This document shows positions 1 through 64,000 of a stretch of 64,000 nucleotides of DNA, in pieces (position 1 is the stretch's first letter; every line of letters starts with the position of its first letter). The position numbers were made by a program, and so were the translations under genes. The notes below the pieces were generated by a model, which saw only the letters and a program-made list of their open reading frames with translations, searched no databases and was not told the origin of the DNA. The DNA is from Odontesthes bonariensis (lineage: Eukaryota; Chordata; Actinopteri; Atheriniformes; Atherinopsidae). The stretch covers positions 17,304,009 to 17,368,008 of the forward strand of contig NC_134517.1 of assembly GCF_027942865.1 (NCBI RefSeq), given 5' to 3'.

Positions 1-64
1 TTCAGAAATCGTTAGGATTCGAATTTGCGGCTTCACTGTTTTATTCGCTGTCTTTGTATGTTAG

Positions 65-1164
65 GAAAGTGGACTGCAGACCAAAGAGAAGTACAAGCGA
101 ACCGAAGACCGCTTTTACAGGATTGGTAAGCAAATTTAACAGTCCCTCAGTGCCATGTGAAAGCATACTCTGCTTCCACTCTGAAGCCTCATGATCAGAT
201 TACACACCTCCACTGACGGTGCCGGGAGTGATGAGAATGTACAAAAGGTGTGCGAAATGTTGGGGAATTCCTTGCAATTTTTTACAGGAAGGTTTTTGTT
301 CTTTCTCCACTTTTACCCTCTTTATTTTGTCCTTTGAAAATAAGGCTTTTCAAAATCTTAGACTATAAGATTGACCTGATATGAAGTTTGGAGGGGGGGA
401 GATCCCACAATCCCTCCATGTTTTCACATAGTTTTACTATTTTGTGGACCCTTCACGCTGCAGAAAGTGAGCAAACGTATATTCCTGTTCGACAGATTAA
501 GACTGCACTGAACACGTAAATATTCTGTCCTCGGGTTGTTTATTAGTTCCTATCCTGGTGAAAAGCTGTCCGATTCCCTCTAGAACTGAAGTATCTGAGC
601 TTTTTGAATAAATCACAAACGTTTAAGTTATTTATTGACTAACTAATGTATGATTTCCTCACCTTCGTTCACAGAGCCTTACCTTCGATTTGAGCTAATT
701 AGGTTTAGTTAATTATTGGCCATATTCTCAACTTAAAGATAGGATTTACGTACTTTCATTTGTTCTGATCTTCAAAACACAAGACATTGTCAGTCAGCCT
801 TTTCTTGATCTCGTTCATTTTTCATCTGAAGATTTTTGCTCTTTCACTCACCTTTTGGACATGATTTATATTGACTTGTGCTTTTGTGTGTACCAATGTT
901 TGAACTCTCAGGTCACTTTGAGAAAGGCATGTCAGAGGGGGCAGTCGATCCTGCCTTCAATCCTGTATTGGCACTCCGTCTTTCAGTTCTCAAAGACTCT
1001 GCTGTGTGGGCCATCCTCAGTGAAGTAAGTCTGTCCTTCATTACGCGATGAATATCGTTCGCTCGGATCAATATCAGATGCGCACCTTCTGGTTTTTCAT
1101 TTAATAACACATATGCTGCTCTGCTCTCTCCTTGCAGATACATATAAAGAGGATATCTGGCTGA
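65..1164 (+). CDS. MGAT4A: MGAT4A C-terminus (GnT-IVa), last three coding exons
   Basis: Alpha-1,3-mannosyl-glycoprotein 4-beta-N-acetylglucosaminyltransferase A, a Golgi enzyme that adds a beta-1,4-linked GlcNAc branch to N-glycans. Three exons join in frame: 65-125, 912-1024 and 1138-1164 (TGA at 1162-1164), giving the last 66 residues. Each edge has AG before and GT after it (gtaagc at 126, gtaagt at 1025). Recognisable family pieces are KRTEDRFYRIG, the segment around VDPAFNP, LRLSVLKDSAVWAILSE and the short tail IHIKRISG before the stop. Earlier exons lie left of the window. The paralogue MGAT4B has a similar tail; I choose MGAT4A because COA5 and INPP4A follow, as in the conserved vertebrate block. 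A possible polyadenylation signal AATAAA lies at 2115-2120. What is seen: splice phases and tail. What is inferred: the paralogue. Confidence 0.85.
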
Positions 1165-3669
1165 CTGCTCAGGATAAGGTACATGAATTATGGCCCCTGG
1201 AGGACCAAAATCTCTTAGACTGCTTACGCAGGGTCTCTGGCACCTAGCAACCGGCAGTGAAGTCATTAGAGCTTAGAGTTGCTCGTCCCAGCTTGTCTGA
1301 GGAACGCCACCTCTCTGTCCCTGCTCTTCCCAATGTACTTTATGTTGCTTCTCATTAATTGATTTACTCCCTTTCTTTCTCCATCTTTCCCACACTCCTG
1401 CGCTCTTCGTTTCTTTGTGAGAATGTGAATACTACTGTCGGCAGAACAACAGTGGAAGGTGTGAGGACATCGTTTCCCGGCTCTGGCTCTCAAAGTGACT
1501 GTGTTGTTCAGCGGCTTTGAAAACAATCAGATAATTCCTGAATGAGGTTGAAACTTCACATCTGGCGAGAACCAGTCGGCTGGCCACTGGTGCAGATGCT
1601 GCCAAATCCCTCTCTGTTACTCAATGCTGCCACACTTGGGCAAGCTGGGGCATTGCACTGTCACTAGCGCCCCAGCAAAGCCTGTGATCATCAAGAATGT
1701 TGTCGTCACTACTGGCCAGTTGCTCTCTGTTCTCGGCAGAAATGATGGCGCTCTAGATCAACACCAGCCTAAACAAAACATGTTTTCTCCACTCCCATCG
1801 AAAACTCAAACACATGTCCTGAATAACAAACTCACTTATTGTGAGCTTATTGTTCTAAAAATCCTGCCATTTAGCCAGTTGGTGACAACCTCGACCATCG
1901 GGCGACATCAGTGGTATCCATCAAGAAAATAAGTTCCATGTCATCATATCTGTCTTGCCTCTTTTCTGACAGGCTTTGTTTGACCTCGGTGTCCCTTTTT
2001 AGGAAACCAATAGGATATTGCCTTGGCAACATTTTCCTGAAGGAATATATTGTTATATTGATATATTATTACAACCATGACTGACGATCTATGAAGGTGA
2101 CTTAATTTATTTGAAATAAATCTTTAATTTGTACAAGAGGTAAAAATATATTTTTATTCTACTAAGAGACGTTTATGGTAATTAAGTCTGTTTTTGTGTG
2201 CTTTTTTTTTTGTTTGTTTGTTTTGATTTTGTTTTGTTTTTTTAAGTGCAACTGTCAATTTTATTTCTATGGTAACAGCTACTTGCGAAGTTGGATCTAA
2301 AATCGTTTTTTTCTCTGCTTAAAAACTAAAGGGTAGGAAGTCTGCGAGTAGGTTCTGTTGAAGTAAACGCGGATGTGGGTCTAAAATAGAAAAATGTGCC
2401 TTATATCCAGGTCCTTTGAAGTTGCCCCGACATCATTTTAGTTTGTACCCTCACGCTTTTTAATTTAAATTTATTTTTTTTTTTATCCAACTCATGGACT
2501 GCTGGATATAATAATATTTTGAACCTCACTTTATGATTGGATGGTAAGGACAATATATTTTTTTCTAATGCTGAGTGAAATTAGTGAAGGTTCTACCAGT
2601 TTACTATCTGAAACAGCAAATTTGCACGTTTTTTTTTTTCCTTGCTATTTCAATCGCATCAGTCTTCATTGTACCTCATTTTTCCATCTTCCTGGCTTTT
2701 ATTCAATTACAATTCATTTGGGATTTTTTTTTTTTTTTTTTTATTGACAGAATGTTATGACTACTGATTATTGCAGAGTGTGCCACTGACTGTACATATA
2801 TATAAATGGCAACAAACATAATTTGTTTCTATCAGTCTCTATTGCTTTGTAGTAGTTTATTGAAATCCACTTGACATGTTTTATGTGTGTTGCCGATGTT
2901 CTGGGTGGGAAAATATTTGTAAGTGACGCTTAAATGATCTAACGTGTTAGTGATTTATTTTTCTTTTTTTCTCCCAGAGTTAGTGAAGTGCCTTTTGGTA
3001 GAATTGATATGAAATTGGTCAATTCCTGCTTATCATGCTTCTCTGCATGCATGACTATTAAATGTAGTTTCTAAATATTTTTTTTCTCGTCCACCCCTGA
3101 TCAAATCATCTACTCCAGTGCTACACTCACCCCAGTATCTCGCTCTTCATTGTAATCTTTTAATTTTGTAGAAGATGGAAGCAAATTAACTATTGTTTTT
3201 GAAAGGAGGCAGCAGTAGGACTAACAGGATTTCGTTTCAGTGCTTTCTTGCATCCATATACTGAAAAGGAATGCATGTCAGGGCATGAAATTGTCATGTG
3301 ATCCCCGGGATTCCCCTGCTCCATTCTCTGGAATGTGGGACAGGAAATGGGAAAAACAAAGGACAAACAGCCCCCTAGCCACTCATCAGTTCATGTGCCT
3401 TCATTGTGTACATGCGTATGCCTGACTTAATGATTTATGTCATCATTTCTCATGGACATATTGAAAATAAAAGAGAAAAGTTGGTAGAAGTCATGGCCAT
3501 CTTTGTGTTGTGATTTTGTTCTACTTTCATCACTCATACCATCTGCATTGTCGGGTTTGATTTCAAAGTCGCTTTGTTCTAAAATGATGTAATCAACTTG
3601 ACCTGTTAAAAAAAACATGGCCTGCAAATTCTGTTAATTATAATTTTTGCATAATTGATTCATACCAAA
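1165..3669. other. MGAT4A 3' flank and intergenic region
   Basis: No credible coding exon is seen on either strand. The stretch is AT-rich, with several T homopolymers (for example 2726-2743) and several AATAAA-like signals that could end MGAT4A. Open frames here (1624-1932 plus; 913-1526 and 3427-3627 minus) show no domain, codon or splice support. In mammals UNC50 sits between MGAT4A and COA5 on the opposite strand. I looked for its membrane segments on the minus strand and did not find them. Confidence 0.5.
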
Positions 3670-3850
3670 AAAAAACTACAGGCTCTCCCAGCATGCAATT
3701 TTACTTCCGTTTTCCCAGGATTCTGTTCGATAATAATGGCGGCCGAGAGCTTTTCATAACAACATCGATGTAACTGCTGATAACTAGCCGATTCTTCTAC
3801 TTTCGAGGAAGTCATTGGGGCGATATTGGTACAAACGTGAATTTTGAATA
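3670..3850 (+). promoter_or_regulatory. COA5 promoter and 5' leader
   Basis: Just upstream of the COA5 ATG lies a cluster typical of housekeeping promoters. ACTACA at 3675 followed by CTCCCAGCATGC to 3696 matches the ZNF143/THAP11 composite site. ACTTCC around 3703 is ETS-like. ATAATGGCGGCC around 3734-3743 resembles a YY1 site, which often lies near a start site. A short upstream frame (ATG 3736-3738, stop TAA 3757-3759, seven codons) precedes the real start at 3851 and could modulate translation. No TATA box is seen. Assignment of factors is by motif only. Confidence 0.6.
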
Positions 3851-5353
3851 ATGCCGAAATATTATGAGGATAAAGAGGAGGATGGCAGAGCTTGCGCCGG
3901 CATCAGAGAGGACTTCAGGGCATGTCTCCTTCAGCATGACTGCGTCGTGAAGGTAAATCAGCCAGACTGACTAAACACTGCTGTCACAGTTTGCAACCTG
4001 CTGTGAGTTAATTTTTTTTTTTACAGTTGAAATACTCAATGCAAAAAGCTGATTAAAGTGAAAGACCTTTAATCTGGTGATTGTAATTGTCAGTATTAAG
4101 GTCATGGAAGGTGCCAACCATACAGGAATGGTATTCTCTCGGTCTATGTCACGCCAGACTCCATTTCGAAAAACTGTTATTTTCAAGTTTTATGTATCAC
4201 ATTGGTGACATTATGTTTATGTCAATGGGCGACACTTAAATTCGGCTTCAGTGTTTACTTATATGTTCGCCAGGCAGCTCACCAAAGCTGCAGTGGTCGT
4301 TTCCTAGCTTACTTGCTATACGTCAGAATATTCTAGCACGTATGACATCGTATACGTTAGATGCAGAATACGGAAAATGTGTTATATTTGCGTTGACAGT
4401 GTTTTGTTGAGCCTGAGAAAAAGATGAAGCGACTGCATTCTTTTGTAAGTTGTGGAATTTTAAGAGAGACTTTTGAATGAGGTGTTAAATTTATAATAAA
4501 TTAATTTGTTAGTAAAGGTGATGAACTGAAATATGTATCACGAAATCGTCTCTGTTTGTGGAAAACTAAGTAAGTTAGTACACCCTTACTGCTACCAAGT
4601 AGAGATGCATTTAACTGATCATCGGCAAGTGTGAGCACCTCTATAAAAGCAGACATTTTGTCATTTGGTCTGGCGCATTCAGGTGTCATAAGCAGTTATC
4701 TTGGAGAAGCAATTGTTGCTGCCCCTCAATCTGGAAGGGTTATGAGACCATTTCCAAACAATATGGAGTCCATCTTCCTCCAGTGAAAAAGACTATTCAC
4801 AAGTGGAAAACCTTCAAGACAGCTGAGAATCCTCTCATGGGAGGATGTCCAAACAAGTTCACTCCGAGGTCAGACTGCGCAATGCTCAGAGAAACTGACC
4901 TCAGAGCTACATGTCAGACTCTACTCGGTTAGCATGTTAAAATCCACAATAATTGTTGTATTAAACTGAAAATAGATAAACATCAATAAAACAACATGAC
5001 ACCAGAAGGGGACACCATCATTTATTCCCAAAATTGCTGTGTAATTTGTATAGACATCCGTGTTTTTGATGACCAATTTAAATGGGACTTTCAGCTCGCG
5101 TTATTTTCATTCTGTGGAAATCTTCTTGCCTTTTCTCCTAAAACCCATCGGACAGAAGATCACATGTTGGAGCACATCACAGCCCACATAGCATATTGTT
5201 CTATGACTCAGGGAATGAATAAAATATCAATGCAGCCCAAAATAAAGCTTTAGTTTCTTTTGGAAAAAGCTTGGGGAAAAAAAGAAGCAAAAAAAGGTTA
5301 TTTCCTATCATTTTGTAGAAACACTTTAGCACATTGTTACATTAAAATAAAAG

Positions 5354-5412
<59 letters not shown>

Positions 5413-8356
5413 CAAGAATAATCTAACTTGACTTGGTATAGTAGTTGAACGTTACCACTGAAAAGTAGCCTGGCTGACGCGTCCACAATCTCGATGAGAT
5501 GGTGGTCTGGGAACTAGGTGTGCATTTTCTCGTATTTGAGGCGTGGTTTACGAATGCCTAGAGCCGTTTATTGGGCGCTACGAATGTCTATCAAATGACG
5601 TCAGGTATTTCCCATGCTGCTTTGCGCTCGATTCATAGCCAATTGTATCACTTATACCAGATGACGACAGAAATTCGACGAGGAAGAAGAAAAAAAATGG
5701 AAAATAAAAGTAAACTTGCGCTCTAAGCTATTTAAATTGACAACAAAGTAGGCCTATATGCTATATTCTACATGAATTTTTATGTTGTAGAGTTGTGAAT
5801 TTATTTTAATAATGGAGAAATTGAGCAGCCTTGCTTTGTTGTCTACAGTAGTAGCTCAACCCTCATCTTACTTTGAAGCTCCCAGCTCCCAGAAGTGACG
5901 TCGACGTAGCTTTAGCAGCAGAAAAGCTATCAGGCTTGTGTTGATGATAATAATAAACTCCTGGACTATGTACAAACTTCCAAATGCATCGTTTTGTGAG
6001 TACAGACCATATTTGTACTACTGTAGAAGTTTGGTTTCATGACATGTGATTTTAGTGTGGTAATTTTGGAGATACTGCCAGGGTCCGTCAGCGCTTGTAC
6101 TAAGCTATTCGGGATAACTCAGTAACTCAGCTGATGTTCAGCCAATATCGGAAAAACTTCGGGTGGGCTACTTGGCTGGATGTCACGGTTCAAATGACCC
6201 TAGGGTGAATCTACTCCGAAACACTTTCTAAGGCTGCATTGAACGGTAACGTTGTGTCCGCTGTCATGTTGAATTAACACTCTACAAGCTTCGGTGTAGC
6301 GCATAGACGTCGTCATCGTCTTGCTGCCGCCGCCACCCCCCCCCCGTTCTGTGATTGGTTCCCAAACTCTGGCAAAAATAAGGGCGGTGGTTTCCAGGCT
6401 GACTTTGCAGTGAGAATGAAATCGAGCGCAAAGCAGCATGGGAATTCCCAGGCTAACTGAAAAGACTAATCTAGTAACTATTTGCAACAGCTCTTGTCAC
6501 ATGCCCTTTAACATTGTTAACTGTGATTCGTTCCAATTGAAACAAATGCAAATAAAATGTATAAATAAAGGAAAAGATTCGTGCAACATGCTGAAACAGA
6601 ACCAGTTATGAGTTATACGGGCCTTTTAGGCTGCTCTTATTTATCTTGTCCAAGTCTCATAGCCTATAAAGTCACACACTCTAATATTTGGTTGGACCTC
6701 ATTTAGCTCTGATTACAGCACGCTTTCGCTGGGGCATCGCTTCAATAAGAAAAGAAAAAAAAAATCCACTGATGAAATAACGTGGTTATTCAGGTAGTCT
6801 TTTTTTTTTTTATGGGCACATAATTCTGCTGAACCGAGACCTGAGCAACTGCAGCAACCCCCGATCATAGCACTTCCCCCACAGGCTTGTACGGTAGGCA
6901 CTAGGCATGATGGACCTCTGGAACAGTGTAAATCTGGACTCATTAGACCACATGGACCTTCTTCCATCGCTCAAGAGTCCAATCTTTTTGCTCCCTAGCA
7001 AATTGAAGCCTTTTTTTTTTTTTTCCCCCGATTAGCCTCACTGATAAGTGGTTATCTTAAGGCTACACAGCTGTTTAGTCCCAATCCCTTGAGTTTACTT
7101 TGCATTGTGTGTGTTTCAAAGCTAATCAGCAGGTGGCACTACAGAGCCTTGGAAAAAAAAAATAGTGCTTCAAGAAGCTTAATCTGGCCATCACTAAATA
7201 TGATCATATGTTGTGAATGTAACGCTGTAAGGCACAGTGTGCTCACTGGAAGGACCTCATTTATTTTAACTGGTTTCTTAATGTATCAGGAGGGGAAGAT
7301 GCCCAGTGAGTGTCTGAAGGAAGGCCACTGCAAAGCCCTGCAGACATCGTTCTTCGAGTGCAAGAGGTCGATGGTGAGTACAGGGCCATTGTGCTCTGAT
7401 GCATGCACAAAATATTTGGTGGGAAAAGTGAATTTTTCCATGTTCCTCTTTTACTATATACTATATATAGTAAAAGTTTATTTTCCAAACTGAGTTGAAG
7501 CATTGTGCAGCTGAAACTGACTCAACTGTCTTGAGTAGGGGTGGAACGGTACAAAAAACTCACGGTTCGGTACGTACCTCGGTTTGGACCCTACGGTTCG
7601 GTACATTTTCGGTACAGTGCCGAAGGAGGCGTGTAGCGAGGTTCGAGCACATGCAGACCATGAACACGGTGGCCTCCCCGCTCTCCATATTAGCTTCTTT
7701 GTGGTGTTTTTTCTTCTCTCCTTACTTTTACCGGGTTTTGTTTTGTTTTGTTGTTGAATGTGGCGCTAAACGGCTAACGTAACACGTCACTGACGCAGAC
7801 GGCTGCGCGCGGCGCATCAGTCCCGACCTGGTCCCGACTCATGTGCCAATGCAGATTGAAACAGTTCCGCTGGGGAAGGACAGTTATCAGTACAAAATTC
7901 GAGTAGGACAGTTCTGATAACTACTCTGTCCGAAAGCGGCTCTCTCGCGGCTCTCTCTCGGCTCTCTCTCGCAACATCAACCCAACAGCGGTACCTTCCC
8001 ACAGAGTACAGTTTGAATTTGAAGGTGGAGTTTGCTATCTAGACCAATCCAGGCATGCATATATATCTCTATGGACCAATCAGAGCTTGCATGTGGCAGT
8101 GTTTAAATGGGTCCTGAAGGAAACTCTTGCAAAATAACAGTTCCGCGTTCAGATCAATATTAAACTTCCGTACCGTGTGTACTCTGCGTGGCAATGCGCG
8201 TACCGAACCGTGACCCCTGTACCGTGACGGTTCGGCACGAATACATATACCGTGCCGGCCCTAGTCTTGAGGTTTGCTGCAAACTCTGACCAGCGTCTTG
8301 TCATTCGTCTGCAGCTGGACACGAGGTCAAGATTCAGAGGACGGAAAGGATACTGA
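3851..8356 (+). CDS. COA5: Cytochrome c oxidase assembly factor 5
   Basis: Small twin-CX9C-type mitochondrial intermembrane-space protein needed for complex IV assembly. Three exons: 3851-3952, 7290-7373 and 8315-8356 (TGA 8354-8356), all joined in phase 0, with GT-AG introns (gtaaat, gtgagt; cag acceptors). The 75-residue product starts MPKYYEDK and has C15, then CLLQHDC (C25, C31), then CLKEGHC (C42, C48) and C58, and ends LDTRSRFRGRKGY, as in the human protein of 74 residues. Intron 1 carries Tc1 remnants and a 990-bp element; intron 2 carries a hAT MITE. The gene follows MGAT4A on the same strand and converges on the nucleoside hydrolase pair. Complete and intact. Confidence 0.96.
4690..4935 (+). 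mobile_element. Tc1/mariner transposase N-terminal remnant
   Basis: Reading across two frames gives a helix-turn-helix pattern like the start of fish Tc1-like transposases: ISKQYGVHLPPVKKTIHKW, then a PNKFTPRSDCAMLRE-like linker. Frameshifts break it and no catalytic DDE part follows. It lies in COA5 intron 1 and is dead. Confidence 0.5.
5358..5412. repeat. (AT)n microsatellite
   Basis: About 27 uninterrupted AT units in COA5 intron 1. Confidence 0.95.
5466..6455. mobile_element. 990-bp DNA transposon copy A with 9-bp target duplication
   Basis: Flanked by perfect 9-bp duplications ACTGAAAAG (5457-5465 and 6456-6464). Ends are TAGCCTGG and CCAGGCTA. Inside, a subterminal inverted motif close to CATGCTGCTTTGCGC occurs near both ends. 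A shorter inverted copy lies at 34361-34863. On the minus strand near the right end a start codon opens a short peptide, TADTTLPFNAALESV after M, also present in copy B. The superfamily is not clear; 9-bp duplications fit Mutator-like elements, but the terminal repeat is short. Confidence 0.8.
6650..7090 (-). mobile_element. Tc1-like transposase remnant
   Basis: The minus strand at about 6870-7001 reads SDGRRSMWSNESRFTLFQ, the pattern around the second catalytic aspartate of Tc1 transposases (usually WSDES), here changed to Asn. Stops and frameshifts surround it. Lies in COA5 intron 1. Confidence 0.6.
7536..8263. mobile_element. hAT-type MITE with perfect 8-bp duplication
   Basis: Flanked by GTCTTGAG on both sides (7528-7535 and 8264-8271), the 8-bp duplication typical of hAT. 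Termini TAGGGGTGGAACGGTA and, inverted, TAGGGCCGGCACGGTA. The ends are rich in ACGGTTCGGTAC-like repeats. No transposase. It sits in COA5 intron 2, 51 bp before the exon 3 acceptor. Confidence 0.9.
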
Positions 8357-8662
8357 GGAGCCGACTAACCGCCGATGCAGCCACGTAGCTGAACGGAAAC
8401 CTGATCAGCAGCTGTCAATGCTTGAAATCATTGAAATGACGGCGGCTGCTCGTGTGACAGAGTTCAGCGTGACGGAAACTCCATCTCAAAGAGGTGTGAA
8501 AAGTAGTAGCAAAGGACTACAAAACAGCCGAGGAGTACACACTCCCGGAAACAAAACGGAGCAATCATTGACTGGAGCTTTGAGCGTCTCTATTCTTTCA
8601 AAGAAAAAAATGTGTTTTTCTGGATGACCGAGTGTGTGATGCGGGATGATGCAGACCCTTAA

Positions 8663-8679
8663 AATAAAAGATGAATAAA
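8663..8679 (+). terminator. COA5 polyadenylation signals
   Basis: Two AATAAA hexamers (8663-8668 and 8674-8679) about 310 bp after the COA5 stop, followed by a GT-rich stretch. Confidence 0.7.
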
Positions 8680-8936
8680 GCCAAAAGTGCTTCGTGCGTC
8701 TTTAATGTATGCTCACAGGTGGAGTCGTCATACACTCGAGGTAAGTGGGAAGTCAAAAGGAGTCCAGTCGTTGCACAGCTGTGTCTGATACAGCATGTGT
8801 GTTTATCATCATAAATAAAACAGCTCAGGGAAACAAGTTTCTTCAGAGATTCAATCCCATATAAAAAAACATTCAGGCTGAGTATGACGCTCGTGGACGG
8901 GAACGGTGACGCGGTCGTTTATGCCTCCCTGGATTG

Positions 8937-11900
8937 TTACTTCAAAGCAGCCATCATCATCTGCTTGAACTTCTCCATATCTACCTTCTTCATGATGAAA
9001 GCCTTGTGGGTCTTATTTAGAAACCCCACAGTGTCCACTACCATCATTCCTCTGGTGTGCGTGCCCGTCAGCTCTACGCTAACCGCGTAACGGTCAATCT
9101 CTGTGATGAATGAGTCGTCGACGGCGGCCGCCATGGCGTACGAGTCACAGGAAATGAAGCCTGAGCCTGCGACAAACTCCTTCTGGAAGCGTTCGCTCTG
9201 CGATGCCTCCATGCTGTGGCGGAAGATCCGTGCCATGAAGCGAGCTTTATGGCTGTCCTGCGCCAACCAGGCGTCGCAGAACTCCTGCAGAAATGCAAAG
9301 GTGCACAATGCTTAATACTTTACTTTAGACCCGCACACCGACACGATTAAATTGGGTGCAAATGCTAAGACGTGTAAAAGAAAGAGCTACCCAAGACAGC
9401 ATGCTGTGGCAGGTGAACTCCCAGCAGGCCAAGTAGGTGGGACACTGGTAGTCGTTCAGCACAATGTACGCTGCCTCTGGATCGGCGGCAAAGTTGAACT
9501 CGGCACACACTGTGGTGTTTCCTCGAGCTGCAACACAGGAGTCAGACAGAAGGATGAGAACTCCCGACAGACCAGGACAACACCAATAAATCTACATTTA
9601 CAACGCACTGCTTGCTACTCAGCATCAACCCTTTGACTAATTAATTCATACAGACAATGTTAGGCAGTGGAATTTAACTTAGACCTATAATCATCTCGTC
9701 TTAATAAACCCCATGTTTTGTTAGTTTTTAGACCAAATGTGTTACGTTTAGGACTCGTGAATGCGTGACAGCCAGAATTATTGACGGCTTAATTTATCTC
9801 TGGACTTTAAGTGCTGGGTGACGTTTTCAGTTACTGTTCCCCCAGATAGCATGCGGGTGTGGGCCACTTTGAGGCAACGATCAGGCACTGTAAGCATTCT
9901 TCTGGCCAGGAAAAACAGATGTGAATCAGTAGTAAATGCTACATTTGGGCCAAATATCACAAAACGAATACGGCCCAGCTTTGGCTGATATATGGCAAGT
10001 TTGCAAGGACAAATCCAGATGTGAGCCTAAAGTGGCCCACATATAAAGAAACACACTTGGCCCACCTTTGTTGAAACTTATTTGGGCCAGTTTTGGCCGA
10101 TATATGGCAAGTTAGCAGGTGGAGGTGGCCACCTCCATCTTTAAATTCTTCCTCTTTATGGGTCATCCTTTCCGTACAAGTTTACATGTTTAATTCACTT
10201 CTGCATGAAAAACGTCGCTCACCTTTTCAGGCACCGTTTTTTTTTTCACGTTATTTCTGGAACATCTGGAGGTGTAGCCTTCTGTTCAAACCAAAACCAT
10301 ATTCAAACGAGTCTTTCTTGGGAACGTGTTCACATCATCTTCCCCGCTGCTTCTGTGCTTCTACACACTGAAACTAGAAGCGAACAGTGTTTCACTCACA
10401 CTCAGTGTTGCCCCCCATGACGTAGACCCCTCTGAGTTTGCTCGGCAGAGACGGATCCATCCTCACAGCCAGAGCCAAGTTGGTGAGGGGTGCCGTGGCA
10501 ACCAGACACACCTGAAGTTACATTTACACGGACTTAAGATAATGCCATAAGCACACAGTTAAGTTATACATTCTGTTTCATGAGTATTTGAACTGTATTT
10601 TACCTTTGGTATGAAACAACAGGTTTTAATCAAAGCACTCAGAATGTAACAAAAGACTTTCAGCTTTAGTTCACGGATCACTTTTAGTAATTGGAAGCAA
10701 ATCAGTTTGAGTCTACTCTTCTTAGATGCTTTGCTTTCACTGCAGAGGCCTTCAGTCAGGCACAGAATAGATTTTAAAAGTCTGCTGATGGTTTACTAAT
10801 CCCAGAACGGTTTAGGCCCAAAATACATCTGTGATATGTTCAGAGAATATAAACCCAGCAGAGCTCTTAGATCCAAGGACTCAGGTCAGCTGGTCCAGTC
10901 CAGAGTCCAGACTAAACATGGAGAAGCAGCATTTAGCTGTTATGCTGCAAACAAGTGGAACAAACTGCCAGTGGAGATTAAACTTTCACCAAATGTAGAC
11001 TTTTTTAATCCAGGTTAAAAACATTTCTTTTCTCATGTGTCCATGCATGAAATCTGCACGATATCTTTTAAATTATCTGGACTGTTGCTTGTTTTTAAAT
11101 TAATTTATATTATTTCATTTGTTTCTCTTTATATTCTTTTATGTATTTTTAATGCTTCTTCCACTCCCTGCTGCAATGCTTTTATTTTATGTAAAGCACT
11201 TTGAATTGTACAGGAAATGTGCTATACAAAAAAAATTTGATTTGATTTGATTCAGTTAGTCTTAACCGACTCTTTAAGACTTCTTGCTTCTACAAGTTTG
11301 TGTTTAACTGTCACTCTGTTTTATGTTGATATTCATCTGTGCCGTGAGCCACCATCCAGTTTTGCAGGACTTTAGAGTGAATCTGAGCAGGAAGTACGGC
11401 TATCGGCATTCATCATGACCTTTTCCTCTCCTTCTCTACTCCCCTAAGTCTGATTCATGTTCTTTTTTTTAAAGATGTTTTCCAGCTAAAGTCTGATCTG
11501 GCCCTCCTGATCTTTAGTGGAAGCAGTAGTTTGGATCTGCCTCCTCTCACCTCTCCCGGGTTCTCGTTAACGATCCTGATTATGGCCGCCACAGCGTGCT
11601 CCTTCTGAAGCAGGTCCAGGCCGGGAGCGTCGGGGTCAGGAGCGTCTCCCAGGCCGTCCTGCCCGTGGAAGTGTCCCGCGTCGATGCTGTTCCCCAGGAT
11701 AGGCTTGTCGGCACCTTTAAACACCGGAATCTGCTCCACGAAAAGAGGAGCACGGCACATAAGATGCAAGCATGCGGTGAGATGGAAATCTGTACAGTGA
11801 TCTCATACATTTATATTTTTTTGTGAAAAAGAAAAAGGGAGGTTAAGAGAAAAATTCAATTCGTCGGAGCTTCACTGCAAAGCCTAAAATTAACAACCCC

Positions 11901-13231
11901 AAGCTTTAAATATGAGGCACTCAGGAGAATCACTCTTAATGACCAAACTCCATCATATCTTAAAGAGCTCATAGTTTAATATTTTCCAAACAGAGCCCTT
12001 TGCTCTCAGACAGCAGGTCTACTTGTGGTTCCCAAACATTCTAAAAGCAGAACGGGAGGCAGAGCCTTCCCCCATCTGGCTCTTCTCTCGTGAAACCAAC
12101 TGCCAGTATACATCCAGGAAGCAAACACCCTCTCTACCTTTAAGATGAGGCTTAAAACCTTCCTTTTTGATTAAGCTTATAGTTTAGAGATGGCTCAGGT
12201 GCCCATGAAACACCCCATAGTTTTGCTGCTATATACTTAGACTGCTGGGAGACCTCCCATGATGCACCTTTTCTCACTCTGTTCTCGCTATATACATACA
12301 ACATTACTGTTGTCATTGGGTTGTGTTTCTCTTTCTCAGCAGGTGCCTCTGGTCAGGTGTTACGGTGTTTGTTGTCCCCTCTTTCCTGTCCTCTCAAACC
12401 CAGCTGGTGGAGGAGGATGGCCACACTTCCTGATGCTGGTTCTGCCAGAGGTTTTCTTCCTGTTTAAAGGGAGTTTTTTTTCTCTCCACAGTCGCCTCTT
12501 TCACGCTCAGGACGGGGAGATTGGAACAAGGTACAATCAGTACAGTTTCAGTACAATCTGTTGGTTTCCTCAGCTAAGCCAATTTTTTAAATTTAAATTT
12601 TTTTTTAAATTGGCTTCGTATGAATTGGACTTATTTGGAATGTAATGAATCGGATTTGATTGGAAAACGATTGTATGACAACAAATTGGAATGCATCTTT
12701 GAAGTGCCTTGAGATGACATTTGTTGTAATTTGGCGCTTCATGAATAAAATTAAAGGGAACTGAATTGAAATAGTGATTCTAAATTGACTGTAGGGGACA
12801 AGCGTAAATGTTTAATTGTCTCAGAGTCGATGGAATGTTGACCCTAGTGGCGGGGAACTACCACAAACTGTGGAAGTTACAGGTCTGCAGCTCGACTTCA
12901 AAGATAGGTCAGTCCTAACATGAGTATTTTTTATTTTTTCCTAACAAATGAAGTATATAGAAAAGAATAACACAATGTAGTAATGCTTATTAAGCACATA
13001 AAACAGGGCATTTGTATATTTCACATCAACATGCTTTAATATTTGCCCCACCTCCAGTTTATTGCAGGCTTGTAGAACTCGTAGCGTGTTCTTGCACACA
13101 TTCTCCACCGCGGTGTTCCCGTGCACGCAGGTGATACCCAGGAGCTTCACGTCGGGGGCGGCCAGCGCCAGCATGACGGCCTGAGCGTCGTCCACGCCGC
13201 AGTCTACGTCCACCAGCAGCTTCCTGCTCAT
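8937..13231 (-). CDS. Inosine-uridine-type nucleoside hydrolase, copy A
   Basis: N-glycosidase expected to split ribonucleosides into base and ribose (salvage). Minus-strand exons: 13231-13052, 11730-11551, 10511-10400, 9527-9391 and 9284-8937, giving 318 residues, the usual family length. Motifs in order: DVDCGVDDA near residue 8 (the Ca2+/ribose-binding DxDxGxDD motif), GNTAVENV, FKGAD, GQDGLGD, APLTNLALAV, VMGGN, CAEFNFAADPEAA and SGFISCDSYAMAAA. The start MSRKLL is chosen because a TCCAG acceptor precedes it directly and a leader donor (CTACAG before gttagt) lies at 13410, so upstream in-frame residues are intronic. In the C-terminal motif, Cys precedes the metal Asp where many family members have His. 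Introns 1 and 2 hold LINE tails. Nucleoside hydrolases are absent from mammals but known in fish. Confidence 0.92.
9840..10140. repeat. Imperfect tandem GGCC-rich repeat
   Basis: A unit with TTTGGCYGATATATGGCAAG recurs about 110 bp apart (near 9980 and 10093), with several GTGGGCC/TGGCCCAC motifs between. In intron 3 of nucleoside hydrolase A. Confidence 0.6.
10790..11250 (+). mobile_element. L2/CR1-like LINE 3' end
   Basis: The plus strand reads the C-terminal end of a non-LTR polymerase (FREYKPSRALRSKDSGQLVQ, then WNKLPVEIK), followed by AT-rich 3' UTR and a GATTT-repeat tail at about 11236-11250. 5' truncated. In intron 2 of nucleoside hydrolase A. Confidence 0.7.
11885..12770 (+). mobile_element. 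Second LINE 3' end (L2/Rex1-like)
   Basis: The plus strand gives a decayed polymerase C-terminus (TPSYLKELI, then LPVYIQEANTLSTFKMRLKT) with in-frame stops, then a 3' UTR ending in CTTGAGATGAC, TTTGGCGC and AATAAAATTAAAGGGAACTG, the common form of fish LINE tails. In intron 1 of nucleoside hydrolase A. Confidence 0.75.
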
Positions 13232-14680
13232 CCTGGACCCCACAGAGCAACCCACCCTTAAACAACTGCACACGTTTCAGCGGTTTGGTTCGCGTTTATT
13301 ACAAGAAGTTGGTAAGCCGAGCCACACAGAGAAAGCTACACAAAGAAGTTTTCAGTCCAAGTTTCAGACAAGTTGCTCAAAAGCTATCGTCTTCACGCAG
13401 TTTTACTAACCTGTAGCAGAGTGTGGGATATAAAAGCTGTAGAAAAGTTCCTTTCGCAGACTGAAGCCGAGTCGGTGAAAAATAACCTTTGAGCGGAAAA
13501 GGCAGGTGAATGAAAGAGTGGAACACGGGGAGGAAGTTATAAAAAGGAAGCAAAAGGTTAATATTTGATCTACTTCAAGGTCCTCCCACCAGACAACTAA
13601 AGTGATTACATTGTGTTGCTTATGCAACTTGTTGAAACAGTGTCCTAGTTTGGTCTTTCTCCAAAAAGAGTTGGTGAGAGTCCACAGATTGCATCAGTGA
13701 ATAATCCTCAGCAGACGTTATATTATTGTCAAAGAATGAAATGCGTTCATGAAGCTCTGCTGCGAAGAATGAGGTGCAATTTAGTACCAAGATCCAACTG
13801 TTGCAGATAGAAACACTACATGCTAATCTGACATATCAGGAGGAACCAGTGAAATGTCAGGGTCCTGAACTGGAGCACTCCGGTCTTCAAGTAGTGGAGA
13901 AAATGAGCAGCACGGTCTTACCCACGCGAGACGCTGCTTAATCACGACCTCGTGAAGATTTGAAACGAGGGCGCTGTCTTCTGCTAACTCAAAAGGTTTG
14001 CGAGACTCTTTAAGCCCAAACATAAGGCTTTTGTGGAGCCACTTTACCAAAAAAGGCCCGATTATTGGAACCCGACAATAAAGAGTTTCTCTCAGGTTCT
14101 CTAAAGGAACTCCAGGCGTCATTCATACTGTTTCACAATGTCCTTCGGGATCAATAAAGTATTTATCCATCTTATCTCCATCTATCTGATCATTGGCTTG
14201 ATGTGGCTCCCTATAATTCAGATTGGATGGGCAGCCAGATTTGAGAGGTCTGTTAGTGATTTTAAACCTACTGTCCTTTTGAGCGCTTTTAACCGACAGC
14301 AGACTCTAGTCATGCTTTAAAAGCATCTTGCAGTCATCACAAAGGGTCTGGATACTTAGATTAAAAAATTTAAAAAAAAGAATATTTCAGAATCTACTTT
14401 TTTTTCAATAAATGAACAAAACAAAACTCAAAAAACTTTTTTTTTTGGTTGTCAGTTTGTTTTTCTTTTTAAAAGATTCCATTTCAAGATGAGTCTGAAA
14501 TATAAAAATGCAGAAAGAATCTGAACCTTCCCAACACATTGTTTTGGAGTTAATGACCAAAATACAGTACGTCGATCAATTTCAACCCACGAGTTCACAA
14601 CTGAGATGAAAAAAAAAAAAAAAACCAGCCTCAACTCCTCAACAGAAAGGCCACAATGATCAATCTCAGGGGAGACGTTT
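13232..14680. other. Spacer between the hydrolase copies: leader of copy A and retroelement tail
   Basis: The non-coding leader exon of copy A ends at 13411 (donor gttagt). A stretch with CCTTTGAGCGGAAAAGGCAG-like sequence resembles the leader of copy B near 19430, suggesting duplicated promoters. At about 14090-14200, TCCTTCGGGATCAATAAAGT followed by TATCT-like repeats resembles a fish retroelement tail. No coding exon is seen. Confidence 0.5.
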
Positions 14681-14689
14681 GTAGTTTGT

Positions 14690-14890
14690 ATGTTTCACAC
14701 ATATCATCAATTCTTCATCTTCAAATCTCTGCTTAACATGTTCATCTCTCTGACAAACAGTTCCAGTTGTCGTTTACATAACAGAGATTCTCATTTTTAA
14801 GTGCTTCGGAGTCTCAAATGAAACAAACAACCGTTTTGGTTTGTTGTGGTGTTACCTCGCAACATATTTAGACGCCGCTACTCTGCGTTA
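14690..14890. repeat. Diverged duplicate of hydrolase B intron 1 sequence
   Basis: Shares long blocks with 17600-17805, such as TTCCAGTTGTCGTTTACATA, GTGCTTCGGAG and GCAACATATTTA, in the same orientation. It lies just past the 3' end of copy B, while its match lies in intron 1 of copy B. Confidence 0.75.
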
Positions 14891-14963
14891 CAATCACTCT
14901 TAAGTGCCACATGGTCTTATAAAACCTTCAGACTTGAGCCATACATCAGTTCACTTACAGCTG

Positions 14964-17900
14964 TTACTTCAAAGCAGCCATCATCATCTGCTTGAACTTC
15001 TCCATATCCACTTTCTTCATGATGAAAGCCTTGTGGGTCTTCTTCAGCAACCCCACAGTGTCCACTACCATCATTCCTCTGGTGTGCGTGCCCGTCAGCT
15101 CTACGCTAACCGGGTAACGGTCGCTCTCTGTGATGAACGAGTCGTCGACGGCGGCCGCCATGGCGTACGAGTCACAGGAAATGAAGCCTGAGCCGGCGAC
15201 AAACTCCTTCTGGAAGCGTTCGCTCTGCGATGCCTCCATGCTGTGGCGGAAGATCCGTGCCATGAAGCGAGCTTTATGGCTGTCCTGCGCCAACCAGGCG
15301 TCGCAGAACTCCTGCAGAAATGCAAAGGTGCACAAGCCGAAGCCTTTACTTTAGATACGCACACCGACACGATTCCAATAGGTCATGGCCTTAAAGCAAA
15401 TGCTAAGACGTGTAAAAGAAAGAGCTACCCAAGACAGCATGCTGTGGCAGGTGAACTCCCAGCAGGCCAAGTAGGTGGGACACTGGTAGTCGTTCAGCAC
15501 AATGTACGCTGCCTCTGGATCGGCGGCAAAGTTGAACTCGGCACACACTGTGGTGTTTCCTCGAGCTGCAACACAGGAGTCAGACAGAAGGATGAGAACT
15601 CCCGACAGACCAGGACAACACCAATAAATCTACATTAACAACGCACTGAGCGAACAGTCTATCTTCACGCTTGATTAATCGTTTCTAGGTCACTTCATTC
15701 TTTTTATATTTTGTCAGCAGTTAAAAATGTAACATGGCCCAAATATTAACTTCACAACGGCTCATAACAAAAAAAGCCACACTATGGAATCTGGTCATAC
15801 AAACAACATCTGTCACCATCAATCAAACTGTTGAACCAGCGTTTCGGTTCTTGGCGTGTGAGGTGGCACACTGACGCAGTTTCAAAGAGCCCGCTCGGTC
15901 CCGACTTCGACACGAGTCTTGGGGCATCCGATCACACGTGGAAACTGTGGCCGCAGTGACCTCGATCGCGCATTTAAAGGGATAGTTCGCCTCTTTTGAC
16001 ATGAAGCTGTATGAAATCCCATATTAGCGATATCATTTATGAACATTGACTTACCCCCCGCTGCGTCCTGTGAGCTGAGTTCCGGCCTCGTTTTGGCGTG
16101 GACGAAGGTAGTCCGGCTAGTTGGTTAGGGTCCCGAAAATAAAGCGTCTTGCTTCTCTAAACAATATGCGTTCAAAAGAGTAATACATTCGCATCACAAA
16201 ATCGTCCCTCCAGAAAAAGTGAGACCTCACAATCGCTTGGCGCTATTTCTCTCTCCCTTCGTATCACTACGGGCTGTGTAAACTGTGCAGACCGAAGTGC
16301 AGACCGAGCAGTAAACACCGTAACAGGTGCGGCTATCGCTAGGTGGCTGGACGCATTGATATCAAGGGAGGCAAAAATAGCGCCAAGCGATTGTGAGGTC
16401 TGACTTTTTCTGGATGGACGATTTTGTGATGCAAATGTATTACTCTTTTGAACGCATATTGTTTTGAGAAGCAAGATGCTTTATTTTTCGGGATCCTAGC
16501 AAACTAGCCGGACTACCATCGTCAACGCCAAAACGAGGCCGGAACTTGGCTCACAGGACGCAGCGGGGGGTAAGTCAATGTTTATAAATGATATTGCTAA
16601 TATAGGATGTCATACAGCTTCATGTCAAAAGAGGCGAACTATCCCTTTAAGGGCGGTCTGGGCTGCACACGGACACGTACTTTAAGCAGTGCGAGTGGGA
16701 CTGTGTCCCCTGCCAGAGTGGAAAACTGTCCACTCATATTTATATGCCTCTGCATAACGGGCTGCAATCTTTGTGTTGAAAGTACCCCAAATGCCCCGGA
16801 CTTACCAATCACACAAAGGCTTCCATGTCTGTTTTTTTGGGGGGGTATTTCAATGGTAATAATGAAAACAAGCTTTGAGTGCATCCAGTAAACCCTGAAG
16901 AACTTAACATGGAGTATCAGAATGGGATTAAAAAGTTTGCTGCTGCACATTAAAACAAGCACACAGGCCATTAATGTATTGCAGGCAGCAAAACTGAAAA
17001 AAAGTGTTCCTACATTAAATTACATTATTTTGTCCATCTCTTAGGCTGTGATAAAACGTAACCTCAATGAAACTAGAAGCTAACAGTATGTCACTCACAC
17101 TCAGTGTTGCCTCCCATGATGTAGAGCCCCCGAAGTTTGCTTGGCAGAGACGGATCCATCCTCACAGCCAGAGCCAAGTTGGTGAGGGGTGCCGTGGCAA
17201 CCAGAGACACCTGGTGAAAGATACATACCCTCAGTATATGCAAGAGGACCACATATGCAGGACACGTGCGGCTTTTTCTGTCACTCACCTCTCCCGGGTT
17301 CTCGTTAACGATCCTGATTATGGCCGCCACAGCGTGCTCCTTCTGAAGCAGGTCCAGGCCGGGAGCGTCGGGGTCAGGAGCGTCTCCCAGGCCGTCCTGC
17401 CCGTGGAAGTGTCCCGCGTCGATGCTGTTCCCCAGGATAGGCTTGTCGGCACCTTTAAACACCGGAATCTGCTCCATGTAGGGAAGAACACCCAGGATGA
17501 ACCCTGACGTTATAACTCTGTCCCGCTCTGATCACATCAGGACTTCCCGATGTGTAAAGTATTTACAAAGCCGGACTGTTTAAACACAGCAAGTTTGTAT
17601 GTTTCAGACAAATCTTCAAATTTCTGCTTAATATGTGCATCTTTCTGACGAACACAGTTCCAGTTGTCGTTTACATAACACCGGCTACATGAGATTCTCA
17701 TTTTAGGTGCTTCGGAGACGCTTCACGTCTTAAATGAAACAAACGACAACCACTTCGGCTTGTTGCCGTTTTACCTGGCAACATATTTAAACCCCACTAT
17801 TTTCTTTTACGATCATTTCAGACCTGATGCAAGCATTTTTCCTATGCTTTATGTGTAAAAAAAAATATTTTACATTTATTCAGAAGTAGGGCTGGGCGAG

Positions 17901-19173
17901 TTAACTCGTTAATTATTCAACGCCGATAAATATTTTGTCGAGCATTAACGCATGTTTTATTATTTATTTTATTATTGTAAAAGTTGCTCAAGGGGTTTTA
18001 TTTTATAAAAGTCTGTTGCTGTCTGCTGCGGAACCGGAAAAGAAAGTAATTGGCGGATCCACCAAACATGGAGAAGGGTACGGAACTTTTACTCGGCCAT
18101 TTTCATTTTAAAGTTCTTCCAGACGGCAAAGTCGACAGAACCAAAGTCATCTGTAAACACTGCCACGTTGAATTGTCTTATCACCGTGGTAGTTCCAGTC
18201 TAAAACATCACTTAAAGGCAAAACACACAACTGATACCAGGATTCTACATAAAAACTACATAAAAATGCTGATGTTAAAAGTGTGTTTGCACAACAAATG
18301 TTATGGCATTTTCATTCATATGGCAGTACATTTAAAATAAAACTAAATGCTAAAAGTTATACACTACTTTTGAATTCATTTTTGGATTGCAATTAATCGT
18401 GATTAATCAGGGAAATCATGTGACTAATTAGATTAAAAATTTTAATCGTTGCCCAGCCCTATTCAGAAGCAGTTAAAGAATAAAAGATGTTCAGCTGTCT
18501 TTTTGTCCTTCCCTTCTTCTTCTTTAGTGCTACAAAATGGCTGTGCTGTTATGCTGACAACTCAAACCGTTCTTCCACAGTGAAGTGAAGTAGTTGTCTG
18601 GTTTCTGCATCAAGTCATGTGTCTTAAGGAACAAAAACTCCTTGCCAGGCAGATTTATTTAAAAGAAGAAAAGAAAAATGCTGACTTGTCACTTGACGCC
18701 AGTGAAACTGAATTAATGTCACGCGGCACTATCAGTAAATCATTGTGACCATACCAAACAGTCGACACCGTTTTATGCCGATGCGAACTTGACGAAGCGC
18801 ATATCTAATACCTCAAAAACTGGCTTTTATCATCCTGTCTCACAGCCAGATGCTGAGAATCTGCCCCAGGCATTTATTTCCAGTATTTCAGTTGTTTTAT
18901 TCCTACAGCTTTTTCTACACCTGTGAGAAATGTGCCACACAGACGGGTTGGATTTACCTCGCTACCAAACTTCTACCTCAGCAGCTCTGCACCCACCTCA
19001 AATCTTCGGCAGGCCTCCAGAACGCGCAGCACGTTCTTGCACACCTGCTCCACCGCGGTGTTCCCGTGCACGCAGGTGATTCCCAGGACCTTCGCCGGTG
19101 AGGCCAGCGCCAGCATGATGGCCTGAGCGTCATCCACGCCACAGTCTACATCCAACAGCAGCTTTTTAACCAT
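14964..19173 (-). CDS. Inosine-uridine-type nucleoside hydrolase, copy B
   Basis: Tandem paralogue of the gene at 8937-13231, same strand and phases. Exons: 19173-18997, 17468-17289, 17210-17099, 15565-15429 and 15311-14964; 317 residues. Motifs as in copy A (DVDCGVDDA, FKGAD, APLTNLALAV, MGGN, CAEFNFAADPEAA, SCDSYAMAAA). Exon 1 encodes 59 rather than 60 residues and differs clearly (MVKKLLLDVD, RRFE end), whereas exons 2 and 4 are identical to copy A base for base. The start MVKK is chosen for the TCCAG acceptor just before it; a leader donor (CCTCAG before gtagat) lies at 19351. Introns hold a TTAA-flanked foldback (15978-16646) and a hAT element (17887-18461) absent from copy A. Confidence 0.92.
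15978..16646. mobile_element. 669-bp foldback element, TTAA target site
   Basis: Flanked by TTAA (15974-15977 and 16647-16650). The arms are inverted repeats of about 250 bp beginning AGGGATAGTTCGCCTCTTTT; the unpaired centre is about 16260-16370. TTAA duplication points to piggyBac or Kolobok mobilisation. No coding capacity. In intron 3 of nucleoside hydrolase B. Confidence 0.85.
17887..18461 (+). mobile_element. hAT element with BED zinc-finger exon
   Basis: Flanked by 8-bp duplications TTCAGAAG (17879-17886 and 18462-18469). Termini TAGGGCTGGGCGA and, inverted, TAGGGCTGGGCAA. The plus-strand frame at 18050-18340 starts a BED-type finger: VICKHC, then SSLKHHLKAKH. The frame then leaves the family, so this is an internally deleted hAT copy. 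In intron 1 of nucleoside hydrolase B. Confidence 0.88.
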
Positions 19174-20650
19174 CCTGGACCCTGCGGAGCGCCCGCCCAT
19201 ACGAACAAAACACTTTTAACTGGAGCAAATGCTTAATTCTGTTCCAGCCAGATAAAGAAAAAATATAATCCATTACAACAAGAATTTTTCATGGTCTAAT
19301 TAAGAGAAGATATATGCAACTGAAGCATTATTTAAACATAAAAACATCTACCTGAGGCTGAGTGTGAGAAACGTAAGCTGCAGTGAGTTCCTCTCACTGA
19401 CCGGTACCAAGGACGGCGAGCTGGATACAACCTTTGAGAGGAAGCAGACAGCAAGCTGTATGAAGGATGGGCTGAATGCAAGGGGTCATGCAACAGACAA
19501 TCGATTAACCGTTTCATTAGATTTTAGAAGCAACACACAAAACAATGATCTGCAGAGGCACACTCCCTGGTTCCCAACTAAATTTTAACAATGAAGAAGT
19601 GTACCTGCAAAATTTAAAGTACAAGAGCCTCTTTCAAAGCTTTATAGCAGGATTAATACAAATGCCTAACCGTGCAAGTCTTTTTTTTTTTGCACATGAA
19701 GTGTCCATCTACACCAGTGGAACGAAGTTTAAAAACAACGACTTAAACCTTGATTTGTAACCAACACAAACAGGTTAAAGCCACTCCAACGCCAATGGTT
19801 TGGAGCGCTTTGTTCAATTTGCACTGTCCAAACGAATGATTCAGGATCCTTTCCTTTCAATGAGCCATTTACATTCAAGTACAGCACCCGTCAAAAGTTT
19901 AGACGCATCTTCTCATTCAATGTTTTTTCTTTTAATTGTTTATCATGTCTACATTGTAGTGTCACTCTAAAAACAATATGAAAAATATTGTCAAATGCTG
20001 TCAGGGGTGCTGTTAGTGCTGTACATATAAAAACATTTCTACGCTGTTTCTGTAATTATTGACACTAAAACATGTAAAAAAAAAAACTGCAGTATGTAAA
20101 TACAGAAGGGACGAACCAGGCAGTTGCCATCTTTCTACTTATCTGTCTTACTTTTAAGCGGTTTATTATGCTTTCTGAGACTTTCGTTTCGATTCAAACT
20201 TTCCCGCGAGCGGTAAATTAGACGCGATTCTGGTGACAATAACACGGAAGTTCACCACCAGACTGCAAACAACAGCAAAGCGGAGTCCCTGTGCCGAGTG
20301 TGACGCCACTTAGCGGCAACAATAAAAACAAGAATAACGGTCGCACCCATAGACATTATTCTTTACAGTATATGTCAATGGTCCCAAGGACTTTACGACT
20401 CACGTGCAGGAGACAACGCGTGACCGTCTACATGAGCTCAGGCCTGTATTTGAGTTCTGGTGAATACAGTTGGGTCTTACCTCCACACAAAACTGCTAAA
20501 AACACGAAACGTAACTGACGACAAAGACCTTCTAAACAACATTTATCAGTTTATTTCGTTTCCCTCTTCTTCTGCCTTTTCTTCTTGATCTTCTTCGCAT
20601 TCTATTTCATTCAATTACATTCCATTTCATTACATCGCGCCAGCCGCCGT
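19174..20650. other. Upstream region of hydrolase B with repeat fragments
   Basis: The non-coding leader of copy B ends at 19352. At 19882 a single Tc1-like terminus (CACCCGTCAAAAGTTTAGAC) is seen without a partner. Short GTCTACATTG- and CTT-rich stretches follow. No coding exon is seen. Confidence 0.5.
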
Positions 20651-23400
20651 CAAGTCCTTCTTCTTCTTTTTCTCCTGTTTATTGGCGGGTTACAGCATTT
20701 AGTGTGTATACCGCCATCTACTGTACAGGAGTGTGTAAAGGAACTGGCCAGACTATATCACTTTTTCATAATGAAGTGTAGATAAATAATAACTAAAATA
20801 AGAAAATAAATAACTAAAGCAAATAAACAGAATCAAATCAAATAAACAAACAAACCAAAACGTATATTAAATTATTTTAATTACATCTGTTATCTTTAGG
20901 TAATGGATAAGAGCCTTAATTCTATTTCTCTGCATTCCTTGTTCCTCCAGTATGTTATGGATTCCTGATTCTTCTTCTTTTTCAAACCATTCCTTTCTGC
21001 AATCATTATACTTTGTACAATGAAATAAAACATGATCTACATCTTCTTTAACCTTACAGTCAACACAAAGGCCATCACTTTTCCCTATTATTTGTATTGT
21101 TGCATTAAGGCCTGTGTGCCCTAGTCTCAGTCTAGTATACACTACCTCTTTTCTTCTGTTCACACCCACTGCTGTAACCCTTTTCCCCCCAACATGACTC
21201 TGAACTTTAAAATATTGTCTTCCATTGGTATCAGCATCCCATTCTTCCTGCCATCTTTCCATAGTCTTCTCTTTAATTATTGTTTTAGCTTCCCCTTTCC
21301 CCAATGGAATATGGATAGCTATGTGATCTTGTTTAAGAGATTTTTTGGCTATTTTGTCAGCTACTTCGTTACCTTTAATCCCAATTTGTGCTGGAACCCA
21401 ACATAACTGGACTACAATACCAAGGTTTCTATGGTGTGCTAACAGATGTCTCATTTCTATAACCAGGTCTTCTCTTATTGAATTTCCTGACACAAGGCTT
21501 TGTAAGACTGCCATTGAATCAGTGCATATGACTGACTTAAGGGGTTTAACTTCCTCAATCCACCTCAAAGCAGTTATTATTCCTGTCATTTCAACTGAGT
21601 ATATTGATAAGAAATTACTCAATCTGTATGTTTGGTTGAATTCTTGTATATATATTCCTATGCCACAGTGTCCATTTTGGATATCTTTTGATCCATCTGT
21701 GTAAATGTGTATGTACCCATGATATGAAGAACTCAGATAGTTTTTACATACTATTGCAAAGCTTTGCTGATCTGGATGATCTTTCTTTTCCTCAAGTAGA
21801 TTTATATTTGTTTCAGGAGCAAGAAGAATCCATGGCGGAACACTGCTCATAGCTACTGCAGGGCTGAACGTTAGATCTTGTAGTCCATACTGACCTGCAG
21901 TATCATCAATGTCCCATCCAAATCCCTTTGTTTTCTTGAGATACTCCCAGCAATCATGAAGCACTGTTGTTGCTGGATTGTTAACACTTCCCTGCAGTCT
22001 AACCCAATATGTTAAGGAAAGTTTTTTAAATCTTTAACTGAGTGGGGTTTCCTCTGCTTCCACCAGCAGTGCACTTGTAGGAGTTGTTTTCATAGCTCCT
22101 AAAGCTATTCTCAGGGCCTTAAATTGTATTCTGTCCAGTTTTAGGAGGGATGTTTTACAAGCTGAACTATATACTATACAGCCATAGTCAATAGTAGATC
22201 TTATCAGGGATTTGTAAATATTCAACATAGATTGTCTATCTACTCCCCAACTAAGACCAGAGACCATCCTCATTACATTTAACACCTTTTTGCATTTTGT
22301 TTCTATATACTCAATGTGATGTTTCCATGTAAGTTTACTATGAAACCATATTCCTAAGTATTTAAATGTCTCTCCTCTTTCAAGTGGTTGCTTGTATAGT
22401 ATTACTTTATGATTTCCTGAAACTTTCTTTTTTGTAAAATATACAATTTGTGATTTTTGAACAGAGAATTTAAAACCCCAATCCACTCCCCATTGCTCTA
22501 GAGTGTTTATATCCTTCTGAATTTTACCTGTAATATATGAAATATTACGCCCCCTTCTCCAAATTACAGCATCATCCGCATATAGTAACCCTTCATTCAT
22601 CTCTCCCAGTTTTTCAAAGATATCATTAATCATTATGTTAAATAAAATTGGGCTGATTACACTTCCTTGGGGTATTCCATTTTCCACTATGAATTCCTTT
22701 GATATTGCTTCTCCTACTCTAACCCTCAAGGTACGCTGGGACAGAAAGTCCAGTATGTAGTTATACATTCTTCCTTTGATACCTATTTTTCTCAATTTGA
22801 TTAGCAAACCTTCCCTCCACATAGTATCATAAGCTTTCTCAATATCTAGAAATGCAGCTACCATAACCTCTTTCATAACTAAAGTTTTTTCAATTTCATT
22901 AGTTAGTTTAACTAGTGCATCAGTTGTTGATTTCTGTTTCCTAAAACCAGTTTGATACTTATGGAGTGGGCATTTATATTCTAAATAATAATTCAAACGT
23001 GACACAATCATTTTTTCCATCAGTTTCCCTAAATGTGAGGTAAGAGCTATAGGTCTATAGCTACTTGGGTTACTCGCATCTTTTCCAGGTTTAGGAAATG
23101 GGATGATTGTTGAGCTCTTCCATGCGTTTGGCAATTTGCCCTTGTCCCAAACTTTGTTAACCAGTTTGAGAATGATTCCTAGAACTTCCTCAGGTAAATG
23201 CTTGAACATAGCATAGCATAGCATAGATAATCATTTCCTGGGGTAGAATATGCAGTGTTATTTAAAGCCATTTTTAATTCTGATATACTAAAATCATTGT
23301 CCAGTATAGACACATCTGTTTCCCTAGCCCCGTCATAAGTCCTCCTTGACTTCTTCTTCTTCTTCTTCTTCCTCTTCGATTTGTGACGTAGTACCACCCA
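20650..23400 (-). mobile_element. I/Nimb-like non-LTR retrotransposon, 5' truncated
   Basis: Minus-strand LINE with reverse transcriptase followed by RNase H, the domain order of the I/Nimb group. The 3' UTR includes CTCCTGTTTATTGGCGGGTT (plus strand, about 20670-20690) and ends near CTT repeats at 20655-20670. The 5' junction lies in a TTC/CTT run at 23345-23375. The CTT-rich sequence at both ends may reflect the target site. Confidence 0.85.
20867..23340 (-). pseudogene. LINE polymerase (RT + RNase H) with one stop and one slippage
   Basis: The reverse transcriptase part (22034-23224) has KPGKD, RPIALTS, FLDIEKAYD (catalytic Asp), GIPQGS and YADDAV (catalytic Asp pair). The RNase H part (20867-21964) has IYTDGS, SVEMTGI, CTDSMAVL and GNEVADKIAK, supplying its acidic residues, then a CX2C-H-C zinc-knuckle-like tail (CVDCK, HVLFHC). 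Both parts are in one frame, split by a single TAA at about 22034-22036. Upstream, four CTATG units (23205-23225) replace an expected three, shifting the frame; the preceding frame (LDNDFSISELKMALN) continues the protein. Otherwise no lesions are seen in about 800 codons. Confidence 0.88.
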
Positions 23401-23929
23401 CTGGGCTGGAGTGCAGGGTCATAAAGATGTGGATAAAACGAAAGTATTTTTTGCAAAACCTTAAGGTTATTCCTTGCGTACATTTTGTAGACATTTCATC
23501 ACAGCGGCGAGCTCTCTCATTAGAGTAATGAGGCTGTTCTTAACATATTCACTCGAGAAATATCACGTTTTCCCTTCATTATTTATAAAAAAAAAAAAAA
23601 AAAAGAAAATTCTCTTTCCATTCTAAGATCTTACATATCAATGAAAACATTTAGAAAATACTTAGCTGGCTTAGCTGGCTCCGCCCTAACTGTTTCTGGG
23701 TGATTGTGATGTATGATGACATCCACACACTCGAGTAGCAGAACCCCATACAGCTATCTATTAAAAAAACTGCCTACTTGTCATTTTGTACACGCAAGTT
23801 ACATACTACTGTGATAGTACTGAGAGAATAGATTCTATTCAATCTTTTTTGGGGGTTTTTATAATTTAATCAAACATCCACACATACAATTAAAAAAAAA
23901 AAGAAAAAAACATAAATCATCTCTACATA

Positions 23930-24057
23930 CTGGTGGGGTGGTTAACACTCACTTCACAGTGAGAGGCTTCCTGGTTCCAACCCCAGCTGTGGCTTTTCTG
24001 TGTGGAGTTTGCCTGTTTCTCTCTGTGCATGCGTGGGTTCTTTCCAGGTACTCTGGC
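23930..24057 (+). mobile_element. tRNA-type SINE, left half
   Basis: GTGGTTAACACTCACTTCAC then GGTTCCAACCCC (B-box-like), then TGTGTGGAGTTTGCCTG and GCGTGGGTTCTTTCCAGG: the 5' half of a common fish SINE-like repeat. It stops at TACTCTGGC, where the 10-kb composite begins; the 3' half resumes at 34864. Confidence 0.7.
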
Positions 24058-24187
24058 CACAGCCCTTTTAAGCCTGATTCTTACTCGGCGCAACCTCGCT
24101 TTGACCCATTCTTAGCGCGTTTGCGCCGAGTATGAATCAGCCTTTACTCGGCGCAAACGCGCAACTGTTCTGGCTCAAGAACCATTA

Positions 24188-24568
24188 ATGACGTCATCGA
24201 AAGCGCCAGCCCCTTCACAGTTCCTTCAGCTCATAAGCGCAGTTTGCGCCGAGAATGCGTCACATTTGCAGTTCTCTCCAGACCAGCGAGCGTCACTGTT
24301 GAGGAAACAAGCTGAAAAGCATAGGAAGAAAGCATACACAATGCCACCTGTGGTGTCACGTCAGCAGAGGCTGGCACATCTGATGCGGAATGAATTTACT
24401 CTGGGTGTAGAACTGTATATGTATCTCAGAGCTGAGCGGCTGCGGCAAAAACAGAAGAGAAGGTGGAATGTTCGTCCTTTGCAACAAGACGAACTTTGTC
24501 AAACGTTGTCCCAGTGTAACTTCATAGACGTGTCGTACAGATGTTTGTACACCGTAAAAAAAGAATAG
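24188..24568 (+). pseudogene. Harbinger-transposase-like N-terminal fragment
   Basis: 126-codon frame starting MTSSKAPAPSQFLQLI inside the terminal repeat. Near its end LRQKQKRRWNVRPLQ resembles the basic segment that opens many fish PIF/Harbinger DDE transposases. The rest of the transposase is absent, so this is either a first exon left by deletion or a decayed copy. The right end of the composite carries an inverted copy of the first 16 codons only (33438-33485). Confidence 0.4.
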
Positions 24569-24962
24569 TTGAGAATATTTGAAATTTACAGGCAACCGTC
24601 TGCATTCAGAATTGTATGTTTTGCCAATAATGTTCCCATCATAATCTTAACTATGATAACACTGTAATCTTTATTAAGAATTCTTAATTAAGTCAATTTT
24701 AAATTCCTTATTCTACCAACAAGGATTTTTCTTTTTGCTGAACAGTGACAATTCACTTTACTAAAAAAAGGCAATTGAGGTCATCACAATTTATCAATAA
24801 AGTATACATTCCTTTTGTAACTGTTCTACACAATTACAAAACTTCAATAATGTACAACAAACTTCACACTTTGTAAAAAACTTTATTTCCATAAGTATTT
24901 TTTTTAACAAAATCAAGTATTTTTTTTAACAAAATCAAGTATTTGTACCTACACAGCCTTAA

Positions 24963-25879
24963 AAGGGAACTCCGGGGCATTTGAAGCGCATTTCCATTGC
25001 TAGAGGTTGTCAAATACTGATAGTAGGACACAGAGAGGTGCAAATCGGCGCTCCCTGTGCGGCGATTGCGCTGTTTGCGCAGCCTGTCATGCTAGCCAAA
25101 TACGTGGTGGCCAAGGGGCAACTGCTAACCCTTCCACGTAAAACAACAACTTGCACACAGCAGAAACGTCACACCACTTTATAAACCATCCGACAATAAA
25201 GTCACAAGCCTTACCATCAAAACCATATGCATGGTTCTCACATTACTGGCATGGGGACGTTACAAAACAACTTTATAAACAGCATGTAACTCACCGGCTG
25301 GTTGTAGGCTCGCGCATGTGAAAGCCCAGAAGAGTCGATGGACGATAATCCCATATACAAAACAATTATCTTCTCTAGAAAAACTGCGTTCAAGTATTTA
25401 AAACATTAAAACAATATTACTGGGCATGTATTGCTGTAATGTTTTAAATACTTGAACGCAGTTTTTCTAGAGAAGATAACTGCTTTGTATATGGGATTAT
25501 TCTCCATCGACTCTTTTGGGCTTTCACATGCGCGCGCGTACCAACAACCGGTAAGTGACATGCTGTTTATAAAGTTGTTTTGTAACGTCCCCATGCCAGT
25601 AATGTGAGAACCATGCATATGGTTTTGATGGTAAGGCTTGTGACTTTGTCGGATGGTTTATAAAGTGGTGTGACGTTTCTGCAGTGTGCAAGTTGTTGTT
25701 TTACGTGGAAGGTTTAGCACTTGCCCCTTAGCCACCACGTATTTGGCTAGCATGACAGGCTGCGCGAACAGTGCAATCGCCGCACAGGGAGCGCCGATTT
25801 GCACCTGTCTGTGTCCTACTATCAGTATTTGACAACCTCTAGCAATGGGATTGCGCTTCAAATGCCCCGGAGTTCCCCT
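24963..25879. mobile_element. 917-bp foldback, TTAA target site
   Basis: Near-perfect palindrome centred at about 25420, arms of about 440 bp, termini AAGGGAACTCCGGGGCATTT and its inverse, flanked by TTAA (24959-24962 and 25880-25883). No protein. It lies inside the composite, about 280 bp beyond the end of the second gene. A 22-bp direct tandem repeat (about 24893-24945) sits just left of it. Confidence 0.9.
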
Positions 25880-26163
25880 TTAATGCACACTGGCTGATTC
25901 AGAACATGGGCCTGCACAACCTAAATGCTATAAGGTTCAACATGTCTGGTAAGTAAAAAAATCAATGTAAAATAAAGCCAATGATGGGCAACTATACTGC
26001 TGTATAAAGTGCAAAGTGCAATAACTACGCCAACATTGAAATAAAATGCCATCCGCATTTTTCTCTAAAACATAGCTGTACTACAACACCGTAAGAACAT
26101 GGGCCATCAAGGGGAACTTGATGTAACCAGTACGCTTTTTAAAATACAACGTCGTATTCACTC

Positions 26164-29100
26164 TTACAATGCAAGTTTGTTCTTCAGAGATCGCACACGC
26201 TGTGTGCATTTTGGACCGATTTCCATGAAGATATTTTGCAAAGTTTCGAAAGTATACTTCAGAGCCTTCGGGTAGGAGATATTCAGGGCATAAAGGAGGC
26301 CAAAAAGGTATGCCAGAGCAGTTGGAGTATCTGGGAGATCTTGCAAAACCACTCTCTCTTCGAGGAGGACTGCAATGTTTTGCACTCGCGTAGATGTCCC
26401 TGGACCACAGTCTTCACGAACATAAAGAATTCCCACAGCCACGCCCTGGAGAGCCACATCATCTACATCGGTCTCCTGAGGAAAAAAGGATTTTACACTC
26501 ACATTGACTTTGTAAATGTGTTCTGCCCTCTCCTGTACCATCTACTCATGACAAAACAGCTTATCAATGACAGCTCCCTCATCACTGAGATGTTTGAACT
26601 GTTGCCCTCAGGGAGGCGCCACAGGTGCAATTAACCCCACCCCCTCTTCTATTCATTACCTCCTCTTACACTAATACGCCATTTTTATTCTCTGTTGTAG
26701 TCTATTACTGTCCTACATATATGTCGGCATACTTTCAGTCTGAGTGTGCATGCGTACAGTGTACACAGTATATGTGTATATGAGAAATAAAAGGTATTGT
26801 GAGCCGTTATACGATTTCTTTGAAAAAAAAATGTAGTTCCTGTTTGATGTTAATGACTACTTACAAGGCATTCTCTGAAGAGTTCCTTAGGTTCATCACG
26901 GAGAAATACTGGAAGTCCTCGAAGAGCAGCGTCTTTGCGGTGCCAGAGGATGTCAGAGGTCTATGCCAAAAAAGCAGAAAAAAAACAACATGGTTAGTTA
27001 GGTCACAATAGTTGAGGTCATACACTTCCTTATAGTAAAAATCTTTATACTCATTTTCTTTTTACTCCCATAAATTAAAGGTTTTTCCCCAGCAACTACA
27101 CTGTTCCAGAAACACACACATAAATGGGACAGCTAAAAGAAAGCAAAACAACTCCAAGTGAATCATGATCGATCATGTCAATCTATGATATCAGCCTGTC
27201 CAGTTAGGATGCAACACTCATTGTGAATTTATTTTGCCTTCCGACTGGACAGTTGGCAAAACCGATTTCACAACGAGTGTTGCTTTCTAGCTGGACATGC
27301 TGATATCATAGAAGTAAGCTGACTGACTTGCTTTGCTGTTCCTTTTAGGTTTTTGAAGCAGTGCAAGGTATGTACATTGTTTATTTGTTTTGTTGGGTTT
27401 TTTTTTAAACCTGGTTTGAGCAGTCTTCCAAAAGGTAAGTATTTCAACCACAACATACCTCATCATCAAGCTTCGCCATGACATCCTCCATAGCCTTTCC
27501 AAAGGCTGCTTTTCGGGCACGGTACAGACGAAGTAGTTTGGGAGTGTATTCGTCCACTGCAGCTCTGAATGTCGTCAACAGCATCTTGTTTGTGATGCGA
27601 AAAAACTCAGCATCAATCTGTCAAATACACAAAGCAACATACACAAAAAGGTACAAGTCAAACAATGGAGGGGTTCTCAGGATACAGACGTCTACAGTAG
27701 TACCAAATTTGTAAATTCTTACCTGCTCTTTGAAAAATAAAGCAGGCCATCTGTCCTGCACTTCAGTCACCATCGGCTGGTCATCAACAAGCTCCCTTCT
27801 CCTCAGGGAAAAGGTCATTTCCATTGTTTCCCTTATGAATTTCTGATCGATTTTGGCTTTCTTTGATGCTTCCACCAAGAGCTTTCTTTGCTGTTCAAGT
27901 GAGGCATCATCCTGCTGATTTGGATGTTCAGGAAAATGATTAATCTCACCACGTTTGGCCTTCTTCAGTGTGTATGGTCCAGTCTCTCCATCTGTCTTTC
28001 TTTTGCTATTAAGGGAAACGTCACTGCAACCAGCCAGTCGCAGCTTTGCTCTGAAGTTGTTGAACTTGTTCCTGATACTGCCAAGCCATCCATCATAACC
28101 ATTGCCATCGACATCTCTGAGGCACGGATATTTGGTAATCAAAGCAACTGCAATCGATTCAACTTCATGAGGCTGAGGATACGCTTTTATAGCAAAAGCA
28201 GCATGGGCAAGTTTGTCAAGAATGTCTGTCTTAATGTCTCTTGTAACATCAATGCTTTTCTTGGTCTTCTCATATGCCTCATTGCCTTTTCTTAACTTCA
28301 GCTCAACATCAAGGGACAGAGCGGGGATAAGGAATGGACAGGGCCACTCTGACGCACTGCGCAAATTTCCTGAGGTGGTGGGCGAGGGGCTGGGTGAAGT
28401 GGCAGGTGAGATTCCTTTGGAGGAGCTTAAGCTTGCAGTGTCAAGTGACGAGATGGATCCAAGGGACTGTGATCGCTCCAAGGGATCTTCATAAGCTGAA
28501 TGCCCTTTCCACTTAATGTGTAGAACTGCACGTTCAGCTGGAAGTTCTGATATATCTGACAAATCGCAGCGGGCATTTTGGAATTCAGGGTCCTCAAACT
28601 GCAATTGGAAATCCCCCTGAAGTTGTAGTTTTTCTTTTATGAAATCCACAAGCGCATCCACAGACTCTGGCAATTCTTCAATTTGGACACGTCTTGCTTG
28701 ATCAGCGGATATTATGACTCTGAGCAACAGTACCTATGAAACAGGAAACATTCAGGATCAGAAAATATACTGCTCGAAAAAATAAAGGACACACCAAAGC
28801 AACTCCCAAGTCACACTCATATTTCTGTGATAGCCTGTCCAGTTACAAAGCAACTGATTGTGAAGCCATTTTGCCTACTTTGTCATATTTAACAAGCAAT
28901 GGGTAGAAATTACTGTTAATAACTAAAATACGGCCAAAATATAGTTATTCGTCAGGTGGAGTCACAGACCATTTCTCTTTTTTTTTTTCATCAATTCTTG
29001 CCTAGTTTTTGGTCACATGTGAATTTTGACAGTTTCACACCCCTTTAGTAACCACGAGGCGGTGTCTGTCACCCATTGAATTTGCTCAGGTAGTCCTACT

Positions 29101-29533
29101 CATCTCGGATGAGTGGCACTCACTGAGCAAATTGAGTGAGATAGACACCGCCTCATGGTACCTCCAGGTGTGGGACACTGTCAAAATGCAGATATGACCA
29201 AAAACTCTGCCAGAAAGGATGAAAAAAGAAAAATGGTCTGTGACACCATCTGATGAATAACTGGTTTTGGGGCGTATTTTGACTATTACCTCTACTTTCT
29301 AGCCATTGCTTGTTAAATTCGCACAACAGTAAGCAAAATGGATTCACACTGCATGTTGCTTCGTAACTGGACAGGCTGGTATCACAGAAGTATGATTGAC
29401 TGGGAGTTGCATTTCATTGCTTAGGTGTTCCCTTTACTTTGAGGCAGTGTAATACATTATACACAATACAAACACATTCATGGAATTGGAATTTATGAGA
29501 CTAGTTTTGGAATAACGTTGTAAGACTCACCAT
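26164..29533 (-). CDS. Five-exon gene of the two-gene element (SAMD3-like-labelled family)
   Basis: Exons: 29533-29531 (only ATG, donor gtgagt), 28733-27723, 27617-27459, 26960-26865 and 26475-26164, all in phase 0, giving 526 residues. The N-terminus (VLLLRVIISADQARRV, then a SVDALVDFIKEKL segment and FEDPEF) looks like a PB1/ubiquitin-like fold. A Ser-rich linker follows, then a basic central part (SIRNKFNNFRAKLR), and a C-terminal region with VGILYV, PTALAYLFGLLYALN and LKYTFETLQ. It resembles proteins that fish annotations often label SAM-domain protein 3-like, although I see no SAM domain. Function unknown. The ATG exon overlaps the 3' end of the transposase-like gene (stop at 29541). 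A 684-bp MITE fills most of intron 1. All splice sites are canonical and no lesion is seen. Confidence 0.75.
27184..27310. repeat. Short foldback, deletion form of the 28768 MITE
   Basis: Inverted arms TATGATATCAGCCTGTCCAG and its near inverse around a short loop. The arms share GCCTGTCCAGTTA with the MITE at 28768-29451. In intron 3 of the five-exon gene. Confidence 0.7.
28768..29451. mobile_element. Tc1/mariner foldback MITE (TA ends)
   Basis: Ends TACTGCTCGAAAAAATAAAG and, inverted, TACACTGCCTCAAAGTAAAG, beginning and ending in TA. Long inverted arms (for example GCCTGTCCAGTTACAAAGCA and its inverse) run towards a centre near 29105. Occupies intron 1 of the five-exon gene. Confidence 0.85.
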
Positions 29534-29540
29534 GATTCGT

Positions 29541-32165
29541 CTAACAATGTGTCCTCAGCGTCACCCAGAGCCTTCCCCCAACAAGGTAAGCTGCCAAAGG
29601 ATAGTAATGATTCAATTGATTGACGTCAACAACTGTGATTTCACCATAGACACTGTCCTCTACTTGAAAAGACCTATGATGCTCAAAGTACCAGGCGACA
29701 AGCTTCTTTGACAAGAATAATACTTTGTCTCCATGGATAATGATGCTCAAAATTTTGAAAAACTCTGGCTGCCCATAGCAATGCCCAGCTGTGACAATCA
29801 TGCCTTGAGAATATTCTGTTCCAAACAGTTCGAGTTTGCGAGTAATAGAAACAGTGTCAACATGTGGCAATTTTCTTAACACCGCAGATCTCTGTGCACT
29901 GCCCAAAGTTTCCACCTTAACAGCTACAACTTTGTCGATGTACAAGTCAGACTTAAAGAGGCTTTGTCCAGCCAAATTGTATGCCATTAACTGCTGATGC
30001 TTTGTAGCTAAGGAAAGCAGTACATTCTTTGTGTTATGTATATCCCGAGCAACTCTCTTGAAGACACTGTGCTTTGCTTCGAACCTCATGGTCCATAGTT
30101 CCACTAACGGACCATAACAGCGTATGAGGTGTGGATAATGCTCAATTATGTGATGTTTCGGTTTTAAGACAAAATCAGGAAACGTGGCTTTAAGTAGCAA
30201 GCGATGATCTGATAACTTAAATGCCAGATAACTTAATGTTTCTTCTGTGAATTTGTCAGAAACAACTATTTGAACGATCTCCTTCAAGTCCATTAATATT
30301 TCCCATGATGGTTCATTCTCTGGGACGAGCCAACCAACCATGAGAGGAAGCAGTCGCAGCAGCGCCCAGTTTTCATGTCCATTCCCCCCAATAGACTTCT
30401 TTGAAAGGGCTGATTTAGCAATGACCTTTGGCTTGTTGACTTTATCTGTATATTTATAGGGGAATGATCTGATGCTGTGGTTAAGTCGGGCCAAAGTGAA
30501 AAATCCTTTAGAAATCAAGTCTGAAAGGCACAATGCTAATTCGATCGGAACAATGCCTTCAAAAGCGTCGTGCAAGACATCAGGGGGGAACCCCGTTACA
30601 GGATGAAAGTTGGACAAATGCTTACTCAAAACACACTCACGTTTAACACCATTTACACTCTTAATGGTTTCATTTCGCTTAAGCTCTTCCACAAACTCAT
30701 TGTGCTGTTCAACAGTTCTCAAAACAAAATCCCCTGATTTAACAGTTGCTATTTCTCTATGACTCACCAAGCAAAAACGGCAAAACTTATCCACAATAAA
30801 GCTTTCCTGGAATCCTGCTAAACCATGTGCTCCGAGATTATCTGCACAGACACAAAACAACTTTACATTAACGGTCGTCTTCAAGTTCTCCACAAAGACC
30901 CCATGTTGACCAACCAGCTTAAGATCCTTTATGAGGGGCTCTAAAAAACTCTCATAACCAAACTTCTTGACATCAACACTCTTTCCTAAAGCTCCCAACT
31001 GAATGGATGTCAAACCTGCCCTGAACTTCGCTGGTAAGTTTAGGATGACCCAATACACTCCAACTATTTTGTGGATCTTGCGTGATGTTCCTAACGGGTT
31101 GCACAATTCAAACTCATCAATGTAAAGGGCTATACTGATTTCTGTCTCTTCAGTGAGGGAAACATTGTGCTGCCTAAAGTAATGGCCATCCTGGAAAGTC
31201 CTGTAAACACCAGGCAAGTGCTCTTGACTCAAAACTAATGCACCTGAATAATCTGGGCGTCTCAACAAGTTTTCAAGCACCAAAGTCAAAGGTACATAAA
31301 CAAACGTGTTTCTACTATCTTGTGCGTATCGATATTCTACTGCCTCAATCAAAGGAAAAGTTTGTGCAAAATACAAGTTTCTTCTGTAGTCAGTGGATAG
31401 GCAGCCCTTTTCAGAAATTGTTGACAGCAATGGATTGGATGCAAAAACTGAATCAACTATCTCCTTAACAATTGTGTTCTCTGATGAAATGTTGTGTTTT
31501 GCCAGAACCTCTGACACTACCTGAAAAGCACTGGATTTTGAGCAAATCAATATATCACGTAGTCCCTCAATTATTGTTTGAACTGCACTTCGTGAGACAT
31601 GCAAAACGGTTTGCATAGACAGAAAAAGACTTGCAAGTTTGTGCTCAACTGTTGTACCATCAAAATTATCTGCTGTATGACTCGATTCTTGTGGAATGGA
31701 AGTTGAAGCAGCAATATCATCGTCATCAATACTTCCAGCTGCAGGTACAGCAAAAGGCTGAATCACAGTTCTAAAGTCATTTGTATCATATTGCTTGTGT
31801 TTTCTGCTTTTGTGTGAACTGAATGTTTTGTAAGTGTTTGTTTTAAAGTCACAGCCTGAAAAAGGACACTGAACAGTTTCTTGAATTTTGAGGTGATTTC
31901 CTAGGTGTTTAAAAAAATCCCTTTCAGAACATAATTCCTGAAACTCACAACATTCACATTTGAAATTCAAATTAGGCTGATTATGAACAAGTGCACCTTT
32001 GTTATGATATCTTGAGAGGTGTGACTTGAGGGCTCCTGGAGTTTTGAATACACACGGACAGTTGGAGTGCACACACGGCCAATGGTGGGGTCTCCTGTGA
32101 TGAAGCTGCTGGTGTCTGACAAGACTGTCTTGGTCTGCAGAGAAACCGCAGTACTTGCAGAACAT
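29541..32165 (-). CDS. C2H2-finger, TNP2/CACTA-like transposase-type protein
   Basis: Uninterrupted 874 codons from ATG 32165-32163 to TAG 29543-29541. I choose MFCKYCG as start because a TTTCAG acceptor lies 16 nt upstream (at about 32182) and the frame before it is intronic. Four C2H2 fingers at the N-terminus (C3/C6, C31/C36, C70/C73 and C100/C105 with paired His). The core has YIDEFELCNPLGTSRK (D350), CADNLGAHGLAGF (D442), CRFCL, DVLHDAFEG (D533) and LWTMRFEAKHSVFK (E696): spacing and context like the D-D-E of TNP2/EnSpm-CACTA and KDZ-type transposases. No lesion is seen. Leftward, directly followed by the five-exon gene. Catalytic assignment is by motif analogy. Confidence 0.78.
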   Translation of the reverse strand: MFCKYCGFSADQDSLVRHQQLHHRRPHHWPCVHSNCPCVFKTPGALKSHLSRYHNKGALVHNQPNLNFKCECCEFQELCSERDFFKHLGNHLKIQETVQCPFSGCDFKTNTYKTFSSHKSRKHKQYDTNDFRTVIQPFAVPAAGSIDDDDIAASTSIPQESSHTADNFDGTTVEHKLASLFLSMQTVLHVSRSAVQTIIEGLRDILICSKSSAFQVVSEVLAKHNISSENTIVKEIVDSVFASNPLLSTISEKGCLSTDYRRNLYFAQTFPLIEAVEYRYAQDSRNTFVYVPLTLVLENLLRRPDYSGALVLSQEHLPGVYRTFQDGHYFRQHNVSLTEETEISIALYIDEFELCNPLGTSRKIHKIVGVYWVILNLPAKFRAGLTSIQLGALGKSVDVKKFGYESFLEPLIKDLKLVGQHGVFVENLKTTVNVKLFCVCADNLGAHGLAGFQESFIVDKFCRFCLVSHREIATVKSGDFVLRTVEQHNEFVEELKRNETIKSVNGVKRECVLSKHLSNFHPVTGFPPDVLHDAFEGIVPIELALCLSDLISKGFFTLARLNHSIRSFPYKYTDKVNKPKVIAKSALSKKSIGGNGHENWALLRLLPLMVGWLVPENEPSWEILMDLKEIVQIVVSDKFTEETLSYLAFKLSDHRLLLKATFPDFVLKPKHHIIEHYPHLIRCYGPLVELWTMRFEAKHSVFKRVARDIHNTKNVLLSLATKHQQLMAYNLAGQSLFKSDLYIDKVVAVKVETLGSAQRSAVLRKLPHVDTVSITRKLELFGTEYSQGMIVTAGHCYGQPEFFKILSIIIHGDKVLFLSKKLVAWYFEHHRSFQVEDSVYGEITVVDVNQLNHYYPLAAYLVGGRLWVTLRTHC

Positions 32166-32829
32166 GGGAGATTTGTTATATCTGAAACATATAATCAGAG
32201 TATTCCAAATAAGTTTAGTATCCATAAGAAAAACCCTTGTGCTAGGAACCACGTAGCATACCAAAATAACATTGCATTACATTTAAGGTTACTATTTAAT
32301 AGCTAGCACATTTGATGTGCACAAGTTAGATGTCATCACAAACGTGGGCAATACGGCCTTACAGACGTACACTACTATCCATATAACAGCTAAACAGCAA
32401 CATCAAAACATAGATCATGACAACATGAACGACTTTGAGTCGTTTAATGTTAGCTTTACCAGTAAATGATATGGCTAGTCCCTGGTGAACAGGCAGCGTG
32501 TCACTAGACTAGTGCGATCAGCTAGCAAACATTGCACAACGCATGGTCAATGTGCGCACTGAAATCAGAAATACCGCGCTGGTAAAATAAGAGGGCCATA
32601 TAGTGTACCAAAGATACACTGCCGGTTTGTAAATGGGATAAACACACAGACAACATGGTTGAACATCTCTGCAGGACTTCACTCGAAATTTAGCTAACGT
32701 GATTGCCACATGAGCTAGCTTAATATCAAACACTGGGTCAAAACTAAAACATGGTGTGTATCGAAATCTCGTAATTCATAAAAACGCACACAGACCTTTT
32801 AAATTATGTCTTGAGTAGGACACAATATT

Positions 32830-33000
32830 GTACTTACAGCCTGGTAACGTACCTTTTCAAAGTTTGGCCATCCTGGCTGCATGTCAAGTGGAAAAAATTT
32901 CAACCGGAGAGAGAAACACGTTGCTCAGTCAGCCCTTCCAATTTCGAGAGGAAAGGTGGGAAACCCCGTGTCTTGGCCAGTAAGCGCATGCGCCGAATAA
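32830..33000 (-). promoter_or_regulatory. Probable promoter and leader exon of the element's genes
   Basis: A perfect NRF1-type palindrome GCGCATGCGC at 32984-32993. On the minus strand, donors gtacgt (about 32851) and gtaagt (about 32836) could end a leader exon joined to the acceptor at about 32182. Short ATGs in this leader meet stops, supporting a start at 32165. Confidence 0.5.
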
Positions 33001-33099
33001 ACACCTGTGGCGATTATGTATTTTCAATTAAGATTATTCACTATTGTATATTTGCACATCACTGAGGTGCGCCCTATCAGTTTGATGAGGATTTTTCTG

Positions 33100-33539
33100 T
33101 TCGTTAATAATTATTCATATTTCCTTATCCATTCAATTGTGAACATGCAATTACTTGAACAACGCGTAATTCTGTTTTTTACAGTGTAGAGGCGCACCCT
33201 CTCGGTCACCGCAGTCTCTGCAGTGTTCATGTTTCCTTTCTCTTGGTCAGCTGTTTCCGGTTGAGCTCGCACGAAGTCAGAAAAAAAGTTGTGTGCGCGC
33301 CCTTGCGACGCGCGAGGATTTTTTAGCTTGCGACGGGGGGCGTGGCGGAATTTTGGGTCACGTGACCGTTTGCGCCATTTGCGACCAGCTAGGAAGAATG
33401 GGTCAAAGCGAGGTTGCGCCGAGTAAGAATCAGGCTTTATGAGCTGAAGGAACTGTGAAGGGGCTGGCGCTTTCGATGACGTCATTAATGGTTCTCGAGC
33501 CAGAACAGTTGCGCGGTTGCGCCGAGTAAGAATCAGGCT
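33100..33539. repeat. Right end of the composite: doubled inverted terminus
   Basis: Two copies of the terminus in inverted orientation end at 33436 and 33539, each followed by TTA. The last 100 bp repeats the left-end block at 24138-24235 in reverse. The minus-strand frame at 33111-33485 that starts MTSSKAPAPSQFLQLI only reads through this repeat. Confidence 0.75.
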
Positions 33540-33545
33540 TTACAG

Positions 33546-34350
33546 ACAGCCGTTCCACTTCCTATTCGCCCCATTATAAAAAATTTGGCTGCAGTTCAGT
33601 TGATTTTCTCTGGGGGCGCTGGCGAGCGAGTGCAGAATGACCATTTTCCATAGGGCTGGCGCTAATAACTCAAAAAATGTCCCCGCTAGCGGCTGAAACC
33701 TGAAAATAATACTGTGATTTCTGACAGAGGGATGTGGATTTATATCGAAAGTACAATAACCTGGGAGTTATAGCTTTCTGTTTTCATACAGGTCTGGCAT
33801 TTGCGAGTCAGTATCCGCTAGCATCTAGCTAACGGAATCTGAATAACACACAGCTGATTACGACCGGCTGCTTTACGGCACTCGTCCACTGTGCCAGAGT
33901 GCTAACCTGGTGCCGCTAACAACAACCAAAGCTAAACCAGAGGCTAGTCAGAGAGTATGTAAAAGGGCTTTGCTGAAATCTGTAACTATTTGAGCTAACA
34001 CCTCTCTGCTAGCTCAGCGCTAGGACTGACCATGCCGTAAAGTGATGCCACATGCGTGACGTCACTCGGGATGCAATACTGACAATAAATGTGTATTTTA
34101 AACAAATCTATTGAGTCTAAAAAATCAAACCAAGTGCAGTTTGAAAGGATAATTTATCCTGCCTTTAGGAAAATTAAAATGAAAAAATATAAAAAATTTT
34201 ATCAAAAGCAATGGCTGCATCTAAGGTGGATTTCATAGTACCACCATAGAGTTCGGCGTGCTCTGCACTGCTTCGTTGGCGCCCCTAGAGTGCAGTACCA
34301 TCCGGAAATAGCCGCCAGTTTTCCCTGTCCTCATAATAGAGACTCTCTGC
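33546..34350. repeat. Non-coding repeat with inverted GGGGCGCTGGCG-type motifs
   Basis: GGGGGCGCTGGCGAGCGAGT at about 33611 and an inverted relative ending GTTGGCGCCCC at about 34285 suggest a MITE-like unit of about 0.8 kb. No protein. Confidence 0.45.
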
Positions 34351-34360
34351 TCTGGCTTCC

Positions 34361-34863
34361 TAGCTTGGGAATTTCCATGCTGCTTTGCGCGCGATTTCAT
34401 TCTCACTGCAAAGTCAGCCTGGAAACCACCGCCCTTATTTTTGCCAGAGTTTAGGGAACCAAACACAGAACGGGGGGGGGGGCGCAGCAAGACGATGACG
34501 ACGTCTATGCGCTACACCGAAGCTTGTAGAGTGTCAATCCAACATGGCAGCGGACACAACGTTACCGTTCGATGCAGCCTTAGAAAGTGTTTTAAGTAGT
34601 TTAGAGCGTAAGTTTACTTTTATTTTACTTTTTTTTCTTCTTCTTCCTAGTCGAATTTCTGTCGTCATCTGGTATAAGTGATACAATTGGCTATGAATCG
34701 TGCGCAAAGCAGCATGGGAAGAACCAGACGCCATTTGATAGACATTCGTAGCGCCCAATAAACGGCTCTAGGCATTTTTAAACCACGCCTCAAATACGAG
34801 AACATGCCCACCTAGTTCCCAGACCACCATCTCATCGAGATTGTGGACGCGTCAGCCAGGCTA
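34361..34863. mobile_element. 503-bp copy B of the 9-bp-duplication element
   Basis: Flanked by perfect 9-bp duplications CTGGCTTCC (34352-34360 and 34864-34872). It is the inverted, internally deleted relative of 5466-6455. The plus strand carries AACATGGCAGCGGACACAAC, reading MAADTTLPFDAALESVLSSLE, a possible first exon. Confidence 0.85.
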
Positions 34864-35040
34864 CTGGCTTCCTCCCATCATCCAGAAACATGCATGTTAG
34901 GTTAAATGGTGAGCCTAAATTTTCCGCAGGAGTGAGCGTGGATGGTTGTTTGTCTCGTTTGTCACTGAGTGGCCCTGTGATGGACTGGTGGCCTGTCCAG
35001 GATGAACCCTGCCTCTAGACTCCAACCCTCCCCGGCCCTT
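34864..35040 (+). mobile_element. tRNA-type SINE, right half
   Basis: Continues the repeat left at 24057: GGCTTCCTCCCATCATCCAG, then GTTAGGTTAAATGGTGAGCC and CCCTGTGATGGACTGGTGGC. Same orientation and next in consensus order, so both halves are probably one SINE split by insertions. Confidence 0.65.
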
Positions 35041-38000
35041 TAACTGATGAAGCCGTAGGACTTCATCAGTGTTGCAGACTATATTCTCAGTATCAAGACA
35101 GCATGGGAAGAATCTTCTTGAACGTCGGATCCATTCTTGAGGGGGTAGCTGGACATCGTGCTGGAGAGTCTTAACCTTCCATTGTCAAAGCTGAAAAAAC
35201 TCTGAGATGGGTTTAATCAGGGTGTGTGTATTTGAAGGTATTGGACTGCAAACTGTGGATGTTGATGAAACCAACCATTAGATCATAGAAGATCAGTAAT
35301 ATTAATAGACAAAAATGCATTGCATCCGGTACATACGTGATAGTAGATTAGAGCGCTAAGGGTAATGTAACCCTACGCTGTCCTAGTACATTAAAGGTTC
35401 CTATGGCCAATAATGTATCTTACTCTCCTTCTGATGCCTTTAATTTATATTGAACACATGCTAAATCACCTGTTTCCTCTTTATAATAAGTTATAACTGA
35501 TTAGTGTGGTTACAATTAAGCCCCTACGTGTCTGCATACCTGGTGGTTCAGTCATGGTCAGTTGAAGGCCAGTGCTTTGAAATGGCAACGAAGTGACATC
35601 ATGTTATATTTCTGTACCTACTGTATATAAGGATTTTCGATGTGTTGCAAATCACAGCATGGTTTGCAAAAAAACTGCCGATCTAAGACGGTGTTTTGCT
35701 CCTTGAGTGTAAGGTTTTGCTACGAACACTTTTTATTTGAGAGTTTAACAATTGTGCAAAAAAAACCAAACTGTATGACTTAATGTTGCGAGGTGTATTT
35801 CCAGGTCAGAACTGTGGGGCTGAATATTCTGTTGGCAGCATTTTTGGCTGAGATCGGAGAAACAAAAACAACAAAAAAAAAAGTTTTCCAGTGTCAAACT
35901 CTGAATGTACAATGACAGTTAAATATCAAGTGACATTGAACAAAACACTTTTTAGTGCATGGGGCACTCAAGAGGGTAAACAGTATCCACAAGTCTTTAT
36001 TTATACTTAAGGTTCAGTCCATTCCCCTGCGGCTAAAGCACCCTGCGGCTAAAGCACCCTGCTCAACAACTGATCGGAACAAGGTCATCACTTACCTAAA
36101 AATAATGGATGAGACTGTATAACAACCTCTGGCAGCACCAGCCATGTCGACATAAAGACCTCTCGGAAAGAGGTCTCTTTAAATATTAAGGTACATGGAG
36201 CTGATAAACAGGTACAGCCGGTTCAATAATGTAATAGGCGCTATTTCAATTCAGTCTATAAACCTTTCTTAGGTGCTCACAGGCAGTCTGAAACGCAAAA
36301 CAACTGCAATAGTAGCAAGCAGGTTTTGTTTTTTGTTTCTTAATTTTCATGCATATTAAATTTAATATGACATTTTAATCTGATATGAATTAAAAGTTCT
36401 ACATAAATTCAATTTATCCTGCAAAACTGAGAACACACACACACACACACACAAACAATGAATAAAAACCAAAGTCTGAATGGGTATCACACCAATTTAG
36501 TGCTGCATACAATCCTGCAGAGATGTCCTAAATATCTTTAGCTATGTGAACCAGCTCCCCACTGATGCGTTCAGTGTACTATAAGACCAAACCTCAGAAA
36601 TTACACCAGATAAGACGGTTACATAAATGTCAGACAAGAGTGTCAGATACATAATGTAAAGAGCTGTGCTTGTTGTACAGAGTGACGTAGATTTACCGGA
36701 GAAGTATGAGTAGAAGGTGAGATGGAGCACTGAAATAAACCAAATCAATTCTTTGATTCTAACATCAGTCATCCTGTAGTGCAGTTTAGGTCCAGAGAAA
36801 AAACAATCTCCAACAGGTAACATTTGCTTTGGCTAAGCTGATTATCTGCCGTGGCGAATATAAACCAACAAATGGCTATGTTCAACATGTAGGCAGGTCC
36901 AAATGACAGTGCTGCGTTGCTCCATATTTGACAAGTTTTGCCTTGTCTTGATTCATCTTCACTGTATTAACTGTAACTCAGTGTTGCACTAATGTGCAAA
37001 GCTGGTGTTATTTCTTATTTTTCTATGACAACTGTGGACAAACGCATCGAGAAGACCAAAAATGAAGTTGTTCCATTTCTGACTTCAGCAGTCTTTCTGT
37101 TGTTTTGCTGCAGGTTTCTTTGACTTAGTTTTTTTTCATGAAATTTTCTTAAAGCATTGGGAACCAAACAAAACTAGGTAGTGTCTAAGTCGGATAAGTT
37201 AACTGTAGTTTGACTGTGATTGACTGGTAAAAGCTTGGGCACCCTGAGTCAAAAGTTTTGGTTACTGTAAATGGTTGAGTAAGTAAAAATGAAACCCCCA
37301 AAGCATAAAGTTAAAGATCAAAAAATGGTTTAGAATGAAAAAAAAAAAGAAGAGTGATGCAAAAGTTCGGGAGAGATTTCAGCTCTTAAAAAAAACCTTA
37401 GAGAGATAGGTCAGGGATGTGGCTTGTTAGTGTGCACCGTTCGATAAGAACAGGTGATGTAAATGACAAAGCTTTACAAATACTCCCGACGCTTCAAACT
37501 CCTTAAACTCTGCCTTTTGCATACCAACTTTTAGAACTAAAACAACTGATGCCCACAAAGGGAAACACTATGAGAGGAAGTTTTCAAGTGCCTTTTGAAA
37601 AGCAGGTTATCTTTTACTCACTTATTCACAGTAACAGAAGTTTTGACTCGATAAACACGGAAAAATAAGCTTTATAAGGCGTTTTTCACTGCATCAGATG
37701 GGTTGAGAATAAGAAAAAATATAGACTTGGCCTCTTCCTATCACCGATAAAGTGATAACATTAAATAAAACTTTTGAACTTTTTTTTTACACAAATACAT
37801 GTACTAAGTGTGCCACGCAATCTCTTAAAGCTGAGACATCTGCACGTTTCTTCTAGGACACGAGTCGAGTTCAAACGACTGAAATCCAGAGCGGCTGCAC
37901 ACTTCCTGATGCTACGACTGGCGCAGCTTTAACACTGTCTGCACACTGCCTACAATGTGACACGGAAAGCCATATCTTCGCTGATTTTGGCTGTGAAGTG

Positions 38001-38218
38001 GCGGTGAAAAGTGGGTGATTCTAGTAGTACCGAGAGGGGACGGGAAACTGCTATAAAACAATCTACAGTAGCACTGGCACTTGGACATTAATCAACAGTG
38101 ACTAAGCACGAAAACAAAGGGCTGCTGTTCCAGTTTGTGTTAGTATTTTTCTTTTCGTTGGCGTTGTCATCATTTTCCCTCTTCAGTCTTTTGGCTTCTA
38201 CTGGACAGCAGAGTCCAC
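35041..38218 (-). other. INPP4A 3' UTR and downstream region
   Basis: No coding exon is seen. A minus-strand AATAAA at about 35997-36002 is a plausible INPP4A polyadenylation site, which would give a 3' UTR of about 2.2 kb. An 18-bp direct duplication (CTGCGGCTAAAGCACC) lies at 36028-36063, and a (CA)n run at 36430-36452. Confidence 0.5.
36430..36452. repeat. (AC)n microsatellite
   Basis: About eleven AC units in the INPP4A 3' region. Confidence 0.9.
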
Positions 38219-41200
38219 TTAGGTCTCAACTTTCCCATACGTTCCCTCTGGTGGGCGATATTGTTTGGGGAAGGCTTTGAGCTGGAGAGCGTTAAAGGCG
38301 TATTTACGACATCCCACATTCTTCATGGTGTTCTCCCTCCTGCAGCCCTCACTGTGGAGATACAAAGGTGAGGGCATTTTCATTCCATTAAGGCAACAAT
38401 ATATTGAGCTCTGTCCTCATGAGCTTTCAGTGATGTGACTGACCTGCGCATACAGTCCAAGGCCTGGTAGAAGACCTGTGGGGCCAGGGCATGCTCCTGC
38501 TGCAGGATCTGACACTGTTCCAGGGTCAGAGACATGGCCGTGCGGTCCTTGGCGCTTTTACAGCTGGTGAAACGCACTCCATTCAGCCGTCGACACGTCT
38601 TTAAGGTTTGGGAAAGGAGATTAGTGAAATAATAAATAAAAAAAAGACAGGCTCCCTTAATTTTTGTGGCTGACGAAGAGAATTTACAGGCAAGAAGCCT
38701 ACCTCAGCTGCTTGCCACAGGATCTCCACGTTCTTGTTTTTCTTGGCGTTCACATTCTGACTCAGCAGCTTGAGCAGCTCGGGCAGGCTAGCTGAGCTGC
38801 GGGAACGAGGGAGGCCTAAGGAGATATCGGAGGAGGAATGATGAGGAAGGTGAAATTTGAGGATGCAAAATACAGTTTCTGATAAAAGATTTTCAGTGTG
38901 TGCGATACTCACAGTCTTCTGGAAGGACCTCTTTAAACTGGTCATAGTACGAGCTGAGACGAGTCATGCTCTCTATGTTGATGACATCTTGCAGTGACGT
39001 ATCTCCGAACCTGCACATATGTATTTTTATTTATTTTTTATTTTAAGCCAACGCCACTTGGCTGTGCGGTTGCTCCACACTAAACATCTGTCGGGGCAGC
39101 AGTGTCAGAGCGAGTTGCTCTCAAAAACTGAACAAACTGATAAAGAACGGCGGATCTGTTCTGAGGATTGCACCGGAGCCCCTAAAGCTGACTATGTAAA
39201 GAGGACTGATGGATAAGTTGTTGAATGTAATGGACAACACTGCACACCCACTAAACAACTAAGTGATTAAACAATGCAGTGTCTTCAGCCAGAGGCTTCT
39301 TCAGCTACGCTGCTATAAGGACCGATATCCAAGGTGATCCTGCCAACAGCAATAGCCTTACATAGTGACTATTTGCTCATCTTGTTCTTATTAAGTTATT
39401 TATGTGATTATTAATTAATCTATATATTTACTTGATTTAATAGAAGTACGTTCTTTCCTTTTACTGTTAATAGTGGATTTCTTTTTTCTATCAAACATTT
39501 AGCATATTGCAACAATATAATTTCCCAAAGAGGATAATTAATGTATTATTCATTTCAGTTCAAATAAATGAATTCAATATACTGTAGATTTAAAATGTTT
39601 GTCATTGTAGTTTTCTTATTTTTCTGTTGGGGGAGGATTTATGTGAAACACAACATAGATATCAATAACACTTTGCTCCTCAAACAGTGTCGCATTATTG
39701 CTATGCAAGTTTTTTGGGTTTTTTTTTAGTTACGAAATGAATTTTCATCGATCGAGGGAGAGGTTAAATGATAGTCAAATAACAGTTTTACCTTGTTTTT
39801 GCATTGATTATCAATTAGAGGGATAACATATACACAAAACAATGGAATTCAAAGTATGAACCTTAAAACTAAAACCTTAATTCAAGTGTTTATTTTGAAG
39901 CCCAAAAAGATGATGCAAAATATAATCAATAGCTCTAATTTTGGTTTAAATTCATATGTGGGTCATTTTGACAAATGTATGCCCTTACTAAAATCTAGAG
40001 AATAGAAACCCCAAAAAACAATTTGGAGCTGCTATTGGGAAATATGTGTAACGTTATCAAATCAGCTTTTGTGGTATTTGCAGCTGATAGATTTATAACA
40101 GTCTTCATTTCAATAAAATTGAGCGAGCCAACCAAAGATTAGTGCCTGAAGTAACCATCTTTCTTTTCCATTTTTCATATCCTGCAGTCTCATTTACTCA
40201 CTTCTCAGCCAGCGTCTGCTGTTCATTGATCCCCACGCTGAAGAGGACGGGCTGCACTCGAAGCAGCATCCCGTTCTGGATCTCTCGAGGAAGCGTGTCA
40301 AACATTGCTCCGGGCATCGGAACCCTGACGTTAAAGCCGTTCCTGTTCCCCGTGATCACCGGCAGCATGTCCGGGCTGAAGCCCGAGGTTGCCTGGGTAA
40401 CCTTAAAGGTGACATTTCTCAGGTCCATCACTCCGACGCTCATATCCTCCAACATGGCCAACTCCTCCCCTGGAAGGAGCAAGAAGTCATTGCAAAGAAA
40501 TCACAAAAACAATGACATTCTTTCTTTGCTAAATTAGTTGGACTGCTAAAATAGTTTAAGGAAAAGTATTTTGTTTTTGGTGTGAAAAGCACATCCCAAA
40601 ATGTATAAATCAAAGTTTACTGGATATACACAACTACTGTACAAGTGATCGGTCCAACTGCAACTACGTTTAGAGGATGCATGTTTGTCTATGTGTAAAA
40701 TGTAAGAAATTCATCTTCCTGAAAAGGACGCTTACGCACATCCTCACACAATTTACCATAGGTGCTGAGCAGGCTCTCATACTGAACCAGCAAGCCAATA
40801 GTGTGCAGCTGTCTGAGGAAGCCTGAATCACAAACACAGTTCCTCAGCTTGAGAACGAAGCCGCAGATCAGAGCCGTCAGCTGCAAAGAGACTCTCATCA
40901 GTACACAGTAAAGGTTTCAATCTCTAGGCCTACTTTATGATGACAAATTCCCCCAAACAGCACGAGTTTGGATTTAAAATATATTTATAGAGGAGGTGGT
41001 GGAAGAAGCTGACAGACCGTCTGGCAGAAGACAACATCGCGGCGATATTGCAGCGTGAGGCTCATGGCGATGGTGGGTGCGCTGTCTTGCATCAGCAGAA
41101 ACACCATGGCTTTCTTTGCTTTGTCACTCATCAGAGACACGCAGTCTGCCAGGGTGGTCAGGAGAGGATACAGAGCATCGCTCCATTCACCTTTGAATAG

Positions 41201-41972
41201 AGGAAGAGGATATTTCCACCAGAAATCGGAACACTGAAACAAGTAGCTTATTCTAAAAGCTAAGAGACCCATTTGAAATGTTGGCTTTAAACCTGAAAAA
41301 TGGCTTTGAAACAACCTGAAATATAATTTGTATCGAAACTGTTGAAAAATCGATTCATGCTTATCTTGTTAGAGGGTAAAGGTAGGTTAAACACACAGAA
41401 ACAGTGTCTGCAAATAATGAACATAAATCAGTTAACTGTCCTAAAAACATGGCATGTTTATTGCAATTTATTTTTATATAGTTAAAAAACAGATATTTTT
41501 ACTACGTTCCAAGGAAATTAGATAAAAACCAAATGCTGGCTTCTCAATGCATCTCTAATATGTATCTGATAGCATCGAAAGGGAAATAGAGGAAAAGTTT
41601 CCTTAAAAGGAAACTTCGTTCTCACCCGGAGATGTCTTTTCGACCTCTGAGCTGCTGGCTACAAATAAGGAAAAGGTAGAGTGTATTTAGACTATATTTA
41701 AATAATTCCCCTTCTGCTGATAAGTCAGTATCACATTTGAGATTCTTAACATTCATAAACACTGAAGCGCTGGACACGAGGACAACAGAGAACCTTCAGA
41801 TGTGATAAACAAGACCAAGAGTCTAATGAGGGAATGGTGTTGATGATAACTGATGATGTCACAGAGGATGCGAGGATATAGATAAATGATAGAAAATGAT
41901 ATGTAAATGATTTTACATAGAGGTGGTATCAATCATGGCATGACTGTGATTTTTATAAACATACATTTATAA

Positions 41973-42008
<36 letters not shown>

Positions 42009-45000
42009 GTACCTTTCTTAGTGTTACTTGGCTCCTCATTGGCGAGCAGGAAGACATCCTCAGAGCTGCTGTCGCTCTGGAGTTTGTCTCGCTGCAGCAG
42101 CCGGTCCACTCTCTGGATCACGCACTCCAGGCTTTTATCAACATTTAGCCAAACCTTCTCCTGCACAAACACACGCACACACACACACACACGTCACAGA
42201 CAAACACAATATAAGCCAAATTGCACAGAAAGAGACAGATGGTCTCCTCTCATCTTACCCACTCCTCCTCGTTTAAATCTGTGTGCATGGAGGCGCGCTT
42301 GTTTTTAATGCCTTCGCCGCCCTCCGGAGGAGCTGCATGCCGGGAGGGTGAGGTGGCAGCACGGCAAGGGGAGGCGGGGTGTCGAGAGGGGGAGCGGGAA
42401 GGAGAACGAGAGGAAGGTGAGAGGGAGGAGGAGGACGGCGAGGGGGTGCTTTGCTGGGAGAACACTGGGCGGGCGGCTGTCAGGGCGACGATGGCAGAGG
42501 ACAGCAGCTTGGAGTCGCACGCGGTCACCAACTGACGGGTCTGCAGGAGGAAAAGGAGGAAAATAAGTTCAACTGAAAGTTGTACTGAGGGAAGGAGGTT
42601 ATGTTAACAATAACATGGAGCAAAATAATTTAAGTACACAAACACTGACATTAAACATTAGGGGGGAAAAATGAACTATTTTCAGTTTCAGATTTTTGGA
42701 ACATAGATATCATCAGTTTGCTTTTCTTTTTTTTTTCAAAACACACAAATATTCAGTTTCAACATCCAAAAGGTTTTTATTTCACAAGAGTTGATCATTT
42801 CTATTCAGCCAAAAAGAGCTGAGTTGAAAGCCGAGGGACTAGCCATGAGGAAATAGAAGCTTTTTAGTAAAACAGAGGAAACTATGAGATCCCTCCAGTT
42901 CCTCCAAGCAGTGTCTTACCTTCTCAGATAAAATGGCCAGAGTTCTTTCCAGAGCGTTGGCCGAGCGTTCCTTGGCAGCCCGGGACAGACGTTCGGTGTA
43001 ATAACACACTTGTGTTTTCAAAGTGTTAATTTGACCAATCAGCTCCTTGGCTTTCATGACATCCTGAGGCTGGTAGGCCATTCCTTTAGAACCAGGACCA
43101 GTAGAGCTTTGGGAGTGTGATGATATGAGAACAATATAAGACATAAAAGAAAGTAAATAGAGGAACAAGTCCGGTGCACGTACTGGAAACTGCGAACAAA
43201 CGTGCAAGAAAAAACTTGACATCACAATTTCTTACCTCTCCTCCTCATAAGTGCTAAATGAGAAAGAGAAGAAAGACAAAAAAAATCACACATAAAAAGG
43301 GTTGGCGAACAACCTCACATCAAACACTAACACAAAGCTTGCAGCACTAGAGCTCAGCGAGTTTTAATTCAGACCACTCACTGTTTCCGGGCTTCTTCGA
43401 GCTTGTGTAGCAGTTTTCTGAGGCCACAGCCTTTAAAGCCTTGATGATGTGCTGCAGGAGCACCAATGGTCACGACATCGTAAGTCCGGTCTAGGTCACA
43501 GAAAAATAATAAAGTGGACGGGGAGGATACTGGATAAGCTGTATCATTAAAAAGACACAGGTACACAGTAAACGTATGTTCACTTATAACTACCATAACC
43601 AGATTCTCCCTGTACTCTCATCCTCTGGCTATGCAGGTTAGTGGGAATGAACTCCAACTTCCTCTCAGCTTTCAAGGTGCTGGATTTGAATGAAGGGCCT
43701 GAAAACAAGAAAGAAGGATAAAAAATACATATATCAATATTTCCATAAAGAAACTATACAAGTTGACATAATATTTATACAACAGAAACTGATTCATAAT
43801 CCTTTCTCCAAAAGTGTCCTGGAGATGATAGGGAGCATTTCAGGTCGGTCGGAATAAAACAACAGTACTCTCACACACTGTACACTAAATATCTTGTATG
43901 TGTAGATATCATGTACAGGAACGATAAAACATCCCAATTTTAAACATCAAAAGCTTAGGAAACAAAAACAAAAACAAATATTCTATAACCTCAGTCATTG
44001 GAGGACAAACAGGGGCAGAATGTTCTGTCATAACATTTTACATCCAGACACATCTGCCTCAAGGATGAACGTGCAATAACATCCCAGTGCGCCATATCAC
44101 CAGGGTCTGCTAAGTGTTCATAGGCTTTGATTTGCTTTTAGTAATCCTCTGAGCGGTTCTGGAGAAGTTATCTTTTTCTTCCAGATCTCAACTTGACATC
44201 CACACGTCCAGTTATGACTGCAGTCTCAGAGGAGCCCCTCGCTGGTGTTTGTTGGACCAAGGTTTGAGGAGTCAGAGTGTATAAAACATCATCACGTGAC
44301 CTTTTTTGACAGTAAATGTGAACAAGCCATCACACTTCATAGCTAAATAAAATTTGAGAGCGTATAAAAAAAGTTCAGATCTCATGGGGGTGATCAAACC
44401 TTTGCGGGGACTCATCCTGATTTTTACTCAGTTATTACACAGACAAAAACACACCACGACACTTCTTGCTTAAATACCTTCTGCTTGAAGACAATGAGGA
44501 GATATTGCTTCATGCGCATTATAATCAAGGGCAGATTTAGAGTAATATTTATCTAAGATCTGCTTGTACGTTATGCTTTTGTCTCAGTCTTAATTCAGCC
44601 AGACTCAACCAATCTGTCTGAGTGGCCACAAAATGCAAGATTACGGTCCTGCCAGATGGTTCACAATTGCAATTAATCTTCCAAAAATTTCTCCAGGGGG
44701 TTTGCCTTAGAAAAGCCTTTAGGTTACTTGGTCAACAGCTGTGGATTATTGTAGAGTCTGTGACGCATTTAGCATGGTATCCATGTTTTGCGATGTTTAA
44801 GACTTACACTAACATGGCATAAAAATGCCCGGGGTGCCTCTCTCACTCATTTCATGTGATTCAAACAGAGCCACTGTCGGCATTGAAATGCATTTCAAAA
44901 ACACAGTCATCTAGACCCTGCAGTAAGTCTATTGGATGTTTTATGGTGCCCCTTGGTACCTTGAGGCCCACTGGAATTGCTGTCCTTTGCCTTATGGTAA

Positions 45001-48000
45001 AATCTACCTCTTTGCATCGTAGAAAAATCTGTTAACATAACTAATCATCCCCACACTTATCAACCTTTTGCTAAAACAACTCGTGTTGATTTTAACATGT
45101 AAAAGTGTTGTCTAACGGTGATGTGTTTGGGGTTCTCACCTTTATATTCGTGCAGGTCACTTATGGTCTCTTGGTACGTGAGGATGATGGTCTGGTAGTG
45201 AGTGATGATCTGCCTCCTGAGGTTCTCCCAACATGGAGACAGCTCACCCAGTTCCTCCAGCTCACACACCCTGTGCATCACACACATACGTGCAGTTACA
45301 ATCGGGACATCAAGCTTGTGCACTGATTATCTCACAGCTTGTGTTTTGTGCAGTTAGTCACAGACTTTCACTGAATACAAACAATGGAGCTATTAGAACA
45401 TTACAAGCAACCACAACAAAGCAACAGCCCCAAGTACAATGTTTTTTTTAACCATATGGTGATATCATATCATATATATTTAGGAATATCACACTTTTGA
45501 GAACCAAAACATACAAAAGGAAACGTTTAAAAACCGTTTTCTACTGATAAAAACATTACTGCTGAGTAAATTGTGTTTATCATTGTAGGTTTTTAAACTC
45601 TCTTCTTTTTGTGTGTTATGATAGAGGAATGAGCGATTTTATCACTTAAGAACTATTTAAATGAACATGTGAAGATGAGATACTTGATTAAGCTATTGAC
45701 AAATCCCCATTCACAACCTGTGACGCAGGAAAGTCTTTAGTCACGTCTAAAAGCCTTCTCACACAGAGCTGCAATGCAGCTGCTCATTTGAACATTGTGG
45801 TTCACTTTTAAACAGATGCGATGACACAAGTATGCGAGAATCTGGCAAAATCTCTGGGACATAAACATCACTATCAAAGGGTGATGTCCACACAGTGTAA
45901 GTGTGTAACACAGTGTAAGTGTGTAACACAGCGGCGTTGTCTCTTATGTGGCATCTTCCCCAATGCCAGCTCTCCTGCCCACTCAACAGCACAACACTAA
46001 TCAAGCCAGGAATAGATTCAAGGTTTACAGCCTAAATAACAAACAAACATGGCTTTCCCATAAGGGTTAACAATAACGACAAGGTTGGGAAGAACAACAC
46101 CAAAGCCCTTCAGCTACTGTGGGCAAATGTTCAGCCTCTGTTTAAAGCATCTCCAAGGAGGTTTTGGAAAATCCCTGTTATTAATTACTCCTGGTGGCCA
46201 TTATTTGAGCTGTAGTCTGCATTATGTTGCTTCATAGGTCATAGGTCATAGGCCGAGCAAGGCACTGGCCAAAATGGCAGTGTATTGTACAGACTCAGAT
46301 TAGGTAGTTTTGCTCTGGGAGATGGTGATTTGTTGCCCCTGATGGACTTCAGTTCTAAGCTAGCAATCTCAAATTGCTGAGACTGACCTAAGTTACTCAA
46401 GACTGAACATAAACGGCGCATTGTTACAATTTTACAAGCAATTCCTTCTGAGTCATGTATAGATATCACTCCACAGCCTGACATAGGCAATCAAAAAAGG
46501 GCAGCAAAGATATCAATTCAAAATTGTGTCGCATCCATTAACATGAAAAAGTGCACTCAGAATTTCTAAACTATACCTCACGGCATCCTCCTCCAGCAGA
46601 AGCTTGACAAACTGTCGAGGAATATGCAGTGAGAGCACACTTTCTGCCATCTGCTCCAGGATCCGCAGGTGATTCCCGTCCGTAGTGGGAAAACGGTACG
46701 TCCGTGACATGACACCTCCAAACACTGAAACATAAAGGAGGGGAAAATGGCAGGGATCAACCGCCATGAGGCACCAAGCAATCCAGATGTCACCTGTAAC
46801 CTGAATTCTCTCACATCTCTGAGAGAAACCATCTAGTGTACGCAGAAATACACTCACCTGCTTTCAGCAGTGGATCTTTACATAACGATGAAGACTTGGA
46901 CTTAATGTGCATGGATCCAGTTAAGCTTTCATCAACGGGGAGAACCATCTGACAAACAATCGAAAGAAGATTTAAAAGAAATGTGCCCGACTTTCACCTT
47001 TTCAACTCCTCCATTTATTGATCTCCATCAAATGTCAGATTAAATAAATCCAGCCAAGTAAAAAAATAGGTATGTTTGACTTATATTTCTAATTCATTTG
47101 CCAGTTGCTTAGCGGCCTTAGCCAATTCAACAACTCCATTCTATTCCATTAAATTGCTTGTTTATTCCATCAACAGTCCTATGGAGGACATTTCATTTAG
47201 TATAACACAAAACAGATCAAAGTCATCACAGGGGAGAAACTACAGCAAAGAAAAGTTCCGCCTCCTGCTTGAAACTGAACTTACACAATGCATCGATTAT
47301 CACCTTAGCAACTGATTAAGTAGAATGAACCAATCATCTAAATTCTGATTTTTGTTGAAAATGTTGAAAACATTTCTTTTTGATTAGACAGAGATGTTCT
47401 TTTTATCCCTCACCCTTCCATTCACAGTGTCTCCCCTCTGTAATCTTGCAACCGGTGCCCTCTGTTCACGCTTCTCCTCTATTTGCCAGGCGATGACAGT
47501 GATGTTGCCCACGCGCTCGCTCTCCGTCGACCTAACATACAGTGACATCAAATGACATCAGATTTGGCACTCAGCTAACTGATCCTTTTGTTGTTGGGGT
47601 GTTATTGCTGCTGTTACCTGAGAGTCAGGTGCAACCTGTGGTGTTTGTCCTGCAGCAGCTCCTTCACAGAAAACATGGAGGAACCGAGCATGTACATCTG
47701 TCGCATTGGAAAACACACACAAGGGATGGGCAAGATGAGACCAATGAAGGGTGTTGTTCATGAGTGCAAAGTGCTTTTGTAAGAAATTCATCTGAGCTTG
47801 CAGGTTACCGTGCCCTGTGTGCGGTCCTTCACATCATAGACAGAAAGTTTGACCTGAGTCTGCTGAGTGATGAGAGAGTCCTGAAAGAACGCTATACTGC
47901 TCAGAAAGATAGGATTACTGGTGCCCTGAAGAAAGACGGGGGAAAGAGAGGAAGGTGAAAGGGTTGTTGAAGTCTCCCGACAGCAGGGAGGAAGCAAGGG

Positions 48001-51000
48001 TAAACAATGTTTGTATACCTCTATGATTTCAGTCTGAGCGTGTTTGGTCCAGAAGGCCTGGGGGGGAGTGGTGCAGCTGACTGCCACAAAGCTAGAAGGC
48101 TTACGGTCCAGAGACGGCGCAACCAGCTCACTGCAGGCTGCAGAGCCATATAAACACAAGAGATTAAAAACTGGTGGATTTAATGGTGGGATGGCCGGTA
48201 ATCCTTGGCCATGGGCGGAATGTCATACAGTTTTTCTGTCATAGAGTTGTTGGTGCTCAATACGCAGCAACGGTTATGTAACTCTTACTTTGAACAGTGC
48301 ATAAAAAAATCAACATGGGTTTCCCACAGATTATGGTATCAACATCTGAGCCCATTAGTAACAAGAAATGCCACGTGTCTGTAGTTTTCATGTATCATAT
48401 GGATTTAAGGAGAAACAAAGCTGAGTCATTTCAAAGTAATACAATTCTTTTTCCAGTTAAAATGTTCTCTTCATGCTTTTCGCTTCAGTGAAACTCTAGA
48501 TCTTTGTCTAATTCAGATAGTATCTATAAATGTGTAAATTAGGCCTATGACAAACTCTGGGAAGAATCTAGCAAAACAGAGTGGTGGAACAGAGCTATAC
48601 AGACAAAAAAAAAAGTTTACAAAAACCTGCTTCTTCTGCTCATGCTATCTAGTATACAAAATTGCCACAAGAATAGGTTAACAAAGTCGAAAATTTTGAG
48701 CTTCAGGGCACTGTGTAGCACAACTGGTTGGGTAGGCGTCCCGGCCGGGTACAGAAGCAGTACTAAAGGCCACTCGTGCCTGAAAAACCTAGTTCGTAAG
48801 AAGCAATCCTGGGACAGTTTGGGGCAGTGGAGTTTGAGAGATAGATCATTGACAGAGAAACATTCAAATTCTGTTTCAATTGTGTTTCTGCCCAAATGCA
48901 ACAAGTTTAACATTAACTCCTCTTATAGCCAATTGGTCCTATATCTGATGGGTAAATGTTCCACTATATACAGTAACCAACTGTGGTAACCCTTGGGCAT
49001 CCTCCTGGGGCATTAGCTGGCACTAACCTGAATCTGTTGGATCAAAAGCAGACTGATTTGATTTGGAATATCTGTGGCGTCAGGTGTGCTAAGTCCCGCC
49101 GGCTGCCTAACTATTCTCTTTACACAAAAAAACACTCTTCAAAAGTGTTTTTGAACTGCAGGGACATGTTCTTAGTTCAAAAACAGAAAAGCCAACGAGG
49201 TGATAAATCAGTTCACAAAGTTTGAAGCTAAAAGGCTAAACAAGACACAAAGAAATGGATTGTCACTGAAGCGCAGGGTTAATTGAGCATATGTGACAGA
49301 GGAATTACAAAGTGATTTTGACCCGTCTGTGATCCGCAGGCAGGCCGTTACACCTCTTCAGCATCCATGTTGGCAGAGTTTTTGCAATCAAAGAAAAAAA
49401 ACCTGAAGGCATTGTGTTTGTCAGTCCCCATAACCCTCAAGGCCACAACCCAGTGGTGAAATAACAAAGCGTGTCGAAAGAGACGGTCATATTATTCTCT
49501 ATTTCAAACCCAGTCACCGGTATTGGCTGGCCGCTGCTTTATGAAGCACCACCCTGCCTCATTTCTCAACACCGTCCTATTTCCAAGCGTGACTGCTCCT
49601 GAAAAAACACATTTTACAACTATTCTCAGCCCATGCAAATACATACTGGATCCCGTCCCATTGCAGCTCTTTCGTCTATAGTGCTTTAGCAGATAAAGAT
49701 TTTCTCCCCAGCTTTTATAGCAGAGCTATCACATATTAACAATTTTAGTATAATGAATGAACAGAGATTAATTAATGTGGTTGAGAATTTACCGGGGCAA
49801 AACAACTCACAATCCTGTCAGAAATATTGCTCTTTGAGGAAGTCCACGGGTTTAACTTTAAACCAATGTCTCAATGAGACTGAGAACCTCTTCAGTGATG
49901 TAAAAGTAATTGTGTGTTATTTATTCATGGTTTAGTGCAAAGTCCCAACTACATCGTCTGCCGACATAAACTGGCAGGCTCCCTGCATTGAAAGAGGTAT
50001 AAAATATAGGAACATCATAACACATTTAGACGCTTTGTTGTCAGAAAACAACTAATATATGTTAGCCTCCCAACTGTGTTGGTTGTTCTGCTGCTTTCAC
50101 AACATATGATCAAAACACACATTTCACAACTCATTATCTAAAAACTTACAACTCAGATGAAGACTGCATTGTGATACCTGCCATTGGTACTCATGGCAGC
50201 CCTTGAAATGAGTCATATGACGCGTGGCAGCGATGCGTTGCTGTAGGTTCTGGCCTTCCAAAAGCCATAAAAAAGATTTAGTCTCAATGCACATCAGAGG
50301 ACCTCTGCATTCTGGTTCCGGTTTTATTGCCATGGTTATTTTTCTCTGTTTCATTTGGCTTCTTAAAACATTCATTTGCGGTTGTCTGTGGTGTGTTTCA
50401 CTTTTGTTGCGGCCATTTTAGCCAGGTCATAAAGCATACTGTAGTTTGAATAGATTTTCAATTAAAACGTCCTGCAACTATAGACTGCATATGACAAATG
50501 GATGTAGTCCCAGAGTCATAGAAGTGGAGCCAATGCAGATGTGTTCTGTACCGGACTACCATTGTTGGGGCTTTTCAACCACATAAACACAGCTGTGGTA
50601 TTTCAACAAGAAAAACGTTGGTTCATAGCCTAAAATTTCAAGTTCCTATTGAGAACCAAATGCCAGTTGGATACAAACTGGATTATTTTCTTTGCTGCCC
50701 AGACAACAAAAAAGAAAAAAAACTGAGAGATGTGAGTTGAAATCAGTTTGTAGATGTGTTACTGAAACCTACAAGAGGGGAGTGAGAAAGTGGTGCTGAA
50801 GTCTAAATGCGTTGGTTTGCTATGCGTGGTGAATGATTCTCTGCTTTATGAACATAGCTAATGCTGAAATGAACATCAAACCAGTTCTCTGTTGGTCAAA
50901 ATAAAGCATGAGGGGTGAGAGGTTTTATCTCGAAATTCTAATTGTTTTGTAGTGATAAAGGATAAATATACAGCGCCCTCCATAATGTTTGGGACAAAGT

Positions 51001-52619
51001 CACATTTTCTTTTAGTTATCCCTCTGCTCTTCAGTGTAAAATTCTAAGTCAAACAATTCAGACATGCTTAAGCAGATGTTCCCATACACCTCAGAAGTGA
51101 TTGTGCAACTGCCATCAGCAGCCATGCCCAAGGCCTAACGATCCCACTATCATGTTTAACAGATGAGCTGGTACTTTGGATCTCGGGCAGTTCCTTTTCA
51201 TCTCCACACTTTCTTGTTGCCATGACTTTGATATTGTTTAATCTTGGTCTCGTATGTCCATAACACCTTTCCCCAGGATTCTGCAGGCTCCTTTAAGTAC
51301 TTTTTCAACAACTGCGATCTGGTCATCCTGTTTTTGAGGCTAACTAGTGGTTTACGTCTTGCAGTGTAGCATCTGTATTTCTGTTCATGAAGTCTTCAAT
51401 GGATAGTGGTCTCTGACAAAGACTTATCTGCCTCCTGAAGACTGTGTTTGATCTGTTGGACAGGCGTTTGAGGATTTCTCTTTACCAAAATTCTTCTGTC
51501 ATCAGCGGTGAAGGTCTTCCTTGGCCTACCAGTACCTTTGCGATAATGATACTCTTTGTACAGTGGGAACGCAAGCTGACCCCAAAGCGACCCGACCCGT
51601 ACCGTACCGACCCGTACCGTACCGACCCGTACCGTACCGAACCGACCCGTACCGGACTGCATAGTGGAAACAAGGCTTAAATTGCCCTTGGGCTGAGTGT
51701 GGGATAGGCTCCAGGCCCCCCTGCAGCCCTGAATTGGATTAAGTGAGTCTGTAGTTACCATTGTTCAACATGAGGAACAATGGTAACTACAGACTCCAAA
51801 TTGTAGAAGCAAGCCTAGGTATGTTATCCCTGCACGAATGAAGCAATGAACACATTTGGGTAATCACAAACACCTGGAAAGCCAATTGTCCCAAACATCA
51901 TGGTGCCCTGAAATGATTTTATGCATAAAAAAATGTCTGAAATGTATGAAAATAACTTTAAATTAAAGTCTGGGGTGTGTTTTATTTAGAATTTTACACT
52001 GATGAGCAGAGGGGTAACTCGTGACTCGTAAAATGTGACTTTGTCCCAAACATTATGGGTACGCTGTGGGGGAGCCTGTGTAAAAAGATGAATGAGAAGC
52101 AGGTAAATTACTTCTGTAGAAGCAAGATAAGGTTAAAAAGGTCCTATAATAGTGTCCAAAAACTAAACGTGGTGATGGCAACTGATGATTAGTGTAGCTT
52201 TAAGGAATAAGGTAAGTGTTGCATGTTCTTCTTACTGCTGACAAACACACCGAAAGATCCAAAACCAAGAGAGAATCTTTCAAAAATGTGTTGATCTTTA
52301 GAAAAATTAAAAAAGGCTCTGATCCGTTTGAAATGTGCATCATTGTATTTCTGAAGTTTCTCAACTTACCCACGCTAAACTCCAGCGCCGGCTCATCTGG
52401 ATCTTGACTGTTGCCTGTGGGATAGAAAAAATTTGAGCTGAAGCTTTTTTTTCTTAAACCCCGCAATTTCATCATCCGTGAAGCAAACAAGGTTACCATG
52501 GCACCAGTTACTTAGCTACCTGAAAGAGCAAGCCCCATCATTTCAGCTGAAAGATCAAAGGTGTTGGCCCGGTAGACCGACCATGGCCGATGGCGGGGGC
52601 TGCGCTCTTTCCCGGACAT
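38219..52619 (-). CDS. INPP4A: Inositol polyphosphate-4-phosphatase type I A
   Basis: Removes the 4-phosphate of PI(3,4)P2 at endosomes and plasma membrane, ending PI3K signalling. 23 coding exons: 52619-52520, 52414-52370, 48137-48019, 47925-47809, 47697-47618, 47531-47414, 46948-46858, 46724-46577, 45270-45140, 43698-43594, 43490-43382, 43253-43236, 43106-42920, 42540-42259, 42160-42013, 41658-41626, 41190-41018, 40880-40757, 40469-40202, 39010-38913, 38815-38703, 38598-38444 and 38351-38219. They sum to 2895 nt (964 residues; human about 940-980). N-terminal C2 region ([25 protein letters not shown]), central region ([19 protein letters not shown]), a Ser/Arg/Pro-rich linker in exon 14, and the CX5R motif CKSAKDR (C882, R888). 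The tail EGTYGKVET is conserved. Exon 12 is an 18-nt microexon. INPP4B shares the motif, but the tail and COA5 synteny favour INPP4A. A leader exon further upstream is possible. Confidence 0.96.
41966..42011. repeat. (TA)n abutting the INPP4A exon 15 donor
   Basis: ATATAT run interrupted by TG. On the coding strand it begins at about the fourth base of the donor gtacatat. Confidence 0.9.
42165..42193. repeat. (AC)n at the INPP4A exon 15 acceptor
   Basis: On the coding strand this is (GT)n lying where the polypyrimidine tract of the acceptor (exon start 42160) is expected. Confidence 0.9.
50969..52068 (-). mobile_element. Tc1-like element with decayed transposase
   Basis: Inverted termini CCATAATGTTTGGGACAAAG and inverse, at about 50980 and 52045. 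Minus-strand fragments give [17 protein letters not shown] and [20 protein letters not shown], the HTH part of a Tc1 transposase, broken by frameshifts and an internal insertion. In INPP4A intron 2. Confidence 0.8.
51590..51656. repeat. Tandem ACCGTACCGACCCGT minisatellite
   Basis: Three to four copies of a 15-bp unit, flanked by GTGGGAACGCA on the left and TGCATAGTGGAAACAAG on the right, inside the Tc1 transposase remnant. Probably a small secondary insertion. Confidence 0.8.
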
Positions 52620-55600
52620 GGTGGGCTCACGGAGGATGGAATGCAGAAAATAAAGGGGCCTCAAGAGCAGGACAATGTCAGGATGATGCAAAATGGAAAC
52701 TGGTCCGTCACGTCGTCTTCTCAGATATGTGTATATGGGATTTTCTTTGCGAGTTGATTTGAGCGGTCAGGCGCTTGTCAGTGAGAAACCTGGAACAAAA
52801 AAAAAACAACAGGAAAATTAGACTTTGATACTAATCTCATTCTTTCAACAAGATGGCACTTGAGCTTAAAAAAAATATTTGAAGACAGTGTCATAAAGTC
52901 TGCAACAAATAATTAATGTCAGTTGTGGGTCTAAAACAGCATTTTCTGTGACGCTTCAACCTGAGTTGAGCAACATATGAGAGTTCTTGGTTTGAATTGT
53001 TTCTTGAATTTGGAAAGCGCTAATATATGCAGAGAGACAAATCTCAAAGAGCTAGATGTGAGACTTTTCGCACAGCTGTTGGATATGAAACGCTGCACAC
53101 ACCGCCCCAAACTGAATCTGCATCTTCAGTCTCCTCGTACTGCAAGTGTGCCTGGTGAGAGAACTGAGTTTTCCCTCTTGTGAGAGTAATGAAGCACACG
53201 GGCACAGATAAGGAGCATAAAAAAGAGAAAATAAAAAATCTATTCGCAAATACAAGACAAAGACATGAGAGATTTTTTTAAATATAATCTCACTGTCAAA
53301 AGGTGGAAGATTAGCAATTATTTAACAAGACGGAAATGTTTGATCAAACTAAACTTGAGGTCAAGAATCTCAATAACTTTATTAAAGCTCTTCTCGTGCA
53401 GGATAAAGATAATTTATGAATGAGTGCTTGTAATGAACAATAAAGCCTCGATAAAAGTGTTGGACAGTCAGACTTTAAGGTTGTTACTGCTATGATGAGA
53501 GGCCTGGAAGAACCTCAATCAGCAGTAGTGATTCCCTCGGAGACCTGATTGATCTGGCAATTTGCTCTGACTTTTACCATATTTTAACATCAAAATAACC
53601 ATCACCTCGATATCAATATTAATCCAGAAACTGCAGGGAATTACTTGTGGAGAAACTCAAAGCTAAATCAGGGGCTGAAAAATGCAAAAGCCGCAGCACA
53701 TAAGGTAGCTCGTAGGGAGCAGAAAACTGAAGTCGCGCCAAGTGTGCCATAACAGGAGATTTGGCTGCTCTGAAACATTTACAACCTCTTGTTGTGATGT
53801 CTCTGCGCTCCTCAGCCTCCTTTTGGCTCCATCTTTGTCACACTAACAGCCAGAGGCAAAAGATGAGAGCACTGCTGGGCCCTCGTGTCATTATCACACA
53901 TTTAGCCATTTCAGAGACGTTTATCTGTGCAATTTATGAAGCAGCTGATAATTGTCCAATTAAAATATGAATGTAAAAAAAAAAAAAAAGACGAGTTAAG
54001 AAACGACTGTCCTCACAGTGCCAGGTGCTTCCAAAACCAGAATATTCACTTTAGAGGCTCAGGAAAAGTAGTAAATCTGTACATTTCAACAGCCAGAATT
54101 ACAACTGGGAAATGTAGTTTGAAAAATTGCACACGGAATAAATTTTTTTAAAGAATGGACTCATTTACAGTTGATAAACTGACTTGTTTCAGCTCTACTG
54201 AGCTGAGTTTTTCTCTCCTTGATTTCTCTTTTCCCTCGGATTCCTTTTCAGTCACAGTCTCCTTGAGCTCATTTTTCTACAGTTTCAGCAAACCAAGTAA
54301 AGAAAAGTTTCGTAAGAGGACAACAAAACACCTTGAAATTAAACATGTGCCTGTGAGGTCTTCTATATGCACAGTAAAGCACGTGTGAAGAGCCAATAAA
54401 TGATCGCATGTTAAATAACGAGTATGAACAACAAAGCAAAATTATAAGAGAGATTGATTCAGCTCCTGTAGATGCAACTAAACAGAAACACATTATATGG
54501 ATCAAAAGCACAGTTTCTTATAAGAGGCCAAGAAGAATAAATGTCAGTAACACATGAAGAAATTTGACATGTTCGGGAGAGAAAAGAGCACAGCAAGTGG
54601 CCTGCCTCAATTTGTGCTGAAAGGTAAACGGTTCCACTTCCTGTGGCATGTCAGATTTGTGCATTCATGTGTGAGGACCTCTGCAATGAAGTTCTATTTT
54701 TACTCGTGAATCTGTTCTGACGTCACCCCGGCACGTGCGAATGAAAACGCCGTCTCCCAGTGTCACACAAAAAAAAAATCCAAGTCGTAACCGTACAGTC
54801 ACACATAACACACACAGTCCAGCGAGCGTGATGCTCTTTGCCAGTTTAGTGTCTGTCTTGGCACCTTCATGTGAGGCTTAAACAGATGACAATTACAGCA
54901 TGGATGCTCTGCCTCATTAGGCTGTGTGATAGTCATTGTCAGTGGGAGACGTCTTCTAACACACTGTAATCTCCACTGCCTGGGGCACCGTGGGAAGCTC
55001 TATGGGAAACACAATGTCGATCTAATGTAAAGCCACAGGGAGGAATGGATCCTCTTCATTTCATCTGGCGGACAGTCATCAGCCACATGCAGCCTGCTGG
55101 CGGGGAGGCAAAACTTTAGTAGCGCTGAAACGTCTCCATTTGCAGACTGATCATCAGAATTGATGAATGACGCTCTTCTTCTGTTCAGCACTAATCTCTG
55201 CAGTTTTACTCAGTACAAAGACCGCATTTTTCTGCTTTTGAGCTGGCACGCAGCTAACATTTTCATTATCCACTAAACTCCTCTGTGAGTCTATAACAGC
55301 AACAAAATAGAAAAAGATCAACGTTCACAATTGCCCAAACCCCACGGCGATCTTTTCAAAATGCTTGTTCTATCCAACTAACCGTCTAAAACCTGAAGCT
55401 ATCTGGTATGGTTTTGGTATTTTCATCTGAAAAATGAATTAATCAACAAGTCAGCCATTAAAAAGTTAGTTAGAATTTTTATTACTGATCTATCATTTTG
55501 ACAACTGACTTATTTTCTCAGCTTATAGCTGACAGTGACTGATGTTTAAGGGTATCATTCCTTTATATTACAGCTTTATTTCTGCTGGTATTTTCTCGAG

Positions 55601-57583
55601 CTCTCTAGCTGCTTTAATGACAGAATCGTACAATTACTGCTTTCCTTAACCTGTTCCCTACACAGACTATACTTCAATTTTGACACATCAGTACGTTTAC
55701 ATTCTATGTTGCCACACAGGTTCTGTGATGACGCCAAGCTTCCATGTCTTGCTATTGAAATGCACAGACCTTTGTGTTACACTCTGAACACCGTTGTGCA
55801 AGAGATTGCAAGTTTAAGACTCATCTTTTTCCACAGTCATGAATTTCTTTTCTTTCCTCTGCCACTCACAGGTCCTTGCTTTTCTGCTGCACTCTCGTCT
55901 GTCAATGGCTGGGGTTAGAATTAATATAATGTAATGTACATTGATATTCACATGAATAATAACATCGCCCTACAGAAAACAACAGCCAAAGGAATGTTAC
56001 CGTCTCACAATTTACAGCCACGGATTGTTACGCTACTACGCTTTGGACAAGTAGACAAATACACCGACTGCATGTTTTCTAGTGGTGGATAGGACAGAGA
56101 TTTAGGTTGTCTTTAGTCCTCTGGGACAGTCTGGAGACAAAACTGACCCATTTTGTTGGGCTGCAGGCCCACAGCTGCCCTCTTGCAGATGCTGTCAGCA
56201 TCGGCTGCACTGCAGCTCCTCTTTCTTAGACCTCCTCCACATCCCTTTAAATCTCTCTCCTCTGCTATGTCATCAGGCCTGTCTTCTTCCTTTTTCAGCT
56301 CCTGCAAATTCCCATTTCCTGTGCCACGCATGCAAGTCCGATGCTCCAGTTCATTTCAATCTAGTGATTAGGATTCAGTCCGACGCTGACCTGTGCAGGA
56401 CTAGCTATCCGTTGAATCCAATGTAGAATTGTCCACTTGGTGTCGGAATGACCAAGACTGAGCCATAAAATGAGGAGTTTTGAGGATATGTTACTCCCAA
56501 GTGAAGAACATTTGTCCACACACACCAAAGCAGAGAGGAAGTGCATAGAGGAGCAACTCTGTAGAGAACTGAGTATTATAAAGGAAACCTCTGGTGATGA
56601 TGAATCATTGTTAAATGTTGTTATATTTGAGTGGATTCTAAGTTATCAGGAGGAACATTTGGGGTTTTACTAACACCGGATGGAGAATGGAAGGATTTAT
56701 AAGTTAAATGCTTTCTTCCTTTGAAGTGAATCAAAATAAAACTCAATTCTCTGTTGTGACTTGTGAAAAGAGTGACAACAGTCAACAGATCAAATTAAAT
56801 CATTTGAGATCTAAAAGAAATGTCAGGGAGGCCTGTAATCGCGTGACTCGTTGCATCATAAATCACCATATCCGACATAAAAAGCACTTTCTTCGTAACC
56901 ACTGATCAACACTTTCCTATGAACCTGTAACAACAAACTGGGTGAGATTTTGTCTGTTTAACCGGACTGCGTGGACATGAACAGAAGCCAAAGCTTCCAG
57001 TGTAGATTTATTTATGGCAGCACGAGCTAATGATATTGCAATTATACTTGAGTGTGTTTGATCGCGGACAATAACAAATATTGCGTCATGACCTGCTGAT
57101 GCTCATCCACTGAGGCTGCTGCATGGTGCTGCTGCTGCTGTATGAACACTTCGTTTAACACAATTCACACACACCACGAATCAAAACAAAAACATCGACA
57201 TTTAACATGTCGCTATGGCAGTAAACACGTATCATTCTGGTCCCGCTGGGAGCTGGAGCCGCCGCTTTATGACATCATTAATAACCGAGAGCAAACGCCC
57301 TCAAAACAAAGCCATGAAATTACATCTAATGAGAGACACGTTTGAATATAAATTTCTCATACCGTTGAGGGAAAAGCGAAGCCTTCTTGTCATACTGATG
57401 CGCATCCTGGGTCGCATCGACGATGCCTGCAGTCAAGACTCGCCCTGATTCCCTCTGACACATTCAGACGTAATACCTCCGGTGGAAGCAACGCCTCCTC
57501 TGGCCGCTGGGAGTCGCTGTTGGCCATGTTTGCAAAAAGCATCACCACCAACATAATCATCACGGATGCTGCTGGAGATAGTG
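52620..57583. other. INPP4A 5' region and intergenic sequence
   Basis: The ATG context CCACCATGT at 52619 is a good start. No upstream coding exon fits. The rest is non-repetitive-looking AT-rich sequence with short homopolymers. Open frames up to about 85 codons lack splice or domain support. Confidence 0.5.
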
Positions 57584-59648
57584 TGCTGGTTCTCTTTCAA
57601 TATTCGTTTCGGTATTTCACTATGGGACACGCCCCGATGTCCCCTTTCCCAGAAGCTCCTATAAAGCCAGTTCTTACTGGCAGACACAAGTGACGTCTGC
57701 CTCTCGTCACTTATGATTATGATAGGACAGGGACCTCTTCCTTTCATAAGATCCTGTGACCTTCTCTTTGCAGGAGAAGCCTCTTCTATCTCCCAGAAGC
57801 AAGCTCTCAGATGGCAGGTGCGGCTGACGGGCTAGCGAAACCAGGTTTCTCGTACCTGCTTTCTGTCGAACCTCTTCTGGCATCTCACCCACCCCCAACA
57901 CAGAAGTCCACTTTGTCAGGCCTCGCCTTTCCATCCAAACATCGACTGTTTTTAACGACTTCAGACTTGTGGGAAGAGCTGTGCATGGTGACCTCTGCCT
58001 GCATCTTCACAGATGTGCTGTCCAGGCCTCCCGAAGAGCCATGGCTCTGATGGTCGCTCAAGAGAGAGCCAGGTGGCTCAATTTGTCCAGTCTGTCTCAG
58101 AAAGAGAAGACTCAACTCCTCAATGTGCCTGGATGAAGCACTACAGATGTGCCTGTCCAAAAAGATGCCACCTCCTCCCCCCACTGCATCCCGTCAGAAG
58201 TTTGCCCAAAGCCATGGCTCGCCTCGCCTACCGCATCCCCAAACATCAACGTCAAGTGACCGCAGGCACGGAAAACCTCAGTTTTCAAAGGTGCCCCCTG
58301 TGCCCCGATGTGATGGCAGGAAGCCAAACCTCCTGTCACTGTGGGTGCCAGGAAGAAGAGACGCGCTATCTAGGACACTGTCACCAGGGAGAGAGAACAC
58401 GATCAGCCAGACACCTGCGCCACCCCCCCCAAAAAGATATTTTCAAGGGCCCCGAAAAGACATGCAGAGGTCGTGTAAGCAGAGGAGGAAGAGCAAACCC
58501 TGCAGAGAGCTATGTGGGGCCGCAGCTGAGTCCCAAACACCAGTGTCATAAAACACAGTTTTCATCCTCTCTAGCTCAAGACTGATCAAAGTTTTTCTCA
58601 GGTGCACAACCAGGCTCTGAGCTGAGGGCGCTGCCACAAAACAAATGCATAAAAGTTCACGAAACGGGCACGACGCCTCCGCCTGGTGATGAAGAGCTTG
58701 ATCGCCTGATGGTGCTTGACACACTGTCTAACCCACCTTTAAAGCTGCTGCAGCACGTTGAGCTGAAAATGCTCTCCTTGAAAAGCAGCTGTGTTGCTTG
58801 CACTGGTTTCTGCTATGTGTGTGAGAGTGACATGCATACATTATCAGTTAACCCGTCCTGTATGCAGTTTTTAATGGGAGGATCTAAGGTTTTTGATAAA
58901 ACCTGACCCTGCTTTTGCATCCAAGGTTTTTGACCTGACCAGGCTATCCTGTCTTCTACCCACCGGCCTTCTCCTAACAGGAGGATGAACGTCTAAATAC
59001 GCTCTGCCTGGTGCGGGGGCGTTGCACACTTATGTCGATAGAACAGCTGGAGTCAGGAAATCAGAGCAGCTGTTTGGTCATGGTATTCACCACAATTTGG
59101 GAAGTCTCTCACAAAGCAGCGACTGTCACACTGGCGTGTGGAGGCCATCATGGTGGCTTGCATGCTCATTGGACGCCTCATCGTGGGCACTATTTTAAGG
59201 CATCTCTGTGGAAGACATATGTGTGGCACTTCCACCAGATTCTACAGAATGGATGTTACTGTGTCTACGCTGTCTGACACAGTACTGAGCGCAGACTCCA
59301 TGTCTGTTTGTTGTTTAAAAAATGTTGGTGTGGAACAGTCTAAGAGGTGACCTTTGTCTGGCAGTACGGAAGCCTCTGCAATCGATAATGAGATACCTAA
59401 ACAAATGTTGAAAGAGAGCATAGGTTAATAGACGAACCCAGGTTCTCCGGAACATGAGTGAGCTGTCTCACCAGACCACCCTGCTTGCCTGGAGCGAGGG
59501 AAAGGTGTGCTTACCTAAAAATAAAGCGAGAAGATCACATCAGGCTCCCTAGAAGGAGGAAGTGCCTCCTCTGGGGAGCAGAGGACAGCCCCCGGGGGTG
59601 TGTCCCATAGTGAGATACTGGAACGAATGTTGAATGAGAACCAGTGTT
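57584..59648 (+). mobile_element. Decayed DIRS-type retrotransposon with inverted termini
   Basis: Inverted ends: CACTATGGGACACGCCCC at about 57619 and, reversed, ending near 59648 (GGGTGTGTCCCATAGTGAGA). This is the terminus style of fish DIRS elements, which have tyrosine recombinase rather than integrase. Inside, AQERARWLNLSSLSQKEKTQ (from about 58052, across a frame change) resembles the C-terminal part of DIRS ORF1. RT and recombinase are missing; the copy is internally deleted and broken. Confidence 0.7.
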
Positions 59649-62073
59649 AATTTCTTAACTTAAATATCGGCATAGTGAGAGCCAGAGAAAACCAAACCAA
59701 ACAATCAAAACTGATAAATGTTTAAATTTCATTAAAAAAAAAATGCTCAAAGGATATCAGAATTATAGGACGTGGACGTGTTAAGTCAAAAATGATGACA
59801 TGATTGCATAAATCATCATGTTCTGTAATAAGTAGAAATGAAGCGGTGGTTTTGTGACCTCAGAGCTCAGCATAACCTCTCCTAAGTTAGGGCCTTTCTA
59901 TCTGCAGACCCAATAAAAATAGCCAGTGTATACTGTGTATATAAGTAGGTGCAGCTTACCCATACTGCCTATTGCGACAAAAAAAGTGCTTTAAAAGCCA
60001 TTATACAGCCAATACTAGAATTAAAGACAAAACACAAAGTAAAGACCGCATATAAGTTAAACTGGAGCCATCCAACACAAAACTGCAACAAAAGCAGAGA
60101 ATATGATCGAAATGCCCTGCAGCCTCTAATCACTCAACTTTGAAATTATTTAACTGTTGGCCAGAACTATTTCTAGTTTGTAGATGGCCAGGAAATGGTA
60201 TTTAAAGAGGTGAAAGCTAAATCTACGGATTTCAACAAATTCTGGCAAAGTAAACACAAAATAGTTTTCTGAATTTGCATTTGAAAAAGGAAAAAGAGAT
60301 TTCCCCTAACAAGGCTGCCTAAACACACTTTCTGGAAACCATTGTGACAGAAAAGCAGGCGCAGCATAAGGCTTCTTATCAAAGGGTCAGTCAGCAGAGA
60401 CAGAAATCAATGAGTAAAGACATGCATTCATTCCCTCATACATGCTTTTCAAGGTTGCAAGGACGCATAAACGTGTTGACTAGGGATGTTATGATGGCAC
60501 AATCACATTATAACACAAGTATATTATTAACGTCATTAGAAAAACTTTAAAGTATTCCGAGATGCACACAGAACCTTTATTGTGATGCAAAACAATGCCT
60601 TACTGTTTTATGACACCTGGCCCTTTAAAATGCTATGTTGAAGGTTGGCCAGCAAATGTTGCCATATTTAATTGTATCAAATGCTTTGAAACACAATTGC
60701 TTCATATTGATTCAGTGCACCAGAAAGCTTCGGTTTCTCCAGTGTAGAAGAATAATCAGTGTTAACTAATTTCATGGCCTGAGAGAACATTTTCTCATCG
60801 TAAAAACTTTACTTGCCACTCTTTGGTTTAGTTATGGTGTCACAAAAGCAAAATAATTGGACTTCTGCTTAAATGATGATACCAGGCCTGTGGTATATTA
60901 GTCATGGTAGTCTAGTTTAGGTTGCTGTTCTCATAACTTATTGTCAGTTTCTGCTATTAAACAGGGAGAAGAGCAGGCTCAGGTGCTGTTCCAAGGAGGA
61001 TCTAGAGGTCAGCTGACATTTTCACTGCTACTTCCTGTTCATATGGAAATTCAGACAAGTGGTAAAACAGGTTCAGGTCATCAATTGAACGTGCGTTTCC
61101 CTCATATGTGCACATCTGAAACAATGACCACGTTTCTGTTGGGAGTCGTCATGCTTGTCTGTGTCATTCCTCTCAGGTTCTATGTGACACAACTAAAGAT
61201 GGGACTTTTTTTTTATGTGCTTCACTTTCAGTGCGGCTCACTGTTTTTCTGAGACGCCTTTTGTAATGTAGACTGAGCATCCGAGGAAATCTTTATACAT
61301 CAGTAAGAAAAGAACATTTTCAATTCACTTTTTGATACTGACAACAGACTCAATCAGTGATGGACTGGTGCAAAAATGATGTAGCAGTTTATTCGTAATT
61401 CACTTTTTTTATGCTGCAATAAGTAAACGGAGTACTTGAAGCAAATTAATCCGTTTTATAGGCGTTCAGTCTCAATCAGTGAGTAGTTTTGAATGTTTTT
61501 TAATTAAATGTATTTACTATGTGATGTCCATCAACTTTCCTGATTTTTTGTTTATTCATTTTAAAGCTGTTTGGTGCGCTTTGCCTCTCCTGCGGTGCGC
61601 ATCACATCCAGGTGATTTCTAAGGGAAAGTTGAAACTTTTGAGTCAGTGTCACCGAAACTCCTCAGTGGCTCGTGAATGCTGCAGAAACACAATGAGTGC
61701 CACCCTATTTTTATTTTTTTTTTTGTCTGCTTTGGGTGACATCCAATGAGAGCGGGGCTCGTGACCGCGCCCTGCCAGTATCGGAACTTCTGTCAGTTAA
61801 AGCGCAGGTGTGTTCTGCCTTAGTTTGAAAAGATCTCAACGACGTCCACCGGCACGGGAGAAAAACTGTCCCTGACATCATAGTTGGAGGATTCTGTTTA
61901 ACAAGTTGGCTCAAGGATATGCGAGAAACTTTAAAACAGTCAACTTTGGAAGAGACGCCGCGGACGTCCTGATTGGAGTAGATTTCCGTCCTCTGTGATA
62001 TATGATTGATTAATTGTACCGTACCTCAACGACGTCGAATTTCGCACATTAGGGACAGCAATTTTTGCGCACT
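59649..62073. other. Intergenic region and SLC9A 5' flank
   Basis: No coding exon is seen. A TAGGGATGTTATG motif at 60483 may be one end of an old hAT MITE; no partner end was found. An inverted CCAAT (ATTGG) lies at about 61972, about 100 bp before the SLC9A ATG. Confidence 0.45.
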
Positions 62074-63080
62074 ATGGATTTAAGCTTTATCAGACGTGTG
62101 ATTGTTCTGCTCTTTGTTTGCGTATTTGTAAGTCTTCTCCATGGCTCCAGAGGAGAAATGCCACCTAAACCAACCACAACTGTCACAATTTTGCCTCCGA
62201 TTAAGCCTGATAATGGACCCCAGGCCTACCCAGAAGCCGAAAAAGCAAGTTTGCCAGTGTTTACAATGGATTATGCAAGAATACAGATACCCTTTGAGAT
62301 CACCTTATGGATGCTGCTTGCCTCATTTGCAAAAATCGGTGAGTTGAATTTACTATCGATCCAAGTGGGTGAGTTGGAATCTAGACTTGGGTTATTGTTT
62401 GCATTACCTGTGATCATTTCATAAGCTCTTTGTAGGCAAGAAGTGCTTCTTTCTCATCCTCCCTGGTACTGTTTTTGAATCAACCCCTTGTGTTTTTCTC
62501 CTTTTTCAGGTTTCCACGTGTACCACAAGATCACCATCTGGGTGCCAGAGTCATGCCTTCTCATCAGCATTGGTCTGATTGTGGGTGCCATCATGCACTC
62601 GGTCAACGAGGAGCCGCCCGCAGTGCTCACCACCAATGTCTTCTTCCTTTACATGCTGCCCCCGATTGTCCTCGACTCGGGCTACTTCATGCCCTCCAGG
62701 CCTTTCTTTGAGAATGTTGGCACTGTACGTTTCAAAACTGTCACAATTTCCTGAAATAGATTACACTTCCTGCCCCAGTGCTAATTAATCACAAAAAAAC
62801 AAAAACAAAACAAATGTCCCTGTGTGTGCAGGTGTTGTGGTTTGCAGTGGTAGGGACCCTGTGGAACAGCATTGGCATCGGCATGTCTCTGTTTGCCATA
62901 TGCCAGATTGAGGCTTTCGGCGTGCAGGACATAAACCTCCAGGAGAACCTGCTGTTTGCTGCCATCATCTCGGCGGTGGACCCCGTGGCCGTGCTCAGCG
63001 TGTTCGAGGACGTGTCTGTGAATGAGCAGCTCTACATCGTGGTATTTGGGGAGTGCCTCTTCAGTGATGCTGTCACTGTG
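62074..63080 (+). CDS. Na+/H+ exchanger, SLC9A2/SLC9A4-like, N-terminal part
   Basis: Electroneutral plasma-membrane Na+/H+ antiporter of the NHE family. Exons in the window: 62074-62338, 62510-62724 and 62832-63080, with canonical edges, giving 243 residues; the gene continues past 64000. Start ATG 62074 opens a signal-peptide-like stretch ([18 protein letters not shown]). Conserved pieces: [66 protein letters not shown] and [12 protein letters not shown]. The wording is nearest to NHE2/NHE4 ([20 protein letters not shown]). Oddity: most NHEs read FGESLLNDAVTV, so the Asn before the key Asp (D239) is Ser here. Which paralogue is uncertain, so no symbol is given. Confidence 0.9.
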
Positions 63081-64000
63081 GTGAGTTGGCTCTGGCAGTG
63101 TGTTCCAGGGTTTGTGTGAGTTTTTAGTCTAACTTTCAGGCATGCACACACTTGGAGTGACCTTTACCTGCTGCGACGTGTTGGCTTGCTTCATGTACTT
63201 CTGGGCTACTGTTTGTTATGAAAACATAGGGGGCAATGAGGAAAGTGCAACCATAGGCTGCCGTGTATTTACTTTATTGACAAAAAGGCCTGCGCTATAA
63301 AGGGCTTCCTCAGAGATCCTGCAGAGCAGTTGTGCCTCATCCAGTATGTGGAGAGAGAGAGAGAAGGTTTGGGAATTTAGCAATCACTATTTGTCCTCCA
63401 ACAAGCTTTATGTCTAATGTGATTATCCCAACACATCTACACTCTCAAAACAGATGTGTTAAAAGTAACACATCATGTGTTGTTTTCTAACACATCTGTG
63501 TGTCTAGTTAAGGACAACACATTTTGTGTTAATTTGAACACAATACATATTGTATGTTAAATATTTTAACACAAAAGATGTGTTAAAGCCAACACAAATT
63601 GTGTTGTCCCTAAAAAGACACACAAATGTGTTAGAAAACAACACATAATGTGTTATCAATACTTTACACAAAAGATGTGTTAAAGCTAACACAAAATGTG
63701 TTGTCCATAAAGACACACAAATGTGTTAGAAAACTGCACATGATGTGTAATTAATACTTTTTTCTAGAATAGAAATCTAGGGTTAAAATGCTCTAAAAAT
63801 ATATATATATATTAAAAAATGCATAGACTGAAATTGTATTAAGCGACCTTTATTTAACATGTCACTAATAATCAGGGCAGCAAACCAGCAGACCAGCAAA
63901 TCATCATGCAGGAACATCAGGCGCACCATCATTAATTGCATGAAGACCAAGACTGGTAAACAACAGATGTCACAGGCAAATAATTAAACAATCAATTTGT
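63081..64000. other. SLC9A intron with foldback-rich repeat
   Basis: Intron 3 of the exchanger gene up to the window end. Apart from the repeat at 63435-63765 and a short (TA)n run near 63802, nothing coding is seen. Confidence 0.6.
63435..63765. repeat. Repeated AACACA-TGTGTT palindromes
   Basis: At least eight palindromic units of the form AACACA(N)TGTGTT, in spaced and partly tandem arrangement, with TAAAGACACACAAATGTGTT-type longer blocks duplicated (63612-63636 and 63709-63730). Confidence 0.85.

Follow-up and report, generated by a model that had tools for sequence, protein, structure and literature searches.

Whose are the ends of a 9.5-kb block that carries two genes in the genome of the fish Odontesthes bonariensis? 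Within the 64,000-nucleotide stretch analysed here (the window), the block is bounded by inverted AGCCTGATTC ends and TTA repeats. A preliminary description took it for one element, noted that its Harbinger-style ends did not fit the core of its transposase, and left two readings: a distinct two-gene transposon, or a Harbinger-like element that had captured the genes. We find that the block is very probably a nest, in which an 8.6-kb, autonomous-looking CMCT transposon, encoding a transposase and a putative TNPA-like helper, lies within a short Harbinger-like element. The suspected mismatch between ends and core is borne out as one between separate, nested elements. The limits of the parts are the following.

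24071..24143, unstranded: miniature Harbinger-like end piece of 73 bp with TTA at either side (window sequence, 20-mer copies)
24144..24549, plus strand: left-hand portion of the host, a Harbinger-like element of ~680 bp (alignment to L001, L002, L003, L006 and L007)
24548..24549, unstranded: TA target duplication, left copy (single TA in the empty site)
24550..33186, minus strand: two-gene transposon of putative CMCT (EnSpm/CACTA-like) type, 8,637 bp (missing from 5/5 spanning Harbinger-like copies; sister-copy limits)
24550..24566, plus strand: gene-2-side terminal repeat CACCGTAAAAAAAGAAT (sister-copy identity stops there)
24963..25879, unstranded: fold-back MITE with TTAA at either side, lying within the two-gene element (long arms)
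33169..33186, minus strand: gene-1-side terminal repeat CACTGTAAAAAACAGAAT (sister-copy identity starts there; pairs with the opposite end but for one mismatch and one gap)
33187..33188, unstranded: TA target duplication, right copy (single TA in the empty site)
33187..33436, plus strand: host, right part of the same ~680-bp Harbinger-like element (alignment to the same five loci)
33437..33539, minus strand: further copy, inverted, of the left end of the Harbinger-like element (33437-33542 matches this end in L003 and L007 at 100% identity)

The outer ends are as first described: an exact 20-mer, AGCCTGATTCTTACTCGGCG, lies at 24071-24090 on the plus strand and at 33520-33539 on the minus strand (mean of 0.00 in 100 shuffles), flanked by TTA at 24068-24070 and 33540-33542. 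Two further copies lie inside, one exact at 33417-33436 and one with 2 mismatches at 24124-24143, so that the outer shell is layered. Only 24071-24549 and 33187-33539 of the block are Harbinger-like. Five out of five distinct Harbinger-like copies of ~630-690 bp run contiguously across the point where the window has an extra 8,637 bases, and each holds the empty site, GTTTGTAGAGGCGC, with a single TA. This count comes from a sample of eight loci, of which L001, L002, L003, L006 and L007 were retained; L004 and L008 are duplicates of L003 and L007, and L005 fails to cover the point. The stretch 24550-33186 is an insertion in its own right, with ends that differ.

In a scan of 33 loci (30 gene-1 loci together with flanks of 1.5 kb, and three sister copies at their 3′ ends), the exact 20-mer was present at the window's own locus only. 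The AGCCTGATTC ends and TTA repeats, earlier assigned to the two-gene element, are a property of the Harbinger-like transposon: the conserved boundaries of the two-gene copies stop short of them. It was the landing inside an unrelated small transposon that misled the first reading of the element's limits. The host itself is a short, non-autonomous element; a search of its joined flanks for a MADF domain, with a 30-aa peptide and with Pfam, gave no match.

The insert ends in CACTGTAAAAAACAG on the gene-1 side and in CACCGTAAAAAAAG on the opposite side, and the limits of sister copies on C2, C3 and C23 coincide exactly with 24550 and 33186. All six subfamily copies read at both ends have CACTG..CGGTG ends and a 2-bp duplication, TA in C17, C2, C3 and C26, CA in C23 and C14; the reading as a distinct two-gene transposon is upheld. 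From the window alone a 4-bp duplication, TGTA, was also possible, and was rejected, as sister copies have only 2 bp in common. A second empty site comes from the C2 copy, whose flanks fused with one TA occur 106 times (≤2 mismatches), the reversed control giving 0. In three other lineages, with CACTG..CAGTG and CACTC..GAGTG ends, 5/6 copies show such ends and 2-bp duplications, the exception being L028/L047 with unequal flanks, TA and GA. We did not count the end motif of L026/L036, CACTGTAAAATG, with which the identity start of these loci disagrees.

The terminal repeats are short. An unanchored repeat search performed no better than chance (58/500 shuffles), and the TACAC anchor of a second search (4/2000 shuffles) was picked after the match had been seen; the end calls therefore rest on the sister copies. 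Subterminal repeats were sought in 320 bp at one end and 400 bp at the other, and no 9-mer occurs there three or more times. The MITE nested in the insert has arms 94-95% complementary (24956-25196/25646-25886 and 25198-25416/25429-25647), and its stretch is unaligned in the C16 and C1 copies of the two-gene element.

The insert carries two intact leftward genes, as had been described.

32182..32852, minus strand: leader intron predicted ahead of gene 1 (donor AAAG/GTACG at 32852; acceptor before 32181, low score of 4.7)
29541..32165, minus strand: gene 1, C2H2 and putative CMCT transposase, 874 aa (open frame; at least 53 genome matches; motifs kept in a 13-member alignment)
29531..29533, minus strand: possible start codon (exon 1) of gene 2 (ATG/GTGAGT, 7 nt past the gene 1 stop, abutting the donor site)
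27723..28733, minus strand: main exon of gene 2, possible PB1-like N-terminus (122 matches in the genome)
27459..27617, minus strand: predicted exon of gene 2 (splice sites and frame)
26865..26960, minus strand: predicted exon of gene 2 (splice sites and frame)
26164..26475, minus strand: predicted last exon of gene 2 with stop (splice site and frame)

Gene 1 is an open frame from 32165 to 29541; gene 2 stands as a predicted five-exon model of 526 aa, whose first exon is the ATG alone. By analogy with maize En/Spm, gene 2 would be a second, co-conserved element protein, most likely in a TNPA-like role. Pfam PB1 matches weakly in 6/10 aligned gene 2 relatives, the window's own member not being among them, and no plant helper model is found among the Pfam matches of these relatives. 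Gene 2 also contains a stretch resembling FOXO (E 0.04), at most a hint that it binds DNA. The helper may be produced through splicing that bypasses the transposase frame, as the predicted splice sites suggest. A tight coupling of the gene 1 stop to the gene 2 ATG was rejected as a general rule: apart from the window's subfamily, with its 7 nt, ATG/GT falls within 11 nt of the stop in only 3 of 19 loci examined (L013, L025 and L028).

Is gene 2 part of the element, or could it be a host-derived hitchhiker with no role in transposition? The latter is unlikely in our judgement. Adjacency, which the preliminary description proposed to check, was counted in one genome, that of O. bonariensis: gene 2 lies next to gene 1, in the same order and on the same strand, at 48 of the 53 gene 1 matches listed, so the two are not usually apart. 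Outside four recent copies these matches are only 40-57% identical to the query, which argues against a chance passenger. Both genes are under purifying selection in the single pair measurable for both (L022/L030, dN/dS of 0.135 for gene 1 and 0.147 for gene 2); dS was saturated, giving no value, for 3/8 gene 1 pairs and 2/3 gene 2 pairs, and for two very close pairs of gene 1 the values were 0.76 and 0.82. In favour of a hitchhiker, the 122 gene 2 matches outnumber those of gene 1 (at least 53), and 75 of them belong to none of the listed pairs within 6 kb, a weak count since only 52 of 589 gene-1 candidates were scored. The copies on C14 and C26 also speak for it, having retained gene 2 with a transposase necessarily from elsewhere. 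They share one ~2.45-kb deletion that takes out most of gene 1, yet their targets differ (CA for C14, TA for C26), a pattern that movement in trans would produce. The two-gene transposon is best read as a young, recently mobile relative of plant CACTA elements, which may still be active; the gene 1 coding sequence is identical across C17, C2 and C3. Relatives elsewhere were sought in viral and bacterial/archaeal contigs by peptide and pattern scans and in plasmids and phages by tblastn, with nothing usable.

Four C2H2 fingers occur in gene 1, which also has, at the places first given, residues D350, D442 and E696. These three and C462, C465 and H672 are kept in 13/13 aligned members, and H676 in at least 90%. 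Together they make up the motif set (D, D, C(2)C, H(3-4)H, E) that characterises the CMCT clade, which in passages of PMC12730594 comprises EnSpm/CACTA, Mirage, Chapaev, Transib, Plavaka and ESTA, with mostly CA..TG termini and target duplications of 2 to 5 bp. The two-gene element has the C(2)C/H/E motifs, CA..TG termini and a 2-bp duplication. Pfam Transposase_21 is matched by 6/13 members (best E 8.8e-5; the other seven have no match at E up to 1), and the Plavaka model by two. The window's gene 1 does not match Transposase_21 as a whole protein and matches it weakly as a trimmed piece (E 0.019, 14.6 bits, cut-off 28.6). SMP_LBD, the best weak match of the trimmed piece (E 0.0043), is unrelated and was set aside as chance, occurring in 1/13 members. 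The core, predicted as a structure from the single sequence, reached a pLDDT of only 31.6, which, like the weak Pfam matches of the window's gene 1 and the seven members without a Transposase_21 match, counts against the CMCT reading.

As to the style of the D-D-E core, the earlier TNP2/KDZ label holds in its TNP2 half. That the element is a KDZ (Kyakuja-Dileera-Zisupton) transposon, as first suggested, is very improbable: CA..TG termini are found in Kyakuja too, but the two Kyakuja families described duplicate 7 bp, against 2 bp in 6/6 copies here, and neither a KDZ nor a Harbinger model is among the 17 Pfam families matched by the 13 members at E up to 1.

Among known systems, the element resembles EnSpm/CACTA (maize En/Spm, soybean Tgmt*) in its probably tnp2-type transposase, CACT-type ends and second element protein, and Spm TnpD in its tandem order of transposase, then helper (passages of PMC1636069 and PMC2613891). 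Unlike canonical EnSpm/CACTA, it duplicates 2 bp rather than 3 bp (6/6 copies), has C2H2 fingers on its transposase, shows no subterminal repeats in the 320 and 400 bp searched, and has a putative helper with a weak PB1-like start instead of a plant helper model. Animal TRC elements (SmTRC1 of Schistosoma) share the Transposase_21 domain matched by some gene 1 members, 2-bp duplications and two ORFs in tandem, and are alternatively spliced; their listed members include a zebrafish sequence (these points from passages of PMC1636069). TRC ends, compared by description, reportedly start with CCC, those of the fish element with CAC. ESTA, EnSpm-like, shares CMCT motifs and TA duplications; by its description in passages of PMC12730594 it comes from fungi. 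The likeness to PIF/Harbinger is confined to the outer shell, whose ends are flanked by TTA or TAA, whereas the two-gene element's own ends carry 2-bp TA or CA duplications and its transposase matches no Harbinger model. That the outer ends (24071/33539, TTA) are the working ends, with genes that are Harbinger's own or captured, is extremely improbable: the ends and flanks are real and the whole block could still move as cargo of a Harbinger transposase, but this origin is refuted by the five spanning copies without the insert, and the single 20-mer locus and missing Harbinger DDE model also stand against it. No published description of the two-gene unit was found in the open-licence literature searched.

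On the best reading, the CMCT element inserted at a TA inside the Harbinger-like element, and the TA was duplicated. Gene 1 encodes the transposase, whose C2H2 fingers would contact DNA; the D350/D442/E696 core, with C(2)C and H(3-4)H, should cut the CAC..GTG ends and join them to 2-bp targets. The gene 2 product may be a partner that forms oligomers and either binds the ends or controls the transposase. Both genes would share a single leader, the gene 2 message arising by removal of the transposase frame through splicing.

Altogether, two nested transposons formerly read as one are now separated, and the two-gene unit is given its true ends, target and family. The unit is a CACTA-type element of a fish, intact and very young, whose transposase frame is identical in three copies, and the gene-1-deleted copies are potential substrates for a transposition assay. 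A large 'unknown' gene 2 family becomes a testable transposon helper, raising the question whether unrelated helpers evolved in plants and animals for the same kind of transposase. More tentatively, and leaning somewhat against it, we consider that fish may harbour a large, still active CMCT clade with an animal counterpart of TNPD/TNPA. Its transposase with C2H2 fingers would need a helper, and the helper, of independent origin, would bear PB1, bind DNA and arise from splicing out of the transposase frame. If so, the copy in the window, like the sisters identical to it, would be a CACTA-type element of vertebrates that is autonomous and works.

The terminal 20-mer with its TTA flanks, like the two genes, lies where the preliminary description had placed it. 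The 20-mer pair does bound the block at 24071-33539, as had been described, but the sequence occurs four times inside it rather than twice (three exact copies and one with two mismatches); inverted arms of 93 and 44 bp also span the block. That these are the ends of the two-gene element was not borne out: the exact 20-mer is present at one of the 33 loci scanned, namely the window's own. The element is instead delimited as follows.

24550-33186: two-gene insert of 8,637 bp, within the Harbinger-like shell, with TA on both sides.

Across the same genome, the exact 20-mer occurs 529 times (257 + 272 by strand; reversed control, 0), with many of the 100 listed sites lying as inverted pairs at a spacing of about 600-700 bp. 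Seven of the eight shell loci fetched span the insertion site, representing five distinct copies of ~630-690 bp, which all match the window up to 24549, resume at 33185 and run unbroken through GTTTGTAGAGGCGC. The alignment of one fetched locus, L005, starts only at 33238. Flanks are TTA/TTA in L002 and L006 and TAA/TAA in L007; they are unequal in L001 (TCA/TTA) and L003 (TAA/TCA). Judged by its ends and 3-bp flanks, the shell, whose copies are uninterrupted at the insertion site, is a short Harbinger-like element of the non-autonomous type. Particular to the window are a miniature end piece of 73 bp to the left and, to the right, an additional inverted left end; self-insertion at a TTA, with the outermost ends used thereafter, may account for both. 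A short frame in the shell, 24341-24568 (+), contains an RRWNVRP stretch that we take to resemble the starts of Harbinger transposases; a Pfam search of this frame gave no match.

Three sister copies of the insert (C2, C3 and C23) match the window over ~5.1 kb at 99.98, 99.75 and 99.38% identity. They share their start, CACTGTAAAAAACAG, and their end, CTTTTTTTACGGTG, in differing surroundings, with target duplications of TA, TA and CA, respectively. Most of gene 1 (element bases ~1132-3581) is missing from two further copies, C14 and C26, which are flanked by CA and TA duplications, respectively. Altogether, a perfect 2-bp duplication occurs in six of six copies, the window's included; C12, C16 and C1 were left out of this both-end reading. 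The flanks of C2 joined with a single TA occur 106 times in the genome with at most 2 mismatches (reversed control, 0), and the 151 bp on the gene 2 side has 9 matches. Within the element, a fold-back MITE (24963-25879, arms of ~460 bp, TTAA on both sides) is present in recent copies; the corresponding stretch is unaligned in C16 and C1. MITE-like inverted-repeat insertions at 27182-27312 and 28832-29388, in gene 2 introns, have a AGCCTGTCCAGTTA motif in common.

The gene 1 coding sequence is identical in the window's copy, C2 and C3, whose separate flanks and own duplications argue against assembly duplicates. The same gene 1 deletion at differing targets in C14 and C26 can be read in two ways: a copy lacking a transposase of its own transposed, or the deletion was copied from one site to the other. 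The simpler of the two is movement in trans. Both retain an open gene 2 main exon despite the loss of most of gene 1.

The gene 1 search gave at least 53 matches, four near-identical and the others 40-57% identical, counts that are lower bounds because scoring covered just 52 of the 589 first-look candidates. The order of the two genes in the preliminary description recurs in this genome: gene 2 lies downstream on the same strand within 6 kb of 48 of the 53 matches (one being a fragment adjoining another match, with the same gene 2 counted for both) and at ~7 kb for two more. For the other three, gene 2 was absent among the matches listed, and no alternative arrangement was found within 12 kb of the 53. 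Gene 2 itself has 122 matches, of which these pairs take up 47; the remaining ones may be old, may have lost gene 1 as C14 and C26 did, or may adjoin gene 1 candidates left unscored.

Ends were also read at named loci among 26 of other lineages. CACTGTAAAACC is present in L015, L016, L018 and L020, while L033/L034, L025/L028 and L031/L035 start with CACTGTAAGACC, CACTCAAAAAA and CACTCTAAAAAG, respectively, at or a few bases from the onset of identity. CACTGTAAAATG, considered as the end of L026/L036, is present but away from that onset, and was rejected. Both ends were read in six copies of three other lineages: in five the 2-bp duplications are equal (four TA, one CA), and L028/L047 has TA versus GA.

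Gene 1 encodes 874 aa with D350, D442, E696 and four C2H2 fingers, as had been claimed. It was aligned with the proteins of 12 of the 30 loci fetched in its search, all free of internal stops, near-identical copies and loci with stops being excluded; L014 is a truncated copy. In all 13 proteins D350, D442, C462, C465, H672 and E696 are invariant, as is every finger Cys and His save H54, which like H676 is retained in at least 90%. Pfam recognized Transposase_21 in 6/13 (best E 8.8e-5) and Plavaka and DUF4218 in 2/13 each, none of the 17 families listed (E up to 1) being a KDZ or Harbinger transposase model. As a whole protein, the window's member is not among the six: its sole listed match is SMP_LBD (E 0.096), which in trimmed pieces (E 0.0043-0.011) outscores Transposase_21 (E 0.019-0.071). 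Of the profile's 75 matches to solved structures, those viewed within the best 60 belong to zinc-finger proteins, bar about one designed or unrelated chain (7jrq, E 0.38), and include no transposase.

Gene 2, of 526 aa as described, is a predicted protein of five exons. Among the ten main exons aligned, six match PB1 (best E 0.0021), the window's member giving no match; a FOXO-like stretch scored E 0.04. For L022/L030, dN/dS is 0.135 in gene 1 and 0.147 in gene 2, rough values because dS > 1. Three of seven further gene 1 pairs were saturated and four gave 0.21, 0.33, 0.76 and 0.82 on 7, 20, 15 and 4 changes, respectively; both further gene 2 pairs were saturated.

Two features of the window adjoin this nest or lie farther left. 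At 20867-23230 (-), just left of it, a pair of long frames, of 388 and 398 aa, resemble on inspection the RNase H and reverse transcriptase regions of a non-LTR retrotransposon. Two almost identical exon-like frames at 8937-9311 and 14964-15350 (-) look, likewise on inspection, like the end of a nucleoside hydrolase gene, and their pairing suggests a tandem gene duplication.

According to passages in PMC1636069 and PMC2613891, the En/Spm transposase frame lies upstream of the helper frame and is optional to it, transposition requires both proteins, and helper sequences vary among CACTA elements. By analogy, the two-gene element may work in this manner, its transposase frame standing ahead of a helper frame. 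At three of 12 loci, with splice sites scored on generic frequencies entered by hand, a good acceptor was found in the stretch from the gene 1 stop to the start of gene 2: it abuts the gene 2 ATG in L022 and L030, and in L021 precedes it by 4 nt; the other nine loci are less clear. These three have no donor scoring > 8 from the gene 1 stop to the acceptor. In the window, a leader donor at 32852 could splice to an acceptor at 28733, in frame with an upstream ATG. This layout of sites suggests splicing past gene 1.

Canonical CACTA elements have 3-bp duplications and subterminal repeats; this element has 2-bp duplications, and subterminal repeats were looked for and not found, so we do not file it among them. 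Because the three features tested for the CMCT clade (EnSpm/CACTA and kin) were all found, it is placed there, as a young EnSpm/CACTA-like transposon that makes 2-bp duplications, carries a conserved second gene and sits inside a Harbinger-like element: an unusual form of a known superfamily.
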